Positions 1 to 64,000 of a stretch of DNA of 64,000 nt are shown here, in pieces; positions within the stretch are counted from its first letter, which is position 1, and the number at the start of each line of letters is the position of its first letter. Made by a program: the position numbers and the translations under genes. The notes under the pieces are model-generated. The model did not search any database, was not told the origin of the DNA, and was given only the letters and a program-made list of their open reading frames with translations. This DNA comes from Bacteroidota bacterium (GTDB lineage: Bacteria > Bacteroidota > Bacteroidia > UKL13-3). Where the stretch lies: assembly GCA_027488905.1 (NCBI GenBank), contig JAIYAT010000020.1, forward strand, positions 124,001 through 188,000. Reading direction: 5' to 3'.

Positions 1-248
1 GCGCTAAGCAAATCCATGCAGGTAGCTGCCATTGCGCTACCCATTCCAAAATTAATAATCGTGATGTTTTCAGCAGTTGCAGTTTGCATAGGCTTATCTT
101 TTCCCATTACCTCTACTTGGTATTTACTCGCAAAAAGTTCAACATACTGAACAAAATTGGTAAGCAGAATATATTCTCCAAATCCATCTAAAGGCCTACC
201 AGTATATCTGGGTAACCAATCATTCACAATCTCTTCTTTAGTTTTCAT
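1..248 (-). CDS. amn: AMP nucleosidase, N-terminal part (cut by window edge)
   Basis: Reading leftward from an ATG at 248, the translation begins MKTKEEIVNDWLPRYTG and continues through a FGEYILLTNF stretch and GKDKPMQTATAENITIINFG to the window edge, 82 codons in. This is the conserved start of the Bacteroidota AMP nucleosidase, which cleaves AMP to adenine and ribose 5-phosphate (EC 3.2.2.4) in the cytoplasm. The catalytic phosphorylase-like domain lies outside the window. The gene is co-directional with the efflux genes to its right, but 64 bases separate it from the channel gene, so it is probably a separate function. The identification rests on recalled family sequence; the gene is incomplete only because the window ends. 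Confidence 0.85.
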   Translation of the reverse strand, partial: MKTKEEIVNDWLPRYTGRPLDGFGEYILLTNFVQYVELFASKYQVEVMGKDKPMQTATAENITIINFGMGSAMAATCMDLLS

Positions 249-312
249 TGCTCAATTATATTCATTAAAAATAAGAAAATTCTAAAGACTGCTAAAAAGC
301 TCCTTCAATTCT

Positions 313-1740
313 TTATTGCCAGCCTCCGCCTAAAGCTTTATATAATTTTATTTTAGCAATTTGTTGTTGTTTTCCTGCATTTACAAACTCTAATTGGGAT
401 TGTAAAAAATTCTGTTGCGTAAGTAATACTTCCAAATAGGTGGCACGTGTAGCACGATATAAGTCCTGCGCAGTTACTACAGAAAGACCAAGAATTTCCT
501 TTTGCCTTCTTTTCAGCAAATTCATTTCTTTAAGGTTTTTGATATGCTGCAGCTCATTACTCACTTCTACAAATCCATTCAAGATAGATTGTTGATAGCT
601 ATATATGGCTGTTAATTGATTAGCTTTTGCTTTATTAAAATGTGCTTTAATTGCTTTTCTATTAACAACAGGCATCATTAAACTCCCTAGTAATGAATAG
701 GCATTTGAAGCGGGAGATAAGAATAAAAATTGAGGATTATAGGCTTGAAAACCAAAACCTGCTGAAAGATTCAAGGATGGATAAAAACTAGCTTTAGCAG
801 ATTTTACATCAAATTTTGTTGCAGCCAATTCAAACTCTGCTGCCCGAATATCAGGGCGGTTCAACAATAATTGAGAAGGCACTCCAGCAGAAAAAGAATG
901 ATTAGAACTGTTAAACAAAGACTCTTTAAGTCGAGGAATAGATTGAGGAAATCTTCCCATTAAATAGTTGATATGGTTTTCTTTTCTTGCAATTTGCTGT
1001 TTCGTTTCAAATTCCATAGATTTAAATCCTAGCAATTGTGCCTCAAATTGCTGAGCAGCTAGTTCATTTGACCTACCAGTTTCTTTTTGCAATTTAATTA
1101 CTTCCAAAGCCTCTTCTTGTTTCTGAATTGTTTGCAAAATAATTTCTAACTCATTATCCAATGCTAACAATTCATAATACGCAACAGCTACTTCTGCAAC
1201 CAAGTTAGAAACAACAAACTTTCTACCCTCAACACTGGCTAAGTAATTTGAAAGTGCAGATTTTCGTTGGTTTCTCAATTTTCCCCAAATATCCACTTCC
1301 CATGTTGCAGTAAGTCCAACATTGTAATCTGGCAAATGCGTTGGAATTGTATCTCCTGGGGCAAATTCGGTTACTCTATTTCCAGCATCATCCATGGTAT
1401 AAAAGCCAAATTTACGTTGTAAATAAGCAGTATTTGCACTTACAGTTGGCAACTGATTTCCAAGTGCAATTTTGGTTTGAGCCCTAGCAGTTTCAATTCT
1501 TTGCCAAGCCATTTTCAAATCTAAATTTTCACTAATAGCTGAATCTATAAGTTGGGTCAACAAAGAGTCTTCAAAGTATTGACGCCAATTGAGCGTGGCA
1601 ATGTTTAAAGTATCCAAACTATTTCCATAGTTTGAAGGAAGTGGTTTTTGGTTAGTTTCTATATCTGTTTTTAATGATTTACAAGCAAACAAAAGGTTGA
1701 AACTTATAAAAAGTATCAGGTAAAATAATTTCTTCATCAT
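313..1740 (-). CDS. TolC/OprM-type outer-membrane efflux lipoprotein
   Basis: This is the outer-membrane channel of a tripartite RND efflux system (NodT/OprM family). The likely start is one of two adjacent ATGs (1740 or 1737), 4 bases after the stop of the pump gene; a longer frame exists but would bury the signal peptide. From there MMKKLFYLILFISFNLLFAC is a lipoprotein signal with a lipobox Cys at residue 20. The body holds two outer-membrane efflux repeats: long coiled-coil helices (LEIILQTIQKQEEALEVIKLQKETG) and the typical LLNRPDIRAAEFELAATKFDVKSAKASFYPSLNL motif that begins the second repeat, seen here at roughly residues 305-345. About 475 residues, normal for the family. It is the last gene of the leftward operon with the pump and the fusion protein. 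Confidence 0.9.
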   Translation of the reverse strand: MMKKLFYLILFISFNLLFACKSLKTDIETNQKPLPSNYGNSLDTLNIATLNWRQYFEDSLLTQLIDSAISENLDLKMAWQRIETARAQTKIALGNQLPTVSANTAYLQRKFGFYTMDDAGNRVTEFAPGDTIPTHLPDYNVGLTATWEVDIWGKLRNQRKSALSNYLASVEGRKFVVSNLVAEVAVAYYELLALDNELEIILQTIQKQEEALEVIKLQKETGRSNELAAQQFEAQLLGFKSMEFETKQQIARKENHINYLMGRFPQSIPRLKESLFNSSNHSFSAGVPSQLLLNRPDIRAAEFELAATKFDVKSAKASFYPSLNLSAGFGFQAYNPQFLFLSPASNAYSLLGSLMMPVVNRKAIKAHFNKAKANQLTAIYSYQQSILNGFVEVSNELQHIKNLKEMNLLKRRQKEILGLSVVTAQDLYRATRATYLEVLLTQQNFLQSQLEFVNAGKQQQIAKIKLYKALGGGWQ

Positions 1741-1744
1741 AATA

Positions 1745-4700
1745 TTAAAGTGTTTCAGTGAACGCCAATTCTTCTTTTCGTTTGTTTTTTTTGCGTTCAG
1801 ATAATTTAGCAAACACAACATACAAACCTGGAATTAAAATAACGCCAAAAATAGTTCCGAATAGCATACCACCAGCGGTTGCACCACCAATAGTATTGTT
1901 ACCGATTTCTCCAGCACCAGAGGCAAACATCAATGGAATTAAACCTGCAATAAATGCAAAAGATGTCATAAGAATTGGGCGCAACCTTGCAACAGCGCCT
2001 TCAATTGCTGCATCAATTACAGACATTCCTTCTCTATGTTTTAGCGTGGCAAATTCGATGATAAGGATGGCATTTTTTCCAAGAATACCAATAAGCATGA
2101 TCATGGCAATTTGGGCATAAATATTGTTTTCTAAGCCCATTACCCAGAGTAAAAATAAAGCGCCAAAAATTCCAACAGGTAAGGATAGAATTACAGGAAA
2201 TGGCAACAAGAAGCTTTCGTATTGTGCCGCTAATAAAAGGTAAACAAACAATAAACAAATGGCAAAAATGTAAATCGCTTGATTACCTGAACTTGCTTGA
2301 TCTCTTGATGAACCTGCCCAATCATATCCATAACCTTTAGGCAACTTTTCTTGCGCAGTTCTTTTAATGGCATCAATGGCTTGTCCACTGCTATAGCCTA
2401 AAGCAGGTTGCCCATTTAACATGGCAGAAGTGTACATATTGTATCGAGTTACTTGTTCTGGCCCGTAAACCTTTTCTATGCGCAAGAAAGAAGAGAATGG
2501 TACCATTTCTCCCCTATTGTTTTTAATATATAAGTTTAACAAATCATCAGGTTGAGCGCGGAATTGCGGTAGTGCTTGAACCATCACTTTATACATTTGT
2601 CCGAAACGAATAAAATTTGTTGCATACTCGCTACCAATAAGTGTTTGCAATGTACTCATCGCGTTATCTGCATCCACACCTTTTTGAGCAGCTTTGTCTC
2701 CATCCATATGTAACATGAATTGCGGAAAGTTTGCATTAAAAGTGGTAAAAGCATTACTAATCTCTGGACATTTATTGAGTTCAATTACAAAATCATCTGC
2801 TACTTTTTGAAATTTATTTAAATCATTGCTTCCAGTTCTGTCTAACAACCTTAATTCAAAACCACTAGAATTACCATAACCAGGAACTGGCGGTGGGGTA
2901 AAAAACTCAATGTTTGCATCTTTGATATGCGCAGTTTTATCTTGAAGTACTTGAATAATTTCCTTATCACTTAAATCGCGTTCATTCCATTTTTTCAAGC
3001 TAATTAGGTTCATACCATAAATTGCGCCAGTGCCTTCTGATAAAACACTATAACCCGCTAAACTAGAAACCGAATTAACGGCATCCAAACTGTTAGCAAT
3101 TTCTTGAATTTCGTCCACAGCCTTTTCGGTTCTTTCCAATGTTGCACCTACAGGTGTGTTGATATTAGCATAAATAGCACCTTGATCTTCTTCAGGAATA
3201 AAGCCAGTAGCAACAAATTTTCCTACAATCCCAGTGCTAATACTAAAGAATAACAATGCCCCAAAAGTAATCACTCGTCTGTTGGCAATGCGCTGAATTA
3301 GATTTTTATACCTATCTGATAAGCTATTATATTTTTGATTGAACCCTAAGAAAAATCGCGATAGCCAATTTTTATTTCCATGATTTGAGGCATGTGTTTG
3401 TTTTAAAAACAGCACGCACAATGCAGGTGTTAAAGTTAAAGCTGTTACTCCAGATAAAACAATAGAAATGGCCATGGTCAAGGAAAACTGTCTATAAAAA
3501 ATACCTGTAGGCCCATCCATAAAAGCAACTGGAATAAATACAGCCGACATTACAATAGTGATAGCAATGATGGCTCCACTAATTTCTTTCATAGCTTGTT
3601 CGGTTGCTTTTCTAGCACTGATATTAGATTGTTCCATTTTTGCATGAACAGCCTCGATGACGACAATTGCGTTATCAACAACAATTCCAATAGCTAAAAC
3701 CAAGGCAAACAAAGTGATTAGGTTCAAAGAAAAACCCATTAATTGCATGAAGAAAAATGTTCCAATTAATGAAACCGGTACAGCCAAAATTGGGATAATG
3801 GTTGACCTAAAGTCTTGCAAAAAGATAAATACAACCAAAGCCACTAAAATAAAAGCCTCAATTAGCGTTTTTAAAACCTCATAAATAGAAGCATCCAAGA
3901 ATTGCGAAACGTCATAACTAATTGTATAATCCATCCCTGGAGGAAAAGACGATTGTTTGATAGTTGCCATCCTTTCTTTGATTCGCTCGATAACCTCCTT
4001 AGCATTTGTTCCAGGTCTTTGCTTTAAGACGATTGCAGCAGATGGCCTGCCGTTTTCCTTTGAAACTACGTCATATTCTTGAGAGTCAAAATCAACCTCA
4101 GCAATATCTTTTAACCTTACAACCTCTCCATCTTCTTTGCTAAGTAGTACTATATTTTCATAAGCTTGTTTGGTATTAAACTTTCCAGTGTACTTTAAAA
4201 CATATTGCAAAGTTTGGGCTTGTTTACCAGAACTCTCACCAATTTTACCTGGCGCTGCCTCTACGTTTTGTTTGCGTAATAGCTCCACTACTTCATTTGC
4301 AGAAATATTATACATATACATTTTATCTGGTTTGAGCCAAATACGCATTGCATATTCTCTTGAACCCATGATATCCGCAAACCCAACCCCTTCTATCCTT
4401 CGCAGCTCTGCAATTACATTGATATCAACAAAATTGTATAAAAACTTTTCATCTAAAACAGAATCTGTACTTAGAATATTTAGATAAAGCAGCATGCTAT
4501 TTTGCACTTTTTCTACAATTACACCTTGCTTTTTTGCTTCTTCAGGTAATTCATCTAATGTAGAAGAAACCCTATTCTGAACATTTACCGCAGCAATTTC
4601 GGGATCTGTACCCGCTTTAAAAATAATCTGAATTACACTTGAACCATCATTACCAGAAACGGATGACATATAAGACATTCCGGGTACGCCGTTGATTGCT

Positions 4701-4900
4701 CTTTCAAGTGGTGTAACAACAGCCTTCACACAAGTTTCTGCATTTGCCCCAGTATATTTGGTGGTAACGTTAACTTCTGGAGGTGCAATATCAGGGAATT
4801 GGGTAATTGGGAGTTGGGTCAAAGCAATTAACCCTAATAAAGTAATAAAAACAGATATAACAATAGATAAAACAGGCCTATGTATGAATTTAGAAGTCAT
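1745..4900 (-). CDS. HAE1-family RND multidrug efflux pump
   Basis: Inner-membrane proton-driven drug exporter related to AcrB/MexB, 1051 residues, the normal length. The N-terminus (FIHRPVLSIVISVFITLLGLIAL) is the first membrane helix, followed by the porter motif LPITQFPDIAPPEV. Further family hallmarks are GVPGMSYMSS near residue 75, the GIVVDNAIVVIEAVH helix near residue 405, FIPEEDQGAIYANINTPVGATLERT, and the C-terminal IGILGKNAILIIEFA and ARLRPILMTSFAFIAG repeats. The membrane Asp pair of E. coli AcrB (DD) reads DN here; I recall this as common in Bacteroidota pumps, so activity is not in doubt. Encoded 40 bases after the fusion protein and 4 bases before the channel gene. Substrate cannot be told from sequence. 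Confidence 0.95.
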   Translation of the reverse strand: MTSKFIHRPVLSIVISVFITLLGLIALTQLPITQFPDIAPPEVNVTTKYTGANAETCVKAVVTPLERAINGVPGMSYMSSVSGNDGSSVIQIIFKAGTDPEIAAVNVQNRVSSTLDELPEEAKKQGVIVEKVQNSMLLYLNILSTDSVLDEKFLYNFVDINVIAELRRIEGVGFADIMGSREYAMRIWLKPDKMYMYNISANEVVELLRKQNVEAAPGKIGESSGKQAQTLQYVLKYTGKFNTKQAYENIVLLSKEDGEVVRLKDIAEVDFDSQEYDVVSKENGRPSAAIVLKQRPGTNAKEVIERIKERMATIKQSSFPPGMDYTISYDVSQFLDASIYEVLKTLIEAFILVALVVFIFLQDFRSTIIPILAVPVSLIGTFFFMQLMGFSLNLITLFALVLAIGIVVDNAIVVIEAVHAKMEQSNISARKATEQAMKEISGAIIAITIVMSAVFIPVAFMDGPTGIFYRQFSLTMAISIVLSGVTALTLTPALCVLFLKQTHASNHGNKNWLSRFFLGFNQKYNSLSDRYKNLIQRIANRRVITFGALLFFSISTGIVGKFVATGFIPEEDQGAIYANINTPVGATLERTEKAVDEIQEIANSLDAVNSVSSLAGYSVLSEGTGAIYGMNLISLKKWNERDLSDKEIIQVLQDKTAHIKDANIEFFTPPPVPGYGNSSGFELRLLDRTGSNDLNKFQKVADDFVIELNKCPEISNAFTTFNANFPQFMLHMDGDKAAQKGVDADNAMSTLQTLIGSEYATNFIRFGQMYKVMVQALPQFRAQPDDLLNLYIKNNRGEMVPFSSFLRIEKVYGPEQVTRYNMYTSAMLNGQPALGYSSGQAIDAIKRTAQEKLPKGYGYDWAGSSRDQASSGNQAIYIFAICLLFVYLLLAAQYESFLLPFPVILSLPVGIFGALFLLWVMGLENNIYAQIAMIMLIGILGKNAILIIEFATLKHREGMSVIDAAIEGAVARLRPILMTSFAFIAGLIPLMFASGAGEIGNNTIGGATAGGMLFGTIFGVILIPGLYVVFAKLSERKKNKRKEELAFTETL

Positions 4901-4940
4901 GTTTGATAATTAAATAAATAAGAAATAATTGAAGAATAAA

Positions 4941-6017
4941 CTACTGATGAATTTGAATCTTCTCGCCAGCCTTTACGTTTTGTGTGCCTTCCAATAATAT
5001 GATATCATCAACCGACAATCCAGATTCTATTACATATACATGTGGTAGTCTTTTTTTAATGGTGATATTTCTTTGCTCAACTTCTTGATCTTTAGTTATC
5101 ACATAAACAAACACTTTATCTTGTATTTCGAAGGTTGATTTTTGTGGTATTACCAAGGCTTTTTTAAGTTGCTTTCTCACAACAATCTTACCATTTGAAC
5201 CATGTTTTAATATTTTTTCCGGATTAGAAAATCGTGCTCTAAAAGCAATATTTCCAGTTAAGGGGTCGAACTCACTTTCTACTGTTTCTATGTGCCCTAC
5301 CTGATTGTATAACATTCCATTGGCAAGTACTAAACTTACACTCTTAGAATCGTTCCAATGTGTAGTTCCAATATAATCTAAATAATCACTTTCGGATACA
5401 TTAAAGTATGCCAACATTTCTTTATTATTAGATAAGGTGGTAAGCAGGGTTCCTTCATCAACTAAACTGCCAGTTTTATTGGGTATTCGATTGATAACTC
5501 CATCAAAAGGAGCTCTTACATTGGTGAAGGATAAATTATGATGAGCCTGTAATTCATGTGCCTTTGCCTCCTCAACTTTGGCGCGATGCATGTCTAATTT
5601 TGCCTTGGCAAGTTCTAACTCTGATTTAGAAATGATTTTTTTTGCATACAGCTTTTCCGTATTCTCTAGTTCAATCTCTGCAGATTTAAGTTCTGCTAGC
5701 TCATTTTTCCAAGCTGCTTCGGCCTTAAGCAATTCTTGTTCGTAGCCTTGACTACTTAACTTAAATATTACCTGACCCTTTTTAACTATTTTACCTTCGT
5801 CTACTAATATTTTATCGATGAAACCTTTTACACGAGAGCGAATTTCAACATTTTCTGTTGCATGTAATTCCGAAACATATTCTTCTGTAAAGGCGGTATC
5901 CATAATTACTGGCTTAACAACCTTATATTTATTTTCTTTTTCTGTGGGTGTATCAGTATTGCACGACAAGAGAAACAATGTCGTAACAATACCCAAACCC
6001 ATTAATGATTTGTGCAT
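4941..6017 (-). CDS. RND efflux periplasmic adaptor (membrane fusion protein)
   Basis: HlyD/AcrA-type adaptor linking the RND pump to the outer-membrane channel. A lipoprotein signal (MHKSLMGLGIVTTLFLLSC, Cys 19) is followed by a split lipoyl domain: the first half is EIRSRVKGFIDKILVDEGKIVKKGQVIFKL, and the second half is FTNVRAPFDGVINRIPNKTGSLVDEGTLLTTL near residue 170. Between them lies the alpha-hairpin coiled coil (LLKAEAAWKNELAELKSAEIELENTEKLYAKKIISKSELELAKAKLD). The C-terminal barrel and membrane-proximal domain ends in EKIQIHQ. At 358 residues it is typical in length. First clear gene of the leftward efflux operon; the small gene at 6085-6471 lies 67 bases upstream in the same direction. 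Confidence 0.93.
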   Translation of the reverse strand: MHKSLMGLGIVTTLFLLSCNTDTPTEKENKYKVVKPVIMDTAFTEEYVSELHATENVEIRSRVKGFIDKILVDEGKIVKKGQVIFKLSSQGYEQELLKAEAAWKNELAELKSAEIELENTEKLYAKKIISKSELELAKAKLDMHRAKVEEAKAHELQAHHNLSFTNVRAPFDGVINRIPNKTGSLVDEGTLLTTLSNNKEMLAYFNVSESDYLDYIGTTHWNDSKSVSLVLANGMLYNQVGHIETVESEFDPLTGNIAFRARFSNPEKILKHGSNGKIVVRKQLKKALVIPQKSTFEIQDKVFVYVITKDQEVEQRNITIKKRLPHVYVIESGLSVDDIILLEGTQNVKAGEKIQIHQ

Positions 6018-6084
6018 TGAAATTTAACTTAATTTTACTTGAGAATTTGGGTCAAAACAACCCTAAAAAACGGCCTAAATTAAG

Positions 6085-6471
6085 TTATGACTTGGGTGGC
6101 GGACTTTGCTTTTCGGGATGAAATGGAAAATAACAATCTTCCTTGGTGCTAAAATTGTGCAACTTGTTTGGGTACAAACTTTTTACAAGTATTCCCCTTT
6201 CTACTTTAAAATCTGGCGAAAATTCTACCTCTTCTTCCAAATTTGGCTGCGAATCCTCGTTCGTTTCGGATTCACCTTTTGATGCAGAGTTGCTGTCAAA
6301 CAAGTCTGATGCTTCAAAATTTTCTAAGTTAAAAGCACTTTGAATCTCTACCCAAAGATTTTTTTCTTGAGTTAAAACGGAGGCTTTTAGTCCAAAACTC
6401 AATAATAATAATTGAATGGCAAGCAAAACCGCTGTGCGTTTAAAAATACTATTTACTATTGATGTTTTCAA
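6085..6471 (-). CDS. Small exported protein of unknown function upstream of efflux operon
   Basis: I do not recognise a family. The 128-residue product begins with a basic N-terminus and a hydrophobic stretch (AVLLAIQLLLLSFGLKASV, residues 14-32), consistent with a signal peptide. The central part is acidic and low in complexity (FDSNSASKGESETNEDSQPNLEEEVEFSPDF), and the C-terminus is short and proline-rich (EKQSPPPKS). It is co-directional with and 67 bases upstream of the fusion-protein gene, so it may share the efflux transcript. Small proteins with acidic middles and proline tails do occur near efflux operons in this phylum, but no role can be assigned. Codon use looks like its neighbours, so I consider it a real gene. 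Confidence 0.6.
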   Translation of the reverse strand: MKTSIVNSIFKRTAVLLAIQLLLLSFGLKASVLTQEKNLWVEIQSAFNLENFEASDLFDSNSASKGESETNEDSQPNLEEEVEFSPDFKVERGILVKSLYPNKLHNFSTKEDCYFPFHPEKQSPPPKS

Positions 6472-6587
6472 AAGGTTTGCAAAAGTAGCAATTTGTATGT
6501 TACTGAAAAAAGCTTTTCAACTTCTCAAAAAGTTTTTACATAGAGAAGACAATAGTGTGAAAATAAAAAAATCTACATCTTAGGTTT

Positions 6588-6597
6588 GGTTCAAACC
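6588..6597 (-). repeat. Iterated word copy 1 (intergenic)
   Basis: Minus-strand orientation. The site lies in the non-coding gap upstream of the VOC-family gene; the extended match on the minus strand is TTCGGTTTGAACCAAA, the full consensus. Confidence 0.85.
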
Positions 6598-6690
6598 GAA
6601 TAATTAAATAATACTCAGTTAACAAAAAAATTTAAATCAAAAGTTAACTTGTATTCTTAAATTTTATTTAACCTTTAAAATTAAAAATCT

Positions 6691-7077
6691 ATGCAAAAAT
6701 TAAGCGCAGAAACCAATGCTTTAAATTGGTTCGAAATTCCAATGGTTGATGTTAACAGAGCAAAAGCCTTTTATGAAACCATTTTTGAAATTGAAATGCA
6801 ACTCGTTGAAATGATGGGCATGGAAATGCTTATGTTCCCTTGTCAGCCGCCAAAATCTAGTGGTGCACTCGTTAAAAGTTCCAGCCACAAACCAAGCACA
6901 GAAGGTTCTGTAATTTACCTAAATGGAAATCCAGATTTACAAGCAGTATTGGATAGAATTGAGGCTGCTGGTGGTCAGATAACACTTGCGAAAACAGACA
7001 TTGGTTCAGAAAATGGCTTCATGGCATTTTTCATAGACACCGAAGGAAATTTGGTTGGTTTGCATTCAAATACCTAA
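6691..7077 (+). CDS. VOC-family (glyoxalase-like) protein
   Basis: A 128-residue single vicinal-oxygen-chelate domain. The start motif LNWFEIPMVDVNRAKAFYETIF near residues 10-32 and the end motif GFMAFFIDTEGNLVGLHS are the two beta-alpha-beta modules typical of the family. Members are small metal-dependent enzymes or binding proteins acting on varied substrates (methylglyoxal adducts, antibiotics, aromatic diols); the substrate here cannot be deduced. A candidate metal ligand is the Glu in DTEGNLVGLH. The gene stands alone after a 200-base gap and ends 6 bases before the convergent AAA ATPase gene. Confidence 0.85.
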   Translation: MQKLSAETNALNWFEIPMVDVNRAKAFYETIFEIEMQLVEMMGMEMLMFPCQPPKSSGALVKSSSHKPSTEGSVIYLNGNPDLQAVLDRIEAAGGQITLAKTDIGSENGFMAFFIDTEGNLVGLHSNT

Positions 7078-7083
7078 GCAAAC

Positions 7084-8550
7084 TTACTCCTCATCTTTGT
7101 TAAACATAGCCGACATTAAATCTTTGAAGGCAATTCCTTTAGAAAGATTGTGTCGGCTAAGTTGACTGTATTCTGCTAAGCCATGTAATACTAATTCCAT
7201 CAACAAAACCTTTTCTGATTCAGATTCTTTTGGATATTTTTCTTTTATTAATTCACCTAAACCCTCAACAGTTAAGAGTGCCTTTTGGTAAGCTAAATCA
7301 TCAAGTTGGGTTAACAATTCAACATTATAACCATCGTTGAACCAATTTAAAATAGTAGCATAAGGATTTCCTTGCTTTGATTTTTTTGCTTTTTCTGGAT
7401 TTGCAAATTTACTGGCAAACATAGTTCTAATTGCCTTTCCAATGAGCATCTGAGCAACATTAACAGCACCCTCAAGTTCTCCTTCATAAACCAATTCTAC
7501 TTTTCCTGTGATGCTAGGCAAAACGCTAAATAAATCGGCAATGCGAGCCTCTGTTTTATCTGCCCCAATTAACAACATTCTTCTTTCTGCGGCGCTGTAC
7601 AAATTTTCTAGTGCACTTATAGTTAAGCGAGCAGATACCCCACTTTTTTGGTCAACTAAATCACTGCCTCTTGCTTCCATGGCAATCTGCTCAATTAAAT
7701 CAAGTAACAAAGGACTTACTTTTATGGCCTTTTGCTGTTCAACTTTTACATGTGCTTCTTGGGTTGTAATTGATTTGGCGAGTTCAATCGTTTTTGGATA
7801 GTGCGTCAAAATTTGACTATCGATACGGTCTTTCAATGGTGTAACAATGCTTCCACGGTTGGTATAATCTTCTGGATTTGCTGTAAATACAAACTGCACA
7901 TCCAAAGGAAATCTCAACTTAAATCCACGTATTTGCAAATCACCTTCCTGCAAAATATTGAATAAAGAAACCTGAATTCTAGCTTGTAAATCTGGCAATT
8001 CATTTATTACAAAAATGCAACGGTGACTTCTTGGAATCAACCCAAAATGAATTACTCTTTCATCATTATAAGGCAGCTTCAAAGTAGCGGCTTTAATTGG
8101 ATCTACATCACCTATTAAATCTGCCACTGAAACATCTGGTGTGGCTAATTTCTCGGTATATCGCTCGCTGCGGTGAACCCAAGTAATGGGCGTTTCATCA
8201 CCCTTTTCAGCGATAAGGTCAACAGCAAACTTACTTAAGGGTTGTAAAGGATCATCATTAATTTCACTGCCAGCAACAATTGGCATAAATTCATCTAACA
8301 GGTTAAGCATAAGCCTAGCCATTCTAGTTTTTGCCTGACCTCTTAATCCTAAAAAAATAATATTGTGTTCAGAAAGCAAAGCTGTTTGTAATTGCGGAAT
8401 AACAGTTTCTTCATAGCCTTGAATTCCCGGAAAAGGATTTTGTTTTGCTTTCAAAAAGTCAATCAAATTATCACGCATTTCGTGCTTAACAGATTTGCTT
8501 TTGTAATTTGCTAATTTGAGTTCGCCAAGTGTACTGATTGTTGGTTTCAT
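7084..8550 (-). CDS. MoxR/magnesium-chelatase-like AAA ATPase
   Basis: A cytoplasmic AAA+ ATPase of the ChlI/MoxR type, 488 residues. Walker A is LGLRGQAKTRMARLML (around residues 68-83), Walker B is IFVINELPDLQ near residue 180, and sensor 1 is VFTANPEDYTNRGSIVTPLKDRID near residue 222. Such ATPases usually work with a VWA-domain partner as metal chelatases or chaperone-like remodelers. The expected partner is present on the same strand at 10918-12015, but an S8 protease gene on the opposite strand separates the two. No magnesium-chelatase H subunit or porphyrin genes are near, so a chlorophyll role is not indicated. The physiological client is unknown. Confidence 0.88.
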   Translation of the reverse strand: MKPTISTLGELKLANYKSKSVKHEMRDNLIDFLKAKQNPFPGIQGYEETVIPQLQTALLSEHNIIFLGLRGQAKTRMARLMLNLLDEFMPIVAGSEINDDPLQPLSKFAVDLIAEKGDETPITWVHRSERYTEKLATPDVSVADLIGDVDPIKAATLKLPYNDERVIHFGLIPRSHRCIFVINELPDLQARIQVSLFNILQEGDLQIRGFKLRFPLDVQFVFTANPEDYTNRGSIVTPLKDRIDSQILTHYPKTIELAKSITTQEAHVKVEQQKAIKVSPLLLDLIEQIAMEARGSDLVDQKSGVSARLTISALENLYSAAERRMLLIGADKTEARIADLFSVLPSITGKVELVYEGELEGAVNVAQMLIGKAIRTMFASKFANPEKAKKSKQGNPYATILNWFNDGYNVELLTQLDDLAYQKALLTVEGLGELIKEKYPKESESEKVLLMELVLHGLAEYSQLSRHNLSKGIAFKDLMSAMFNKDEE

Positions 8551-8645
8551 TATATTCTTCTTATCTCTTCAAACATCACTTCTCGAATTAAGTTTAAAAT
8601 AAAGTATAATTGTAGCATGACTACTGAAACGGTCTGATTTAAAGC

Positions 8646-10829
8646 ATGAAAAATCTATTTATTGCTATACTATTGTTAGGAAGCCTCAAACTTTTTGCAC
8701 AACCAACCATGAGTGCAATGACAAAATTTGAACTAAACAGGGCCATCTCACTTTGCGAAGAGCAACTTGTTACTGAAACATTATTGCAAGAAAAACTCAG
8801 TCATTTACCTATTTACAAGGTAGACGGCAGGTTTTGTTTGTCTGGCATCATTCGGTTTGAACCTAACTTTGACTATCGAAAATATTCTGAGCATTTTTAC
8901 TTTGGAAAACCCATTGGAAATATCATAACTGTGAAGATTCCTTTGCAACATCTTTCAAAAGTTAATCAGCTTTCTGGTATATATTTCGAAATTGCTCAGC
9001 GCATTCAAGCAGACAATCAAAAAATGGTGGCAGATACGCGTGCCGACAGTGTATGGAAAGGATTGAATTTACCAAAATCGTATACAGGTAAAAATGTTTT
9101 AATAGGCATTACCGATTGGGGTTTTGATTATACCCATCCTATGTTTATGGATACTAGTCTAAGTAAAACAAGAATTCGTGCTGCTTGGGACCATTTTAAG
9201 TTAAGTGGAAAGAAACCGCAAGGATTTGATTATGGAGCTAGTTATGATACTCCTTTAGAATTAGCAGCAGCACAATCAGATACTGCGGGCACTTATTATG
9301 GCTATGCTACGCATGGCAGTCATGTTGCTGGAATTGCAGGTGGAAGCGGTGCTGGACTTAATTACAGAGGAGTTGCTTTTGAAGCTGAGTACCTTTTTAA
9401 TTCCATACAATTAGATGTTGGTGCAGCCATTGATGCCTTTACTTGGATGAAACAAATTGCGGATAAGGATAAAAAAAGATTAGTCATCAACATGAGTTGG
9501 GGCTTGTATTATATTGGAACTATGGATGGCAAATCATTGCTGAGCCAAGCCATTGATGAAATGAGCAAACAAGGAGTTGTTTTTGTTACCTCTGGTGGCA
9601 ACAATGGCAATGTAAATTTGCATATAAAATATACACATCCAGGCGATAGCTTGCGTTCCAAAATTAACTTTTACAGCTATTCAGCTCATCCAAAAATGTG
9701 GGGGCAAAGCATCAGTATGTGGGGAGAAGTTGGCAAATCTTTTGGGACAGGATTTGAGGTTTATAATGCATCAAATGTAAAAATTGGAAGTTCAAAAGTT
9801 TATGAAACCAATAAAAACACTGGTTATATCGATTCAGTACTTGTGATTGGTTCAGACAGTATTTTTTATAATTTTACAATAGAAACTGCCCATCCTTTAA
9901 ATGGCCGACCGCATATACGTATGCGCATTAAAAACACCAATACCAATTTATCCATCGTAATGGTTTCAGGCGCTGCTGGTGGCGGAACTGTGCATTACTG
10001 GAATGTTGTAGAATTAAGCAACGGTGTTGGAAACTGGGGCCTTGCATTTACACCATTTGGTTCCCCCTCTTGGCCATCTGATGCTAACTATAGCATTGGT
10101 GAACCTGCTAGCACAAGCAGCGCTATTTCAGTTGCCGCTCATGTTTCTGAAACGGTGCTTAGCAATGGAAGCCTCAGTCCTGGAAATAGAGCTTCCTTTT
10201 CGTCTAAAGGTCCAACCTATGATGAAAGATTGAAGCCAGATATTTCAGCACCAGGTTCAAATGTTATTTCATCTATAAATTCATTTACCACAGAAAGTTT
10301 TACTTCTGTGGCTAATACATCCTTTAAGGGTAGGACTTATCATTTTGCATCATTTTCTGGCACCTCAATGGCATCGCCAGCAGCAGCGGGTGTTGTGGCA
10401 CTTATGTTAGAAGCCAATCCAAGTTTATCTCCCAAACAAATTATGGAAATTTTAAAAGCAACTGCAAGGCAAGATAATCGCACTGGTGTGATAGGTCCAA
10501 CTGGAAGTCCGCTTTGGGGTTTTGGAAAGGTTACCGCAACTAGGGCTATTGCTTTGGCAGTAAATTCAGTTTCATTAAATGAGCATTATTCCTTCAACAA
10601 CATTTTGGTTTATCCTAATCCAGTTAAGGATAAATGTTATTTGAGCTTAGAAAATGGTCAATTGGCAGGGGCAAACATAACGGTTATGAATACTTTGGGT
10701 CAAACCGTTTACACAAATATATTTGTAACAAATGAAGCGCTTGATTTAAGCAGTTTAAAAACTGGAATTTACTTTATAGCGGTTACAAGCAATGGAAAGA
10801 TGTATACTGGAAAATTTCTAAAGGAATAG
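8646..10829 (+). CDS. Secreted S8 subtilisin-like protease with T9SS sorting domain
   Basis: Secreted serine protease, 727 residues, with a signal peptide (MKNLFIAILLLGSLKLFA). The catalytic triad is visible: Asp in GITDWGFDYTHP (about residue 158), His in THGSHVAGIAGG (about 224) and Ser in FSGTSMASPAAAGVVALML (about 575). A beta-rich insert lies between His and Ser. The last 75 residues (VYPNPVKD ... NTLGQTVY ... LKTGIYFIAVTSNGKMYTGKFLKE) form a type A C-terminal sorting domain for type IX secretion, so the enzyme should be exported across the outer membrane. It sits between two minus-strand genes (AAA ATPase and VWA protein) that normally form a pair. It carries one copy of the iterated word at 8854. 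Confidence 0.95.
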   Translation: MKNLFIAILLLGSLKLFAQPTMSAMTKFELNRAISLCEEQLVTETLLQEKLSHLPIYKVDGRFCLSGIIRFEPNFDYRKYSEHFYFGKPIGNIITVKIPLQHLSKVNQLSGIYFEIAQRIQADNQKMVADTRADSVWKGLNLPKSYTGKNVLIGITDWGFDYTHPMFMDTSLSKTRIRAAWDHFKLSGKKPQGFDYGASYDTPLELAAAQSDTAGTYYGYATHGSHVAGIAGGSGAGLNYRGVAFEAEYLFNSIQLDVGAAIDAFTWMKQIADKDKKRLVINMSWGLYYIGTMDGKSLLSQAIDEMSKQGVVFVTSGGNNGNVNLHIKYTHPGDSLRSKINFYSYSAHPKMWGQSISMWGEVGKSFGTGFEVYNASNVKIGSSKVYETNKNTGYIDSVLVIGSDSIFYNFTIETAHPLNGRPHIRMRIKNTNTNLSIVMVSGAAGGGTVHYWNVVELSNGVGNWGLAFTPFGSPSWPSDANYSIGEPASTSSAISVAAHVSETVLSNGSLSPGNRASFSSKGPTYDERLKPDISAPGSNVISSINSFTTESFTSVANTSFKGRTYHFASFSGTSMASPAAAGVVALMLEANPSLSPKQIMEILKATARQDNRTGVIGPTGSPLWGFGKVTATRAIALAVNSVSLNEHYSFNNILVYPNPVKDKCYLSLENGQLAGANITVMNTLGQTVYTNIFVTNEALDLSSLKTGIYFIAVTSNGKMYTGKFLKE
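8854..8863 (+). repeat. Iterated word copy 2 (in S8 protease gene)
   Basis: Context TTCGGTTTGAACCTAA; read in frame as Arg-Phe-Glu-Pro in the propeptide region of the protease. Confidence 0.85.
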
Positions 10830-10917
10830 CCAAACAATTTCATTCAAAACCAACCTAAAACCTAACCATGAAAACATTAAAATCTAACAAATAGGGACAA
10901 ATTCCTATCAACATTTA

Positions 10918-12015
10918 TTACCGCACATTTTTACGCCTATTTTTTTCAAAATCTTCAAAAATAAATTCACCTAAACCTTTGAGTGAACTGTAATAGGCTT
11001 TACCATTATTGATGCGAGTAAACTCTTGCACGAACTGTTGAAGATATGGGTCGCTCGCAATCATAAACGTAGTGATGGGAATATTAAGGCGGCGCGCTTG
11101 CGCCGCCATCGTCAAGGTTTTATTGATTACTTTTCTATCTAATCCAAAGCTGTTTTGGTAGTAGCCATTGCCTTCTTTTAAACAAGTTGGCTTTCCATCT
11201 GTAATCATAAAGATTTGCTTGTTAGCATTTTTTCTTTTACGCAACATCTCTAAGGCCAATTCCAGACCCGCATAGGTGTTTGTATGGTAAGGACCAACCT
11301 GCAAATAAGGCAAATCTTTCACCTCAATTGGCCAAGCATCATTACCAAAAACCAATATATCTAAAGTATCCTTTGGGTAGCGTGTTTTGATAAGTTCGGC
11401 CAAAGCCATTGCCACCTTTTTTGCAGGTGTAATGCGGTCTTCGCCATACAATATCATGCTGTGGCTAATGTCAATCATTAAAACTGTAGAGGTTTGCGCT
11501 TTAAAATCCTTCTCCTGAATTTCTAGGTCTTCTTCCGTTAATCTGAAGTTTTCTATTCCGTGGTTCACTTGGGCATTGTGCAAACTAGCTGTGATGTTTA
11601 TTTGGTCTATTGAATCACCAAATGAAAATTTACGAGAATCACTATTGCTTTCATCTCCTTGCCCAGTTTTATTGCTGCGATGATTGCCTTTGTTGCCTTT
11701 TTTTATCTTCCCAAATACTTCCTCTAAACTTTGTTTACGAATGGTTTGATTGGTTTTTGAAGTAGGTTCTAGGCTCCCATCAGCAGGATTTTCCTTCATG
11801 TAACCCTTATCTTTTAGGTCTTGAATAAAATTACCCATTCCATATGCATCATTGGTAAGTTTATGCTGATTGTCTAGTTGATTCATCCAATCCAATGCCT
11901 CTGCTACATCGCCATTGGTGTACTGCATTAATTGAAGAAACAAATCTAACAATCGCTGAAAATCGTCTCCGCTATCTGGGCGAGGAATAAATTTTGAAAA
12001 AAGGTGACCGCGCAT
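10918..12015 (-). CDS. VWA-domain protein, likely partner of the MoxR-like ATPase
   Basis: About 365 residues starting at the ATG at 12015 (MRGHLFSKF); an upstream TTG in frame is less likely. The N-terminal half is helical and polar, with a low-complexity linker (KGNKGNHRSNKTGQGDESN). The C-terminal half is a von Willebrand A domain with a complete MIDAS: DISHS near residue 188, the Thr in HTNTYAGLELALEMLRKRK, and ITDGKPTC. This is the arrangement of BchD/CoxE-type partners that are driven by MoxR-like ATPases. The ATPase gene is on the same strand 2.4 kb downstream, beyond an opposing protease gene. The target complex is unknown. Confidence 0.85.
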   Translation of the reverse strand: MRGHLFSKFIPRPDSGDDFQRLLDLFLQLMQYTNGDVAEALDWMNQLDNQHKLTNDAYGMGNFIQDLKDKGYMKENPADGSLEPTSKTNQTIRKQSLEEVFGKIKKGNKGNHRSNKTGQGDESNSDSRKFSFGDSIDQINITASLHNAQVNHGIENFRLTEEDLEIQEKDFKAQTSTVLMIDISHSMILYGEDRITPAKKVAMALAELIKTRYPKDTLDILVFGNDAWPIEVKDLPYLQVGPYHTNTYAGLELALEMLRKRKNANKQIFMITDGKPTCLKEGNGYYQNSFGLDRKVINKTLTMAAQARRLNIPITTFMIASDPYLQQFVQEFTRINNGKAYYSSLKGLGEFIFEDFEKNRRKNVR

Positions 12016-12100
12016 ATTGGCAATATTCAATTATTTTTGTGCCTTACAAATAGTATTAATAACATTTTTAATGAATTTGTTTTAAACCCAATAATGGTAG

Positions 12101-12766
12101 ATGTTAGAAATTTATAGCAATACAGATGGTTCCAAAACCTTGTTGAACCAAAATTTAAATGAAACCTACCACTCTAGGCATGGCGCCATCGCAGAAAGTA
12201 TGCATGTTTTTATCGAGAATGGATTAAGGCATGAATTAATATCTAAGAAAAAAGAAATAAACATCTTCGAAATGGGCTTTGGAACAGGCCTCAATGCCTT
12301 GTTAAGTTTGCATCATCAAAAGCTAAACCAACACATACATTATCATGCTGTTGAAACTTTTCCATTGGATTATGAACTGGTGCAACAACTTAACTACACA
12401 ATAGATTTACCCACGGAAATTTCAGATTACTATGAACAAATGCACCAATTGGCATGGGAACAAAAACATGCGGTAACTGAAAACTTTAGCCTACTTAAAC
12501 AAAATGCCGATTTAGGTACACTCACACTAGTTGGCAATTCAGTTGATTTGGTCTATTTTGACGCATTTGCACCCGATATACAACCGGAATTATGGTGTGC
12601 TGCTATTTTTGAAATGTTGTATGCAGCCATGGGAAATGAGAGTGTATTAGTTACTTACTCTTCTAAAGGAGAGGTGAGAAGGAATTTAATACAAGCAGGT
12701 TTTGAAGTTGAGAAATTAGCCGGTCCTCCCTTTAAAAGACATATGCTAAGAGCGCTTAAAAAATAA
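12101..12766 (+). CDS. mnmD: tRNA (mnm5s2U34) methyltransferase MnmD
   Basis: Cytoplasmic SAM-dependent methyltransferase of the MnmC2/DUF752 family, 221 residues. It methylates nm5s2U to mnm5s2U at the wobble position of tRNAs. The SAM site is FEMGFGTGLNALLSL (residues 57-71); the family motifs DLVYFDAFAPDIQPELW (about 148) and TYSSKGEVRRNLIQAGFEVEKLAGPPFKRHMLRA near the C-terminus are clear. In E. coli this activity is the N-terminal half of bifunctional MnmC; here it stands alone. The next gene, only 2 bases later, encodes a DAO-type FAD oxidoreductase resembling the other half, so the two probably act together. Confidence 0.92.
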   Translation: MLEIYSNTDGSKTLLNQNLNETYHSRHGAIAESMHVFIENGLRHELISKKKEINIFEMGFGTGLNALLSLHHQKLNQHIHYHAVETFPLDYELVQQLNYTIDLPTEISDYYEQMHQLAWEQKHAVTENFSLLKQNADLGTLTLVGNSVDLVYFDAFAPDIQPELWCAAIFEMLYAAMGNESVLVTYSSKGEVRRNLIQAGFEVEKLAGPPFKRHMLRALKK

Positions 12767-12768
12767 AT

Positions 12769-13815
12769 ATGCAGAAAGATTATTTAATTGTTGGAGGCGG
12801 ATTGGCTGGTTTATTTTTTGCGCATTATTTAGAAGAGGCAGGCAAAACCTTTATTATAATAGATGCTGCTAAAGAAAACACTGCAAGTAAAATTGCTGCT
12901 GGCATGTTTGGACCATTGGGTGGGCAGTTAAGTAAACTGGCTTGGAAAGCACCAGAAATGATTGAAACCCTCGTAGATACTGCAAAAGCTTTAGAGCAAA
13001 AGTTAGGTTCAAAATTCCTACATCTAATGCCTGTTGAAGTAGCATTTGGCAGTGTAAAAGATGCCAATGATTATGCGTGCAGAAATAAAAATGAAACTTT
13101 AAACGAACACCTTTCTGAAACTAGAAATGGCTCTGAAAATATTATTGCACCCTATGGCAGTTTTGAGATGCTTAAAGGAGGTTGGCTCAATACAAAATTA
13201 TTTATTAAAACTTACACCGAATATCTAACAAACAGACACTGCTTCGAAAACAATACCTTTGATTATTCACTTTTGGTTCAAACCGAAAAAGGCTGGAATT
13301 ACCAAAACCAATTATATTCAACAGTAGTATTTGCTGAAGGTATTGGGGCCTTAGAAAATCCCTACTTGAAAAATGTTTTGCCTTTTAAGCTTTGCAAAGG
13401 ACAAGTGCTTACCATCCATTGTGAAGGTTTAGCTGAGGATAGAATTGTAAAAAAAGGAATTTACTTGGTTCCACTTGGCGAAAATCAGTTTAAAGCTGGC
13501 GCAACCTATGAATGGGACGAAGTAAATGAAATCCCTAATGAACTTGGGAAACAAGAAATGTTAGAAAAAATTAAAGCTTTAATTCATTTGCCTTTTTACG
13601 TTTTGACCCAAGAAGCCGGCATTAGACCTACCACAAAAGATAGAAATCCAGTAATTGGAAAAATAACAGGATTTGAGGGCATGTATGCTCTCAATGGCTT
13701 AGGAACAAAGGGTGTGGTGCGCGGACCTTGGCTGGCGAAAACCCTTTTTAACCACATCGAAAATAATTTAACTATCCCAAGAGAAGTGAGTATTGACAGA
13801 ATAAAAAGGAACTAG
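12769..13815 (+). CDS. DAO-family FAD-dependent oxidoreductase (MnmC1-like)
   Basis: An FAD enzyme of 348 residues. The N-terminal dinucleotide fold DYLIVGGGLAGLFFAHYLEEAGKTFIIIDA is unmistakable, followed by KIAAGMFGPLGGQLSK, and a second FAD/substrate region GIRPTTKDRNPVIG and GMYALNGLGTKGVVRGPWLAK near the C-terminus. It starts 2 bases after mnmD. In MnmC-containing bacteria a DAO domain removes the carboxymethyl group from cmnm5s2U, making the substrate of MnmD; the neighbourhood supports that role, though sequence alone would also allow a generic amino-acid oxidase. Carries an iterated-word copy at 13275. Confidence 0.8.
   Translation: MQKDYLIVGGGLAGLFFAHYLEEAGKTFIIIDAAKENTASKIAAGMFGPLGGQLSKLAWKAPEMIETLVDTAKALEQKLGSKFLHLMPVEVAFGSVKDANDYACRNKNETLNEHLSETRNGSENIIAPYGSFEMLKGGWLNTKLFIKTYTEYLTNRHCFENNTFDYSLLVQTEKGWNYQNQLYSTVVFAEGIGALENPYLKNVLPFKLCKGQVLTIHCEGLAEDRIVKKGIYLVPLGENQFKAGATYEWDEVNEIPNELGKQEMLEKIKALIHLPFYVLTQEAGIRPTTKDRNPVIGKITGFEGMYALNGLGTKGVVRGPWLAKTLFNHIENNLTIPREVSIDRIKRN
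13275..13284 (-). repeat. Iterated word copy 3 (in FAD oxidoreductase gene)
   Basis: Minus-strand orientation, full consensus TTCGGTTTGAACCAAA; the coding strand reads Val-Gln-Thr-Glu. Confidence 0.85.
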
Positions 13816-13884
13816 ACTGTAACAGATTTGTACTATTTTTCTAAAAAGTATCAATAATTCGAAACTAGTTTTTAAATTGCACAA

Positions 13885-14892
13885 GTGGAATGGCGCATCA
13901 AACAACTACGCCTGGAATTAAAATATATCTGGAAGATATCTAGAAATGCCAGCGAATTTAAAGAGAACTTTATCATAGAGTTCGAGCACAATGGAATTGT
14001 TGGCATGGGAGAAGTAGCTCCAAATGTTAGATACAATGAAAATCCTGCTATTATTAATAATGCTTTTGAAACTTTTAAGGCATCCATTTATAAGCCAATA
14101 GAAGAAATAAAGGATTTGATGCAGTTTTTGGACTTACATCAATTACCAAATGCTTTGCGTTTTGGCATCGAATCGGCCTTTATTCACTGGTATTGCAAAG
14201 CAAATGAAATAAGCATTCATGAGTTTCTTGGTGTTGAAAAACCAGGCCAAGTAGCAACTTGCTATACTTTGCCAATAATGGAGGCAGAAGATGTCGTAAA
14301 ATTTTATGAGGCTTATGACTTAGGAAGATTTCAGCACATCAAAGTAAAGATAATAGATGAACGCGCCATTGAGGTTTTGGATGTTTTGAGTAAGCTAACC
14401 ACCAAACCTATGATGATAGATGCCAATGAAGCCTGGAAAGATGTTGAAGCTCTTATTCAGTTTTTGCCAAAACTTCAGAAGCATCCTATTTTATTTGTGG
14501 AACAACCTATGCCTGCTCACTTAAAGGAAGAATATATCTATTTAAAAAAGCATTCTCCTATCCCGCTAATGGCAGACGAAAGTGTGTTAGATCAACCCGA
14601 TATGAGCGCTTTAGAAAAACAATTTCACGGAATAAACATGAAGTTGATGAAAGCAGGCGGCTATTTAAATGGATTAAGAATTTTGCATGAAGCACGTCGC
14701 AGAAAAATGAAAACCATGGTGGGATGCATGGTAGAAACTACTTTAGGCATTCACAGTGCATGGAATTTGTGCGCGGGCGCTGATTATGCAGATTTAGATG
14801 GTTGTTTAATTTTAGCCAATGAACCTTTTGATATGCTAATAGAAAAAAACGGATACATTAGTGAATCCGCTCAAGCATCGGCAGCTCATTAA
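13885..14892 (+). CDS. Dipeptide epimerase (enolase superfamily)
   Basis: A muconate-lactonizing subgroup enzyme of the enolase superfamily, 335 residues, probably an L-Ala-D/L-Glu-type epimerase used in recycling cell-wall peptides. The start is a GTG; no in-frame ATG precedes residue 41, which would cut the capping domain. Visible features are the KVKI catalytic lysine region (about 153-157), DANEAW (second-shell metal Asp, about 180), VEQPMP (Glu, about 208), MADES (Asp/Glu, about 232), NMKLMKAGG (second catalytic Lys, about 254) and the C-terminal DLDG like that of dipeptide epimerases. Its last 35 bases overlap the convergent NAD(P)HX repair gene. Substrate specificity is inferred. Confidence 0.82.
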   Translation: MEWRIKQLRLELKYIWKISRNASEFKENFIIEFEHNGIVGMGEVAPNVRYNENPAIINNAFETFKASIYKPIEEIKDLMQFLDLHQLPNALRFGIESAFIHWYCKANEISIHEFLGVEKPGQVATCYTLPIMEAEDVVKFYEAYDLGRFQHIKVKIIDERAIEVLDVLSKLTTKPMMIDANEAWKDVEALIQFLPKLQKHPILFVEQPMPAHLKEEYIYLKKHSPIPLMADESVLDQPDMSALEKQFHGINMKLMKAGGYLNGLRILHEARRRKMKTMVGCMVETTLGIHSAWNLCAGADYADLDGCLILANEPFDMLIEKNGYISESAQASAAH

Positions 14893-16333
14893 TTAGATTA
14901 CTGGCTAAAATTTGTTTAAATCCTTTTTGAGCCAACTGCTGCGCTGCTTGTGAATGAAAATAAACACCTTTTCTTGCTGCCAAAATGGGTGTTTCTCCAT
15001 TTGCTAACAAAGAAGTTATAATACCCGTTAGCACATCTCCACTGCCTGCTGTAGCCAATAATGGATGGCCGTTTGTATTGAACCAACAATTTCCTACGGT
15101 ATCTGTGATGCTGGTATATGCCCCTTTTAATACTATAATCACTTCTAATTTTTTACTGAAATCTCTTTGCTTCTGCAATCGTTCTGTGGAGTTTTCAGAT
15201 TTCCCAAAAAGCCTGTCAAACTCTTTTGCATGAGGTGTTAGAATGCAAGATTTAGGCAGAGTAAAGTTTGGTTCAAGCCTAAAAACATTAGCTAATAGAT
15301 TCAAGGCATCTGCATCAATTACCAAAGGTTTTTCGCAACGTTTTAAAAAATCTATCAAGGCATTTTGTGTTTCTGGTACCCTACCTAAACCTGGTCCAAT
15401 ACCTATGGCCTTGCAGTTTTCAGGAATAGGAATATAACTGATATAATTTTCTTCAGGGTCGGTTTGAACCAAAGCCTCTGGAAAGGCAGTTTGAACAATT
15501 GAATTGGCGTGATTTGGCACATACACACTAACCATACCGCAAAATGCACTAATGGCAGCCTTGCTTGAAAGAATAATTGCACCAATCATTCCATAAGAAC
15601 CGCCCACCAATAAGGCATGTCCCTTTTGCCATTTCATGTTAAATTGGCTTTCGATTGGAAAGTTATTAGGTGAAAAACTATTGAAAAAACTATTTCCAAT
15701 CGCTAAGGTTCTTAAATATGCTGGATGCAAACCAATGGGCAACACCTTTATTTTACCAGCATTTGCTCCAGTTTCTTGAAAAAGCAAACTCGTTTTCAAC
15801 ACTTGAAACGTAAAAGTATAATGCACCAGCAAATATGGGGTAGGCAAATCTACCGCCACTTTAAATGCAACCTGTTGATTAAGATATTGCACCACCTCAA
15901 AAGGTAACCCTTGCAATGGCTTGTCTATTCCCAAGCCAATCATTGCATCAATGATAATATCTGAAGCTGCTAAACTTTCTAAATCGTTTGCTGCTTTTAG
16001 GTAATTAATAGAAATATTAAGTTGTTTGACCCTACCAAGATTTATTTCGAAAGATTCGGTACCCTTTGGTTTGATTGCTAATAGTATAACGCGAACCTCA
16101 TAACCCTTTTCAAATAACAAGCGCGCAATGGCAAGTCCATCTCCCCCATTGTTGCCTTGGCCGCAATAAATAGAAATGATAGGACTCAAAAAATCTTGCT
16201 GTTGAATGAGGGCCACAAAGGCTTCGACAAAAGTTAGCGAAGCCCTTTCCATTAAATCTATATCAGCAATTGGCTCTTGAGAAATGGTATATTTATCCCA
16301 AGCTAAAATTTGGGCATTGTTAAGTACTTGCAT
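14858..16333 (-). CDS. nnr: Bifunctional NAD(P)HX epimerase/dehydratase
   Basis: Repairs hydrated NADH and NADPH. The ATG at 16333 (MQVLNNAQILAWDKYTI) is preferred to an upstream in-frame TTG. The N-terminal half is the NAD(P)HX epimerase (YjeF_N) domain with YCGQGNNGGDGLAIARLL at about residues 58-75 and DIIIDAMIGLGIDKPL. The C-terminal half is the ADP-dependent dehydratase (carbohydrate-kinase fold) with GHALLVGGSYGMIGA, GIGPGLG, PLVIDADALNLL, ILTPHAKEFDRL, IVLKGAYT and the GHPLLATAGSGDVLTGIITSLLA anion-hole motif. At 491 residues it has normal length. It overlaps the epimerase gene tail to tail. Carries an iterated-word copy at 15461. Confidence 0.93.
   Translation of the reverse strand: MQVLNNAQILAWDKYTISQEPIADIDLMERASLTFVEAFVALIQQQDFLSPIISIYCGQGNNGGDGLAIARLLFEKGYEVRVILLAIKPKGTESFEINLGRVKQLNISINYLKAANDLESLAASDIIIDAMIGLGIDKPLQGLPFEVVQYLNQQVAFKVAVDLPTPYLLVHYTFTFQVLKTSLLFQETGANAGKIKVLPIGLHPAYLRTLAIGNSFFNSFSPNNFPIESQFNMKWQKGHALLVGGSYGMIGAIILSSKAAISAFCGMVSVYVPNHANSIVQTAFPEALVQTDPEENYISYIPIPENCKAIGIGPGLGRVPETQNALIDFLKRCEKPLVIDADALNLLANVFRLEPNFTLPKSCILTPHAKEFDRLFGKSENSTERLQKQRDFSKKLEVIIVLKGAYTSITDTVGNCWFNTNGHPLLATAGSGDVLTGIITSLLANGETPILAARKGVYFHSQAAQQLAQKGFKQILASNLINELPMLERIH
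15461..15470 (+). repeat. Iterated word copy 4 (in nnr)
   Basis: Context GTCGGTTTGAACCAAA; the minus-strand gene reads Val-Gln-Thr-Asp across it. Confidence 0.85.
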
Positions 16334-16428
16334 CAAAACCAAAGGTAGGGAGAAAATAGAATGACATTTGTATAATACTTAACACAATAAGCCAATTTCC
16401 TTTCCTGTTAATTCATTATCATTGTATC

Positions 16429-17442
16429 ATGAAGTATCACTTATTTGGAAACACAGGATTACGTGTTTCAGAACTATGTTTGGGCACCATGGGATTTGGC
16501 ACAGAAAATGGCTGGGGCGCTACTGAAGAAAACTCAAAAGCAGTTTTTGAAACCTTTGCCAACGCTGGAGGTAACTTCATAGACACTGCCAATATTTACA
16601 CATCAGGCACTTCCGAAAAATTTGTTGGAAAATTTGTTGGTTCAGACCGAGACCACTTTGTAGTGGCCACCAAATATGGGTTGAAAGACCGCAATGGCGA
16701 CCCAAATTTTAGCGGCAACCACCGCAAAAACATGATGCGCTCTGTGCATGAAAGTTTAAAACGCCTTCAAACAGATTACATAGATTTACTTTGGCTTCAT
16801 ATCTGGGACTTTACTACTTCTCCAGATGAAATATTAATGGGTTTAAACGACCTTATTCACCGTGGTATGGTTAATTATATTGGCATAAGTGATACGCCTG
16901 CTTGGCGCGTAGCGCAAGCCAATACCATTGCAGAACTGCGCGGTTGGCATAAGTTTGCCGGACTTCAAGTGGAATACAGCCTTATCAACAGAACTGCAGA
17001 AAGAGACCTTTTACCCATGGCAAAAGCCCTTAATTTGTCGGTTACTCCTTGGGCACCTTTGGCTGGTGGCGCCTTAACTGGCAAGTATTTACGCGGCGAA
17101 AAAGGAAGGCTTCCAGATGCTTCAAAAAGGCTCAATGAAAGAAATACGCTCATTGCGCAAACGGTTGTAGATACTGCCAATGAAATGGGTTGCGCACCTT
17201 CTCAAGTTGCTATTCAATGGACCAGACAACGCAATCAACAAGTAATTCCAATTATTGGTGCTACAAAAGCCACACAAATAGAAGAAGCCTTGGCTGGTGT
17301 TGAAGTTATTATTCCTGAAAAATGGATTCAAAAACTCAACGACGTATCTGCCATCGAATTAGGCTTCCCGCATGATTTTTTCTTAGAACCAGCAGTAATT
17401 GATGTAAGCTACGGACAAACCAGAGATAAACTTATTTTTTAG
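16429..17442 (+). CDS. Aldo/keto reductase
   Basis: Cytoplasmic NADPH-dependent TIM-barrel oxidoreductase, 337 residues. The active-site tetrad is visible: Asp and Tyr in GNFIDTANIY (residues 47-56), Lys in VVATKYG (about 78-84) and His in IDLLWLHIWD (about 120). Cofactor motifs WAPLAGGALTGKYLRGE and VIPIIGATKATQIEEAL are near residues 206 and 265. The sequence resembles the YajO/Gfo-type subgroup acting on small aldehydes and sugars; the substrate is not predictable. Its last 11 bases overlap the convergent M1 peptidase gene. Confidence 0.9.
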   Translation: MKYHLFGNTGLRVSELCLGTMGFGTENGWGATEENSKAVFETFANAGGNFIDTANIYTSGTSEKFVGKFVGSDRDHFVVATKYGLKDRNGDPNFSGNHRKNMMRSVHESLKRLQTDYIDLLWLHIWDFTTSPDEILMGLNDLIHRGMVNYIGISDTPAWRVAQANTIAELRGWHKFAGLQVEYSLINRTAERDLLPMAKALNLSVTPWAPLAGGALTGKYLRGEKGRLPDASKRLNERNTLIAQTVVDTANEMGCAPSQVAIQWTRQRNQQVIPIIGATKATQIEEALAGVEVIIPEKWIQKLNDVSAIELGFPHDFFLEPAVIDVSYGQTRDKLIF

Positions 17443-19012
17443 GGTTTATCAGTTTGGTTTGAACCAAAAATTTGCTTTCCTCTATTCTAAAATTAGAAAC
17501 ATCTTCATAAGGTAAATCAATAATCTTCCAATTGGCACCCGCTGTGATAAAATCAAATTTATCTTTGGCAAGTGTTACCAATATTGGCATTTCTAAACCC
17601 TTTACAGATGATTGTAAACGGTAATGTAACTCGTTTAATTCATTATGTTTAGTAACGTAATATTCTAAAACTGGCAAATTGGGTGTACGTAAATATTGCT
17701 CGAAAAATAGAGCCAATTTCATCCGGGTACGCTCACTTAAAAACTGTTCCACCTCTTTGGTGGTGATTACTTGATGGTAGTACTTCTTATTTAGATCACG
17801 TAAAGTATTAAACCAAAGCGTGTCATTATCTATCATCCCTCGCAAAGTATGAAGCATCCAAGCCCCTTTATAATAAATATCATTGTCGGTAAATTGATGG
17901 TGAGTGCCATATTTGCCAATCATTGGTAGTTCATTTTTTATTTTTGCCTTTTGATTTTGTAAATATTGAATGGCGCGTGATTTTCCAAAATAATATTCAA
18001 CAAACAATGACTCGCTATACGTTGTAAAACTTTCATGCAACCACATGTCTGCTTTATCTTGGGCAGTTAAACTATTAGCAAACCATTCATGGCCGCTTTC
18101 ATGTATTATGATAAAGTCAAACCCAAAGCTATTATTTTCATAATTGTTTCCATAAGCCACACAACTTTGGTGCTCCATTCCCCAATATGGCGTTTCTACC
18201 AATTTGTACCCATCTTCATAAAATGGGTATTTTCCAAAGAAATGTTCAAAGGCTTTTAGCATGCGCTTAGACTGTTGAAAATGTGTTTTGGCTTTATTAT
18301 AATTATCCTCTAAAACATAAAAATCAAGGGATAGTGTATCCCCTTTTTCATTGATATAAAAATCCTTAATAAGTGCATATTTTCCAACATTTATGGCTAT
18401 GTTATAATGGTTTATAGGGTTGTTGGTTTGCCAGGTAAAAGTACTTGTATTTTCATTTTGTTCGGTTTGAACCAATCGCCCATTACTCACCCCGATTAAA
18501 CCTTTAGGCACTGTCAACCTTAAAGTTACACTAGAGGGTTCATCATCCCAGGTGTCTTTGCAGGGGAGCCAGCTATGTGCCCCAATGCCTTCACAAGCCA
18601 TGCCTACCCAAGGATTACCAGAACTGTCTTGTTGCCAAACAAATCCGCCATCCCAAGGTGCATTTTTTGCTACTTGTGGCGTGCCTTCATAAACAAACTT
18701 AAAGCTTAAGGTGTCACCTTTAGAAACATTTTGAGGAAGATTAACAAGGATTCGTTCCTGAATTCTTTGAAAAGAAATTTGCTTATCAATACTTAGAAGT
18801 TTAAGATTTGGAGCCAACTTGAAAACACAAACATCGCCAGGTTTTAAAACTAAGAAGCGAATATTGTTAGCACCAGAAATTAGTTTAGTGCTTGGATTTA
18901 CGGTTAGCGAAATATCATAAGAAAGCACATTTATACTAGCTTCTTTGGCTGGAAATGCAAGCGAAAACAGGCAAATAGCCAGCAACGCAAATGTTAAGAA
19001 TAAATTCTTCAT
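17432..19012 (-). CDS. Secreted M1-family zinc metallopeptidase (short form)
   Basis: An aminopeptidase-N-like enzyme of about 526 residues with an ATG at 19012 that places a signal peptide first (MKNLFLTFALLAICLFSLAFP). The N-terminal beta domain ends in GGFVWQQDSSGNPWVGMACEGIGAHSWLPCKDTW. The zinc site is HESGHEW (about residue 300) with the third ligand Glu in LHESFTTYSE about 20 residues on, and a catalytic Tyr is likely in the YKGAWMLHTLRG region. It lacks the long C-terminal helical domain of classical aminopeptidase N, as do many Bacteroidota M1 proteins. It overlaps the aldo/keto reductase gene tail to tail and carries two iterated-word copies (17456 and 18464). Confidence 0.9.
   Translation of the reverse strand: MKNLFLTFALLAICLFSLAFPAKEASINVLSYDISLTVNPSTKLISGANNIRFLVLKPGDVCVFKLAPNLKLLSIDKQISFQRIQERILVNLPQNVSKGDTLSFKFVYEGTPQVAKNAPWDGGFVWQQDSSGNPWVGMACEGIGAHSWLPCKDTWDDEPSSVTLRLTVPKGLIGVSNGRLVQTEQNENTSTFTWQTNNPINHYNIAINVGKYALIKDFYINEKGDTLSLDFYVLEDNYNKAKTHFQQSKRMLKAFEHFFGKYPFYEDGYKLVETPYWGMEHQSCVAYGNNYENNSFGFDFIIIHESGHEWFANSLTAQDKADMWLHESFTTYSESLFVEYYFGKSRAIQYLQNQKAKIKNELPMIGKYGTHHQFTDNDIYYKGAWMLHTLRGMIDNDTLWFNTLRDLNKKYYHQVITTKEVEQFLSERTRMKLALFFEQYLRTPNLPVLEYYVTKHNELNELHYRLQSSVKGLEMPILVTLAKDKFDFITAGANWKIIDLPYEDVSNFRIEESKFLVQTKLINPKK
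17456..17465 (+). repeat. Iterated word copy 5 (3' end of M1 peptidase gene)
   Basis: Context TTTGGTTTGAACCAAA, a perfect inverted repeat around the central TG, 14 bases past the end of the convergent aldo/keto reductase gene; read as Val-Gln-Thr-Lys on the minus strand. Confidence 0.85.
18464..18473 (+). repeat. Iterated word copy 6 (in M1 peptidase gene)
   Basis: Context TTCGGTTTGAACCAAT; minus-strand gene reads Val-Gln-Thr-Glu. Second copy in the same gene, about 1 kb from the first. Confidence 0.85.
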
Positions 19013-19124
19013 ATGGAGTTGACTTGCAAAGTAGTTAAATTTAGACATAATTTAATCTAGAAATAAACGCATAGAATGTCTAAAAAAAGTTAAACTTGCA
19101 ATTTAAAATCACATTCTAATAGAT

Positions 19125-19946
19125 ATGAATAACTTATTAAAAGGAAAAAAGGGAATTATTTTCGGAGCATTAAATGATAAAAGTATTGCATGGCAAGTTG
19201 CCTTAAAGTGTCATGAACAAGGTGCTACTTTTGTATTAACCAACGCACCTATTGCCATGCGCATGGGTGAAATAAACAACTTGGCTGCTGTTTGCAACAA
19301 TGCTCAAATTATTCCTTGTGATGTGAGTAAAGATGAAGACATGAACAACCTGATTAGTAAATCTATGGAGATTTTAGGAGGCAAAATAGATTTTATATTA
19401 CATTCGGTTGGCATGAGTTTAAATATTAGAAAAGGAAGAGCATATACCGATTTAGACTACAAATGGGCTCACGAAACCATCGATATCAGTGCGCTTTCGT
19501 TTCACAGGTTACTTCAAACTTGTTATAAAATGGATGCTATCAATGATTGGGGGTCTGTAGTGGCTTTAACATACATAGCTGCCCAAAGAGTATTCCCTGA
19601 TTATAGCGAAATGGCAGATAGTAAATCTGTTTTAGAAAGTATTGCACGCAGCTTTGGTTACCATTATGGAAAAAACAAAAAAGTACGTATTAATACCATT
19701 TCACAAAGTCCAACGCCAACCACTGCTGGCGGTGGAGTAAAAGGCTTTGGCGACTTTTTTGACTATGCCTCAGCGCTTTCGCCATTAGGTAATGCCAGTG
19801 CCGAAGATTGCGCTAACTATTGTGTTTTGATGTTTTCAGATTTAAGTAAAATGGTAACCATGCAAAATTTATTTCATGATGGCGGTTTTAGTTATACTGG
19901 TTTCAGCCATGATGTTTTTAAATTAATGGAAAAAAAGGCTGAATAA
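19125..19946 (+). CDS. fabI: Enoyl-[acyl-carrier-protein] reductase
   Basis: Catalyses the last reduction of each fatty-acid elongation cycle (NADH-dependent SDR fold). 273 residues. The divergent FabI nucleotide motif is GIIFGALNDKSIAWQVALKCHEQGA (residues 9-33), with PCDVSKDEDM and LHSVGMS after it. The active site is ALTYIAAQRVFPDYSEMADSK, giving the FabI tyrosine pair and the Tyr-x6-Lys arrangement, followed by RINTISQSPTPTTAGGGVKGF. The form resembles the Bacteroidota FabI group. A receiver-domain gene follows 10 bases later and is probably cotranscribed. Confidence 0.93.
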   Translation: MNNLLKGKKGIIFGALNDKSIAWQVALKCHEQGATFVLTNAPIAMRMGEINNLAAVCNNAQIIPCDVSKDEDMNNLISKSMEILGGKIDFILHSVGMSLNIRKGRAYTDLDYKWAHETIDISALSFHRLLQTCYKMDAINDWGSVVALTYIAAQRVFPDYSEMADSKSVLESIARSFGYHYGKNKKVRINTISQSPTPTTAGGGVKGFGDFFDYASALSPLGNASAEDCANYCVLMFSDLSKMVTMQNLFHDGGFSYTGFSHDVFKLMEKKAE

Positions 19947-19956
19947 TAACTTCTCA

Positions 19957-20328
19957 ATGAAAACTATAATTTTAAATATTGATGATGATCCAATTGCATT
20001 GTTCCTTGTGAACAATGCATTAAGAAATGCAGGATTTTCAGGAGAGGTGATGGAGTTTCCTGATGGAAAGGACTTAAATGAATTTATTGCCAAGGTAAAA
20101 GATGATGGTAATAAATATGTTTTGTTATTAGACATAAATATGCAGGATATTGGTGGTTGGGAGGTTTGTGATAAAATAGCAGAAATGCCTAATAAATCTA
20201 ATTTCGAGGTGGTTATCATTACTTCTTCTATTGATAGGTCGGACAGAATAAAAGCCGAAAAGTATGATTTCATAAAAGGATTTATTACCAAGCCAATCAA
20301 CGCAGCAGACGTAAAAGCCTATTTTTAA
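19957..20328 (+). CDS. Single-domain response regulator (receiver only)
   Basis: A 123-residue CheY-like receiver without an output domain. The acidic pocket is IDDDPIALFLVNNALRNAG at residues 7-25, the phosphorylation Asp is in YVLLLDINMQDIGGWEV (about residue 56), and the switch residues are IITSS (Ser/Thr) and FITKPINAADV (Lys). It lies 10 bases after fabI. No kinase gene is adjacent; PAS proteins and kinases elsewhere in the window could feed it, but that is only a possibility. Confidence 0.9.
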   Translation: MKTIILNIDDDPIALFLVNNALRNAGFSGEVMEFPDGKDLNEFIAKVKDDGNKYVLLLDINMQDIGGWEVCDKIAEMPNKSNFEVVIITSSIDRSDRIKAEKYDFIKGFITKPINAADVKAYF

Positions 20329-20348
20329 TCTCAAATTACTAATTAGCT

Positions 20349-20633
20349 TTGAAAACCATAAGTAAAGACGAGCCCTTATTTAAAATTGGTAAAAAACGCG
20401 GAAAAACCAATACAGATGAAATTGTAGAAAAGGAACGATTTGCTTTAGCCAATGAAGCTTTTACTGTTTTGTATTTGCTTTTTATTGCCATCTTTACCAT
20501 TGCTGTTTTACTTGAATTAAAATCTGAATACCAAATCGACTTATTTCCAGGTGTAAATACGCCATTTGATGACGCTTACTTTGGAATAAAAGACCGTATT
20601 TCTGGTCAGGCTCCTGCACCAGAAAATCCATAA
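20349..20633 (+). CDS. Small single-pass membrane protein of unknown function
   Basis: Not recognised. A TTG start at 20349 gives MKTISKDEPLFKIGKKRG, a basic cytoplasmic N-terminus, then one hydrophobic helix (AFTVLYLLFIAIFTIAVLLEL, about residues 37-57) and a short tail ending in SGQAPAPENP. It follows the receiver gene by 20 bases and could belong to that transcript. No ATG is available near the start, which makes the exact N-terminus uncertain. Confidence 0.55.
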   Translation: MKTISKDEPLFKIGKKRGKTNTDEIVEKERFALANEAFTVLYLLFIAIFTIAVLLELKSEYQIDLFPGVNTPFDDAYFGIKDRISGQAPAPENP

Positions 20634-20783
20634 TGAAATAGATAATTCCCAGTTTGAACCAAATACTAAAACTAAACTATGAAAATCAAATCATGCTTTG
20701 CAGTAATAACAAGGGCTTGAAGCAATTCAATGCTATTGGCAAGCAATTTGAAACTTATGTAGTGTACCTTAAATTATAAAAAT

Positions 20784-21071
20784 ATGTTACTTACCATTTT
20801 TGCAATCCTTTTAATCGTAAATGTTATTGGATTTATGAACCGCAAAAAAGCTTGGGCTAAAATTTATATGGTCGCTCAAATTTTTGTTGTGGCTGGCATG
20901 GCAGTTATGTTCAATATGAGCAGTTTTCAAACTGGCATTGAAGGTATGGAAGCCAAAGATAAAAATGGCATGAAGGAAATGCGTGATATGGTAAAAGAAA
21001 ACAAAGCTGCAAATGATACTGCAGATGTTGAAAGAGAAAAACAAGGCGGCAACCAAGTAAAAAGCTGGTAA
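20784..21071 (+). CDS. Small membrane protein of unknown function
   Basis: A 95-residue product with two short hydrophobic segments (LLTIFAILLIVNVIGFM and IYMVAQIFVVAGMAVMF) joined by a basic loop (NRKKAWAK), then a highly charged tail (EAKDKNGMKEMRDMVKENKAANDTADVEREKQGG). No family recognised. The preceding 150 bases contain no gene that I can support and hold one imperfect copy of the iterated word (AGTTTGAACC at 20651). Confidence 0.6.
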   Translation: MLLTIFAILLIVNVIGFMNRKKAWAKIYMVAQIFVVAGMAVMFNMSSFQTGIEGMEAKDKNGMKEMRDMVKENKAANDTADVEREKQGGNQVKSW

Positions 21072-21128
21072 TCTACAAAAAAAAGCCGTTTAAAATAAAT
21101 TTTCTCAAATTAGTTAAAGTTAAGCCTA

Positions 21129-21136
21129 TATATTTG
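21129..21136 (+). promoter_or_regulatory. Possible -7 element of PAS protein gene
   Basis: TATATTTG matches the Bacteroidota -7 consensus TAnnTTTG and ends 17 bases before the ATG at 21154. I see no good -33 TTG at the usual spacing, so support is weak. Confidence 0.35.
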
Positions 21137-21153
21137 CTATAGACTTAACCCGA

Positions 21154-22026
21154 ATGAAGCAAAATAAACTAGAAGATATTGCCTCTACCCGTTCACTAAA
21201 AATTATTAGTGTTTATCTCATATTAACATTTAGTTCTTGGTTGTTGATCAATTTCATGGGTGATAAAATGGCTGCAATACTCCCAGGAAATTTTGGAAAA
21301 TCAATATTGGTTTTCTTACAACTCATGTTTTTCCTAATAATTGGGATAATTGGCTATTATTTTATTTTCAAACAACAGTTATCTCATCTTAAATCAGACG
21401 ATAGGCTAAGCTTTATTTTTGATGAAAATCCTAATCCTTTACTCGTTTTTGAAAAACTAAACTTCAAAATCAGAGATGCGAATAGAGAAGCCATGTATTT
21501 CTTGGATTGCCCAGAAGAAATGCTCGAATCAGCCAAACTGCTCGAGTTTATATACAGTGGCAAAAGAGAAAATTTCACCAAAGAGTTTCATACTTATACA
21601 GAAGATGCTTTTTTTATGCGGGATGTTAGAATGACTCGCAAAAAAGGAGAAGATATTTATTGTAACCTTCATTTCAAATGTGTTGAAGATGGTCTTGTCA
21701 TTGTTAGTATTTATGATATTACTCCTTTGATTCAACTCAAGTATAATTTCTCTTTACTTTTGGTTCGCCACAAACAATTCGAAACCCAAATTGGAGACCA
21801 AGTAAGGAGTCAGTTTAATTATATTAGCACCACGGTTCAGGAGGTAGAAAGACAATTGTTAAGCGTTCCAAGTGAAACTAAGGTTTCTTTTGAGATGCAA
21901 GAAATTAGTAGAAAAATTAATGATTTAGATAAAAACTTTCAAATCTTCGCTAGCCAATTCAATAGCATGTATGCTGGGTTAACAGAAAGTGTAAAACAAA
22001 TCGACCTAAACGAACTTACTTTGTAA
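21154..22026 (+). CDS. Membrane PAS-domain protein
   Basis: A 290-residue sensor-like protein. Two transmembrane helices (SVYLILTFSSWLLINF and SILVFLQLMFFLIIGIIGYYFIF) occupy the first 75 residues. A PAS domain follows (FDENPNPLLVFEKLNFKIRDANREAMYFLDCPEEML to about residue 190), and the C-terminus is a predicted coiled coil (EVERQLLSVPSETKVSFEMQEISRKINDLDKNFQIF). No kinase, cyclase or methyl-accepting domain is present, so it may signal through protein contact, perhaps with the receiver-only protein 0.8 kb upstream; that link is a guess. Its last 11 bases overlap the convergent helicase gene. Confidence 0.75.
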   Translation: MKQNKLEDIASTRSLKIISVYLILTFSSWLLINFMGDKMAAILPGNFGKSILVFLQLMFFLIIGIIGYYFIFKQQLSHLKSDDRLSFIFDENPNPLLVFEKLNFKIRDANREAMYFLDCPEEMLESAKLLEFIYSGKRENFTKEFHTYTEDAFFMRDVRMTRKKGEDIYCNLHFKCVEDGLVIVSIYDITPLIQLKYNFSLLLVRHKQFETQIGDQVRSQFNYISTTVQEVERQLLSVPSETKVSFEMQEISRKINDLDKNFQIFASQFNSMYAGLTESVKQIDLNELTL

Positions 22027-23260
22027 TTTTTCTAGGAGGCCCGCCGCGCCATTGGCCTTTCGACTTTCCATTTCCTGAAGGCCTATTTCGGTTCAAACCG
22101 GAAGAAACCCTTTTTAAAGGCTCATAAATTGGACCAGTTCCTAAACTTTCTGGCAAGGGTAGTTTTGGAACTTCTTTCTCAATAAGCTTTTCAATAGCAT
22201 GAAACCTTCGCATGTCTTTCTCATTGATAAAAGTAATTGCAGTTCCTGTAGTTTCGGCCCTTGCAGTTCTACCAATTCTATGCACATAATCTTCAGGATC
22301 TGGCGGCACATCAAAGTTTATCACCAAGTCAATGCCATCCACATCTATTCCGCGAGATAAAATATCGGTTCCAATCAAAACTTGAATTTTTCTATTTCTA
22401 AAATCATTGAGCAATTCTTCTCTTTCTCTTTGCTCTAAATCTGAATGAAACGATTTTGCAGGAATGCCAATTTTCTTAAACTCAAAATGTAATCCTTTTA
22501 CCTTTTCTTTGGTAGAAGCAAATACAATTACACTTTGGTATTTATCTTTGAAAATCTCACTTAGTAAGGCCATTTTTTGTGGCTCATATGTTACATAAGC
22601 CAATTGTTTTATTCCTTCGGCAGGCTTAGAAATTGAGATACTAACTTCTTTAGGTTCAAACAAAATCTTAGCAGCCAAAGTTTTAATGCGCGGTGGCATG
22701 GTGGCTGAGAACAACAGTGTTTGACGGTCTTTTGGCAAATAGCTTATAATTTTTAGAATGTCATCATAAAAACCCATGTCTAACATTCTATCAGCTTCAT
22801 CTAAAACAAGGTGTTCTAATTTACCAAAATCAATAGAACCAGAAGCCAAGTGAGAGAGCAATCTACCTGGTGTTGCAATAATAATATCTGCACCTTCTCT
22901 TAAGGCAACTTGTTGTTGACTAAACAAGTTTCCATCACCACCTCCATAAACCGCAATTGAACTAATTGCTACATAATATCCAAAGCCAACCAATTGTTGG
23001 TCTATTTGCTGCGCCAATTCGCGGGTAGGCACCAATATTAAGGTGTTTAAATGACTGTGGGTAGAATTGATAATTTTATCAATAATCGGTAAAAGATAGG
23101 CTGCTGTTTTACCTGTTCCAGTTTGGGCACAAGCAATTAAATCGTAATGGTCTAATATAAGTGGAATCGCTCTTTCTTGAATGGGGGTTGGTGTTAGAAA
23201 ACCCATGGCATCTAGGCCATCCATTAATTGGTTATCTAAATAAAAATCGTCGAATGTCAA
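22016..23260 (-). CDS. DEAD-box RNA helicase (RhlE-like)
   Basis: An ATP-dependent RNA helicase of 414 residues. Motifs in order: Q motif (LTPTPIQERAIPLIL), motif I AQTGTGKTAAYLLP (about 43-56), PTREL, TPGRLL, motif II DEAD (about 155), motif III SAT (about 187), and the C-terminal helicase motifs IVFASTKE, GTDILSRGIDVDGIDLVINFD and HRIGRTARAE. The tail is basic and Gly/Arg-rich (LNRNRPSGNGKSKGQWRGGPPRK), typical of RhlE-type RNA-binding tails. Likely roles are ribosome assembly or cold adaptation. It carries an iterated-word copy at 22090, within that tail. Confidence 0.93.
   Translation of the reverse strand: MTFDDFYLDNQLMDGLDAMGFLTPTPIQERAIPLILDHYDLIACAQTGTGKTAAYLLPIIDKIINSTHSHLNTLILVPTRELAQQIDQQLVGFGYYVAISSIAVYGGGDGNLFSQQQVALREGADIIIATPGRLLSHLASGSIDFGKLEHLVLDEADRMLDMGFYDDILKIISYLPKDRQTLLFSATMPPRIKTLAAKILFEPKEVSISISKPAEGIKQLAYVTYEPQKMALLSEIFKDKYQSVIVFASTKEKVKGLHFEFKKIGIPAKSFHSDLEQREREELLNDFRNRKIQVLIGTDILSRGIDVDGIDLVINFDVPPDPEDYVHRIGRTARAETTGTAITFINEKDMRRFHAIEKLIEKEVPKLPLPESLGTGPIYEPLKRVSSGLNRNRPSGNGKSKGQWRGGPPRKITK
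22090..22099 (-). repeat. Iterated word copy 7 (in helicase gene tail)
   Basis: Minus-strand orientation, context TCCGGTTTGAACCGAA; read in frame on the minus strand as Gly-Leu-Asn-Arg. Confidence 0.85.
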
Positions 23261-23292
23261 GGTTAATATATGTTTCTACGAATATAACCAAT

Positions 23293-23324
23293 AAGGCCGA
23301 AGTTTTAGCATCAACTTCGGCCTT
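23293..23324 (-). terminator. Hairpin after membrane-protein pair
   Basis: Perfect 12-bp inverted repeat AAGGCCGAAGTT (23293-23304) with its complement at 23313-23324 and an 8-base loop, placed just past the stop of the 23332-23700 gene. The flank downstream on the minus strand is only moderately T-rich, so it may be a weak terminator or a processing site. Confidence 0.55.
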
Positions 23325-23331
23325 AAAAGTT

Positions 23332-23700
23332 TTAGGCTAATTGTGTTGTTTGGGATGACTTCTTTTTACCCCTGAAAAACAAATACAAGTTGAAAAACAG
23401 CATGATTCCTAAATACACCGAAAACCAGCCAATTTTATTGCTTAATACTTCAACCAAGGCTTGCGAGCTTAATATTTCTTGGCGAGTTTCCATCATCATC
23501 AAAGCAAAGCCAATGTTTAGTAGATAAAAACCAACCTTAAACAAATGGTTTGTGGCATCTGCAATTTCTGTGCGACCTTTAAATATGTCGAGCATAAAAA
23601 TACGTCCTTGCTTAAACAAAACATGCGCAACATAAAGGGTTAATAAAATGGTTACAGGCAAGTAAACATAATAGGCTACTAATACAAATTGAGTTTCCAT
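23332..23700 (-). CDS. Small polytopic membrane protein, tandem paralogue B
   Basis: A 122-residue protein with about three hydrophobic helices (AYYVYLPVTILLTLYVAHVLF, FKVGFYLLNIGFALMMM, IGWFSVYLGIMLFFNLYLFF) and a basic C-terminus (RGKKKSSQ). It clearly resembles its upstream neighbour at 23734: both share a YLPxT-x-LT start, a charged loop with a RxSF/RTEIAD-like segment, a (F/L)xxGYYLxNIGxA helix and a C-terminal FN(I/L) helix. No function is known to me. It lies in the regulator-controlled cluster 23332-24755 and is probably cotranscribed with its paralogue (33-base gap). Confidence 0.7.
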   Translation of the reverse strand: METQFVLVAYYVYLPVTILLTLYVAHVLFKQGRIFMLDIFKGRTEIADATNHLFKVGFYLLNIGFALMMMETRQEILSSQALVEVLSNKIGWFSVYLGIMLFFNLYLFFRGKKKSSQTTQLA

Positions 23701-23733
23701 AAAATTGTAATTAATGTTTAAAAAATATATGAA

Positions 23734-24090
23734 TTAAGTTTGTAAGAACTTTTTGATTTCAACAGGAAAAAACCTTATGAAAAGGATGTTAAAATAATGC
23801 ATGATGGCTAAGGAACTCATGATAAATCCAAGTCGAAAACCTAGCACTGAAACTAATTGAGCATAACCAATGAGTTTTGGAAACAAACTCAAACTAAGCA
23901 CAGCATAACCAATGTTTATTAGGTAATAACCCAATAACAAGAACTTATTAATCGTATTTATCAAAGGGCTATCTCCAAAACTCTCCCTTAATAAAAAGAC
24001 ACCTTTTTGGTGTAAGTCTTTGCCTACCCACCAAGTTAAAAACACGGTAAATGGTAAGTAAAGTAAATAGGCGATTTCATTGTAAGTCAT
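23734..24090 (-). CDS. Small polytopic membrane protein, tandem paralogue A
   Basis: A 118-residue protein with three predicted helices: IAYLLYLPFTVFLTWWVG, FLLLGYYLINIGYAVLSL and LGFIMSSLAIMHYFNILFI. It is a paralogue of the following gene, evidently by tandem duplication. An 18-bp palindrome (24103-24120) ends 12 bases before its ATG and matches a repeat before the GbsR-type regulator gene, which suggests direct control. Function unknown; no conserved metal or catalytic residues stand out. Confidence 0.7.
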   Translation of the reverse strand: MTYNEIAYLLYLPFTVFLTWWVGKDLHQKGVFLLRESFGDSPLINTINKFLLLGYYLINIGYAVLSLSLFPKLIGYAQLVSVLGFRLGFIMSSLAIMHYFNILFIRFFPVEIKKFLQT

Positions 24091-24102
24091 AACTTATTGT
24101 AT

Positions 24103-24120
24103 TTTCAATAAATATTGAAA
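24103..24120. promoter_or_regulatory. Palindromic operator before membrane-protein pair
   Basis: TTTCAATA-AA-TATTGAAA is a perfect 18-bp palindrome. Its core TTTCAAT-4-ATTGAAA is nearly the same as the core TTTCAAT-4-ACTGAAA before the regulator gene, so both are probably bound by the GbsR-type protein. It lies exactly between the stop of the 41-residue ORF and the start of paralogue A. Confidence 0.6.
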
Positions 24121-24246
24121 CTATAAATCAAAAAAAGAGCGCGGCTTGCCTTTTAGTGCCCTAAAAAAACTGCTTACAGCACCCAAAATTTGAATAATTG
24201 CAGTAAGTAGTTTTAATTTCAATTTTGAATATTTATTTTGTTCCAT
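24121..24246 (-). CDS. Unlisted 41-residue basic amphipathic peptide
   Basis: Starting 2 bases after the TAG of the regulator gene, an ATG at 24246 opens a frame encoding MEQNKYSKLKLKLLTAI followed by IQILGAVSSFFRALKGKPRS and ending FFDL before a TAG at 24121. The peptide is strongly basic, with a central hydrophobic stretch that could insert in or lie on the membrane. Start spacing suggests translational coupling to the regulator, and the stop directly abuts the operator palindrome. I recognise no family. The short length means chance cannot be excluded, but the position in a tight leftward cluster is suggestive. Confidence 0.45.
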   Translation of the reverse strand: MEQNKYSKLKLKLLTAIIQILGAVSSFFRALKGKPRSFFDL

Positions 24247-24248
24247 GT

Positions 24249-24755
24249 CTATTTAATTAATTTGAGTAGCGTACTAAAAAACCAACTTTCATCTGCTTTG
24301 AGCATTACCTCTACCGACTTATCCATCTTCCCCACAAAATCATCTAAATCATTGATGGTTGCTAAAAAAGATTGATGCGTTTTAAGCGACTTATCTAAAT
24401 CGGCTTGCTTGAGTTGATCAAGCACTTTAAGCACAGGCTCAAGCTCTCTCTTTTTGCGCTCTTTGGCAATGCGTCTGGCAATTTCCCAAATGTCTTTTTC
24501 GGCCTCAAAGTACTCTTTTCTATCACCTGGCACCAATACTTTACTAATCAAATTCCAATTCATTAAATCGCGTAAATTCATGTTAGCATTTCCCCTGCTA
24601 ATGCTCAACTCTTCCATTACATTTTCTGTGCTCAATGGCTCTGGAGATATCAATAGCAAAGCATGCACTTGTGCCATGCTTCTGTTAATTCCCCACTCGC
24701 TTCCTAGGGTACCCCAAGTTTGAATGAACTGCGTTTTTGCTTGATTAAAATTCAT
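24249..24755 (-). CDS. GbsR/MarR-family transcriptional regulator
   Basis: A 168-residue winged-helix regulator. The family start FIQTWGTLGSEWGINRSMAQVHALLL (about residues 11-36) and the recognition-helix region LSTENVMEELSISRGNANMNLRDLMNWNLISKV, followed by the wing VPGDRKEYFEAE, match GbsR-type proteins. The C-terminal half is helical and charged, as expected for dimerisation. Upstream is a promoter overlapping a 17-bp-arm inverted repeat, pointing to autoregulation; the same core occurs before the membrane-protein pair downstream. The effector ligand is unknown. Confidence 0.85.
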   Translation of the reverse strand: MNFNQAKTQFIQTWGTLGSEWGINRSMAQVHALLLISPEPLSTENVMEELSISRGNANMNLRDLMNWNLISKVLVPGDRKEYFEAEKDIWEIARRIAKERKKRELEPVLKVLDQLKQADLDKSLKTHQSFLATINDLDDFVGKMDKSVEVMLKADESWFFSTLLKLIK

Positions 24756-24769
24756 AGTGTTTGTGAGTA

Positions 24770-24799
24770 CAAATATATAACAAATTCCTAAACTTTCAA
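24770..24799 (-). promoter_or_regulatory. Promoter of GbsR-type regulator gene
   Basis: On the minus strand a -7 element TATATTTG (24777-24770) is preceded by a TTG (24799-24797) with exactly 19 bases between, matching the Bacteroidota promoter layout. The TTG lies inside the inverted repeat, so a bound repressor would block it. Confidence 0.6.
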
Positions 24800-24823
24800 T
24801 TATTACTGAAAGTTTAGGAATTT
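24782..24823. promoter_or_regulatory. Inverted-repeat operator before regulator gene
   Basis: AAATTCCTAAACTTTCA (24782-24798) pairs perfectly with its complement at 24807-24823 across 8 bases. The inner part reads TTTCAAT-4-ACTGAAA, the same core as the palindrome at 24103-24120. It overlaps the -33 element. A terminator role is less likely because a separate hairpin with a T-tract ends the neighbouring gene at 24836-24859. Confidence 0.6.
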
Positions 24824-24835
24824 AATTGAAAAAAT

Positions 24836-24859
24836 AAAGGGAACCACTTGATTCCCTTT
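24836..24859 (-). terminator. Terminator of cytochrome-b-like membrane protein gene
   Basis: AAAGGGAA and TTCCCTTT form an 8-bp stem with an 8-base loop; on the minus strand it is followed by a T-rich run, 11 bases past the stop of the 24871 gene. Confidence 0.7.
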
Positions 24860-24870
24860 AACTTAATTTT

Positions 24871-25317
24871 TTAGAAACGATATAAAGGTGAGTTTCCCCA
24901 AGGAATGCGAGATAGTATAAGCAACAAGCCAATGCCATAAAAAATCAGACTGCGCTTGTATTTATCAGCATCTGCGTAGGCTTTGCGGGTTCTAATGCGA
25001 CCAACCTGAATTAAAACCACGCCAATAATCATGGTTAGCGGATGTTCAATTAACTGCAAACGTAAGGTTTTGTCTTTCATAGCAGCACCCATGTCTTGCA
25101 TAGCTGCTTGAATAACCGGACTAACAAACAACAAGATAATTCCGATTAATAATTGTGTATGCGCCAAAGCAACTAACATAGACCCTGCTGTGTTATCGCT
25201 TTTGTTGTAAACATTCTTGTTCATTAAACCCAATACAGAACGAAGAATGGCATAAATAGCTGCTGCTAGAAATACCCAGCGCAACAAATTGTGAATGATT
25301 AGTAGTGTATTATACAT
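24871..25317 (-). CDS. Four-helix membrane protein, cytochrome-b-like hypothetical
   Basis: About 148 residues from the ATG at 25317 (MYNTLLIIHNLLRWVFLAAAIYAIL); an upstream in-frame TTG is less likely. Four hydrophobic helices are visible, with His in IIHNLLRW (helix 1), LAHTQLLIGIILLF (helix 2) and LIEHPLTMIIGVVLIQVG (helix 3), which could be heme ligands. The C-terminus is KRSLIFYGIGLLLILSRIPW. I recall such proteins as common in Bacteroidota but uncharacterised. It is separated from the regulator cluster by its own terminator. Confidence 0.7.
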   Translation of the reverse strand: MYNTLLIIHNLLRWVFLAAAIYAILRSVLGLMNKNVYNKSDNTAGSMLVALAHTQLLIGIILLFVSPVIQAAMQDMGAAMKDKTLRLQLIEHPLTMIIGVVLIQVGRIRTRKAYADADKYKRSLIFYGIGLLLILSRIPWGNSPLYRF

Positions 25318-25384
25318 ATGGTTCAAATTTTATCAAAACTAAACATTCAGTATCTTATGTCCATAACGGTTATAAACACCCAAA

Positions 25385-27454
25385 ATGATGATAGCCACTT
25401 TTTGGCAACAAATGCCTTTTGTACGTTTACTAATTCCATTGGTTTTTGGAATTATTGTTGGAGATTCATACGCTTTGAATCCTTCGCTATGCTATATTTT
25501 ATTGCCTTTTACAGTCATCATTAACTATTTGATTTATCGGTTTATAAAGAGTTATCGGTTCGAACCAAGTCATGGAATTATACATACTTTCCTTTGCTTT
25601 TTGATTGGCTTATGTCTCATTTCTGCAGATAAGCAATCGAAACTGCACCATCATTTCTCTGCGCAAAAAACTGACTGGCTTTTGGTTCAAACCGAAACAA
25701 AACCAAAACAACTTAACAAAAGAATATCCTTTGAAACACTAGTTATTGCTGGACAAACAAACAATGACCTTCTAATTCCATTAAAAGGAAAACTTCAATT
25801 AAACCTGCCTTTAGACAGTCTTTCTAAAAAACTCAAACTTGGCGACCAAATATTAATAAAATCTAACTTTCTAGAAATTTCTTTTCCAAAAAATCCAGGT
25901 GAGTTTAACTACAAATCTTTTATGGCCAGAAAGGGAGTATTTCACCAGCAATTCATGTTTCATCCCGAATGGAAATTATATACCTCTACCCCATCCTTCT
26001 CACTACAAACCAAAGTAGACCAATGGCAAAGTGTAATTAGCACTATTCTTGGCAATTACCTAAATTCAGAGGCAGAAATTGGCATTTCAGAAGCCTTGTT
26101 ATTTGGCTTAGATGACAATATTCCAGACGAACTCATACAAGCCTACAGCCGAACAGGAACTTTACATGTGCTTGCGGTAAGTGGCATGCATGTAGGTTTA
26201 ATTTTTATCATTCTTGGAGCAATTTTTAAACCCATTAAAAGAAAAAAATGGGGACGATTACTAGAACCCTATTTTCTTTTAATTGGCATTTGGGCCTATG
26301 CGATTTTATGTGGCATGTCTCCAAGTATTTTAAGGGCAGCTATCATGTTTAGTTTTATGGTGGTAGGTAAAATTATACATAGAAGCGGAAATCCCTTCAA
26401 CAGCTTAGCGGCCTCCTGCTTTTTCCTTTTGTGTTGGCAGCCCCAAATGCTTTGGCATGCTGGGTTTCAATTAAGTTACACCGCAGTATTGGGTATTATA
26501 TGTTTTTACCCGCCACTGTATCAAGCGGTTTATATTGGCAATAAATTCTTTAATGAAATCTATAAAGTAATTGCGGTTTCAGTAGCGGCGCAACTGCTAA
26601 CCTTCCCAATAAGTTTGTTCTATTTCCACCAATTTCCCAATTACTTTTTAATCGCCAATCTGCTACTTATTCCACTTACCACATTGCTAATTTATCTTGG
26701 TATTCTTTTATTGGTGGTGCATAAGATTAGTCTTCTTGCCAGTGGTTTGGCTTGGCTAATTTCAAAAATGATTATACTTACAAATTTCTTGGTAGTTTAC
26801 TTATCAAATCTACCTTTTTCGGCTATTGAGCAAATTTACTTTCCAATCTCTTTTGCTACTTTTTCTTATGCTATTATCATCCTTATAAGTGCATTTTTAT
26901 ATTTCAAATCGGCATATTCCCTGAAATTAGTTTTAGCAGGTTTGCTATTAGGTTTCGGTTTGAACCTAACAAGCAAAATACTCAAAAATAAAGAGGCAGC
27001 CATAACAATATATGCTTTACCCAAAAAGACATTGATTAGCTATACTGAAAACAAAAAAGGATGGGCTTGGAGCAGCGCTGACAGTTCTAAAACAAAGCGA
27101 ATCGTACAGCAGCATTTTGTTAAGGAAGATATAAATTTAACAGCAACCAATTATTTGGATAGTGGAAATTTTATGCTTCAAATGCCAAATGAATTAAGCC
27201 TGTTTTTGGTAAACAAGAAACTTGTGAAATGGCCATCTAACGTTGATATATTGATTGTAGGAGGAAAAACACAATTGATGACAGATAGCCTGATTGCGGA
27301 GCTTGGGGTCAAACAAATTATTTTGCTGCAAGGACTTTCATCATACCAGCGAGAGGCTGTTCAAAAACTTTGTGGAAAAAGTAAGCTAGCTTGTCATGAT
27401 ATTGCAAGCCAAGGAGCATTTATAATAAAAGAAACAACATGGAAGCATTGGTAA
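25385..27454 (+). CDS. comEC: ComEC/Rec2-family DNA-uptake membrane channel
   Basis: Inner-membrane channel that passes single-stranded DNA into the cytoplasm during natural transformation. 689 residues with many membrane helices. The N-terminal OB-like DUF4131 region (about residues 20-180) precedes the ComEC core, which holds the hallmark TGTLHVLAVSGMHVGLIFIILG (about residues 257-278) and SILRAAIMFSFMVVGKI. The last 150 residues do not show the HxHxDH metallo-beta-lactamase motif found in Gram-positive ComEC, as is usual in this phylum. The gene has two exact iterated-word copies (25684, 26957) and a symmetric variant (25557). It overlaps the crotonase gene by 16 bases. Confidence 0.9.
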   Translation: MMIATFWQQMPFVRLLIPLVFGIIVGDSYALNPSLCYILLPFTVIINYLIYRFIKSYRFEPSHGIIHTFLCFLIGLCLISADKQSKLHHHFSAQKTDWLLVQTETKPKQLNKRISFETLVIAGQTNNDLLIPLKGKLQLNLPLDSLSKKLKLGDQILIKSNFLEISFPKNPGEFNYKSFMARKGVFHQQFMFHPEWKLYTSTPSFSLQTKVDQWQSVISTILGNYLNSEAEIGISEALLFGLDDNIPDELIQAYSRTGTLHVLAVSGMHVGLIFIILGAIFKPIKRKKWGRLLEPYFLLIGIWAYAILCGMSPSILRAAIMFSFMVVGKIIHRSGNPFNSLAASCFFLLCWQPQMLWHAGFQLSYTAVLGIICFYPPLYQAVYIGNKFFNEIYKVIAVSVAAQLLTFPISLFYFHQFPNYFLIANLLLIPLTTLLIYLGILLLVVHKISLLASGLAWLISKMIILTNFLVVYLSNLPFSAIEQIYFPISFATFSYAIIILISAFLYFKSAYSLKLVLAGLLLGFGLNLTSKILKNKEAAITIYALPKKTLISYTENKKGWAWSSADSSKTKRIVQQHFVKEDINLTATNYLDSGNFMLQMPNELSLFLVNKKLVKWPSNVDILIVGGKTQLMTDSLIAELGVKQIILLQGLSSYQREAVQKLCGKSKLACHDIASQGAFIIKETTWKHW
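25557..25566. repeat. Symmetric variant of iterated word (in comEC)
   Basis: GGTTCGAACC, a perfect palindrome differing from the main word at one central base; read in frame as Arg-Phe-Glu-Pro, like copy 2. Confidence 0.6.
25684..25693 (-). repeat. Iterated word copy 8 (in comEC)
   Basis: Minus-strand orientation, full consensus TTCGGTTTGAACCAAA; the plus-strand gene reads Val-Gln-Thr-Glu. Confidence 0.85.
26957..26966 (+). repeat. Iterated word copy 9 (in comEC)
   Basis: Context TTCGGTTTGAACCTAA; read as Gly-Leu-Asn-Leu, a different frame and orientation from copy 8 in the same gene. Confidence 0.85.
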
Positions 27455-28215
27455 CCTATGAAGTCCGCGACAGAGTGGCCTATCTCACGTTAAATAGACC
27501 AGAAAAAAGAAATGCATTGAGTTTTGAATTTGTTTCAGCAATAAAAGAAACCCTTTCACAAGCTGCTAATGATTCAAATTGTAAAGTAGTTGTTTTAAAA
27601 GGAAGCGGTGAAGCTTTTTGCTCTGGGGCGGATTTGGCCTCTTTGCAAAGTCTTCAAACCAATACCTTTGAAGAAAACTTAGCAGACAGCAAACACTTAG
27701 CGGAACTGTTTTTAATGATTTATCATTTCCCGAAAGTAGTTATTAGCATGGTGCATGGTGCTGCATTTGCTGGAGGTTGCGGCTTGGCAACAATTTGCGA
27801 TTTTTGCTTTGCAGAATCCCATTCAAAATTTGCATACACCGAAGTTAAAATAGGATTTATTCCTGCCATTGTTATGGTTTTTTTATTGAGGCAAGTTGGA
27901 GAAAGAAAAGCCAGACAAATTCTTTTAAGTGGAGAAATTTTAGAAGCCAATCAAGCCAAAGAATTGGGACTTATAAATTATGTGGTAGAATCTCCAATAC
28001 TTGAGGAAACAGTGCATGAGTTTGCAGTTAAGTTGAGTAAACAAACCTCTAACCAATCAATAGCAGCTACTAAAGCCATGTTGGCAAAAGTGCCAGAACT
28101 TAGCTTGGATCAAGCCATTATTTATGCGGCGGAAATGAATGCAAAAACCCGGGCAAGCGAAGATTGCAAAAAAGGAATTAATGCCTTCCTAAACAAAGAA
28201 AAATTGACTTGGTAA
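27439..28215 (+). CDS. Enoyl-CoA hydratase/isomerase (crotonase family)
   Basis: A 258-residue acyl-CoA enzyme. The CoA-binding and oxyanion-hole segments are visible: LNRPEKRNALSFEFV (residues 19-33), GSGEAFCSGADLASL (about 55-69) and VHGAAFAGGCGLATICDFCFA (about 104-124), with the Glu of YTEVKIGFIPA in the usual catalytic position. The closest resemblance is to methylglutaconyl-CoA hydratase-type members of leucine degradation, but crotonase specificity cannot be read reliably. Starts inside the end of comEC and is followed, with a TAATG overlap, by the GLPGLI gene, so the three form an operon. Confidence 0.87.
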   Translation: MEALVTYEVRDRVAYLTLNRPEKRNALSFEFVSAIKETLSQAANDSNCKVVVLKGSGEAFCSGADLASLQSLQTNTFEENLADSKHLAELFLMIYHFPKVVISMVHGAAFAGGCGLATICDFCFAESHSKFAYTEVKIGFIPAIVMVFLLRQVGERKARQILLSGEILEANQAKELGLINYVVESPILEETVHEFAVKLSKQTSNQSIAATKAMLAKVPELSLDQAIIYAAEMNAKTRASEDCKKGINAFLNKEKLTW

Positions 28216-28919
28216 TGCGCGGCTACTTATTAATTTTATCATTTTTGGTAGTTAAGCTTTGCTTAGGACAAAAACTTTTGAAGGAAGGTAAATTGTTTTA
28301 TGACATTACATACCAAAACTTGCCGCAAGAGATGAAGCGAAATGAGCATTTGTTGCCGCATGAGGCCAGTTTTTACTTTAAAGACAAACGCACCCGAATG
28401 GAAATGGGCTTAGGAGGAATGGGCAAAAACACAACTATTTACGATGGGAATACCAAAGAAACTATTGTGCTATTAAATATCTTTTCCAAAAAACTAGCTT
28501 TAAAGAAAAGTGATAGTGAAATGGTGGCATTTAAAAAGGAAATGGTGCCTGATTCTTTGCAACTTACATTCAAGGTGAATATTCTGAATGAATACAAAAA
28601 AATTGCAGGGTACAATTGTCAAAAGGCACAAGTTATAAGGCAGACTATTTATGATACAACCTTTAATGATTGTTGGTTCACTAAAGAAATACCGCCTTAC
28701 AATACCCAAACAGAAGAAGGTTTAAAAGAAATTCCAGGTTTTTTAATGCAATATAGTTCCAATAACAATGGAGTCATTATGCAGTTAACAGTAAAAATGG
28801 TTGCTGCTTTGCCAATGGAAGACAAACTGTTTGAAATACCTACAACTTATCAGGTGGTTACAGATGCTGAGTTTAAGCGAATACTACCTTTGTTGCAAAG
28901 TCAGCAATCAGGAAATTAA
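28215..28919 (+). CDS. GLPGLI-family exported protein
   Basis: Start at the ATG at 28215, overlapping the TAA of the crotonase gene (TAATG); a TTG two codons earlier is less likely. MRGYLLILSFLVVKLCLG is a signal peptide. The body (EGKLFYDITYQNLPQ ... TTIYDGNTKETIVLLN ... IAGYNCQKAQVIRQTIYDTTFNDCWFTKEIP ... EIPGFLMQYSSNNNG) follows the GLPGLI/DUF4412 pattern, a beta-rich periplasmic or secreted family of unknown function in Bacteroidota. 234 residues. Its end overlaps the convergent regulator gene by 12 bases. Confidence 0.75.
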   Translation: MRGYLLILSFLVVKLCLGQKLLKEGKLFYDITYQNLPQEMKRNEHLLPHEASFYFKDKRTRMEMGLGGMGKNTTIYDGNTKETIVLLNIFSKKLALKKSDSEMVAFKKEMVPDSLQLTFKVNILNEYKKIAGYNCQKAQVIRQTIYDTTFNDCWFTKEIPPYNTQTEEGLKEIPGFLMQYSSNNNGVIMQLTVKMVAALPMEDKLFEIPTTYQVVTDAEFKRILPLLQSQQSGN

Positions 28920-29822
28920 ATTATGCTTAGCATCTGGTAATTCCATGCTATTTACTAATTTGATTAACTCAGAAAATTGAGAAATCTTGTGAACGCTCGA
29001 ACCAAGTGTAAGTCCAGCATGAATAAACTGCGGACCGGTTAGTAAGATTTCACTATTTGGCCAATTTTCGGTTAAAAAATCAACAAAACTCTGTTTGTCC
29101 AAATCAGGTTGAGGAATGGTCATCATGGTTAGGATAAAATCAGGATTATCCTTTTCAAACGCATCCCTTAAATCAATCAATGGTACTTCTTGACCTAAAT
29201 ATAAAACTTCATGTCCCCTAGAACGAATGAGGAAGTTGGCAAACAAAAGACCTAAACTGTGCTTCTCAGATTCTGGCAAGAACAATAAAAACCTTTTACG
29301 GTTGTTGCTAAATTTCCCTACCTGACCATCAATAGCCACGTACAGCTTTTGCTTGATGATATTTGAAACAAAATGCTCGTGAGAAGGTTGGATAGTTCCA
29401 ACTTGCCAAAGCAGCCCTACTTCTTGAAGAAAAGGAAAAACAATTTTTAGAAAGGTATCCTCTATGCCAAATTGAAGAATATAAGTATTCATCAATTTAT
29501 GGAAGCCTGTTTCGTCAAAACTAAGCATGGCAGAAACAAAAGAACGAATATGGATTTTAAATTCTGTGCCTAATTGACTAATTTCCAGAACTTTTTCCGA
29601 TATTTCGTCCGAAGTTAGTTTTGCAATTTCAGAAATTTTAATTCCATTGTCGTTAAGCACACTAATGTTAAGCAGCGTTTTTAAATCATGATCGTCATAG
29701 TACCTAATATTGGTATCACTGCGTTTGGGCACAACTATTCCATAGCGTTGCTCCCAAATCCTAAGGGTATGGCATTTGATACCCGTAAGCGCTTCTATGT
29801 CCTTGATAGAGAAAGTTCCCAA
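28908..29822 (-). CDS. MerR-family regulator with B12-binding domain (CarH/LitR-like)
   Basis: A 304-residue regulator. The N-terminal MerR helix-turn-helix is FSIKDIEALTGIKCHTLRIWEQRYGIVVPKRSDTNIRYY; this must begin at a TTG at 29822 because a stop codon lies three codons upstream in frame. A four-helix B12-binding bundle holds LLWQVGTIQPSHEHFVSNII (about 165-185), and the Rossmann-type cobalamin domain has LPESEKHSLGLLFANFLIRSRGHEVLYLG, where the canonical DxHxxG reads ExHxxG. In CarH, adenosylcobalamin acts as a light sensor controlling carotenoid genes; none are visible here. Divergent from the epimerase gene. Confidence 0.88.
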   Translation of the reverse strand: MGTFSIKDIEALTGIKCHTLRIWEQRYGIVVPKRSDTNIRYYDDHDLKTLLNISVLNDNGIKISEIAKLTSDEISEKVLEISQLGTEFKIHIRSFVSAMLSFDETGFHKLMNTYILQFGIEDTFLKIVFPFLQEVGLLWQVGTIQPSHEHFVSNIIKQKLYVAIDGQVGKFSNNRKRFLLFLPESEKHSLGLLFANFLIRSRGHEVLYLGQEVPLIDLRDAFEKDNPDFILTMMTIPQPDLDKQSFVDFLTENWPNSEILLTGPQFIHAGLTLGSSVHKISQFSELIKLVNSMELPDAKHNLIS

Positions 29823-29894
29823 GTTGTTTTATGTATACTGAATGTCAAAAATAAACATTGTGGGAAGTAAAATGTTTTAATACAAAATATAATT

Positions 29895-30794
29895 ATGACA
29901 AAAGTCATTATCAGTGGAGGAAGTGGCAATGTAGGTAAAAACCTTAAAGCCCTGCTAAAAAAGAATGGATTTGAAGTGGGCATTCTCACTCGTAATCCCA
30001 GTAAAGACGACAAAAACGCCTTTTATTGGGATCCAAACAAAATGGAGATTGACCCTCGATTTATTGAAGGTACTGATATGATTTTCCACCTTGCAGGCGC
30101 AGGAGTTGCTGATAAAAAGTGGACAAGTTCCTACAAGAAAGAAATTTTAGAGAGCCGAGTAAACGGAACAAGGCTCTTGGTTGAAACTTTACATAGGCAT
30201 ACCCATCAAGTAAAATCAATTGTTTCTGCTTCGGCAGTTGGCATTTATGGCACGCACCCAGAAGGTTTGGTAAAAGAACTTTATCCTGCTGACACCAATT
30301 TTTTGGCAGAGGTATGTGTAAAATGGGAAGATGAGGCCATGGCTTTTTCTAATTTAGGAATTAACTTAAGCATCATCAGAATTGGCATTGTATTGAGCAA
30401 AGAAGGTGGTTTTATTAAAGAAATTGGCAATTTAGCCAAGTATGGTTTGGCTGCTCCTTTGGGTTCAGGCAATATGTTGGTTCCGTGGATTCATGTAGAA
30501 GACCTTTGCAGAATGTTTTTGTTTTTAGGTCAGCACCCCGAATACAAAGGCATTTACAATGGCGTAGCACCGCACCCAGAAACCAATGCCGCGCTTACCA
30601 AATATATTGCAAAAGCCTTAAACCGTCCTATGTTTTTGCCTCCTGTTCCAAGTTTCGTGTTAAAGTTATTGATGGGAGAAATGGGTGGCATGCTGTTATC
30701 CGACCAAAACATTAGCTCCGAAAAAATTCAGGAAGTTGGCTTTGGCTTCAAATATTTGCATGCTGAGGAAGCGGTGAGGGAGATTTTGGGGTAG
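29895..30794 (+). CDS. TIGR01777-family NAD(P)-dependent epimerase (SDR39U1-like)
   Basis: A 299-residue extended short-chain dehydrogenase. The nucleotide-binding motif is ISGGSGNVGKNLKALLKKNGFEVGILTRNP (residues 5-34); family features are IFHLAGAGVADKKWTSSYKKEILESRVNGTRLLVE, SASAVGIYG (catalytic Ser/Tyr region), WEDEAMAF, IRIGIVLSKEGG and the typical VPWIHVEDLCRMFLFL. The C-terminal DUF1731 segment ends in SEKIQEVGFGFKYLHAEEAVREIL. The physiological substrate of this family is unknown. Divergent from the B12-dependent regulator with a 72-base gap, so regulation by it is plausible. Confidence 0.85.
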   Translation: MTKVIISGGSGNVGKNLKALLKKNGFEVGILTRNPSKDDKNAFYWDPNKMEIDPRFIEGTDMIFHLAGAGVADKKWTSSYKKEILESRVNGTRLLVETLHRHTHQVKSIVSASAVGIYGTHPEGLVKELYPADTNFLAEVCVKWEDEAMAFSNLGINLSIIRIGIVLSKEGGFIKEIGNLAKYGLAAPLGSGNMLVPWIHVEDLCRMFLFLGQHPEYKGIYNGVAPHPETNAALTKYIAKALNRPMFLPPVPSFVLKLLMGEMGGMLLSDQNISSEKIQEVGFGFKYLHAEEAVREILG

Positions 30795-30959
30795 GAATTT
30801 AAAAATTTTATTATCGAGTTAAATGTATCTTTTACTTTGGCAGTCTAAAATACCAATGTAGCATTTACTTTAATTTCTTGAGAGCCCATAATCACTTGTT
30901 GATTTATCACTAAATCCCTATTTTTAAACCTAATTAATTTTTCAGCAAGCCAATTGCGT

Positions 30960-32717
30960 ATGAAATACAACAGACAACTTCTTTTAATTATTGCGCTTGT
31001 GGCAATGGTTTACCAACTTTCTGCCCAAAGCAATTTTAGGTTTAGCGAACCAAACATGCTGCCAATTCTAAAAGGCCAATACAATCCTTCCCAATATTAC
31101 TCGGGTCAACCCAACACCAACAAAGCAGCCATTAAGCAAACATTGCTTTCCCAAACTTCATCAGACTCTTTGTTGCATTTTTTATTCGGTTTGAACCAAT
31201 TCCGCAACAGGAATTCTGGCTCGGATACCCTCTCCTTAACCAATGGCATTGGTGCTGCCAGAAATTGGGCTTTGACGCAGTTTGATAAAATTAAGCTTAC
31301 AAATCCTGCCTTTGTCACTGGCTTTTTTCAATTCGACCAAGCCATTTGTAACATGAACTCGCATAAAAATGTATTGGGCATTTTACCGGGCACAGATACT
31401 GCTCAAAAAGGATTTATCTTAATTGAAGCCCATTATGACAGTCGATGTGAAAATGTTTGCGACACTGCTTGTGAAGCCCGCGGCATGGAAGACAATGGAA
31501 GTGGTGTTGCATTGGTTTTAGAACTAGCAAGGGTTTTAAGCAAGCATACCTATGAAAGAACTTTAGTGTTTATGCTCACCACTGCCGAAGAACAAGGCCT
31601 AGATGGGGCCAACGCTTTTGCAGTATTTGCTAAAACCAATGTGTTACCCATCAGAGCAGTTTTAAACAACGATGTAATTGGGGGCATTATTTGTGGCAAA
31701 ACCGCTTCCCCTCCTGGCTGTCCGGGTGAAAATGAAATTGATAGTTTACAAGTAAGAATTTTCTCAGCTGGCACAAATTACTCCATGCCAAAAGGCTTGG
31801 CCAGGTATACAAAGCTTTCTTTTGAAGAAGAACTTTTGACCCAAATGCCTGTTAAAACCAATATTCAGATTATGAATGCAGAAGACCGTATTGGGCGGGG
31901 TGGCGACCATATTCCGTTCAGGCAACAAGGCTATGCGGCTGTTAGACTTACCAGCGCTAATGAGCATGGCGATGCCAACGCCACTGCGCCGGGTTACCTA
32001 GACAGACAACATAGCACCAGAGATGTATTGGGCAAAGATGTAAATGGCGATGGGAAATTGGATTCACTTTTTGTGAGTACTTCTTACCTCAAAAGAAATG
32101 TTCAAATCAATGGCATAACCGCAACGATGCTAGCTATTGGGCCCCAAGCCCCACCAGAATTTGAACTCATCAATGATGGCAACGGACTGTCGGTAAAAAT
32201 TTCAAACCCTGTGGCTAACCAAGCCTATAAAATTGGGTTTAGAAGCAGAGCTAATACTTTTGACACCTTGTTTACACTCGTTAATCAAAGCGACTTAAAG
32301 ACTTACCATGTAAAAAAGGATAGTTTTTATTTTGTAAGTATTGCCACCATGGATGCTGCAGGAACTGAGAGTTTATTTTCAGCAGAAAAGTATGTAAAAG
32401 TAACAGGAGTGCCTCCAACAGGGATAATGGAAAAGGACTTAATTAAATCAAACATGCAACTATTACCAATTAGTCCCAATCCTATAGACGAAACCTTAAC
32501 CTTGAGCGTTTGGATGCTAAACCCAAGGCAAGGATTAACAGGAAACATTGTGATAACAGATTTACAAGGCAGAATAGTGCAAGAGTTAGAAATCCCACTC
32601 GACAAAAATATTAACGAGGTAGTATATGCACATGGCTTTTCTGCCAAAGGACTTTATCATTGTAGTTTTTATATTGCAGGAGAAAAAATTGACACACAAC
32701 GTATATGGTTCAAGTAA
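30960..32717 (+). CDS. Secreted M28-family zinc peptidase with T9SS sorting domain
   Basis: Start at ATG 30960, two codons after a TTG. Signal peptide MKYNRQLLLIIALVAMVYQLSAQ. The M28 dizinc site is visible: His and Asp in IEAHYDSRCEN (about residue 160), Asp in GMEDNGSGVALVLELARVL, the Glu pair in TTAEEQGLDGANAF, Asp in LNNDVIGG, and a final His in RQHSTRD. A fibronectin-like segment follows, and the C-terminal 85 residues (LPISPNPIDETLTLS ... VITDLQGRIVQELEI ... SAKGLYHCSFYIAGEKIDTQRIWFK) form a type A sorting domain. The probable substrates are peptides outside the cell. Overlaps the DUF1223 gene by 13 bases. Confidence 0.92.
   Translation: MKYNRQLLLIIALVAMVYQLSAQSNFRFSEPNMLPILKGQYNPSQYYSGQPNTNKAAIKQTLLSQTSSDSLLHFLFGLNQFRNRNSGSDTLSLTNGIGAARNWALTQFDKIKLTNPAFVTGFFQFDQAICNMNSHKNVLGILPGTDTAQKGFILIEAHYDSRCENVCDTACEARGMEDNGSGVALVLELARVLSKHTYERTLVFMLTTAEEQGLDGANAFAVFAKTNVLPIRAVLNNDVIGGIICGKTASPPGCPGENEIDSLQVRIFSAGTNYSMPKGLARYTKLSFEEELLTQMPVKTNIQIMNAEDRIGRGGDHIPFRQQGYAAVRLTSANEHGDANATAPGYLDRQHSTRDVLGKDVNGDGKLDSLFVSTSYLKRNVQINGITATMLAIGPQAPPEFELINDGNGLSVKISNPVANQAYKIGFRSRANTFDTLFTLVNQSDLKTYHVKKDSFYFVSIATMDAAGTESLFSAEKYVKVTGVPPTGIMEKDLIKSNMQLLPISPNPIDETLTLSVWMLNPRQGLTGNIVITDLQGRIVQELEIPLDKNINEVVYAHGFSAKGLYHCSFYIAGEKIDTQRIWFK
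31188..31197 (+). repeat. Iterated word copy 10 (in M28 peptidase gene)
   Basis: Context TTCGGTTTGAACCAAT, read as Gly-Leu-Asn-Gln. Confidence 0.85.
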
Positions 32718-33487
32718 AAAAAATAGTTTTAGCAGTAGTAATTAGTTTAGGATTTGTAGCAACTTTAGCGGCACAAACCACGGAAAAAAAAGAGCCTATT
32801 CTTTATCAGCCAAGTGTTTTAATAGAGTTGTTTTCATCAGAAGGTTGTAGCAGTTGTCCTTTTGCAGATGAGTTTATGGGAGAGTTAATACACATGAGTG
32901 ATAGCGCTGGATTTCCTGTTTATGTTGTTGATTTCCATGTAGACATTTGGAACCGCTCGGGTTGGGTTGACCCCTTCTCAGATTCAAACTATACCAAACG
33001 TCAGCAGACTTATATTAAGAAAAAGGGTTTGACCTCAATCTATACACCTATGGCATTTGTGAATGGTGGCGACAAAGATTTTGCTGGCAATGATAAACCT
33101 AGCATCGGAAGGAGGGTTCATACCTTAATAAACTCACCTTCTGAACATTTCTTACGCACAGGTGCAGCGCCAGTGGAAGGAGAAGACAGTTTAACCTTTG
33201 CGTTTACCTCTTGGGGAAATGTAGATTCATGTGATTTAAGAGTAGCGTTTGTGCAAAAGAAAATCAATAATATGGTTATGGCAGGAGAGAATGCTGGGCA
33301 AACCTTGCATCATCACAATTTGGTAAGAGGTTTTTATACCATTCCCATGGCGGCAAATCAAGGATCATTTAAAATTCCTTATAACCCAGATTTTAACATG
33401 GAGAACTTTGCACTCATCGCTTATATCCAACACCAACGCACTTGGCAAGTTTTTGCTACAGATAGGATTTCGTTTAAGATGGAGTGA
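32705..33487 (+). CDS. DUF1223 thioredoxin-like exported protein
   Basis: A 260-residue protein with a signal peptide (VKKIVLAVVISLGFVATLAAQ). The thioredoxin-like start LIELFSSEGCSSCPFADEFMGEL carries a CxxC pair (Cys-Ser-Ser-Cys), followed by VVDFHVDIWNRSGWVDPFSDSNYTKRQQTY and YTPMAFVNGG, the defining DUF1223 stretches. It probably acts in the periplasm on disulfides or as a reductase-like protein; the family is not well characterised. It starts inside the end of the M28 peptidase gene, so translation is likely coupled. Confidence 0.85.
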   Translation: MVQVKKIVLAVVISLGFVATLAAQTTEKKEPILYQPSVLIELFSSEGCSSCPFADEFMGELIHMSDSAGFPVYVVDFHVDIWNRSGWVDPFSDSNYTKRQQTYIKKKGLTSIYTPMAFVNGGDKDFAGNDKPSIGRRVHTLINSPSEHFLRTGAAPVEGEDSLTFAFTSWGNVDSCDLRVAFVQKKINNMVMAGENAGQTLHHHNLVRGFYTIPMAANQGSFKIPYNPDFNMENFALIAYIQHQRTWQVFATDRISFKME

Positions 33488-33526
33488 TTGTTGGAGCGGA
33501 CCTGACTTCAATTTAACACCTTCAAA

Positions 33527-33805
33527 TTATTTATCATCATAATGGAATCTGCATTGAATGATGATGCACTTTTGGTCTATTCCTTTTGAACCTATTACTT
33601 TATAAACCAATCTGTGCTCACCAGAAATCCTACTTGACCCATAACCTCTTAGCCCAAATTTTAAAGGTTCTGGCTTGCCAATACCTTTAAATGGGTCTTT
33701 AGCTATGCCAACAATGAGTTCTTTTATCTTATTTGTAATGGCTTCATCATTCTCTATCCAATAGGAAAAATCTTCCCAAGCCAATTCCGTAAATTCAATG
33801 TGCAT
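33527..33805 (-). CDS. yoeB: YoeB-family toxin (mRNA interferase)
   Basis: A 92-residue RelE-superfamily toxin. The family pattern is complete: FTELAWEDFSYWIENDEAITNKIKELIVGIAKDPFKGIGKPEPLKF, then SSRISGEHRLVYKV (catalytic Glu/Arg region) and the C-terminal CRFHYDDK, whose His-Tyr pair matches the YoeB active site. YoeB cleaves mRNA at the ribosomal A site when free of its antitoxin. It follows the YefM-type gene by 16 bases. The active residues appear intact. Confidence 0.92.
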   Translation of the reverse strand: MHIEFTELAWEDFSYWIENDEAITNKIKELIVGIAKDPFKGIGKPEPLKFGLRGYGSSRISGEHRLVYKVIGSKGIDQKCIIIQCRFHYDDK

Positions 33806-33821
33806 AAAATGAAATTGTACA

Positions 33822-34073
33822 CTACTTCAATTCAAACTTAATAGTTTTACCTTCTGCAACTTGGTCAATAGACTTTTGAAGTCGTTGCTGGTTTGATTTA
33901 GTAGATAAGAGATACTCTGTTTCTTTAAGAGAATTGTATTCTTGAATTGACATAATTACAATGGCCTCATCCTCTTTATTTCGGGGAACTATAATAACTT
34001 CCATTGATTTTGAAACATAATCGAAATATTCCTTCAGCCCCTTCCTTAAGGTTGAAACTGATACTGCTTTCAT
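33822..34073 (-). CDS. yefM: YefM-family antitoxin
   Basis: An 83-residue Phd/YefM antitoxin. The DNA-binding N-terminal fold is MKAVSVSTLRKGLKEYFDYVSKSMEVIIVPRNKEDEAIVIMSIQEYNSLKETEYLL, followed by a toxin-binding tail SNQQRLQKSIDQVAEGKTIKFELK. It neutralises the YoeB toxin and, with it, represses its own promoter. A GTAC-centred inverted repeat lies 32-53 bases upstream of the start. Confidence 0.92.
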   Translation of the reverse strand: MKAVSVSTLRKGLKEYFDYVSKSMEVIIVPRNKEDEAIVIMSIQEYNSLKETEYLLSTKSNQQRLQKSIDQVAEGKTIKFELK

Positions 34074-34090
34074 AATTTTACTTTAAACAA

Positions 34091-34126
34091 CAAATTTACG
34101 CAAAATTGTACTTATAAACGTACAAT
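34091..34126 (-). promoter_or_regulatory. YefM/YoeB promoter and operator
   Basis: On the minus strand a -7-like TAAATTTG (34098-34091) lies 17 bases before the antitoxin ATG. Just upstream is the inverted repeat ATTGTAC-8-GTACAAT (34105-34126). E. coli YefM operators also centre on TGTAC-type palindromes, which supports autoregulation. No TTG at the ideal -33 spacing was found. Confidence 0.5.
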
Positions 34127-34176
34127 CTTTAACTCCTTGGACATTTAATTTATATTTTGGAGGTGATGTTATCTAA

Positions 34177-34695
34177 TTACTCATAATTAATCTCCTTCCA
34201 TCTGCCATCACTGTAATAACGCATCTCAACGTAAGGCTTTGACTGAGGATAATACAATTCAAAATAAACCCTTTTCTGATCAACGGAGTAAGAAATATTT
34301 TCAATTAATGCTGGTTCATTTAGCTCATTTAAACTCATTGGATAAAGTTGCTTTCTAATTTTATATATTTCCAGCAATTGAATTACATTTTTAGCTCTAT
34401 GATGCATACTCCTTTCATAAATAACTGCTTTGGATTTAGCATAGCAAAAATAAGCAATGATAGGCAACACAAATGAAAGGGTAAACACCATTACTTGGAA
34501 AGAAATTTTGTCAAGCTGTTTCTTAAATAACAATCGTTGTATTAGTAAAACTAAACCAAAAAGAAATGAAACAAGCCAAAATAGCCAAAAGAATAAGTTG
34601 TGAAAATAATTTACTGAGAAAAGTGGAATTACACCTAACAATATGCCTACCATTAATAATAGTACATTTATAATTACATTCTTATTTCTAATCAT
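34177..34695 (-). CDS. Membrane protein of unknown function
   Basis: A 172-residue protein with three N-terminal hydrophobic helices (VLLLMVGILLGVIPLFSV, FFWLFWLVSFLFGLVLLIQ, FQVMVFTLSFVLPIIAYFCY) and a soluble C-terminal domain (AKNVIQLLEIYKIRKQLYPMSLNELNEPAL ... YVEMRYYSDGRWKEINYE). The YKIRKQLYPMSLNEL stretch is reminiscent of the C-terminal region of pseudopilins, but there is no prepilin cleavage site. No family assigned. It stands between the toxin-antitoxin pair and the M1 peptidase. Confidence 0.6.
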   Translation of the reverse strand: MIRNKNVIINVLLLMVGILLGVIPLFSVNYFHNLFFWLFWLVSFLFGLVLLIQRLLFKKQLDKISFQVMVFTLSFVLPIIAYFCYAKSKAVIYERSMHHRAKNVIQLLEIYKIRKQLYPMSLNELNEPALIENISYSVDQKRVYFELYYPQSKPYVEMRYYSDGRWKEINYE

Positions 34696-34741
34696 ATATA
34701 TCTGATTTCACCTTTTTGCAGTCTGCAGTTGAATGGCACCT

Positions 34742-37258
34742 TTAAATCTTTGTGGCAGCTTCAACCTTAGCATAAAAGTCTTTAAAGTCTGTGCTATCAA
34801 AAAAATCCTTCCCATCAGATTTTGCCTTCCACTGGTTTAAAAAGTTTAGCAGGGTATTGGCTTTATCTGCCTCTGTGCTTTGCTCAAAATGGGTGTCTAA
34901 TACAAGTATTGCTTCTTTGCAAAAAACTGCATTCTGCTTAATTAAATATTGCAAATAGCTATTTCGCATAGCTCGTTTGGCATACCCAAACCTGCCTAAA
35001 TTAGCTGCAAAATAGGCATTGTAGTTTAAGTTAACTTGCTTTGCATATACACTGGCTATCGTCTTTTGTACTGACTCATTGTTCAAACTCTCAAACTGAG
35101 GAAGTAAAAGTAATAAGGTATCCTCTTGGTGTTCGGCTAAAATTTCTATGCCTGTTTTAAGCATTTCATACGAAGGGGATTGTAAGGCAGCAAAAACCTT
35201 TTCTTGGTGCTTTTCATATCCAAATTTCTCCACCAAAACCTCCAAAGCATAAGTTGCTAAATCGTATTTGTAGGTTTGTTTAGAAGCAGCAATAAGCATG
35301 GGTTCAAAAGTTTCAAATAAGGTATCGCCAATTAAGTCAATTCCTTTTATCTGATAATACCATTGCTTTTGTTCCATTAAGTATTGTGCTGCCTTAACCC
35401 TAGTCAGGTTTTTATTGAACCGAGGGTCGTTGAAGTATTGAAAAGCTTTATTCTTTGCGGGATAATTCTTAGCATATTCTAATTGTGCTAACCATTCTAC
35501 CTCTGATTTAACTTCTGTAAGTTGCATGGGTACCTCTCCTTTTGCATCGCTGAACCAAGTTAGAATAGAAATTGAAGTATCTTTATTCAAGATAAATTGT
35601 TGCGATTTATCTTTCACTTCCAAAACGTGTTCTACTAACCTACCATCTGCATATACTATGGTTAAAGGTAGTTTCAATTGAAATAAGCCAAAGCTACTGT
35701 CCTGCGCTTGTTTTACCGCCACCTCAATTTTACCTTCAGCGTTTTGGTTCAAACCGACTAAAAATGAGGGGTGTCCTTTGCTAAGAAACCAACGGTCAAA
35801 AAACGGAATTAAATCTACGCCCGAAGCCTTTTCCATGGCCATTCGCAGGTGTTGAATGTCTGTGGCTTTGTAAGCATTTTCGGTAAGGTAAATTTTCATC
35901 CCTTTGAAGAACGCCGAATCACCAATTACGCTGCGCAAATGATGCAAAATCCAAGAACCTTTTTGGTAACTCACCACATCAAACATGTCATCGGGGTGAT
36001 TAAAATATTGTCTGACTGGTGAAACTTGGTGTTTATTTTTCTGACGTAAATAAGCTTCCAAATTCCAAGCAAAACCTCTGTCAGCTTCTTCTTTCCCGAG
36101 CGCTGCTTCGTGGTAGAGGTATTCGCCGTAGGTTGCAAAACTTTCGTTTAAAGGCAGATGTCCCCAACTTCTGCTAGTAACCAAATCGCCAAACCAATGA
36201 TGAAACAATTCATGGGCAATGATATCTTCTTGTGGATGATCTAGCAATCCTCTTTCATCTTGCTGCACAAACTCGCCATGCAATACGGCACTTGTATTTT
36301 CCATGGCACCACTTACAAAGTCTCTACATACAATCTGACTAAACTTCTCCCAAGGATATTCTACACCCGTAATACGTGAAAAAATATCAAGCATTTCGCT
36401 GGTTTTGCCAAATATTGCTCGGGCATAAGGAGCAAATGCCAGTTCTAAATAATAGCTAACTTCCTTGCCGCGCCAAGTATCTTTGGTAACCACAAAATTG
36501 CCTACAGCCAACATGGTTAAATAAGGTGCATGTGGTTTTAATTGCTGCCAATGGTCGATGTGCTTGCCATTTGGTAATTTCTTTGTGGAGATTAAAAGAC
36601 CGTTACTAAGGCTCACTTCTCCACTATCAACTGTAATGTAAATGTCTTGGGTATGCTTTTCGTTTGGCGCATCAATGGTTGGGAACCAGCAAGAGTTGTA
36701 TTCAGTTTCTCCTTGTGTCCAGATTTGCCTTGGTTTTAGAGGGTCTTTGCCCAAGGGATTGATAAAATATAAACCACGTGAATCGGTAATGGCATTGCCG
36801 CCTTCCTTTTCAAGTTCATTGGGCTTGGCTGTATAATCAATAAAAACTATCAAGTTGGGGTTTTTACCATAAGGCAAATGCAATTGTTTATCATCGTATC
36901 GAAAGGGAATTGGCAGGGTGTCTTTGCCAACAATTACCCCTACCCTGTTGATTTCAAAGCCTTTTGCATCTAAATGTAAACTGTCTGGCAAAGCATGATA
37001 CGGCACAAAACGCAATATAGCTTTGCCCAATACCCATTGACGCGCATAGTCAAAAGCTATCTCCAATTGGGAATGCTGCAAATCTGCAATTTGCTGGCGC
37101 ATCACCTGCAACTCGGCCTTGGGCAAGGTTTTGGCTGGCTTAACTACCACATCCTCTAAAAAATATTTTTCAGGCTGTTTATTGGACTCCTTTTTATTTA
37201 TTTTGCAAGCGCTTAAAGCAACTAAAAGTGCAAAAGCCAAACTCAAGTATAACCTCAT
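34742..37258 (-). CDS. Lipoprotein M1-family aminopeptidase (long form)
   Basis: Start at ATG 37258, which gives a lipoprotein signal (MRLYLSLAFALLVALSAC, Cys 18) and avoids overlap with the divergent biotin-carrier gene. About 838 residues. The zinc site is HELFHHW (about residue 348) with the downstream Glu in LNESFATYGEYL, and a Tyr in the SYQKGSWILHHL region matches the catalytic tyrosine. The exopeptidase motif GAMEN (MENTSAVL) is visible. A long C-terminal helical domain is present, unlike the short M1 protein at 17432-19012. Likely anchored in the outer membrane or periplasm. Carries an iterated-word copy at 35746. Confidence 0.93.
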   Translation of the reverse strand: MRLYLSLAFALLVALSACKINKKESNKQPEKYFLEDVVVKPAKTLPKAELQVMRQQIADLQHSQLEIAFDYARQWVLGKAILRFVPYHALPDSLHLDAKGFEINRVGVIVGKDTLPIPFRYDDKQLHLPYGKNPNLIVFIDYTAKPNELEKEGGNAITDSRGLYFINPLGKDPLKPRQIWTQGETEYNSCWFPTIDAPNEKHTQDIYITVDSGEVSLSNGLLISTKKLPNGKHIDHWQQLKPHAPYLTMLAVGNFVVTKDTWRGKEVSYYLELAFAPYARAIFGKTSEMLDIFSRITGVEYPWEKFSQIVCRDFVSGAMENTSAVLHGEFVQQDERGLLDHPQEDIIAHELFHHWFGDLVTSRSWGHLPLNESFATYGEYLYHEAALGKEEADRGFAWNLEAYLRQKNKHQVSPVRQYFNHPDDMFDVVSYQKGSWILHHLRSVIGDSAFFKGMKIYLTENAYKATDIQHLRMAMEKASGVDLIPFFDRWFLSKGHPSFLVGLNQNAEGKIEVAVKQAQDSSFGLFQLKLPLTIVYADGRLVEHVLEVKDKSQQFILNKDTSISILTWFSDAKGEVPMQLTEVKSEVEWLAQLEYAKNYPAKNKAFQYFNDPRFNKNLTRVKAAQYLMEQKQWYYQIKGIDLIGDTLFETFEPMLIAASKQTYKYDLATYALEVLVEKFGYEKHQEKVFAALQSPSYEMLKTGIEILAEHQEDTLLLLLPQFESLNNESVQKTIASVYAKQVNLNYNAYFAANLGRFGYAKRAMRNSYLQYLIKQNAVFCKEAILVLDTHFEQSTEADKANTLLNFLNQWKAKSDGKDFFDSTDFKDFYAKVEAATKI
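35746..35755 (-). repeat. Iterated word copy 11 (in M1 aminopeptidase gene)
   Basis: Minus-strand orientation, context GTCGGTTTGAACCAAA; read in frame as Gly-Leu-Asn-Gln. Confidence 0.85.
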
Positions 37259-37289
37259 ACGTAATTTAAACACGCAATAAACGCCAATC

Positions 37290-37787
37290 ATGTTAAATAT
37301 AAAAGTTAACAACCAGCAATTTCAATACAATTTACACAGTGGTGAAGCAACCCTTGATGGCAAAGCTGTAAATGCAGATACCATCAAATTAGGTCCAAAT
37401 AAATATCATTTGATTATCAATCATCAAAGCTATACCATTGAGTTGCTAGAAAAGTCGGAAAACCAAAAGACCATGCGCATTTTGGTAAATGGCGTGAAGC
37501 AAGAAGTGAGCATTAAGGATAAATACGACCATTTGTTAAGTGAGCTAGGCATGGATAAAATGCTAAGCACCAAAGCCAATATAGTAAAGGCGCCAATGCC
37601 AGGTTTAGTACTTAGAATCATTGCCAAAGAAGGCGACCAAGTTAAAAAAGGAGATGCTATTTTAGTATTAGAAGCCATGAAAATGGAAAACATTATTAAG
37701 GCAGATGGAGAAGGTATTATTAAGAAAATTTGTGTAATCGAAAAGCAAGCAGTAGAAAAAAATACGGTCTTGGTAGAATTGGCTTAA
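37290..37787 (+). CDS. Biotin carboxyl carrier protein subunit
   Basis: A 165-residue protein with an N-terminal beta-rich domain and a C-terminal biotinyl domain (KAPMPGLVLRIIAKEGDQVKKGDAILVLEAMKMENIIKADGEGIIKKI); the biotin is expected on the Lys of EAMKMEN near residue 130. Such stand-alone carriers in Bacteroidota serve acyl-CoA carboxylases, likely propionyl- or acetyl-CoA carboxylase, whose catalytic subunits are not in this window. Its final 4 bases overlap the convergent anti-sigma gene. Confidence 0.88.
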   Translation: MLNIKVNNQQFQYNLHSGEATLDGKAVNADTIKLGPNKYHLIINHQSYTIELLEKSENQKTMRILVNGVKQEVSIKDKYDHLLSELGMDKMLSTKANIVKAPMPGLVLRIIAKEGDQVKKGDAILVLEAMKMENIIKADGEGIIKKICVIEKQAVEKNTVLVELA

Positions 37788-38776
37788 TCTTCTTCATTTA
37801 ATTTTCTCAGAAGCACTTGCGCCTTAAGGGTAAATGCGTTTTCAGATTTCAAAATTTCTTGCAACAGACCCTTTGCAAAATGGGCTTGGTTCAACCCGAT
37901 ATAAAATTGTGCACTTAGGTACAAGGCTTCGTGGTAAAAGGCAGAAGTGCTATCATTTCTTATTCCCAATAAATGATTCAGGCCTATTTGGTATTCTTTT
38001 CTGGCCAATAATTGCTTGGCCACAACAATGCGCGCAGAATCGGTGGGCTGGTCAAAAGAAATAGCATTGCTGTTATAGACATTATTATTGCTCGAGATTT
38101 GTGGACCTGCCACACGAGCTTTCTGCTTTTTACTTGTGGGCATAGCCTTTTGGACATCCCTTTTCACTTCGGGCTTCTGACTTTCTTCAAGAACATGGGC
38201 TGAAGATTCCTCCTCTAAAGCCTTAACTGGCTCAATTTCAGGCGGCGAAACGTCTTCCTGATTTGAAGCATCATCAGACTGTAGCATCATTTTTTCTGGA
38301 AGCGATTCTTGCACTTTTATGGTTGCGTCAGGACTTGGTTTAAAAGGTTTTGTTACTGCTTTTCTCTTTTTGGCAGGTATTTCCAAAGCCAATATCTTTT
38401 TAGGTTTGGTTTGAACCGAGTCGTTTGCGTCTGTAATTTTTTCGGTTAGAATTGGATGTATTTCGGCATCCTCTGCCTCCATTAACAAAAAGGAATTTCC
38501 AAGGATAAGCAAGGAGGCAGCAATGGCTACAAAAGCAGTAATAGCAATGATTTTGGCATAAGGCTTTTGCGTTTTTTGTGCTATTTTTTTATCAATAGCG
38601 GCTACTTGCTTCACCAAATTTTCAGGATGCTGCATGGCATCAATTCCGGCTTTGATATCGGCACAAATTTCACAGGATTGTGCATGCGTGTTAAGCAAGT
38701 CTAGCTCTGTTGTGCTAAGCTTGCCTTGGCTGTAGGCCTCCCAGTTTGGGTTACTTATGCACTTTGTTGCATCCAT
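37784..38776 (-). CDS. Putative anti-sigma factor with zinc-finger-like N-terminus
   Basis: A 330-residue protein encoded directly after, and overlapping by 22 bases, an ECF sigma factor gene. The N-terminus (WEAYSQGKLSTTELDLLNTHAQSCEICADI) has the HxxxCxxC pattern of anti-sigma zinc fingers. One membrane helix follows (IIAITAFVAIAASLLIL, about 75-91). The periplasmic part is a long, charged, proline-rich region ending in a short helical repeat region (LLARKEYQIGLNHLLGIRNDS ... AHFAKGLLQEIL) that resembles tetratricopeptide units. The role is inferred from context. Confidence 0.75.
   Translation of the reverse strand: MDATKCISNPNWEAYSQGKLSTTELDLLNTHAQSCEICADIKAGIDAMQHPENLVKQVAAIDKKIAQKTQKPYAKIIAITAFVAIAASLLILGNSFLLMEAEDAEIHPILTEKITDANDSVQTKPKKILALEIPAKKRKAVTKPFKPSPDATIKVQESLPEKMMLQSDDASNQEDVSPPEIEPVKALEEESSAHVLEESQKPEVKRDVQKAMPTSKKQKARVAGPQISSNNNVYNSNAISFDQPTDSARIVVAKQLLARKEYQIGLNHLLGIRNDSTSAFYHEALYLSAQFYIGLNQAHFAKGLLQEILKSENAFTLKAQVLLRKLNEED
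38408..38417 (+). repeat. Iterated word copy 12 (in anti-sigma gene)
   Basis: Context TTTGGTTTGAACCGAG; read on the minus strand as Val-Gln-Thr-Lys. Confidence 0.85.
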
Positions 38777-39375
38777 AAAAATAATATTGAAGCATAGGTA
38801 ATGCCCTTTCGAGCCATGCCAATTTTTAAATTTCGCTTGCCGTTTTGAAGGTGGCTTTTTACTTCATTGAGCGTTAAACCAAGTTGCGTGCATATATCTT
38901 CATAACTTTTACCTTCTAAATAGAACAAGCGCAAACAGCTTGCCTGCGCTGCATTAAGCTCAGTTAATACTTGTTCCATGGTTTGTAATTTATCTTCCAA
39001 AACTTGTTTGTCATCTGTTAGATGCACAAAGGAGGCAGATTCCACAAATATTTCTTCATTCTCCTCAATATCAGTTTGCAAAGCAGCAAAAAGTTGTGGT
39101 TTTCTTAATTGCATAAGGCAATGGTTTCGGCAAACACTGTGCAACCAACTTCTAAAATTCTGCACTTCATGTTTGCGCAGATCGGTAAGTAATTTCTCAA
39201 ACACCTGCATTACGGCGTCTTCAGCAGCCATTTCATCCTTTAAATATTTCATGCAAACGGTAAAACACAACAAGGAATGTCTTTTAAACAAGATGCCAAG
39301 CACTTGCATATTGCCAGTACTTGCGTAATGTTTTACTAAGTCTTCGTCTGCTTCGGTTTGCCAATTGTGGGTCAC
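38755..39375 (-). CDS. ECF-type RNA polymerase sigma factor
   Basis: The most likely start is a GTG at 39375 giving VTHNWQTEADEDLVKHYASTGNMQVLG, the usual N-terminus of Bacteroidota ECF sigmas; an ATG-led frame 20 codons longer lacks family similarity. Region 2 is LGILFKRHSLLCFTVCMKYLKDEMAAEDAVMQVFEKL, and region 4 is LTELNAAQASCLRLFYLEGKSYEDICTQLGLTLNEVKSHLQNGKRNLKI. About 206 residues. Cotranscribed with the downstream anti-sigma gene; the stimulus is unknown. Divergent from the DUF4139 gene across about 83 bases. Confidence 0.87.
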   Translation of the reverse strand: MTHNWQTEADEDLVKHYASTGNMQVLGILFKRHSLLCFTVCMKYLKDEMAAEDAVMQVFEKLLTDLRKHEVQNFRSWLHSVCRNHCLMQLRKPQLFAALQTDIEENEEIFVESASFVHLTDDKQVLEDKLQTMEQVLTELNAAQASCLRLFYLEGKSYEDICTQLGLTLNEVKSHLQNGKRNLKIGMARKGITYASILFLWMQQSA

Positions 39376-39458
39376 GAGACAAAGATGAAAAAAAATTTTA
39401 GGCTTTTTATGGAATTCAAAAAATCCTTGCATCAAAGGGGTAATAAATCTAAAAACTT

Positions 39459-41138
39459 ATGTTCAATAAATTATGTTTCGGTTTGACCCTAATCTTAATT
39501 GCCAATGTTTTAATGGCAGCAAAGCCCATTTCATCTAAAGTAGATAAAGCCACAGTTTACTTGCAAGGTGCGCATTTGTATCACCAAGAAACGGTGTATT
39601 TGCAAACAGGCAACAATGAGTTTGTGTTCGAAAACATTTCCTCTGGCATTATCGAAAATTCTTTGCAAGCGAATAGCAAAGGTGGTACGGTGATGGAAGT
39701 ACAATACCGCAGTTATTATAAAGAGGTAAAACCTGTTCAGCGTACTTATGCCAAAGAAATTGCCCGTATCAATGATTCGTTAGAAATATTCGGATTTGAT
39801 TTGCAAGAAATTCACAATAAAAACTATGTGCTAGAAACTGAAAAAAAGATGTTACTAAATTTCAAACTCATTAAAGGAGAATCTACTAAAGACTCGCTGC
39901 CATTGCTTGCTGGGGCAATGGATTTTACTCATACACGTTTGAACTTAATCTACGATCAAAGCTTGGTTTTAGAACGTAAGAAAAGTAAAATTAATAAAGA
40001 GGTAAACCAACTCAACGAAAGACTTAAGCAATTGCAATTGCTAGAATCTGGCGTCTATCAAGAAAGTTATGCAACAGCACCCATTCACCAAGTGGTTGTA
40101 AATATTTATGCCGAAACCCCTGGAACTGCAGTAATCAATTTCAACTACTTTATTCCAAATGCTTCTTGGCAACCTGTATTTGAATTGCATGCCAACCCAG
40201 TTGACAATAAAATGACAGTTAAATATTTTGCCATGGTTTCTCAACAGAGTGAAGTAAATTGGGATCAAACCTTACTAACTTTAAGCAGCAGCAACCCAAT
40301 GGAACAAAACATGAAACCTGTTTTAACGCCGTGGTATATAAGCTTGCAACAATTTGTACATATGAGAAAACAACACCAATTGAGCAATGCCCAATTGCAA
40401 ACCTTGGCACCTGCAAAAGTCACTTCAAAAAGTAAAAGCTTGCAAGAAGATTTGTCGACTGACGATAGTGAAACACCTTATGCAGAAAGCAAGGCTATTC
40501 AAGAGTATATTAATATTAGTGAGAATTTGTTGCGCACCGAGTATGACATCAAATTAAAGTATCAAATACTTAGTTCAACCAAGCCTCACAAAGTAATGAT
40601 TAAGCAAGAGAGCATTGCCATGGGATTAGAGTTTGCAGCAGTACCCAAATTAAGCAGTGATGCTTTTTTAATGGCCAACGTGAGTGGTTGGGAATCTTTA
40701 AACTTACTACCAGGTAATGCCCGTGTGTATTTTGACAATGGCTATATTGGTGAAACTTTCATCAACCCACAATCAGAATCAGATACACTTGCCTTTAACT
40801 TGGGGAGAGACAAAAGCTTGGTGATACAACGCAGAAAAATTAAAGAAAAATCTAGAAGTAAAATCTTAGAAACAGAAAAGGTTGAAAGCAGAACCATAGA
40901 ATTGGTGGTAAGGAATACTAAGTCGAGCGCCGTGTACATAAACTTAGAAGACCAAATTCCAGTAGTTAAAGGAAACAATGACATAAAAGTAACCTTGCTA
41001 GATGGCAGTGGTGCTCAGCTAGAAGAAGTTGAAGGCAAACTAACTTGGCGAATAAAAGTAAACTCAAAAGAAACCAAAAAGCTTAGCTTCACTTACGAAA
41101 TACGCTATCCTAAAGACAAAGTAGTTTATGGTTTATAA
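39459..41138 (+). CDS. DUF4139 (MuiA-like) exported protein
   Basis: A 559-residue protein with a signal peptide (FNKLCFGLTLILIANVLMAA). A DUF4140-like N-terminus (KVDKATVYLQGAHLYHQETVYLQTGNNEFVFENISSGIIENSLQ) is followed by a coiled coil (KSKINKEVNQLNERLKQLQLLES) and the DUF4139 domain (NYFIPNASWQPVFELHANPVDNKMTVKYFAMVSQQSEVNWDQTLLTLSSSNP to the C-terminus). The family includes Shigella MuiA, a mucoidy inhibitor, but the biochemical role is unknown. It carries an imperfect iterated-word copy at 39480 (GGTTTGACCC). Confidence 0.82.
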   Translation: MFNKLCFGLTLILIANVLMAAKPISSKVDKATVYLQGAHLYHQETVYLQTGNNEFVFENISSGIIENSLQANSKGGTVMEVQYRSYYKEVKPVQRTYAKEIARINDSLEIFGFDLQEIHNKNYVLETEKKMLLNFKLIKGESTKDSLPLLAGAMDFTHTRLNLIYDQSLVLERKKSKINKEVNQLNERLKQLQLLESGVYQESYATAPIHQVVVNIYAETPGTAVINFNYFIPNASWQPVFELHANPVDNKMTVKYFAMVSQQSEVNWDQTLLTLSSSNPMEQNMKPVLTPWYISLQQFVHMRKQHQLSNAQLQTLAPAKVTSKSKSLQEDLSTDDSETPYAESKAIQEYINISENLLRTEYDIKLKYQILSSTKPHKVMIKQESIAMGLEFAAVPKLSSDAFLMANVSGWESLNLLPGNARVYFDNGYIGETFINPQSESDTLAFNLGRDKSLVIQRRKIKEKSRSKILETEKVESRTIELVVRNTKSSAVYINLEDQIPVVKGNNDIKVTLLDGSGAQLEEVEGKLTWRIKVNSKETKKLSFTYEIRYPKDKVVYGL

Positions 41139-41146
41139 TTAATTTT

Positions 41147-41190
41147 AAAGTGGCAGTTCAATTTTCCAGTACAATTGAACTGCTACTTTT
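41147..41190 (+). terminator. Terminator of DUF4139 gene
   Basis: Arms 41147-41163 and 41173-41189 pair over 17 bp with a single G-T pair (AAAGTGGCAGTTCAATT with its complement) and end in TTTT. It lies 9 bases past the stop. Confidence 0.8.
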
Positions 41191-41244
41191 GACATTGCCA
41201 AAACATTAAAAATAAATATATTGCGCAGATACATCTGATTATAA

Positions 41245-44200
41245 ATGAAACATAGCGCAATTCTTCTATTGGTTTTATTCGGTTTTGTAAAGTTAACACA
41301 GGCACAAAATCCTGGTGATACTATTAAAGTAAAAACCTTTCATTATGGCAGCAATTCTAGAGACACGGTTGCCTATTTCCCATCTGCCAATTTAAGCTAT
41401 GAGCGTATCATCATGGCCTATAACATGCGTTGCAAAAACGGACTTGTATCTAACGGTACAGATAGGAATTTAGGTTGTGGCGAGTGGGATTATTCTTGCA
41501 ATACCTATATCGTAGATTCTACTAAAGTTGAAGAAGTTTCGGCCCTACAACCTAAATATGTCATTACTAATTTTACGGGCAGCACTTTTAATTATACCAC
41601 TAAGCCAGTATATGATTATCTTCAATTCACCCAAAAACGAGTTATTGTAGATAGTGTTTTGTTTGATTCAAGTTTTGCTATTGGACAAAGCAAACTGCCA
41701 AGCAATTCTGCTGTAGCCGCGCATCAGCAATCTGGTAAATCTCAGTTTATTTATAAGGCCTCAGAACTTATTGCAGCAGGCTTAAGTGCCGGCCCTATTC
41801 ATAGTTTACAACTAGAGGTATTAAATAATGGTGCTAAAGCCAACTTCCTAAAAGTAAAAATTAAACATACTTCTAAAAACGATTTTCAAACCATTTCCGC
41901 TGTAACTGGCAATTTTACTGAGGTATATTTTAGCAGTCATCAGTTTAGTTTCGGTTTGAACCGATTGAATTTTCACACGCCTTTTGTTTGGGATGGGGTT
42001 CAAAATATTGTGGTAGAATTTTCTTTTACCAATTCAATTAAAGATAGCATTTTACAACTTGCATCTTCGGCAACCGATGCTATTTCTGGTATAACGGCGC
42101 TTAACAATTATTCTTTAGACCTTTCGCACAGCGGACATATCAAATTAGATACAGCAGATTTTTCAAAGATAAAAAATGAAATAAGCATTTCGTTTTGGGC
42201 CTTTGGAAATGCAGCACAAATGCCAATAAGCACTTCAATATTGTATGGTTATGATAACAATATCAATAACCGCCAATTGAATATTCACTTGCCATTTTCC
42301 AATGGCAGTGTTTATTTTGATTGCGGATTTGCAGGTGGGTATGACCGCGTTGAAAAAGCAGCAAGCCTAGCCGAAATGGGTGGTCGCTGGAACCATTGGG
42401 TGTTTGTTAAAAATGCCTCCACTGGCACCATGAAAGTGTTTTTAAACGGCAGCCTTTGGATGTCGGGCACTGCCAAAACCAAAGCCATTAATTTGATGAA
42501 TCTGCTTTTAGGCAAGGATCAAAATTTAAACAATAATTATAAAGGCCGTATCAGTGAGCTGCTTATTTGGAACAAAGCCCTTCCCGACTCACAAATTGGA
42601 AATATTACAGCAGGCATTAGTGGGTATATGGTACCTTTTGCAGGAGATGTAGTTGCCTATTATCCAATGGGAGAAGCAAGCGGGCAAAGCATCACAGAAG
42701 TTATACATAACAAAACTGTATTAGGCACAAACCTAAGATGGTCTTATGAAAGAGGTGAACAAATTGTGTTTGGGTTTAGTCAGGTTGATTTAAGACCTAA
42801 TGTAATTTTCAATAGAACTAGCCAAACTAGCACTATTCAAAATATTGTTTTACGCGATTCTATCCTGAGAAAAACAAATGTTGTTGAAGAGTATTCAATT
42901 ACTTCCAAGCAAGGCCAATTCCCTATAAGCAATGATCAAATAAACTTAGTAAGTACCCAAAGCAATTGGTATCATGCAAACCAAAGTTATGTGTACAATG
43001 GCGACAGCAGTTCAATGCAAATGATAGATAGTATTGCTATAAATGCAGAAGGTAGTTTAATCCTAAGCAACCTTAGTTTCTTTAGGAGGTTTCCTTGGTA
43101 CAATGAGATCATGTCGTTTGTTACGCCGTATGGTATCGGTTTGAACCTAGGAGCCACAGGTAAAACTTGGTATTTTGACGTTACGGATTTTGCACCTATT
43201 TTAAAAGGAAACAAAAGAATTCTAATGACTTTAGGAGGCCAAAACCAAGAACAAAATGATGTGGAGTTTTGGTTTATTGTGGGCACACCACCTAAAAATG
43301 TTTTAAGCTTTGAGCAAATTTGGCAAGGTACAAATAGAACCGGTCAAGCACCCTTAACAGCGATTAATAACAATACACGATTTGCTCCTTTAAAAATACC
43401 AACGTTGGCCAATGGCAAAGAATTCAAAATTCGCTCAACCATTACTGGACATGGCGCCGAAGGAGAATTTGAAGCCAATGGCGGACAAGTCAATCATCAA
43501 CTCAACCTTAATGGTGGGGCAAATGAATATGATTGGATAATAAGCGAAGAGTGTTCATTTAATCCGGTATTTCCGCAAGGAGGCACGTGGGTATATGACA
43601 GGCAAGGCTGGTGCCCTGGTCAAAGATCGCTTACCAAAGAATTTAATGTAAGCGCCCATGTTACTGCTGGAGATAGCTTATTGGTAGATTACAATGCCAG
43701 TAACCCACCTAACCCAAATGGCGCATACAATTACCATGTAGCGCATCAATTGGTGACTTATGGAGATTTTAACTTTAAAAGGGAGATTCGCTTGATTGAT
43801 GTTTTAAATCCGAACAACGCTATTTTATTTGGCAGGCAAAATCCAATTTGCAGTCAGCCAAAAATTATCGTTCAAAATGGAGGTTCAGAAAAAATTACTG
43901 GATTAGGTATAGATTATGGTGTAAACAATGGAACAAGACAAACCTTTACTTGGAAAGGAAACATTGAACCTTTGGCTTTTGATACTATTACATTGCCAAC
44001 TTATGATGTGCTATGGAAAAGCGGTATAGCGGGAAATACAAACAATACTTTCTCTGTAAGAATTGGCAGTGTTAATGGAACAGGCGGAGATGAAAACCTA
44101 TTTAACAATGAGATTGCAAGCAAATTTAATATACCAGAAATTGCGCCCTCTGTTTTTACGCTTGAGTTTAGAACAAATAACAATCCAGCAGAAAACAATT

Positions 44201-44724
44201 ACAAACTATACGACGACTATGGTAATTTGTTAGATGCACAAAGTTTCACCCAAGCAAACTTTACATTTAGCAAAGCCTATAACCTAGGTGGTTGTTTTAA
44301 ATTGGTGGTTGAAGACAAAGGGCAGGATGGTGTGCAATGGTGGGCCAATAGTGCGCAAGGCACAGGTTTTATAAGACTAAAGCGTGCAAATGGTCAAATT
44401 TTTAAAACCTTTCAACCTGATTTTGGTGGAGGATTTGAGTATAGTTTTACTACCAATTGGGCTTTGAGTAATGAGGATAAAAGTTTAAACAATGAAGTTT
44501 TGGTGTATCCAAATCCTGCAAAAGAAAAACTATTCATTACTGGCAACAATTTAGAACATGCCAAAATTACTTTAGTTAATATTTTGGGTCAAACCGAAAC
44601 CATAGAAACCATGGAAAATAGCCAAGGATTTGAACTAAAAACAATAGGATTAAAAGCTGGTGTATACATAGTTAAAATTAGCAGAGGCGAAGAAAGCATT
44701 ACGCGAAAAATAATTATAGAATAG
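41245..44724 (+). CDS. Secreted LamG / PNGase F-like protein with T9SS sorting domain
   Basis: A 1159-residue secreted protein with signal MKHSAILLLVLFGFVKLTQAQ. The early MRCKNGLVSNGTDRNLGCGEWDYSCNTYI segment is cysteine-rich. A LamG-type jelly roll follows at about residues 290-430 (GHIKLDTADFSKIKNEISISFWAFG ... GGRWNHWVFVKNASTGTMKVFLNGSLW ... GRISELLIWNKAL). Around residues 730-800 the stretch GHGAEGEFEANGGQVNHQLNL, then EECSFNPVFPQGGTWVYDRQGWCPG, matches the peptide-N-glycosidase F C-terminal domain. The C-terminus is a type A sorting domain (VYPNPAKEKLFIT ... NILGQTET ... LKAGVYIVKISRG). Glycan or glycoprotein processing is a reasonable inference; catalysis is not proven. Two iterated-word copies lie inside. 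Confidence 0.82.
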   Translation: MKHSAILLLVLFGFVKLTQAQNPGDTIKVKTFHYGSNSRDTVAYFPSANLSYERIIMAYNMRCKNGLVSNGTDRNLGCGEWDYSCNTYIVDSTKVEEVSALQPKYVITNFTGSTFNYTTKPVYDYLQFTQKRVIVDSVLFDSSFAIGQSKLPSNSAVAAHQQSGKSQFIYKASELIAAGLSAGPIHSLQLEVLNNGAKANFLKVKIKHTSKNDFQTISAVTGNFTEVYFSSHQFSFGLNRLNFHTPFVWDGVQNIVVEFSFTNSIKDSILQLASSATDAISGITALNNYSLDLSHSGHIKLDTADFSKIKNEISISFWAFGNAAQMPISTSILYGYDNNINNRQLNIHLPFSNGSVYFDCGFAGGYDRVEKAASLAEMGGRWNHWVFVKNASTGTMKVFLNGSLWMSGTAKTKAINLMNLLLGKDQNLNNNYKGRISELLIWNKALPDSQIGNITAGISGYMVPFAGDVVAYYPMGEASGQSITEVIHNKTVLGTNLRWSYERGEQIVFGFSQVDLRPNVIFNRTSQTSTIQNIVLRDSILRKTNVVEEYSITSKQGQFPISNDQINLVSTQSNWYHANQSYVYNGDSSSMQMIDSIAINAEGSLILSNLSFFRRFPWYNEIMSFVTPYGIGLNLGATGKTWYFDVTDFAPILKGNKRILMTLGGQNQEQNDVEFWFIVGTPPKNVLSFEQIWQGTNRTGQAPLTAINNNTRFAPLKIPTLANGKEFKIRSTITGHGAEGEFEANGGQVNHQLNLNGGANEYDWIISEECSFNPVFPQGGTWVYDRQGWCPGQRSLTKEFNVSAHVTAGDSLLVDYNASNPPNPNGAYNYHVAHQLVTYGDFNFKREIRLIDVLNPNNAILFGRQNPICSQPKIIVQNGGSEKITGLGIDYGVNNGTRQTFTWKGNIEPLAFDTITLPTYDVLWKSGIAGNTNNTFSVRIGSVNGTGGDENLFNNEIASKFNIPEIAPSVFTLEFRTNNNPAENNYKLYDDYGNLLDAQSFTQANFTFSKAYNLGGCFKLVVEDKGQDGVQWWANSAQGTGFIRLKRANGQIFKTFQPDFGGGFEYSFTTNWALSNEDKSLNNEVLVYPNPAKEKLFITGNNLEHAKITLVNILGQTETIETMENSQGFELKTIGLKAGVYIVKISRGEESITRKIIIE
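41953..41962 (+). repeat. Iterated word copy 13 (in PNGase F-like gene)
   Basis: Context TTCGGTTTGAACCGAT; read as Gly-Leu-Asn-Arg. Confidence 0.85.
43138..43147 (+). repeat. Iterated word copy 14 (in PNGase F-like gene)
   Basis: Context ATCGGTTTGAACCTAG; read as Gly-Leu-Asn-Leu. Confidence 0.85.
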
Positions 44725-44854
44725 CTGATTTACAAAAAGCTGTTTATTTTTTGGGTGGACTTTATTCACTTAATAAAGGAAAAACAAGGGTTTTTGAATT
44801 CCATAATTTTTTATGGAGAAAAGGAACTTTAAATTGCCATAGATTATTTAGTCA

Positions 44855-47539
44855 ATGGAAACAATTTCCAATACAGAAACCCTTAACACGCTTTTATTAA
44901 ATGCTATTACAAATATTTGTGAGACTTTTGAGAATGGACAATCCTTAGAAGATGTATTAGCACAGTTAAGCAAGAACCTTGGAGTAAATAGTATCGACAC
45001 CGTTGGTTCAACACATATTGATTTTAGCGACTTTCTTGAGAGAAATTCAAAAAACGAGTTTAACTATCTCGACCCTAAAAGTAAATTACAGACCCTCCTA
45101 TTTCCAATTGTTAAAATTGAAAAGGTATTTGGATTTATCGTATTGAAGGGTGAGAATTTATCACATTTAAGCGAACCAAGGTCATACCAATCTGTTAAAA
45201 ATTTTGCTCTTGTGCTTGGCCAGCAAATTTGGATTTGGAAAAAAATAAATGAAAACGAAGTTGCCTTAGAAAAGGTAAAAGAAGAAAGAAACTTTTTTGA
45301 GGCCATCATATCCAATAATCCAACTGAGGTTGTTGTCTTAAACAACGACTATAAATATGTTTACCTGAGTAAACATGCCATTAAATCTGAAGAACTTAGG
45401 AACTGGATGGTGGGAAAAGATGATTTTGAATTTTGTATAAAAACAAATCGAGATGATACGATTGCAAAAAAGAGAAGAAATATATTATCACAGGTTCAAA
45501 TAAACAAGCAACCTTATTCTTTAGAAGAAACATTTGATAAACCAGATGGGTCAACTATTTCTCACCTAAGGGTGTTACATCCTGTAATAGATGAAAGCGA
45601 AAACGTTTTATATACCATTGGATATAGCATAAACATTACCAAACTAAAAGAGCAAGAGCACTTAATTGCCCTTCAAAAAGAAGCCATCACAAATGCGCCC
45701 GATGGGATTGCCATACTTGACCCAAGTGGTAAGTATGTGTTTATGAATAGAGCGCATGAGGTGTTTTTTGATTATGAAGCGGGAGAATTAATTGGGGAAA
45801 ATTGGGAAACCTTATATAGTCAAGAAGAAGAAGACAGAATTAAATTGAATATTTTCCCATTGCTGATGAGAGATAGAATTTGGCGAGGTGAAACGATAGG
45901 TAAGAAAAAGAATGGAGAATTGATTTACCAAGATATAACCTTGCGCATGATGGAAGACAATTCATTGATTTGTGCTACACAGGATATTTCTGCCATAAAA
46001 CAAAATTATCTATTGTTAAAGGAAACAAATCATAAATTAGAATTGGCAATTGAAGGCAATCAATTAGGAATGTGGAGTTGGAATTTGGTTACCAAAAAGA
46101 TTGAAGGCAACAACTACTTTTTCAATTCCTTTTATAATAGATTAACCAAGGAAGATGAATACCCATTTGAGCGTTTTTTAAAAAACGTTCATCCTGAAGA
46201 TAAAATACAAGTTAAGAAGGCATTTGCAAAACTCAGACGCAGGAGTCCAAATAATTTAGATCCATATCAAACCATAGAATACCGAATATTAAACGGTGAA
46301 AGAGATTATACATGGATTATGATGAATGCAAGAGCCATAAATTTTGACGAAAATGAAAATTCCCAACAAATCATTGGTTTCATTTTGGACACCAATGAAA
46401 TAAAAGAAGCAGAACATAAAATCAGAAAAAGCGAAAGAAAATACAAGGAACTGGTAGAGAACTTAAGAGAAGTAATATTTGAAACCGATGCCGAATTACA
46501 CTTAAGTTTTTTAAATGCGGCATGGGAATTAGTAACAGGCCATTCGCCTGATGCCTTTATTGGTTCATCCTTACCTTTATTATTTGAACCAGACATTCAG
46601 GCGAAAATAAATAATTTAATGCAAGCGCAATTGGAGGATGAATTAGCTAAAAACATCCAATTTGAGGCCATTATAAAAAACGAACAAGAACAACCCATTT
46701 GGTTAGACATTGCAATTAGTATTAAAAGAGACAAAGCTGGGAATTTTATTGGCACAAGGGGTTCATTTGAGGACATTACTTTAAGAAAAAATGCTGAATT
46801 AGAATTGTTGAAAGCCTTGGCAAATGAAAAAGAATTAAACGAATTAAAAAGCAGGTTTGTGAATATGGTTTCACATGAACTAAGAACACCCTTAGCTGGG
46901 ATTCGTAGTAGTGCCGAAATCATTGGATTGCGTTTAGACAAAAATAAAACACCTATTGACGAAACCTTATCAAATGCATTCAAAAATAAAATACAACACA
47001 TCGTGCAAGATGTTGAACGCATTACTTCGCTTATAACAGATGTACTTACCATTGGACAAATTGATTCTTCGAGCTTTAAGTTTAATCCGACCTCCAATAA
47101 TTTAAGGGATTATATCGTACGATATTTAAATTCAGAAGCAAGCAGAGTGTTAGGTAATCACACTTTAAATTTTATAGATAAAGTAAAACAACCGCTTGTA
47201 AATTTTGATGCCATAATGATCTCACATATTCTTAATAACATCATTGGAAACGCCGCAAAATACTCAGATCCTGCTTCAGAAATTAAGATTCAAATTGACA
47301 ATATTGAAAACTATTTTAAAATAGAGGTAAGTGACAAAGGCATTGGAATACCTGAGGGGGAATTAGATAATATTTTTACAAGTTTTTTCAGAAGTTCAAA
47401 TGTAGAAAATATACCAGGAACAGGATTAGGGCTTTCCATAACAAAATATTTTACAGAACTACATGAAGGTAAAATAAATATTTCAAGCAAAATAGGTAAA
47501 GGAACTAATATAACTATTTATATACCAATATGTCAGTAA
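44855..47539 (+). CDS. Cytoplasmic multi-PAS sensor histidine kinase
   Basis: An 894-residue kinase with no membrane helix. The N-terminal 140 residues look GAF-like. Four PAS domains follow, starting near residues 150 (FFEAIISNNPTEVVVLNNDYKYVYLS), 275 (EAITNAPDGIAILDPSGKYVFMNRAH), 395 (IEGNQLGMWSWNLVTKKIEG) and 525 (ENLREVIFETDAELHLSFLNAAW). The H box is FVNMVSHELRTPLAGIRSSAEII (about 668-690), then the N box NNIIGNAAKYSDP, G1 DKGIGIPEGEL and G2 GTGLGLSITKYF. It is complete and should autophosphorylate. The last 10 bases overlap the following receiver gene, so kinase and regulators are cotranscribed. Confidence 0.93.
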   Translation: METISNTETLNTLLLNAITNICETFENGQSLEDVLAQLSKNLGVNSIDTVGSTHIDFSDFLERNSKNEFNYLDPKSKLQTLLFPIVKIEKVFGFIVLKGENLSHLSEPRSYQSVKNFALVLGQQIWIWKKINENEVALEKVKEERNFFEAIISNNPTEVVVLNNDYKYVYLSKHAIKSEELRNWMVGKDDFEFCIKTNRDDTIAKKRRNILSQVQINKQPYSLEETFDKPDGSTISHLRVLHPVIDESENVLYTIGYSINITKLKEQEHLIALQKEAITNAPDGIAILDPSGKYVFMNRAHEVFFDYEAGELIGENWETLYSQEEEDRIKLNIFPLLMRDRIWRGETIGKKKNGELIYQDITLRMMEDNSLICATQDISAIKQNYLLLKETNHKLELAIEGNQLGMWSWNLVTKKIEGNNYFFNSFYNRLTKEDEYPFERFLKNVHPEDKIQVKKAFAKLRRRSPNNLDPYQTIEYRILNGERDYTWIMMNARAINFDENENSQQIIGFILDTNEIKEAEHKIRKSERKYKELVENLREVIFETDAELHLSFLNAAWELVTGHSPDAFIGSSLPLLFEPDIQAKINNLMQAQLEDELAKNIQFEAIIKNEQEQPIWLDIAISIKRDKAGNFIGTRGSFEDITLRKNAELELLKALANEKELNELKSRFVNMVSHELRTPLAGIRSSAEIIGLRLDKNKTPIDETLSNAFKNKIQHIVQDVERITSLITDVLTIGQIDSSSFKFNPTSNNLRDYIVRYLNSEASRVLGNHTLNFIDKVKQPLVNFDAIMISHILNNIIGNAAKYSDPASEIKIQIDNIENYFKIEVSDKGIGIPEGELDNIFTSFFRSSNVENIPGTGLGLSITKYFTELHEGKINISSKIGKGTNITIYIPICQ

Positions 47540-48615
47540 ACGCAGAACAAAAGAGAATTTTAATCGTAGAAGATGACCAAACAATTCGTGAGAATTTAAA
47601 AGAGTTTATTCAAATGCTAAACCATGATGTTTTAGCAACTGTTAATGGTAAAGAAGCCAGTGAGGTTTTTGAAAGTTATAATCCACATTTAATTTTATGT
47701 GATATTATGATGCCAGAAATGAATGGCTTTGATTTTTTGCAATACATTAACCTAATGCACCCCTTGCATACAAGTCTTTTTATATTTTTAACCGCCAAGA
47801 ATAACCCGGAAGACCTTAGGACAGGAATGAATTTAGGCGCTGATGATTATATTACTAAACCCTTTGATTTGGCAGAACTTCAAATAGTAATATATACCAA
47901 ACTAATGAAACAGGAAAGCACCTTTAAGGCAATTGAAAATGCTAAAAAAAATACCGCTGATTTGCCAATATTAGGTAGTTATGATTTTTTTAACAACAAC
48001 CTCAATAACATTGCAGCGGGTGCGCATTTCCTAAAATTCAACCATCCAGAAAAGGAAGATTTAATTATTCAAACCGTCATACAAGTGATTGAACAAAGCG
48101 GGTTAAAATTACAACGCTCCATTAGTAATTATCAATTTTATAATAGTTGGCTCAATGAAAAAATAAAGATTCAACCTGCAAACTTCACAGAATTAGACAT
48201 TAGAAATGTCTTTAAAAAGTTAACCCAAATTTACTTAAGGCAGGAAGATTTGGTAATTAATATTGCCTTCCTATCCTTTAAACACGATACCAATCTCCTT
48301 AAAAAGTTAATTGAAGAGCTATCTGATAACGCATTTAAATTTAGCATACCCGGCACATCTGTGATTTGGAGTTTTAATCAAGTAAACGAATTTTTAATTT
48401 TAGATTTGAAATATGTTTCTTATGGATTTACTGAAAAAGACTATGAAAACGTTAATCCTTTATTTAATAATAATACAAGCGAAACTAGCAATCAAGGACT
48501 AGGCCTAGGTATTTTTTTAATAAAGGAGATAATTCAACATTTAAATGCCGAACTTAGTCTTAAAGTTGAAAAAAACATCATCCACTACAGCATTCGATTA
48601 AAAGAAATTAGTTAA
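47530..48615 (+). CDS. Response regulator fused to degenerate histidine-kinase-like domain
   Basis: A 361-residue protein. The N-terminal receiver is complete: VEDDQTIRENLKEF, LILCDIMMPEMNGFDF (phospho-Asp near residue 59), FLTAKNN and DDYITKPFDLAE. The rest resembles a histidine kinase core: a two-helix segment with GSYDFFNNNLNNIAAGAHFL in place of the usual H box (Asp where the His would be), EELSDNAFKFSIPGT like an N box, and QGLGLGIFLIKEII like a G2 box. The G1 DxGxG motif is absent (VSYGF instead). It is therefore unlikely to phosphorylate and may act as a pseudokinase scaffold or adaptor. Middle gene of the three-gene signalling operon. Confidence 0.82.
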   Translation: MSVNAEQKRILIVEDDQTIRENLKEFIQMLNHDVLATVNGKEASEVFESYNPHLILCDIMMPEMNGFDFLQYINLMHPLHTSLFIFLTAKNNPEDLRTGMNLGADDYITKPFDLAELQIVIYTKLMKQESTFKAIENAKKNTADLPILGSYDFFNNNLNNIAAGAHFLKFNHPEKEDLIIQTVIQVIEQSGLKLQRSISNYQFYNSWLNEKIKIQPANFTELDIRNVFKKLTQIYLRQEDLVINIAFLSFKHDTNLLKKLIEELSDNAFKFSIPGTSVIWSFNQVNEFLILDLKYVSYGFTEKDYENVNPLFNNNTSETSNQGLGLGIFLIKEIIQHLNAELSLKVEKNIIHYSIRLKEIS

Positions 48616-48622
48616 TCAGCAA

Positions 48623-49402
48623 ATGACAAAGAAAAACCAGTATATGATGGATAAAATCTTAGTAGTTGAAGATGATTTAATTCTAAGTGAAAATCTCTGC
48701 TCAATACTTGAAATTGAAGGATTTCAAGTATACAGCGCCAGCAATGGTTTGGATGCACTAAAGCTAATCAAATCGAAAAGAGTTGCCCTCATCCTATCTG
48801 ATATTTCTATGCCTGTAATGGATGGAATTGAATTGTTAAAAAATATAAAATCAAATAAAAATTACACCCATATTCCATTTATTTTCTTAACCGCTAAAAC
48901 TGCATTGGAAGATAAGTTAATGGCCCTTGATTTAATGGCAGATGACTTTATTACCAAACCATTTGTTGCTCAAGAAATTATTTTGAAATGCAGAAATAAT
49001 ATTGACAATAGAAAGAAAGTCATTCAATCGTATTTAAATAAAAGCCAAACAGAGGAAACGTATACCTCGCGCGACCAGAAATTTATAACAGAACTAAAGG
49101 TATTTATTGATAAAAATATCAGTAACGAATCGCTTTCGTTAAAAGATTTAGGAAATGCATTTCCTATGAGTACCTCGAGCATTCAAAAACATGTTAAAAG
49201 GATTTTAGGTAAATCCATTTTTCAGTTCATTTTAGAAACACGCCTGCATAAAGCCAAAGAAATTTTAGACAATAAAGCCCTTAATGTAACAGAAGTAATT
49301 GCGGCTTGCGGCTTTAAAAATCATAATTACTTTACCAAAAAGTTTAAAGAGCATTTTGATACGCTGCCTTCAAAGTTGAAGTTAGAAGGCAAACCAAATT
49401 GA
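48623..49402 (+). CDS. Response regulator with AraC-type DNA-binding domain
   Basis: A 259-residue transcription factor. The receiver has KILVVEDDLILSENLCSILEIEGF, ALILSDISMPVMDG (phospho-Asp about residue 62), FLTAKT and DDFITKPFVAQEI. The C-terminal AraC double helix-turn-helix is SLSLKDLGNAFPMSTSSIQKHVKRILGKSIFQFILETRLHKAKEILDN and ALNVTEVIAACGFKNHNYFTKKFKEHF. It is the DNA-binding output of the kinase operon. Alternative ATGs lie at residues 8 and 9; the receiver begins at residue 11, so either is possible. Confidence 0.92.
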   Translation: MTKKNQYMMDKILVVEDDLILSENLCSILEIEGFQVYSASNGLDALKLIKSKRVALILSDISMPVMDGIELLKNIKSNKNYTHIPFIFLTAKTALEDKLMALDLMADDFITKPFVAQEIILKCRNNIDNRKKVIQSYLNKSQTEETYTSRDQKFITELKVFIDKNISNESLSLKDLGNAFPMSTSSIQKHVKRILGKSIFQFILETRLHKAKEILDNKALNVTEVIAACGFKNHNYFTKKFKEHFDTLPSKLKLEGKPN

Positions 49403-49453
49403 GAAAACTAATTTTTTAGCACTCATTTTCAGCGATTTAATATCATGAATATA

Positions 49454-49492
49454 TACTATGTATTGCATAGTACTAAATTACTTTTAGATTTG
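49454..49492 (+). promoter_or_regulatory. PadR promoter with embedded operator
   Basis: A -33 TTG (49463-49465) and a -7 TAGATTTG (49485-49492) are separated by 19 bases, the Bacteroidota layout. A perfect inverted repeat TACTATG-TATTG-CATAGTA (49454-49472) covers the -33 element, as expected for PadR-type autorepression. Confidence 0.65.
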
Positions 49493-49524
49493 TGCCATAA
49501 TTTGAACCTTGTAATAGTAAGAAC

Positions 49525-49866
49525 ATGGATATTGAGAATAGTAAAGCACAAATGAAGAAAGGCATTTTGGAATATTGCATCCTTTCTATCATTAGTCGAG
49601 GTGAAGTTTACGCCTCAGATATATTAGAAGAAATGAAATCGAGTAGCTTATTGGTGGTGGAAGGAACCATATACCCTCTGCTCAGCCGATTAAAAAATGA
49701 AGGATTGCTTAGCTACAATTGGGTAGAGAGTAAAAGCGGGCCTCCCAGAAAATATTATCAACTCACACAACAAGGAATTACCTTTATGAATGAATTGGGG
49801 TTGACTTGGCAAGAACTTGTAAAGGCGGTAAATGAATTAACTCAAAAAACAAATAATCAAATTTAA
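49525..49866 (+). CDS. PadR-family transcriptional repressor
   Basis: A 113-residue winged-helix repressor. The family core KGILEYCILSIISRGEVYASDILEEMKSSSLLVVEGTIYPLLSRLKNEGLLSYNWVESKSGPPRKYYQLTQQGITFM (about residues 13-90) is complete, including the recognition helix and the SGPPRKYY wing. The C-terminal helix (LTWQELVKAVNELTQ) is a dimerisation arm. Its promoter holds a matching inverted repeat. It lies 2 bases before the PspC-domain gene, so it probably represses that gene together with itself. Confidence 0.92.
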   Translation: MDIENSKAQMKKGILEYCILSIISRGEVYASDILEEMKSSSLLVVEGTIYPLLSRLKNEGLLSYNWVESKSGPPRKYYQLTQQGITFMNELGLTWQELVKAVNELTQKTNNQI

Positions 49867-49868
49867 TT

Positions 49869-51821
49869 ATGGATAAAGTATTTCAAATTCACTTGGCGGG
49901 TTCTGTATTCACCATTGAAGAGCAAGCTTATGAAAAGTTAAAAACGTACATAGAAAGTTTGCGAAGACATTTTGCGAGCAATCCTGATGTGGTACAAGAC
50001 ATTGAATCTCGCATGTCTGAATTACTTAGCGACAGGTTAGGTTCAAACCGAACCACTTTGTTTACAGATGATATAACTGCTGTAATTGGAATATTGGGTA
50101 ATGTAAACCAAATGGATGAACACGGTGCACCCAAAACAGCACAAGCAGAAAATCCTGCAGCTTCAATAGGTTCAACCCATGAAAAGAAATTGAGAAGAGA
50201 CCCATATGACCAATCTTTGGGTGGTGTATGTTCTGGACTTGCCAACTTTTTTGATGTTGACCCTGTTTTGATTCGTGTACTTTTTGTGGTTCTATTGGTG
50301 GCTTTTGGAGGAGGAATCTTATTGTACGTGATTTTATGGATTGCCGTTCCATTGGCCAAAGGAGAAGATGCATTTGCCATGCGCATGCAAAAAGAAAAGA
50401 AATCGAAAAAGCTATTTAGAGACAATGATTCTAGAGTAGTAGGCGGTGTATCTTCTGGACTTGCAAATTATTTTGCTATTGAAGTTACATGGATAAGAAT
50501 TGCGTTTGTAATTGCCTTATTTGTTTTTGGTACTGGCTTTTGGTTATACATCATACTTTGGATTATCGTTCCTAAAGCCATTAGCGCCTCAGATAAATTG
50601 ATGATGAAAGGAAGGGCGGTAGACATTCACAGCATTCAACAACAAGTTTTAGAAAACAACACCGGAACAAGGACAAATAGCATTGCGCAACATGGCACAC
50701 ATTTAATTGGTATTATACTCAAAGGGATCATTAAGTTGGTGGGTTCTTTTGCTGCCTTGATACTTTTCATCTTAGTTATTGCTTTAAGTATTGCCATGGT
50801 TTCGGTATTTTTTAACCTAGGAAACACGGCTCAACTCAACGAACTGATTAACTTTACCATTAATAATCCTTCTATTATTTTCACAGCAAAAGCAGGTGTT
50901 TTCTTAATTCTAATCACTCCTTTAATTGCCTTGTTAATGCTTGTCATAAAAGGTTTGTTTAAACTATCTTTTGCTAACAACGCTTGGTTCTTCTCTTTAC
51001 TTGGATTTTTCTTAATAGGCATAGGTTGCTTGGTGTATGCTGGTGTAAATTTTGGAACATCCATTCATCATTCTGAGAATAAATCTAGCATTACCCGACT
51101 TGCAAAAACTGATACTTTATTTATTCATGGCATTGAAATGAAAGAGGATGAAATGGTGGCCATAGAAAATGAAGGTGAATTGGTTTTCTATGATAAAGGC
51201 CTGGTTATTGGCAAAGAGGTGGTTCATTTTGAAATTGATGACATTACCATAAAGCCAAGCAAGAATGACAGCGCTTATATTAAGATTATCAAAAGAGGCA
51301 ACGGCAGCGATAAAGAAGATGCCTTATCTAAAATAGAGATGATTAGCTATGACATAATTATTGAAGGAAATAAACTACAAATACCAAGTTACTTTAACAT
51401 TCATAAGTCAAAGCAATTTAGCTGGCAAGAGGTGGATGTAATTCTAGTATTACCTGTGGGAACTATTGTTTACTTAGATGATGCTTCTAAGGAGAACTTA
51501 AATGAAAACAACATGGATGAGGCAGATGGTCATTATTATAAAATTACCAATAGTGGCCTTGTTTGCCAAGATTGTATTTATGATGAGGAAGAAGTTATTA
51601 TCCAAGAAGATTCTATTGGTGAAGAAGAGGATGATTTAAAAGATGTTGATATCAAAATTGAAAGCAAAGATGGCGATAAAATGAGCATCAAAGTAGAAAA
51701 AGGAAAGGAAGGAAAGTCGAAAAAAATCACTACCAAAATTAAAAATGGCAAGGAAGTAAGAGTTGAAGAAACTCAGATTGGCCCAGTAAAGATAACAAAG
51801 GAAACAACTGTCAAACCTTAA
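49869..51821 (+). CDS. Membrane protein with two PspC domains
   Basis: A 650-residue membrane protein. After an N-terminal helical region (about residues 1-100) come two PspC domains: RRDPYDQSLGGVCSGLANFFDVDPVLIRVLFVVLLVAFG at about 112-170 and RDNDSRVVGGVSSGLANYFAIEVTWIRIAFVIALFVFG at about 183-240. Four more hydrophobic segments follow (about 275-410), then a charged C-terminal domain with acidic and Lys-rich low-complexity runs (EEEDDLKDVDIKIESKDGD). PspC proteins are envelope-stress factors; with the PadR repressor this resembles the common PadR-PspC operon. It carries an iterated-word copy at 50040 and ends in a strong terminator. Confidence 0.85.
   Translation: MDKVFQIHLAGSVFTIEEQAYEKLKTYIESLRRHFASNPDVVQDIESRMSELLSDRLGSNRTTLFTDDITAVIGILGNVNQMDEHGAPKTAQAENPAASIGSTHEKKLRRDPYDQSLGGVCSGLANFFDVDPVLIRVLFVVLLVAFGGGILLYVILWIAVPLAKGEDAFAMRMQKEKKSKKLFRDNDSRVVGGVSSGLANYFAIEVTWIRIAFVIALFVFGTGFWLYIILWIIVPKAISASDKLMMKGRAVDIHSIQQQVLENNTGTRTNSIAQHGTHLIGIILKGIIKLVGSFAALILFILVIALSIAMVSVFFNLGNTAQLNELINFTINNPSIIFTAKAGVFLILITPLIALLMLVIKGLFKLSFANNAWFFSLLGFFLIGIGCLVYAGVNFGTSIHHSENKSSITRLAKTDTLFIHGIEMKEDEMVAIENEGELVFYDKGLVIGKEVVHFEIDDITIKPSKNDSAYIKIIKRGNGSDKEDALSKIEMISYDIIIEGNKLQIPSYFNIHKSKQFSWQEVDVILVLPVGTIVYLDDASKENLNENNMDEADGHYYKITNSGLVCQDCIYDEEEVIIQEDSIGEEEDDLKDVDIKIESKDGDKMSIKVEKGKEGKSKKITTKIKNGKEVRVEETQIGPVKITKETTVKP
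50040..50049 (-). repeat. Iterated word copy 15 (in PspC gene)
   Basis: Minus-strand orientation, context TTCGGTTTGAACCTAA; plus-strand gene reads Gly-Ser-Asn-Arg, a frame not seen at the other copies. Confidence 0.85.
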
Positions 51822-51841
51822 AAGAACTTTGCAAATAAAAA

Positions 51842-51869
51842 AAGGCTACCTGTTTAGGGTAGCCTTTTT
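51842..51869. terminator. Bidirectional terminator between PspC and LruC genes
   Basis: AAGGCTACC (51842-51850) pairs with GGTAGCCTT (51858-51866), with a T-run after it and an A-run before it, so it could end both the PspC gene and the convergent LruC gene. Confidence 0.85.
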
Positions 51870-51875
51870 AGTTTC

Positions 51876-51885
51876 GGTTTGAACC
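51876..51885 (+). repeat. Iterated word copy 16 (beside terminator)
   Basis: Context TTCGGTTTGAACCAAA, the full consensus, in the intergenic gap 6 bases after the terminator T-run and just before the end of the LruC gene. Confidence 0.85.
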
Positions 51886-51897
51886 AAATATTATAAA

Positions 51898-53418
51898 CTA
51901 AGGTCTGATATATAACTTAGTATTATTTCTATAGCCTTCACCATTGGTATACCAATCTGTAAATAGCGTCCCGTTGCTTTCTGCCCATTCTGCTAAATGA
52001 AGATATGCTCCTAAGATATCAGTTTTTTCAGTTGGATAAGGAACTTCTCCTTCTACAGATAATGCCCAAGGAAGATTGGATTTGGTTTTATAATATTTCA
52101 TAGCAACCATTTTTCCTAAACCTTTCATACTATCATCATCATCGGTACCAAATAACTCTTGGTTTGCTTTCTTACTTGGTAAAAAATCAGGCAAATGTAC
52201 TTCTCTACCTCTTTCTTGATTAACGATTATGTAAGGATTAAAACTAATATCGTTCACTGTTATAGCTTCTCCAGATACAGTTTTAAAGGAAACGGTAATG
52301 TTCGTTTCTACAGGTGTTGCATATGGATTGTTTAAATCTACGTTCACGCCACTTCCACCAGGAGAAGGTAAAATTTTAAATGCATCATCAAAAACCAAAA
52401 TGTTTGCATAGTCCTGTCCATTTTCTGTGCCATTTCCAGCATTTGATACCCATGCAGCGCTATTGGTTTGTGTGCCGCTTACAGCAGTAATTTTTGAAGG
52501 ATCTAAGTAATCTAATTGAAATGCAAAGCCATTCTTATTACTTGCGCCAATGGCTCTCGAAGTAAGGTTCAATTTCATTTCTACCACTTTATTGCTTGCA
52601 TTGGTAACCAAGTTATAGCGATAAGAGCATACGTAATCATTAAAATCATAATCACCCATTGCTGGCCATAAATCTTCGTACATCAAAGTACCTTTTCCAG
52701 CAGCAGGATAATAATTATTATAGGCTCTTGTAGCATCATTAGGATAAGCATCATCAACATCTGCTACACCATCTGAATCTGCATCTTGGATGAGCGGTAA
52801 AGGCAAACAGCTGTTAGAAGGATCTGCCCAGTAAGTACCAGGAATCACAAAATCGTCCATGTTGTAGCGTGTTGTGCCACCTGAACCTACAAATGATATT
52901 CTAATTTTATAGGGTTGACCCGAATTAGCAATTGCTGAAGGCACTGCAAACGATAAACTTTGTGCAGTTAATGGAAGATTCGGAGTATAGCTAATAGAGT
53001 CGAACAAAACCATTGCTCCTTCTTTATGTGCAGTAACACTGCTAGCATTATAAGGACAGTAAGATAAAATCACTCTTCTAATGGTTGCTGCAGCTACTGC
53101 TTCAAATTTGATTTTAAACGTAATGTTACCACTACCAGGCTTAAGCCAAGGTGATTTAACCCAACATGCACCAGGGTCTAAACTGGTTGGCGAATTAGAA
53201 CGCATAGACATAACTCCAGAAATTCTTTGAGCGCTGGCAGTGGTATAGGTAACCGCGCCAAATGCCCAACAATTGGCAATATCGTAAGCTTGGCAATTTT
53301 CTGGTCTTCTAGGTGCAAGTGGCGCTGCTGTTTCGCAATCTGTTGAAACAGTTTGTGCTTCTAATATAACCGAACTTGATAAAATCAAGAAGGTAAATAC
53401 TATTTTAATAAATTTCAT
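51898..53418 (-). CDS. LruC-domain secreted protein
   Basis: A 506-residue exported protein with signal MKFIKIVFTFLILSSSVILEAQ. The N-terminal half is a beta-sandwich-like region with cysteines (ETAAPLAPRRPENCQAYDIANCWAFG ... ITFKIKFEAV). A calcium-type motif DADSDGVADVDDAYPNDATRAYNNYYPAAGKGTLMYEDLWPAMGDYDFNDYVCSYRY marks the start of the LruC domain (about residues 215-275), which runs to the end (LNLTSRAIGASNKNGFAFQLDYL ... NPYIIVNQERGREVHLPDFLP). LruC proteins are surface proteins of unknown function. The lipoprotein gene at 53457 lies 38 bases upstream and is co-directional. Confidence 0.85.
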   Translation of the reverse strand: MKFIKIVFTFLILSSSVILEAQTVSTDCETAAPLAPRRPENCQAYDIANCWAFGAVTYTTASAQRISGVMSMRSNSPTSLDPGACWVKSPWLKPGSGNITFKIKFEAVAAATIRRVILSYCPYNASSVTAHKEGAMVLFDSISYTPNLPLTAQSLSFAVPSAIANSGQPYKIRISFVGSGGTTRYNMDDFVIPGTYWADPSNSCLPLPLIQDADSDGVADVDDAYPNDATRAYNNYYPAAGKGTLMYEDLWPAMGDYDFNDYVCSYRYNLVTNASNKVVEMKLNLTSRAIGASNKNGFAFQLDYLDPSKITAVSGTQTNSAAWVSNAGNGTENGQDYANILVFDDAFKILPSPGGSGVNVDLNNPYATPVETNITVSFKTVSGEAITVNDISFNPYIIVNQERGREVHLPDFLPSKKANQELFGTDDDDSMKGLGKMVAMKYYKTKSNLPWALSVEGEVPYPTEKTDILGAYLHLAEWAESNGTLFTDWYTNGEGYRNNTKLYIRP

Positions 53419-53456
53419 GATGTATTTATTTATGAGATTTTATTGTGAATTAGAAT

Positions 53457-53882
53457 TTATTGAGCAGGCACCTCCACAACATCAGGCATAAAACTAAAGG
53501 TGCTTTTACCTGAGGCAATTTTAATACTTTTTTCGATAGCGCCATAAGTTACTTTGATATCACTTACAGCAGAAGGAACCTTAATTTTTAGGATGCTGCT
53601 TGTCTCCATTAAGTAAAGACCTGTGTAATAAACAGCGTTTCCATCAAGGCTAGTGATTTTTAAAGTGCGATTGATAGGCACTTTTGTTGTTAAGCCTAAA
53701 ATGCCAACAGAAACGTCTTTTTGAGTAGCCCAATCAAAATTCTCTTCTGGAGTTAGTTCTCTAAAACTATTTGCTGTTGATGTTGGAGCATCAACTGTGG
53801 TGTTTGGCTGTTCTAAAAACTCTTTTTTGCATGAAACTAAGGTAATCAACAAAAAAACGTAAATTAAATTTTGGAATTTCAT
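53457..53882 (-). CDS. Small lipoprotein upstream of LruC gene
   Basis: A 141-residue lipoprotein; the signal MKFQNLIYVFLLITLVSC ends in a lipobox Cys at 18. The segment TPEENFDWATQKDVSVGILGLTTKVPINRTLKITSLDGNAVYYTGLYLMETSSILKIKVPSAVSDIKV resembles the N-terminal carbohydrate/Ig-like part often found within LruC proteins (FxWxTxxxVxV). The two genes may be halves of a usual LruC lipoprotein architecture, or a functional pair. It has no other recognised domain. Confidence 0.7.
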   Translation of the reverse strand: MKFQNLIYVFLLITLVSCKKEFLEQPNTTVDAPTSTANSFRELTPEENFDWATQKDVSVGILGLTTKVPINRTLKITSLDGNAVYYTGLYLMETSSILKIKVPSAVSDIKVTYGAIEKSIKIASGKSTFSFMPDVVEVPAQ

Positions 53883-54084
53883 AATCTGGTTGTTTCTCTG
53901 ATAGAATCAAAAACGCAACCAAATCGAAAAAGCTAATACAAAATTTTGATATTCAACACTTTAAATATTATAAAAGTAAGTTTTATATTAAACGATTCAT
54001 CCCATTTTGAACCAAAATTTCCAATTTAAACCTTGATTGTTTGAAGCAGCTATTTCAAAAATGCCAATGTAAAAGAAGGAAAAC

Positions 54085-54804
54085 TTAATTGGTGCAAGTC
54101 CAATGATAGAAGACTTCTGAAACTCCTTCGTCTACGATTGTTTGCACTTTATTCACCCTGTTTTTACTATCAAAAAAGTAGCTGTATAAAATTACAATAA
54201 TATCCCCATTGATAGATGTTTTAGTTACTAAATTTTTGTTGCTAGGTAAAAATGATAAACTTGATTCGTAGGTTTGAAGAGTGTTCTTTTGGCTCAAATC
54301 GAACTCACGCAAAATAACACTGATACCAGAAGAAGATTCGGTAGTTTCCTTAATAAGGTTTCCATTGAGCCATTCAAAGCTTGTGACTTCGTCTATCTCA
54401 GTTCCAGAAACTTCTCCATAAACAATCTTTTCAATGGGTTGGTTTAAGGTATCGTAAATGTATTCAACGTATATTTTTCCAGTCCCTAAATCCCAAATTA
54501 AGCTATCGCAATATCCCATCTTATTGAGGTAAACAGTTTGAGAACCAGACATTTTTTCATAGGTTAAGGTAACTTTATTTCCTTCATAAACTGCATTTTG
54601 AATTATGGTATCAGTTTTAGTATAAACGATACCTTTTTTGAACCTAAACTTTTCATCGTAAATTATCTTTTGTGCAATTCCATCCGCATTGGTAGAATCA
54701 ATCATACAAATGCTAACTGGCGTTGGCTTTGGAGTTTCAATTGTTTCTTTTTTACAACTAAAAAAAAAGAGAATTGCAAATGCAAGGAGTAAACTGTTTT
54801 TCAT
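54085..54804 (-). CDS. Lipoprotein of unknown function
   Basis: About 239 residues from the ATG at 54804 (MKNSLLLAFAILFFFSC, lipobox Cys 17); a longer in-frame start would overlap the iterated-word copy and lacks a signal sequence. The body is beta-rich with Tyr-, Asp- and Lys-containing strands (YDEKFRFKKGIVYTKTDTIIQNAVYEGNKVTLTYE ... YVEYIYDTLNQPIEKIVYGEVSG ... NGDIIVILYSYFFDSKNRV) in a repeating YD-type pattern similar to RHS-like or DUF4595 lipoproteins. Function unknown. Confidence 0.65.
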   Translation of the reverse strand: MKNSLLLAFAILFFFSCKKETIETPKPTPVSICMIDSTNADGIAQKIIYDEKFRFKKGIVYTKTDTIIQNAVYEGNKVTLTYEKMSGSQTVYLNKMGYCDSLIWDLGTGKIYVEYIYDTLNQPIEKIVYGEVSGTEIDEVTSFEWLNGNLIKETTESSSGISVILREFDLSQKNTLQTYESSLSFLPSNKNLVTKTSINGDIIVILYSYFFDSKNRVNKVQTIVDEGVSEVFYHWTCTN

Positions 54805-54822
54805 GGTTATTATTTTTCTTAA

Positions 54823-54832
54823 GGTTTGAACC
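54823..54832 (+). repeat. Iterated word copy 17 (intergenic)
   Basis: Context TAAGGTTTGAACCAAA, 18 bases upstream of the lipoprotein ATG; it is the last exact copy in the window. Confidence 0.8.
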
Positions 54833-54957
54833 AAAGTAAATCATAAAGCTAGTTGATTAAAACAAAATTTGGATAAAGCAAATATTTCTTACTTTAACGG
54901 AAGCATCCCAAAATAATTTTGTATGAAGAGTATGAATTGATTAATTGCTTCAAAATA

Positions 54958-54974
54958 TAGAAAGAACTAAATCT
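54958..54974 (+). repeat. 17-base direct repeat, left copy
   Basis: TAGAAAGAACTAAATCT, repeated exactly at 56459-56475, so the pair flanks the acyltransferase gene. Confidence 0.5.
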
Positions 54975-55161
54975 GAACTTAAAAGCGTTCTCACTTTTAA
55001 ACAGTTTAGTTTAACACCAAAACTCCTGATTTTGGGTTTACAGTCAATTAGAACAAATGATAATACATAGCAGTTAATAGAAACATTGATAGTTAAATAT
55101 AACTTTTAATATTACTAAATTAATTAAAACAAGTATCAAACCATAAAATTAAACAAATTAA

Positions 55162-55194
55162 AATTTCATTTGAATTTCATTTAAATTCCATTTT
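55162..55194 (+). repeat. Three imperfect 11-bp tandem units
   Basis: AATTTCATTTG, AATTTCATTTA and AATTCCATTTT in direct succession, followed by a T-run. The 11-bp helical spacing 57 bases before the acyltransferase start is compatible with tandem regulator sites, but could be simple AT-rich drift. Confidence 0.5.
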
Positions 55195-55250
55195 AATTTT
55201 TTTTTACTATTTTGCAGAGTAGAATATAAACAATCATAACCGCCAAAAAA

Positions 55251-56339
55251 TTGAATAAAGCAGTTCATAAACAGTTGCCAAATTTGGATGTACTTAGGGC
55301 AATAGCAGTTTTTTTGGTGTTTATTTCCCATGTTGAGCTCCAAAAGCAAGAATTGGGAATGTCAAACATCAGGTCAACAGTAATGTGTTTTGGAGGTATG
55401 GGTGTTACCTTATTTTTCGTTTTAAGTGGGTTTTTAATCTCTTACCTCCTATTTCAGGAGAAAACTTCTAAAGGAGAAATAAATATTAAAAAGTTTTATT
55501 TCAGGCGTATTTTAAGAATTTGGCCCTTATATTTTGCTTTTCTGGCATTTGCCATTTTTGTATACCCAAGAGGAATAGATTTAACAGCGATTATGTTAAG
55601 CGTATTTTTTCTATCCAATATTGCTTTTATTTTAGAAAAACTGCCCAGCATTGTTGATCCCATTTGGTCTTTAGGTGTAGAAGAACAATTTTACTTATTT
55701 CATCCTCATATTTTTAGAATGAAGGTGTTAAAAAACACGTTCAATACTTTAATCGCGGTTTTTATAGGATTGTATGTTATTAAACTAACAGCTAGTAAAT
55801 TAGATTGGGAAATGTGCTCTACCATTATGTATAAAGCTAGGTTTGATTGCATGATGTTAGGCGGAATTTTTAGCCTTTGGATTGTTAATTTTCAAAGTGG
55901 TAATAAATATTTTTCAACTTTAATTTCGCCAAAAATCATATTTACCAAATGGTTCCAAATTATATTGTTTTCGTCATTTCTAGCATATTTGGTTTTATCA
56001 ACAGCAATTGCCAAGTATTACAATGACCAATTGATGTCAATTTTTGCTGCATTTGTAATTGGAAATCTCGCTTTGAACCCAAATTGCATTGTTAATTTAA
56101 AAAATAAGGCATTAGAATTCGTTGGAAAAATTTCTTTTGGATTTTATCTACTTCATCGATACCCATTAAAATTTGTATTGGAGTATGGTCAAATTTTTGA
56201 AATTGATAATTCAATTGTGTTTAACCTCTATGTGTATGGAACCTCGCTAATTCTTTCACTTATTATTGCCTACCTATCTTACCATTACTATGAGTCTTAT
56301 TTCCTGAAATTAAAGGATAAAAAATTCTCATCCAATTAA
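55251..56339 (+). CDS. Acyltransferase-3 family membrane protein (OafA-like)
   Basis: A 362-residue membrane acyltransferase that likely adds acetyl or succinyl groups to surface sugars. The start is a TTG at 55251. The family N-terminus PNLDVLRAIAVFLVFISHVE has the conserved Arg-x10-His, and DPIWSLGVEEQFYLFHP is the second signature near residue 145. About ten hydrophobic helices follow. No sugar-biosynthesis genes are adjacent; it stands alone between two AT-rich gaps that carry a 17-base direct repeat. The motif region differs slightly from the usual WSLSVEEQFYL. Confidence 0.85.
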   Translation: MNKAVHKQLPNLDVLRAIAVFLVFISHVELQKQELGMSNIRSTVMCFGGMGVTLFFVLSGFLISYLLFQEKTSKGEINIKKFYFRRILRIWPLYFAFLAFAIFVYPRGIDLTAIMLSVFFLSNIAFILEKLPSIVDPIWSLGVEEQFYLFHPHIFRMKVLKNTFNTLIAVFIGLYVIKLTASKLDWEMCSTIMYKARFDCMMLGGIFSLWIVNFQSGNKYFSTLISPKIIFTKWFQIILFSSFLAYLVLSTAIAKYYNDQLMSIFAAFVIGNLALNPNCIVNLKNKALEFVGKISFGFYLLHRYPLKFVLEYGQIFEIDNSIVFNLYVYGTSLILSLIIAYLSYHYYESYFLKLKDKKFSSN

Positions 56340-56458
56340 TTTGTTCTGAAATTTTCTTCTTTCCATTGTCTTTACTTTATTATTGAAGCTGTCGTAAGTG
56401 TCATTTTACAATTGGGCATAAATCATCTCTATGGTATGCTGAACTAATAATGAAAATT

Positions 56459-56475
56459 TAGAAAGAACTAAATCT
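56459..56475 (+). repeat. 17-base direct repeat, right copy
   Basis: Identical to 54958-54974; it lies between the acyltransferase end and the methyltransferase stop. Confidence 0.5.
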
Positions 56476-56510
56476 TAAAGCAAATCACAACTTACCAATA
56501 ATTGGTGAGA

Positions 56511-57143
56511 CTAACTTATAATTTGCTTCTTTAAGAAGCTGCAAAAAATAAAGTTTTGAATTGTGTTAAAGGGCGTTTGGTGGTCAACATCTATACACTT
56601 TACTTTTTCAAAAAACCTTTTTAGTCTTTCAGTCATTGATGTTTCAGAGTATTGCTTTATTTCAATTCCACTACATTTTTGAGGACCGAGCTCAGAAAAT
56701 GTTCCAATAACTAACACACCATTGGGGCTAATACTCTTTTGGACAGTGTCAATGTAATTTGTAATCTCTTGTTCTTGAGTCAAAAAATGAAAGGCTGCTC
56801 TATCGTGCCAAAAGTCATATTTTTCAGTTGGTTCAAAAACTGATGCATCTGCAACTATCCATTTCACTAATGATGCTCTGCTACCTAGCCTTTGCTTTGC
56901 TCTATCAAGCGAAGAGGCTGAAATATCAAGAACAGTAATATCTAGGTAACCTAAGTCCAATAGATGGTCAACCAAAAAGCTGTCTCCTCCTCCAATGTCA
57001 ATAATTTTTGCATTGGAAGGAACATCGAACTGTTTCAAGAAATCCAAAGACGTTGTTGGTGTTGGCTGATACCAACTTACATCTTTCAAGTCTTTGGTTT
57101 GATAGATGTTTTCCCAATGTTTTTTTCTGTCTATATTTTCCAT
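56511..57143 (-). CDS. Class I SAM-dependent methyltransferase in arsenic operon
   Basis: About 210 residues from the ATG at 57143 (MENIDRKKHWENIYQTK), 4 bases after the phosphoesterase stop. The SAM site is AKIIDIGGGDSFLVDHLLDLGYLDITVLDIS (about 40-70), followed by DASVFEPTEKYDFWHDRAAFHFL, typical of thiopurine-methyltransferase-like or tellurite-resistance-type enzymes. It lacks the conserved cysteine triplet of ArsM arsenite methyltransferases, though Cys residues occur in PQKCSGIEI and VKCIDVD. The small-molecule substrate is unknown; its place at the end of an arsenic operon suggests an accessory detoxification role, which is unproven. Confidence 0.8.
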   Translation of the reverse strand: MENIDRKKHWENIYQTKDLKDVSWYQPTPTTSLDFLKQFDVPSNAKIIDIGGGDSFLVDHLLDLGYLDITVLDISASSLDRAKQRLGSRASLVKWIVADASVFEPTEKYDFWHDRAAFHFLTQEQEITNYIDTVQKSISPNGVLVIGTFSELGPQKCSGIEIKQYSETSMTERLKRFFEKVKCIDVDHQTPFNTIQNFIFCSFLKKQIIS

Positions 57144-57147
57144 TTTC

Positions 57148-57921
57148 CTAATATCCTTTTCGTAACATATCTGCATAGGCGCTTGGTAAAATACTTTCTT
57201 CTACCGCCTTTGCTGCTTTTTCAACATCATAAGCAACTCGAATAAATTCAACTTTTATGCTGTCTTTATCAAACTTGCTGCTATTATCGTTTATAGTAAT
57301 CATCACATAACAGCCTCTTGGGTCTCCATCTTTTGGTTTTCCAATTGAACCTAAATTTATAGCATGGCGAAATGCTTTTTGCCCGTCCTTTTCATACTCA
57401 AAAATGCGGTGATATGGTTTGTGAGTATGTCCAAAAAACATAAGGTCGGCATTTGAAGCTTCAAGAATGCGGAGCATACTTTTTTCGTCGCGGTCTTCAA
57501 ATAAATATTCGTTTATTTTTCGTGGACTTCCATGAACCATCAATAAAAACAAATGGTCGTTATTGAGTTGAAACTCTAGTTGAATATGTGCAGGAAGTGT
57601 TCGCAAATACTCGCGTTCATGGGGTTGTACTAATTGGTTTGTTAAGGCAATAGATTGAACGCCCATTTCTTTTTCTTCATCTGTTTTATAAGCACAACCG
57701 CAGTCGTCCGAAGTTCTACCAACGCCAAAATCATAGTTTCCTGCAATGGTTGGAATACCTCTTTTTCTAATTTCGTTTATTACTTCATTAGGCCAAATGT
57801 TGTAGCCTACCAAGTCGCCTAAACAATAAACTGCATCTGGTTTTGTAGTTTCAAGGTCTTTAAAAAAGGCTTCTAATGCAGGAAGGTTTGAATGGATGTC
57901 GCTAAATAGTGCAATTTTCAT
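57148..57921 (-). CDS. Metallophosphoesterase in arsenic operon
   Basis: A 257-residue calcineurin-like phosphoesterase. The dimetal motifs are complete: ALFSDIHSNLPALEAF (DxH, residues 5-20), YCLGDLVGY (GDxxG, about 37), IAGNYDF (GNxD/H, about 60), MVHGSP (about 129) and FGHTHKPYH (GHxH, about 160). The closest type is the YfcE/MJ0936 small phosphodiesterase group. It follows the ACR3 gene by 3 bases, so it is surely cotranscribed with the arsenic genes. A role in hydrolysing a phospho- or arseno-ester is possible but not shown. Confidence 0.87.
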   Translation of the reverse strand: MKIALFSDIHSNLPALEAFFKDLETTKPDAVYCLGDLVGYNIWPNEVINEIRKRGIPTIAGNYDFGVGRTSDDCGCAYKTDEEKEMGVQSIALTNQLVQPHEREYLRTLPAHIQLEFQLNNDHLFLLMVHGSPRKINEYLFEDRDEKSMLRILEASNADLMFFGHTHKPYHRIFEYEKDGQKAFRHAINLGSIGKPKDGDPRGCYVMITINDNSSKFDKDSIKVEFIRVAYDVEKAAKAVEESILPSAYADMLRKGY

Positions 57922-57924
57922 TTT

Positions 57925-58998
57925 TTATAAAATTTTATTTTTAAAATATTTCTTTCTAAACCAAAAAGCAACATTTACCAAAGCAATAAGTGCAGGTACT
58001 TCAACCAAAGGACCAATAACACCTGCAAATGCTTGTCCGCTATTAATACCAAAAACACCAATAGCAACAGCAATAGCCAATTCAAAATTATTTCCAGTTG
58101 CTGTAAATGCAATTGAGGTGCTCTTGGAATAATCAGCACCGAAGTATTTTCCCACGAAAAAACTTACGATAACCATTATAACGAAATAAAGTACAAGTGG
58201 GATTGCAATCCTTACAACATCCAATGGAATTTGAACAATGAGTTCACCTTTTAAGCTAAACATTAGAATGATTGTAAAAAGCAAGGCAATAAGTGTGATT
58301 GGAGAAATTACTGGAACAAATTTATTTTGAAACCATTCCAAACCTTTCCATTTAATTAGTGAATAACGGCTTAAGATACCTAATGCAAATGGAACACCTA
58401 AATAAATTCCTACACTTTCGGCAATTTGACCAATACTAATATTTACTTCGAAACCTTTATATCCAAATATGGGAGGAAGCACAGTTATAAAAACATAAGC
58501 ATAAACACTGTATAGAAGCACTTGAAAAATGCTGTTCAATGCAATCAATCCTGCTGCGTATTCTCTACTTCCATCTGCTAAATCGTTCCAAACTACAACC
58601 ATTGCAATGCAACGAGCCAATCCAATCAAGATTAATCCAATCATATATTCTGGATAACCTTGTAGAAAAGTCAATGCTAAAAAGAACATCAATACAGGAC
58701 CAACAATCCAGTTTAAAAATAAAGAAGCTCCAAGCACTTTTGTGTTTTTAAAAACCTCACCCATTTGCTCATATTTTACCTTGGCAAGTGGCGGATACAT
58801 CATTAATATCAAGCCAATGGCTAAAGGAATATTGGTTGTACCATTTGAGAAAGAATTGATAAAATCGCTACTTGATGGAACAAAATAGCCAATAGCCACA
58901 CCTAAAGCCATTGCAATAAAAATCCATAAGGTTAGAAAGCGGTCTAAGAAACTGAGTTTCTTTCTTTCAGCAACAGGGGCACAATCAGTCGATGTCAT
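57925..58998 (-). CDS. acr3: ACR3-family arsenite efflux transporter
   Basis: A 357-residue inner-membrane carrier with ten hydrophobic helices that exports As(III). The start [26 protein letters not shown] and the helix [27 protein letters not shown], containing the essential Cys near residue 130, are diagnostic of ACR3. The C-terminal region [49 protein letters not shown] is also conserved. It follows the arsenate-reductase-like gene by 2 bases. Confidence 0.95.
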
Positions 58999-59000
58999 AG

Positions 59001-59711
59001 TTAATTCTTTGAAACTACATCCATTATAAAAAACATTTCTCTAGCAATTTGACGGCAACGTTCGTCATACTTTGCTTCCTTCAACGGTGAATTGTCAAAT
59101 GCTTTTGGGTCTTGATAGGGCAAGCCAATTCTTAATTCGGCACCCTCTACAAAAGGACACGCTTCGTCGGCTTCAGAACAAACCATAACTGCAGCAAAAT
59201 TATTTTTAGGGTTTGTAGCATCTGTATATTTTTTAGAAAAAATCACCCAAGGATTTATTTTACTTCCTACCTTAAGATACCTCAATGGATTATCACCTTG
59301 ATTATTTGAGTAAAATTCAATTCCTGTTCTACTTAAAGCCTCAATTGCATTAATGTTTACGCGAGTTTGTTCGGTACCTCCAGAAAAAGTAAATACGCTA
59401 TCAATGTTGTAATAATAGGAAGCTATTTGTGACCATACTTGTGCCATGTGACTTCTTCTTGAGTTACTTGTACATACAAAAAGTAAATTAGCTGGTTTAT
59501 GTTCCTTTCTTTGGTCCATAATAAAAGTAGCGATATCTTTTAGTTCTGCTTTTCTTTCTTCAGGTATTTGAATAAACTCATCAGAAAGCTTATCACAATA
59601 AGAAGATAGCTTTGGATATAATTCTACTTTTTTAATTGGTTTATAAGAAGAAATTACTAGCACACTAAGGGTGCAAAAAGTTAAAAGAATTGCTTTTTTG
59701 ATCATTTTCAT
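59001..59711 (-). CDS. Arsenate-reductase/LMW-phosphatase-like protein with signal peptide
   Basis: About 236 residues from the ATG at 59711 ([23 protein letters not shown]), which reads as an export signal. The catalytic P-loop [19 protein letters not shown] (Cys-x5-Arg) is near residue 80, and a later acidic region with CSEADEACP carries further cysteines that could act in the redox relay. In gene context this is the arsenate reductase of an arsenic operon (As(V) to As(III)). The N-terminal hydrophobic segment would place it in the periplasm or membrane, unlike ordinary cytoplasmic ArsC. Whether the segment is cleaved is unclear. Confidence 0.8.
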
Positions 59712-59725
59712 ATTAGTGGAATTAA

Positions 59726-60193
59726 TTAGCAACAACCTCCGCCAGGCTTGCAAGTATTTTGGTTTGTTAATTCAGATAAACTTACCTTTAATTTGTCTTT
59801 TGGAATGCCACAACTGTCTGAAGCCAAACAAGCAGTTTGTTTGGAAATAAGTACAAAGTTTTCACCATTGAAACCTAAGTCATATTTCCCAATTGTGCCG
59901 GCTTGATATTCAACTTCGATATCTAAATCTTCCATTCCCAATTTTTCTTCAGAAAGCTTAATGATGTTGAGCAATTTTGCTGGTTTCAGACGATGTTCAA
60001 AATCGTTTGCATCCCACAATTGAAAATTTGCTACCTTTTCATTTCTAATTGTCCCGCCACAATCAATAAAGTGTTTGGTAACAACGCCAACTTCGGTAAC
60101 ATGAAAATGTTCTGGAACAGAAGTTCCGTTTTGCAGTTCAAAATTCACTGCTTCGGCAGTACTTAGATGTTTTTTTATTTCTGATAATTTCAT
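59726..60193 (-). CDS. DUF6428-family protein of arsenic operon
   Basis: A 155-residue soluble protein (MKLSEIKKHLSTAEAVNFELQNGTSVPEHFHVTEVG ... KHFIDCGGTIRNEKVANFQLWDANDFEHRLKPAKLL ... CLASDSCGIPKDKLKVSLSELTNQNTCKPGGGCC). It fits the DUF6428 family, often found next to ArsR in Bacteroidota. The His pair in EHFHVTE resembles a cupin-like metal site, and the C-terminal CKPGGGCC looks like a soft-metal ligand tail, similar to the DCC end of the neighbouring ArsR. Biochemical function unknown. Confidence 0.8.
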   Translation of the reverse strand: MKLSEIKKHLSTAEAVNFELQNGTSVPEHFHVTEVGVVTKHFIDCGGTIRNEKVANFQLWDANDFEHRLKPAKLLNIIKLSEEKLGMEDLDIEVEYQAGTIGKYDLGFNGENFVLISKQTACLASDSCGIPKDKLKVSLSELTNQNTCKPGGGCC

Positions 60194-60213
60194 TTTGCTT
60201 TATATTTATTTAG

Positions 60214-60546
60214 TTAACAACAGTCTTTTTTCTTCTTTTCTAATTTGATTGAAATGTTTGCGAAATAACTTTGCAATTTGTCAATGCTATTTTTGTCAAG
60301 GCAGTAACAAATTGTATTTCCTTCAATTTCACCTTTAATAATTCCGGCGTTTTTGAGTTCTTTCAAATGTTGCGAAACTGTAGGCTGTGCTAGAGGCAGT
60401 TCGTTTACAATATCTCCACAAATACAAGCGTCCACTTTAAGCAGATAATCTACAATGGCAACCCTTGCAGGATGTCCCAAGGCCTTGGCAAGCGTTGCAA
60501 TCGCATTTTGTTTGTCTGTAAAATGATCTGTCTTGGTAGCACCCAT
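60214..60546 (-). CDS. arsR: ArsR/SmtB-family arsenic-responsive repressor
   Basis: About 110 residues from the ATG at 60546 (MGATKTDHFTDKQNAIATLAKALGHPARVAIVDYL). A longer frame would run into the operator and is rejected. The metalloid-binding pair CIC in DACICGDIVNELPLAQPTVSQHLKELKNAGIIKGEIEGNTICYCL sits at the start of the recognition region; the C-terminal KKKKDCC tail may add ligands. It represses the operon until As(III) binds. First gene of the leftward arsenic operon. Confidence 0.93.
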   Translation of the reverse strand: MGATKTDHFTDKQNAIATLAKALGHPARVAIVDYLLKVDACICGDIVNELPLAQPTVSQHLKELKNAGIIKGEIEGNTICYCLDKNSIDKLQSYFANISIKLEKKKKDCC

Positions 60547-60558
60547 TATTATATTTTT

Positions 60559-60578
60559 ATATTGCAATATTACAATAT
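60559..60578. promoter_or_regulatory. ArsR operator candidate
   Basis: ATATTG-8-CAATAT forms an inverted repeat whose left half is itself a 12-bp palindrome (ATATTGCAATAT, 60559-60570). It lies 13 bases upstream of the arsR ATG, between arsR and the divergent NHL gene. Confidence 0.55.
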
Positions 60579-60646
60579 AGATTTCGAATTATGCAAATAA
60601 ATTTTCGGCATAATTATTTCCAGCAAATCTTACCTTCGAGTTTAGA

Positions 60647-63568
60647 ATGAAACTTAAGTACCTAATAATTTATACAATCTGCTGTGTTACTTTCCTAACC
60701 TTGGGAGCAAAATCGCAAGTTATTGAAATTTATGCTGGTGGTGGAAATGGAGAGAATCTTAATGCAAAATCAACTTCTATAAACCCTAGTTCTGTAGCTT
60801 GTCATAAAAATGGGGATATTTATGTATATGACTTTTTTGATTATAGAATTCGTAAAATAAGCAATGGCATCGTTACAACGGTTGCAGGAAATCGTAAAAA
60901 AGGATTTAGTGGCGACAATGGCCCAGCCACGCAAGCTCGAATTGGAAGCATGTGTTACCTTGCTTTAGATACATTGGGTAATCTTTATTTTTCAGATACA
61001 GAAAACAACAGAATTCGTAAGGTTGATGCCAACACAGGGATAATAAATACCATTGCCGGTACTGGAATCATTGGATATACGGATAGCACAGTGGTAGCAA
61101 CTCATGCGAAATTAAGTTCTCCGGGTCCATTGTTAATTGATAGCTTAGGTAACCTATACTTTTCTGATATGGGTAATAACCATGTTAGAAAAATCAATCT
61201 CAATACTGGACTTATATCCAGGGTAGCTGGGAATGGAGTTGCAGAAGAATTTGGTGATTTAGGGGTAACAGATGGGTTATACGAACCTAAAGGTTTGGCC
61301 TTAGATAGCAAAACAAATACGCTTTATATAGCAGATGCAGGAAATAAGAAAATAAAAAAATTTAGTTTAAACACGGGGAAAATATACTCATTTGCGGGGA
61401 CGGGAATGAATGGATATGCAGGAGAAAACGATTCAGCTTTTAGGGCAGTGTTCAATGGTTTAGAAGGTTTAACCTTAGATAATAATGGCCAATTATTTGT
61501 TTGCGATAGGGGCAATAGCCGCATAAGAAAGATAAATACAATTACAAGCATAATAAACACTTACGCAGGCTCATTTCCTCTTCAAAATGCTAAAGAGAAT
61601 ATGCTTGCTAGTCAGGTTAGGTTACTTTATCCTTCAGATGTTAAAATAGATCATTTGGGAAACTTACTCATTGTTGATGCTGGCAATTCCCTTTTGCGTA
61701 AAGTAGATAGCACCACCAAGATAGTTTCAAACATTGCCGGCAATGGTTATTTGTGTTTTAATGGCGATAGTGGCTTGGCCAATCGGTCATTGATTTCAAA
61801 TCCAAAGCACATTAAATTTGATTATGAAGGAAATTTAATTTTTTATGATTCTTACAATTCTAGAATACGTAGGGTAAATGCTACAGACAAAAAATTATTT
61901 ACCCTAGCTGGAAAAGGATATACAGTAAGTATTGATTCCTTAAAAGACAATGTTCCTGGTCCAACTACCTATTTATGGAATTTTGTAGCTGGTGTAACCA
62001 CAGATTTACTAGGAAACGTCTATCTATCAGAATTGGGTAGAATAAAGAAAATAGACAAACAAACTGGCATTATTACCCACTATGCAGGCAAAGGGTATCC
62101 ATTTAATCAGGCCGGTTATGCAGGCGATGGAGATAGTGTTTTAAAAGCTCTTTTTTACAATACAGAAAATTTGGGTAGCGATTTAAAAGGCAATATTTAT
62201 GTTGTCGATTACAATAACAATAGGATCAGAAAGATAAATACGAATACCCAAATTATCACTACTGTGGCGGGAAATGGAACTTCTGGCCATGCCTTAGAAA
62301 ATGATTCTGCTTTGAAATCGCCTCTTGATTTAAACGGCCCAATGACGGTTGATGGAGAAGGGAATATTTACATAGCCAATTTATATCGAATTAGAAAAAT
62401 TGATGCAAAAACGGGTCATATTTATACCATAGCTGGTAATTTAAACAACCAATACGGTTATGCTGGCGATGGGGATAGTGCAAAATATTCCTTGTTATAT
62501 AATGTGCGGGATTTAGCTACAGATGCCTCTGGTAATTTATACTTTTCAGATGCTTGGAACAACCGCATTAGGAGAATTGATGCCAACACCCAGATCATTA
62601 AAACTGTTGCTGGAAATGGCTTAAACATATTAGAATCACCCCTCGATTCTGCTCTGAATTCATCAATTTTTTTTCCAGGATATGTGGCCTGCGACCTGCA
62701 AGGGAATCTTTATTTTACCTATGGTGGCAATGGAGATGTTATTTGTAGAATAGCCAATACGACTCCTATTATTTTTAACAATGTCATTTATGGATCTCAA
62801 ATAGTTTGTTCAAATGCATTTGCAGACACACTATTAGGTAATATACCAAATGGCGGTTCTGGTAATTATAAATACCATTGGTTTCGATCCAAAAAATCGG
62901 CTAGCAGTGAGTTTACAATTGCACCAGGTGCAAACACTCATCCAAGCTATGCGCCACCTTTAGAATCAGTACCATATTGGTACAAGCGTTTGGTAATTTC
63001 TGGTGGAAGGTGTGATACTTCTGCGACAGTTCTTGTGCAAATAAGTAAGCCATCAAAATCTACAATACTTGGCGATAAAGAAGTAATCACATCCGATATA
63101 AAAAGCTACCGCATTAAAAATGCAAACGCAAATTCCACTTTTTCTTGGCGCGTAAAAAATGGAGTTATTGTAAACATGAATGCAGATAGTATAACTATTG
63201 CTTGGAGCAATGAAGTTGATTTAGGGATTATTCAGGTAGTAGAATCCGACTCACTTGCATGCAATGGAGATACCTCGGAAATTCAAGTAAGTATTAACCT
63301 ACCAACTCAAATCCATCATCAAACCTTAAATGAGCCTTTCCTAAAAGTTTACCCTAATCCAACCCAATTTAATTTTACAGCAGAAAACAATTCTACCCAA
63401 GAAATCACTTGGCAATTGTATAATTCTATTGGAACTAAGTTATTTCATTCCACACTTAAAGCCAATCAAAAAACCAATTATAATTGCGCCCATTTACCAC
63501 CTGGCATTTATCTTATCTATTCAGAAATTGGAGACACGCTATTTATTGAAAAATTGGTGATTGAGTAA
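60647..63568 (+). CDS. Secreted NHL-repeat protein with T9SS sorting domain
   Basis: A 973-residue exported protein with signal MKLKYLIIYTICCVTFLTLGAKS. From about residue 30 to 680 it has some twelve NHL-type repeats, each with an IxTVAG or IxTIAGNG turn, a GD(N/S)GPA or GDGDSA segment and a GN(L/I)YFSDxxNNRIRKI strand, forming beta-propellers. A PKD/Ig-like stretch follows (about 720-880). The C-terminus (VYPNPTQFNFTAE ... WQLYNSIGTKLFHSTLKAN ... LPPGIYLIYSEIGDTLFIEKLVIE) is a type A sorting domain. A surface binding or structural role is likely. Divergent from arsR. Confidence 0.9.
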   Translation: MKLKYLIIYTICCVTFLTLGAKSQVIEIYAGGGNGENLNAKSTSINPSSVACHKNGDIYVYDFFDYRIRKISNGIVTTVAGNRKKGFSGDNGPATQARIGSMCYLALDTLGNLYFSDTENNRIRKVDANTGIINTIAGTGIIGYTDSTVVATHAKLSSPGPLLIDSLGNLYFSDMGNNHVRKINLNTGLISRVAGNGVAEEFGDLGVTDGLYEPKGLALDSKTNTLYIADAGNKKIKKFSLNTGKIYSFAGTGMNGYAGENDSAFRAVFNGLEGLTLDNNGQLFVCDRGNSRIRKINTITSIINTYAGSFPLQNAKENMLASQVRLLYPSDVKIDHLGNLLIVDAGNSLLRKVDSTTKIVSNIAGNGYLCFNGDSGLANRSLISNPKHIKFDYEGNLIFYDSYNSRIRRVNATDKKLFTLAGKGYTVSIDSLKDNVPGPTTYLWNFVAGVTTDLLGNVYLSELGRIKKIDKQTGIITHYAGKGYPFNQAGYAGDGDSVLKALFYNTENLGSDLKGNIYVVDYNNNRIRKINTNTQIITTVAGNGTSGHALENDSALKSPLDLNGPMTVDGEGNIYIANLYRIRKIDAKTGHIYTIAGNLNNQYGYAGDGDSAKYSLLYNVRDLATDASGNLYFSDAWNNRIRRIDANTQIIKTVAGNGLNILESPLDSALNSSIFFPGYVACDLQGNLYFTYGGNGDVICRIANTTPIIFNNVIYGSQIVCSNAFADTLLGNIPNGGSGNYKYHWFRSKKSASSEFTIAPGANTHPSYAPPLESVPYWYKRLVISGGRCDTSATVLVQISKPSKSTILGDKEVITSDIKSYRIKNANANSTFSWRVKNGVIVNMNADSITIAWSNEVDLGIIQVVESDSLACNGDTSEIQVSINLPTQIHHQTLNEPFLKVYPNPTQFNFTAENNSTQEITWQLYNSIGTKLFHSTLKANQKTNYNCAHLPPGIYLIYSEIGDTLFIEKLVIE

Positions 63569-63596
63569 TTCTATCTTACCTCAAAATAAAATATTC

Positions 63597-64000
63597 TTAA
63601 CCCCAATTGTAAAATTCTGCAGCATCTAATGTGGGTGTCCAACCTAATGGATTGGAGAAATCATGCACACCCAATTTATTGTTGGATACACCATGCACTA
63701 CAAAATAGTTCAATGGTACGGTCTTAATTGACAAACATTTCTCAATCAAATCTAGGCAATCTGAATGTGCCAAGCCATCAATTTTGAGTGAATTCCATGG
63801 CTTTTTATTTATCCCACAAACACCACCAAACCTAATGCATATGATTTCCAATCCTTGCTGAGAATACCAGTACCCCATCTTTTCCATGAAAATTTTATGG
63901 GCTCCATATGGACTATTGGGTTTAGGATTTTTATTAACATTTAGCCTAGCAGTCGTATTTGCCGAGTATTCATCAGCATGAACTGACGAAGCCATAATTA
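63597..64000 (-). CDS. NAD-dependent epimerase/dehydratase, C-terminal part (cut by window edge)
   Basis: The frame enters from the window edge and reads IMASSVHADEYSANTTARLN near the border, then PNSPYGAHKIFMEKMGYWYSQQGLEIICIRFGGVCG, with the YxxxK catalytic pair of extended short-chain dehydrogenases. The remainder (SLKIDGLAHSDCLDLIEKCLSIK ... LGVHDFSNPLGWTPTLDAAEFYNWG) resembles uronate dehydrogenase-type members. The Rossmann NAD-binding part lies outside the window, so the apparent Met at 63995 is not the start. Convergent with the NHL gene, 28 bases apart. Confidence 0.75.
   Translation of the reverse strand, partial: IMASSVHADEYSANTTARLNVNKNPKPNSPYGAHKIFMEKMGYWYSQQGLEIICIRFGGVCGINKKPWNSLKIDGLAHSDCLDLIEKCLSIKTVPLNYFVVHGVSNNKLGVHDFSNPLGWTPTLDAAEFYNWG

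Follow-up and report, generated by a model that had tools for sequence, protein, structure and literature searches.

To our knowledge, uptake sequences are established only in the Neisseriaceae and the Pasteurellaceae, both of which have type IV pili. The DNA uptake sequence (DUS) of the Neisseriaceae is a polar short word that is present in many copies and is described as located in permissive regions of core genomes, in part between genes; its dialects share an invariant CTG and an A, and its reader is the type IV minor pilin ComP (PMC3630211). The USS of Haemophilus and the Pasteurellaceae joins a core with few crucial bases to a one-sided AT-rich flank, reaches hundreds to thousands of copies, many of them in coding DNA, and goes with type IV pilus machinery (PMC7811141). 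A different kind of repeated word, the cyanobacterial HIP1, is a highly iterated, lineage-specific perfect palindrome that has been linked to methyltransferases (PMC4390886). Within the Bacteroidota, Riemerella needs ComEC, DprA, and an HHH protein for transformation, together with envelope proteins that do not resemble known machinery (PMC8459023), and a preference for its own DNA is reported for R. columbina (PMC7965970).

Here we describe a 12-letter word that occurs in hundreds of dispersed copies in each genome of one Bacteroidota genus; in the open-access papers searched, we found no description of such a word in Bacteroidota. The word is polar, consisting of a T-rich flank followed by CGGTTTGAACC-N-A. 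In the whole 3.55-Mb genome of the genus member G000, CGGTTTGAACC is present in 475 copies as compared with 10 for a reversed control, and in the 1.49 Mb of this genome that were read as stretches, GGTTTGAACC was observed 344 times where a third-order Markov model predicts 6.4. The word thus shows in G000 the large excess over expectation that marks both DUS and USS, at densities per kilobase of approximately 0.13 (11-mer), 0.24 (10-mer), and 0.36 (degenerate form). Alignment of the copies reveals T at ≈41 to 46% in positions −13 to −8, TT at −3/−2, C at −1 in 59%, and, after a position that can be any base, A at +11 in 97%. In G000, the left arm and A7 admit single changes, whereas G5, A6, C8, and C9 hardly vary. 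Both orientations are used almost equally (259/216 and 164/180), which, together with the asymmetric flanks and arms, describes a polar element of the DUS/USS type. The one-sided flank, the few crucial core bases, and the many copies in coding DNA recall the USS, from which the word differs in its unrelated sequence and in being known from sequence, whereas uptake bias has been measured for the USS (PMC7811141).

The word is confined to the genus. Its genus-wide form, GGNNYGAACCNA, is enriched in all 19 genus genomes, with 210 to 1,876 copies against 16 to 101 for the control; the 45 genomes representing 13 sister genera of the same family show no such enrichment, nor do 14 genomes from other families of the class. 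The commonest words in the k-mer table of Riemerella and F. johnsoniae, by contrast, are A/T-rich runs only. Inside the genus, the word takes on species dialects: CGGTTTGAACC dominates in G000, G005, G009, and G013, whereas CGGTTCGAACC, with 164 to 239 copies in G002, G010, G012, and G016 and fewer than 50 elsewhere, dominates in the last three of these and occurs alongside CGGTTTGAACC in G002. Another form, GCCTGAACCAA, stands out in G004, and the left arms are mixed in G003, G017, and G018. All of these dialects share YGAACCNA, the right half that the degenerate search kept constant and that also hardly varies inside G000, just as the Neisseriaceae dialects share their CTG and A (PMC3630211); like DUS and USS, the word is therefore lineage specific, with dialects around invariant bases. 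Among the most frequent k-mers, ATGTACGATGTACG in G015 and TACGAATTACGAA in G004 resemble tandem heptamers. An EM motif search drifted to codon periodicity in G003 and G015.

The copies in coding DNA indicate that the word is maintained as DNA. All five stop-free reading frames are used, and the unused sixth would read TGA. Codon choice follows the word as well: it supplies the codons for 148 of 187 VQT peptides (19.9 expected) and for 28 of 37 RFEP peptides (0.6 expected), the RFEP peptide itself being inflated to 37 occurrences from an expected number of about 2. The use of five frames, the forced codons, and the inflated peptides together show that selection or drive acts on the DNA. In the 1.49 Mb of G000, noncoding DNA makes up 6% of the sequence and holds 16% of the copies, a 2.5-fold enrichment based on crude ORF calls and with two short contigs masked. 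No clear preference for signal peptides, gene ends, or membrane genes emerged.

The window, by which we mean the whole 64-kb stretch of DNA analyzed, contains 17 exact copies of GGTTTGAACC and one of the symmetric variant GGTTCGAACC. On the plus strand, exact copies lie at 8854 to 8863 in a subtilase/Por-tail gene (8646–10829), at 15461 to 15470, at 17456 to 17465 near a convergent gene end, and at 18464 to 18473, 38408 to 38417, 41953 to 41962, and 43138 to 43147; further plus-strand copies are found at 51876 to 51885, between convergent genes, and at 54823 to 54832, at the 5′ end of the minus-strand ORF 54085 to 54834. Minus-strand copies occupy 6588 to 6597, 13275 to 13284, and 35746 to 35755. 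Comparison with relatives gave differing outcomes for three other copies. That at 22090 to 22099 (minus) is shared in position with G009 and, as GGTTCGAACC, with G005; that at 31188 to 31197 (plus), in an M28 peptidase gene, has an aligned place without the word in both of these genomes; and that at 50040 to 50049 (minus), in a pspC-like gene (49869–51821), aligns with a position that bears the word in most of the genus members examined. At 24782 to 24823, between the minus-strand ORFs 24249 to 24755 and 24871 to 25326, the window also holds a perfect 17-bp inverted repeat with an 8-nt loop, likely a terminator hairpin, that is matched in both relatives compared.

The two remaining exact copies and the variant fall in comEC, which occupies 25385 to 27454 on the plus strand and encodes a 689-residue ComEC/Rec2 family competence protein with matches to PF03772 (Competence, E = 1.8e-58) and PF13567 (DUF4131, E = 1.1e-14). 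Orthologs are present in all 19 genus genomes. A sequence-only reading of the window had reported two exact comEC copies in opposite orientations plus a symmetric variant, and its positions 25557, 25684, and 26957 are all exact. The variant GGTTCGAACC (25557–25566, plus; context TTATCGGTTCGAACCAAG) has the form of the second dialect, and its place holds GGTTTGAACC in G009 and G005. The copy at 25684 to 25693 (GGTTCAAACC) is on the minus strand, where it reads TTTCGGTTTGAACCAAA, and recurs at the same position in G009, G005, G001, and G007. The third site, GGTTTGAACC at 26957 to 26966 on the plus strand (TTTCGGTTTGAACCTAA), coincides with a copy in both G009 and G005; in G001, G004, G007, and G014, the word lies no more than two codons away and has different left arms. 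Some form of the word is found around comEC position 524 to 526 in seven further or same-clade species, and G004 has an own form, GGCCTGAACCAA, there. Between G009 and G005, whose comEC genes are 66% identical in DNA, all three sites are kept, as compared with 6.5% of random 10-mers that remain identical; between-species retention was assessed on about 12 kb.

We also compared the genus with the transformation routes described above. ComEC and DprA are encoded in 19 of 19 genus genomes, and G000 has homologs of a ComEA-like HHH protein, ComM, ComF, and RadC, so that ComEC, DprA, an HHH protein, and a ComM-like protein are shared with Riemerella, a member of the same phylum (PMC8459023, PMC7965970). 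Type IV pilus components gave a different picture. None of the 19 genus genomes has a match to the N-methyl prepilin family PF07963, a 27-position profile that prepilins can escape, and the type IV pilus/T2SS ATPase family PF00437 (PilB/GspE-type) yields weak partial matches only, none of them full-length, in the genus, whereas full-length PF00437 matches and prepilin matches occur in other families of the class. A search for the Riemerella-type surface protein DUF5689 returned a single, unconvincing sub-cut-off match inside a 1,877-residue frame. Because the ATPase and prepilin were not found across the genus, the word is not a classical DUS or USS read by a minor pilin, and its reader would be new. 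A defining feature of DUS and USS is type IV pilus machinery whose reader is of the pilin type, and we therefore do not claim membership in that class.

Taken as a whole, these data make it somewhat probable that the word works like the self-DNA tag of uptake-sequence systems and is kept by sequence-biased transformation. The sequence-only reading had likewise suggested a DNA uptake sequence, and much of that suggestion stands: selection or drive at the DNA level, polarity, the T-rich flank, dispersal, genus restriction, dialects, and site retention are all shown by the sequences, and placement appears permissive. Its supporting argument from comEC and genome-maintenance genes does not carry the suggestion, and the expected pilus machinery was not found in the genus. 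We infer that uptake of DNA is the step behind this pattern and that a pilus-independent transformation route of Bacteroidota provides the reader. A surface protein, or one that acts in transformation, would prefer DNA bearing the word, and incoming self fragments with it would recombine more often than those lacking it. Copies would then build up wherever the sequence tolerates them and be retained, and drift in the preference of the reader would shift the whole genome to a new dialect. In such a process, comEC would carry copies as one permissive core gene, its own copies not necessarily having a special role.

More tentatively, and at somewhat lower confidence than the tag function itself, we propose that the genus-wide, dialect-forming GGNNYGAACCNA may be the first DUS system in Bacteroidota and the first with a reader other than a type IV pilin, namely a putative receptor of pilus-independent machinery. 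If so, self-tagging evolved independently in a genus without type IV pili, it could explain the preference of some Bacteroidota for their own DNA, and the word would be a bait with which to find the DNA receptor of Bacteroidota. Several observations speak against an uptake tag: a methylase or a dimeric DNA-binding protein might equally well recognize the near-palindromic core, the type IV pilus ATPase and prepilin were not found, maintenance genes are not enriched, and the word is sparser than its counterparts in Neisseria or Haemophilus.

In the strongest competing explanation, a protein that organizes or segregates the chromosome or controls recombination (Noc/MatP/SlmA-like or Chi-like) binds the word, which is selected inside the cell, with no relation to uptake. 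Hundreds of dispersed, retained copies with a near-palindromic core would fit a dimeric protein of this kind. Typical Chi and KOPS sites, however, are oriented, whereas 164 copies in G000 run with the local GC skew and 180 against it (p = 0.42), and a Chi/KOPS-type site was rejected on the absence of this replichore orientation bias. Copies also show no strong concentration in particular contigs, the left half changes from one species to another although the word remains abundant, and intergenic DNA is overrepresented among the placements. We regard an intracellular binding site as unlikely, if still the rival to be taken most seriously.

A HIP1-like origin, in which a highly iterated motif goes with an orphan methyltransferase or with biased mutation or repair, appears more doubtful. 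The genus word resembles the cyanobacterial motif in being near-palindromic, mostly coding, and lineage specific (PMC4390886). HIP1, GCGATCGC, is nevertheless a perfect palindrome without polarity, and the genus word is polar, with its T-rich flank, C at −1, A at +11, unequal tolerance of the two arms, and species dialects. Even the palindromic core of GGTTCGAACC has polar flanks in comEC.

A further proposal is that selection concentrates the word in competence genes, comEC among them; it would supplement the uptake tag rather than replace it, and we consider it improbable. The sequence-only reading put the density in comEC at about four to five times the window average, and we obtained 3.6-fold for exact copies and 5.2-fold with the variant. 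Its caution that a single gene makes for weak statistics was justified: with 0.43 copies expected in G000 comEC, the two present give p = 0.07, and as many as two copies or more occur in 53 of 1,186 G000 genes as compared with 38 ± 4 in simulation. The comEC cluster in G000 alone is unremarkable and by itself weak evidence. Across the 19 genomes, comEC contains 14 copies of CGGTTTGAACC against 2.2 expected and, counting both dialects, 18 exact words against 3.1, as compared with 3 against 4.2 in its flanks, although Poisson p values overstate the significance of such counts because related genomes are not independent. The degenerate form gives 32 against 10.6, with palindromic copies counted twice in both numbers, and the comEC words of the genus fall at about nine alignment positions. 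The control gene pspC, at 49869 to 51821 in the window, is of similar length, itself carries one copy in G000, and also exceeds expectation, with 10 copies against 2.75; its strong copies sit at one shared, inherited position, and common descent thus inflates such counts. We conclude that comEC is a core gene that is rich in sites, permissive, and moderately diverged, and perhaps, though not provably, a special one.

Other gene classes bear on the same proposal. Contrary to the supposed bias toward genome maintenance, 18 replication, repair, and recombination genes, identified with E. coli queries in 53% of the G000 genome, hold 3 copies where 6.1 are expected. When densities in competence, recombination, and repair genes were compared, dprA, recA, ssb, comM, comF, and radC proved to have no copies in G000. 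Among the competence genes, comEC, with its two copies and variant, and the gene for the ComEA-like HHH protein do stand out, whereas dprA, comM, and comF do not. The ComEA-like gene (G000 C27:69918–70665, minus) spans 747 bp and has two copies, neither of them in the part that encodes the HHH domains; its product comprises two HHH_3 stretches and, at the N terminus, a hydrophobic segment. The missing gene-class bias defeats the maintenance-gene argument but does not refute a role in uptake, as DUS lies in permissive core-genome regions (PMC3630211).

A peptide motif or codon-usage effect repeating at the DNA level, to which the recurring GLNQ, LVQT, RFEP, and GSNR might point, is refuted by the frame and codon tests and by the noncoding copies, since the word occupies five frames, both strands, and an excess of noncoding DNA and forces codons far beyond their usage.

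Further candidates were rejected individually. The core resembles GGTTCRANYCC of the tRNA T-arm, but none of the 12 tRNAs in the stretches read contains a site. Close inverted pairs of the word number 25 against 15.5 expected; they are mixed in orientation and mostly intragenic, which argues against terminators. Viral carriage was dismissed as well: 2.9 million viral contigs contain 55 single matches and no contig with two, which is near chance by our own estimate.

Placement within G000 is uneven in places. There are no copies in a 23.7-kb stretch with ribosomal-protein genes or in a 44.6-kb cluster of 32% GC (C2:123432–168056), a gap with a chance of ≈0.01 by a Poisson estimate, the gap having been picked after looking; low-GC stretches in G000 have a lower word density. 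Judged by its protein starts, this cluster looks like one for surface-polysaccharide synthesis and is possibly exchanged DNA. The most copies seen in a gene of ordinary size, four, occur at C6:89661–91284, whose 540-residue product has a hydrophobic N terminus and no Pfam match, and eight copies lie in a 26-kb open reading frame at C27:234050–260276 that encodes ≈8,740 residues.
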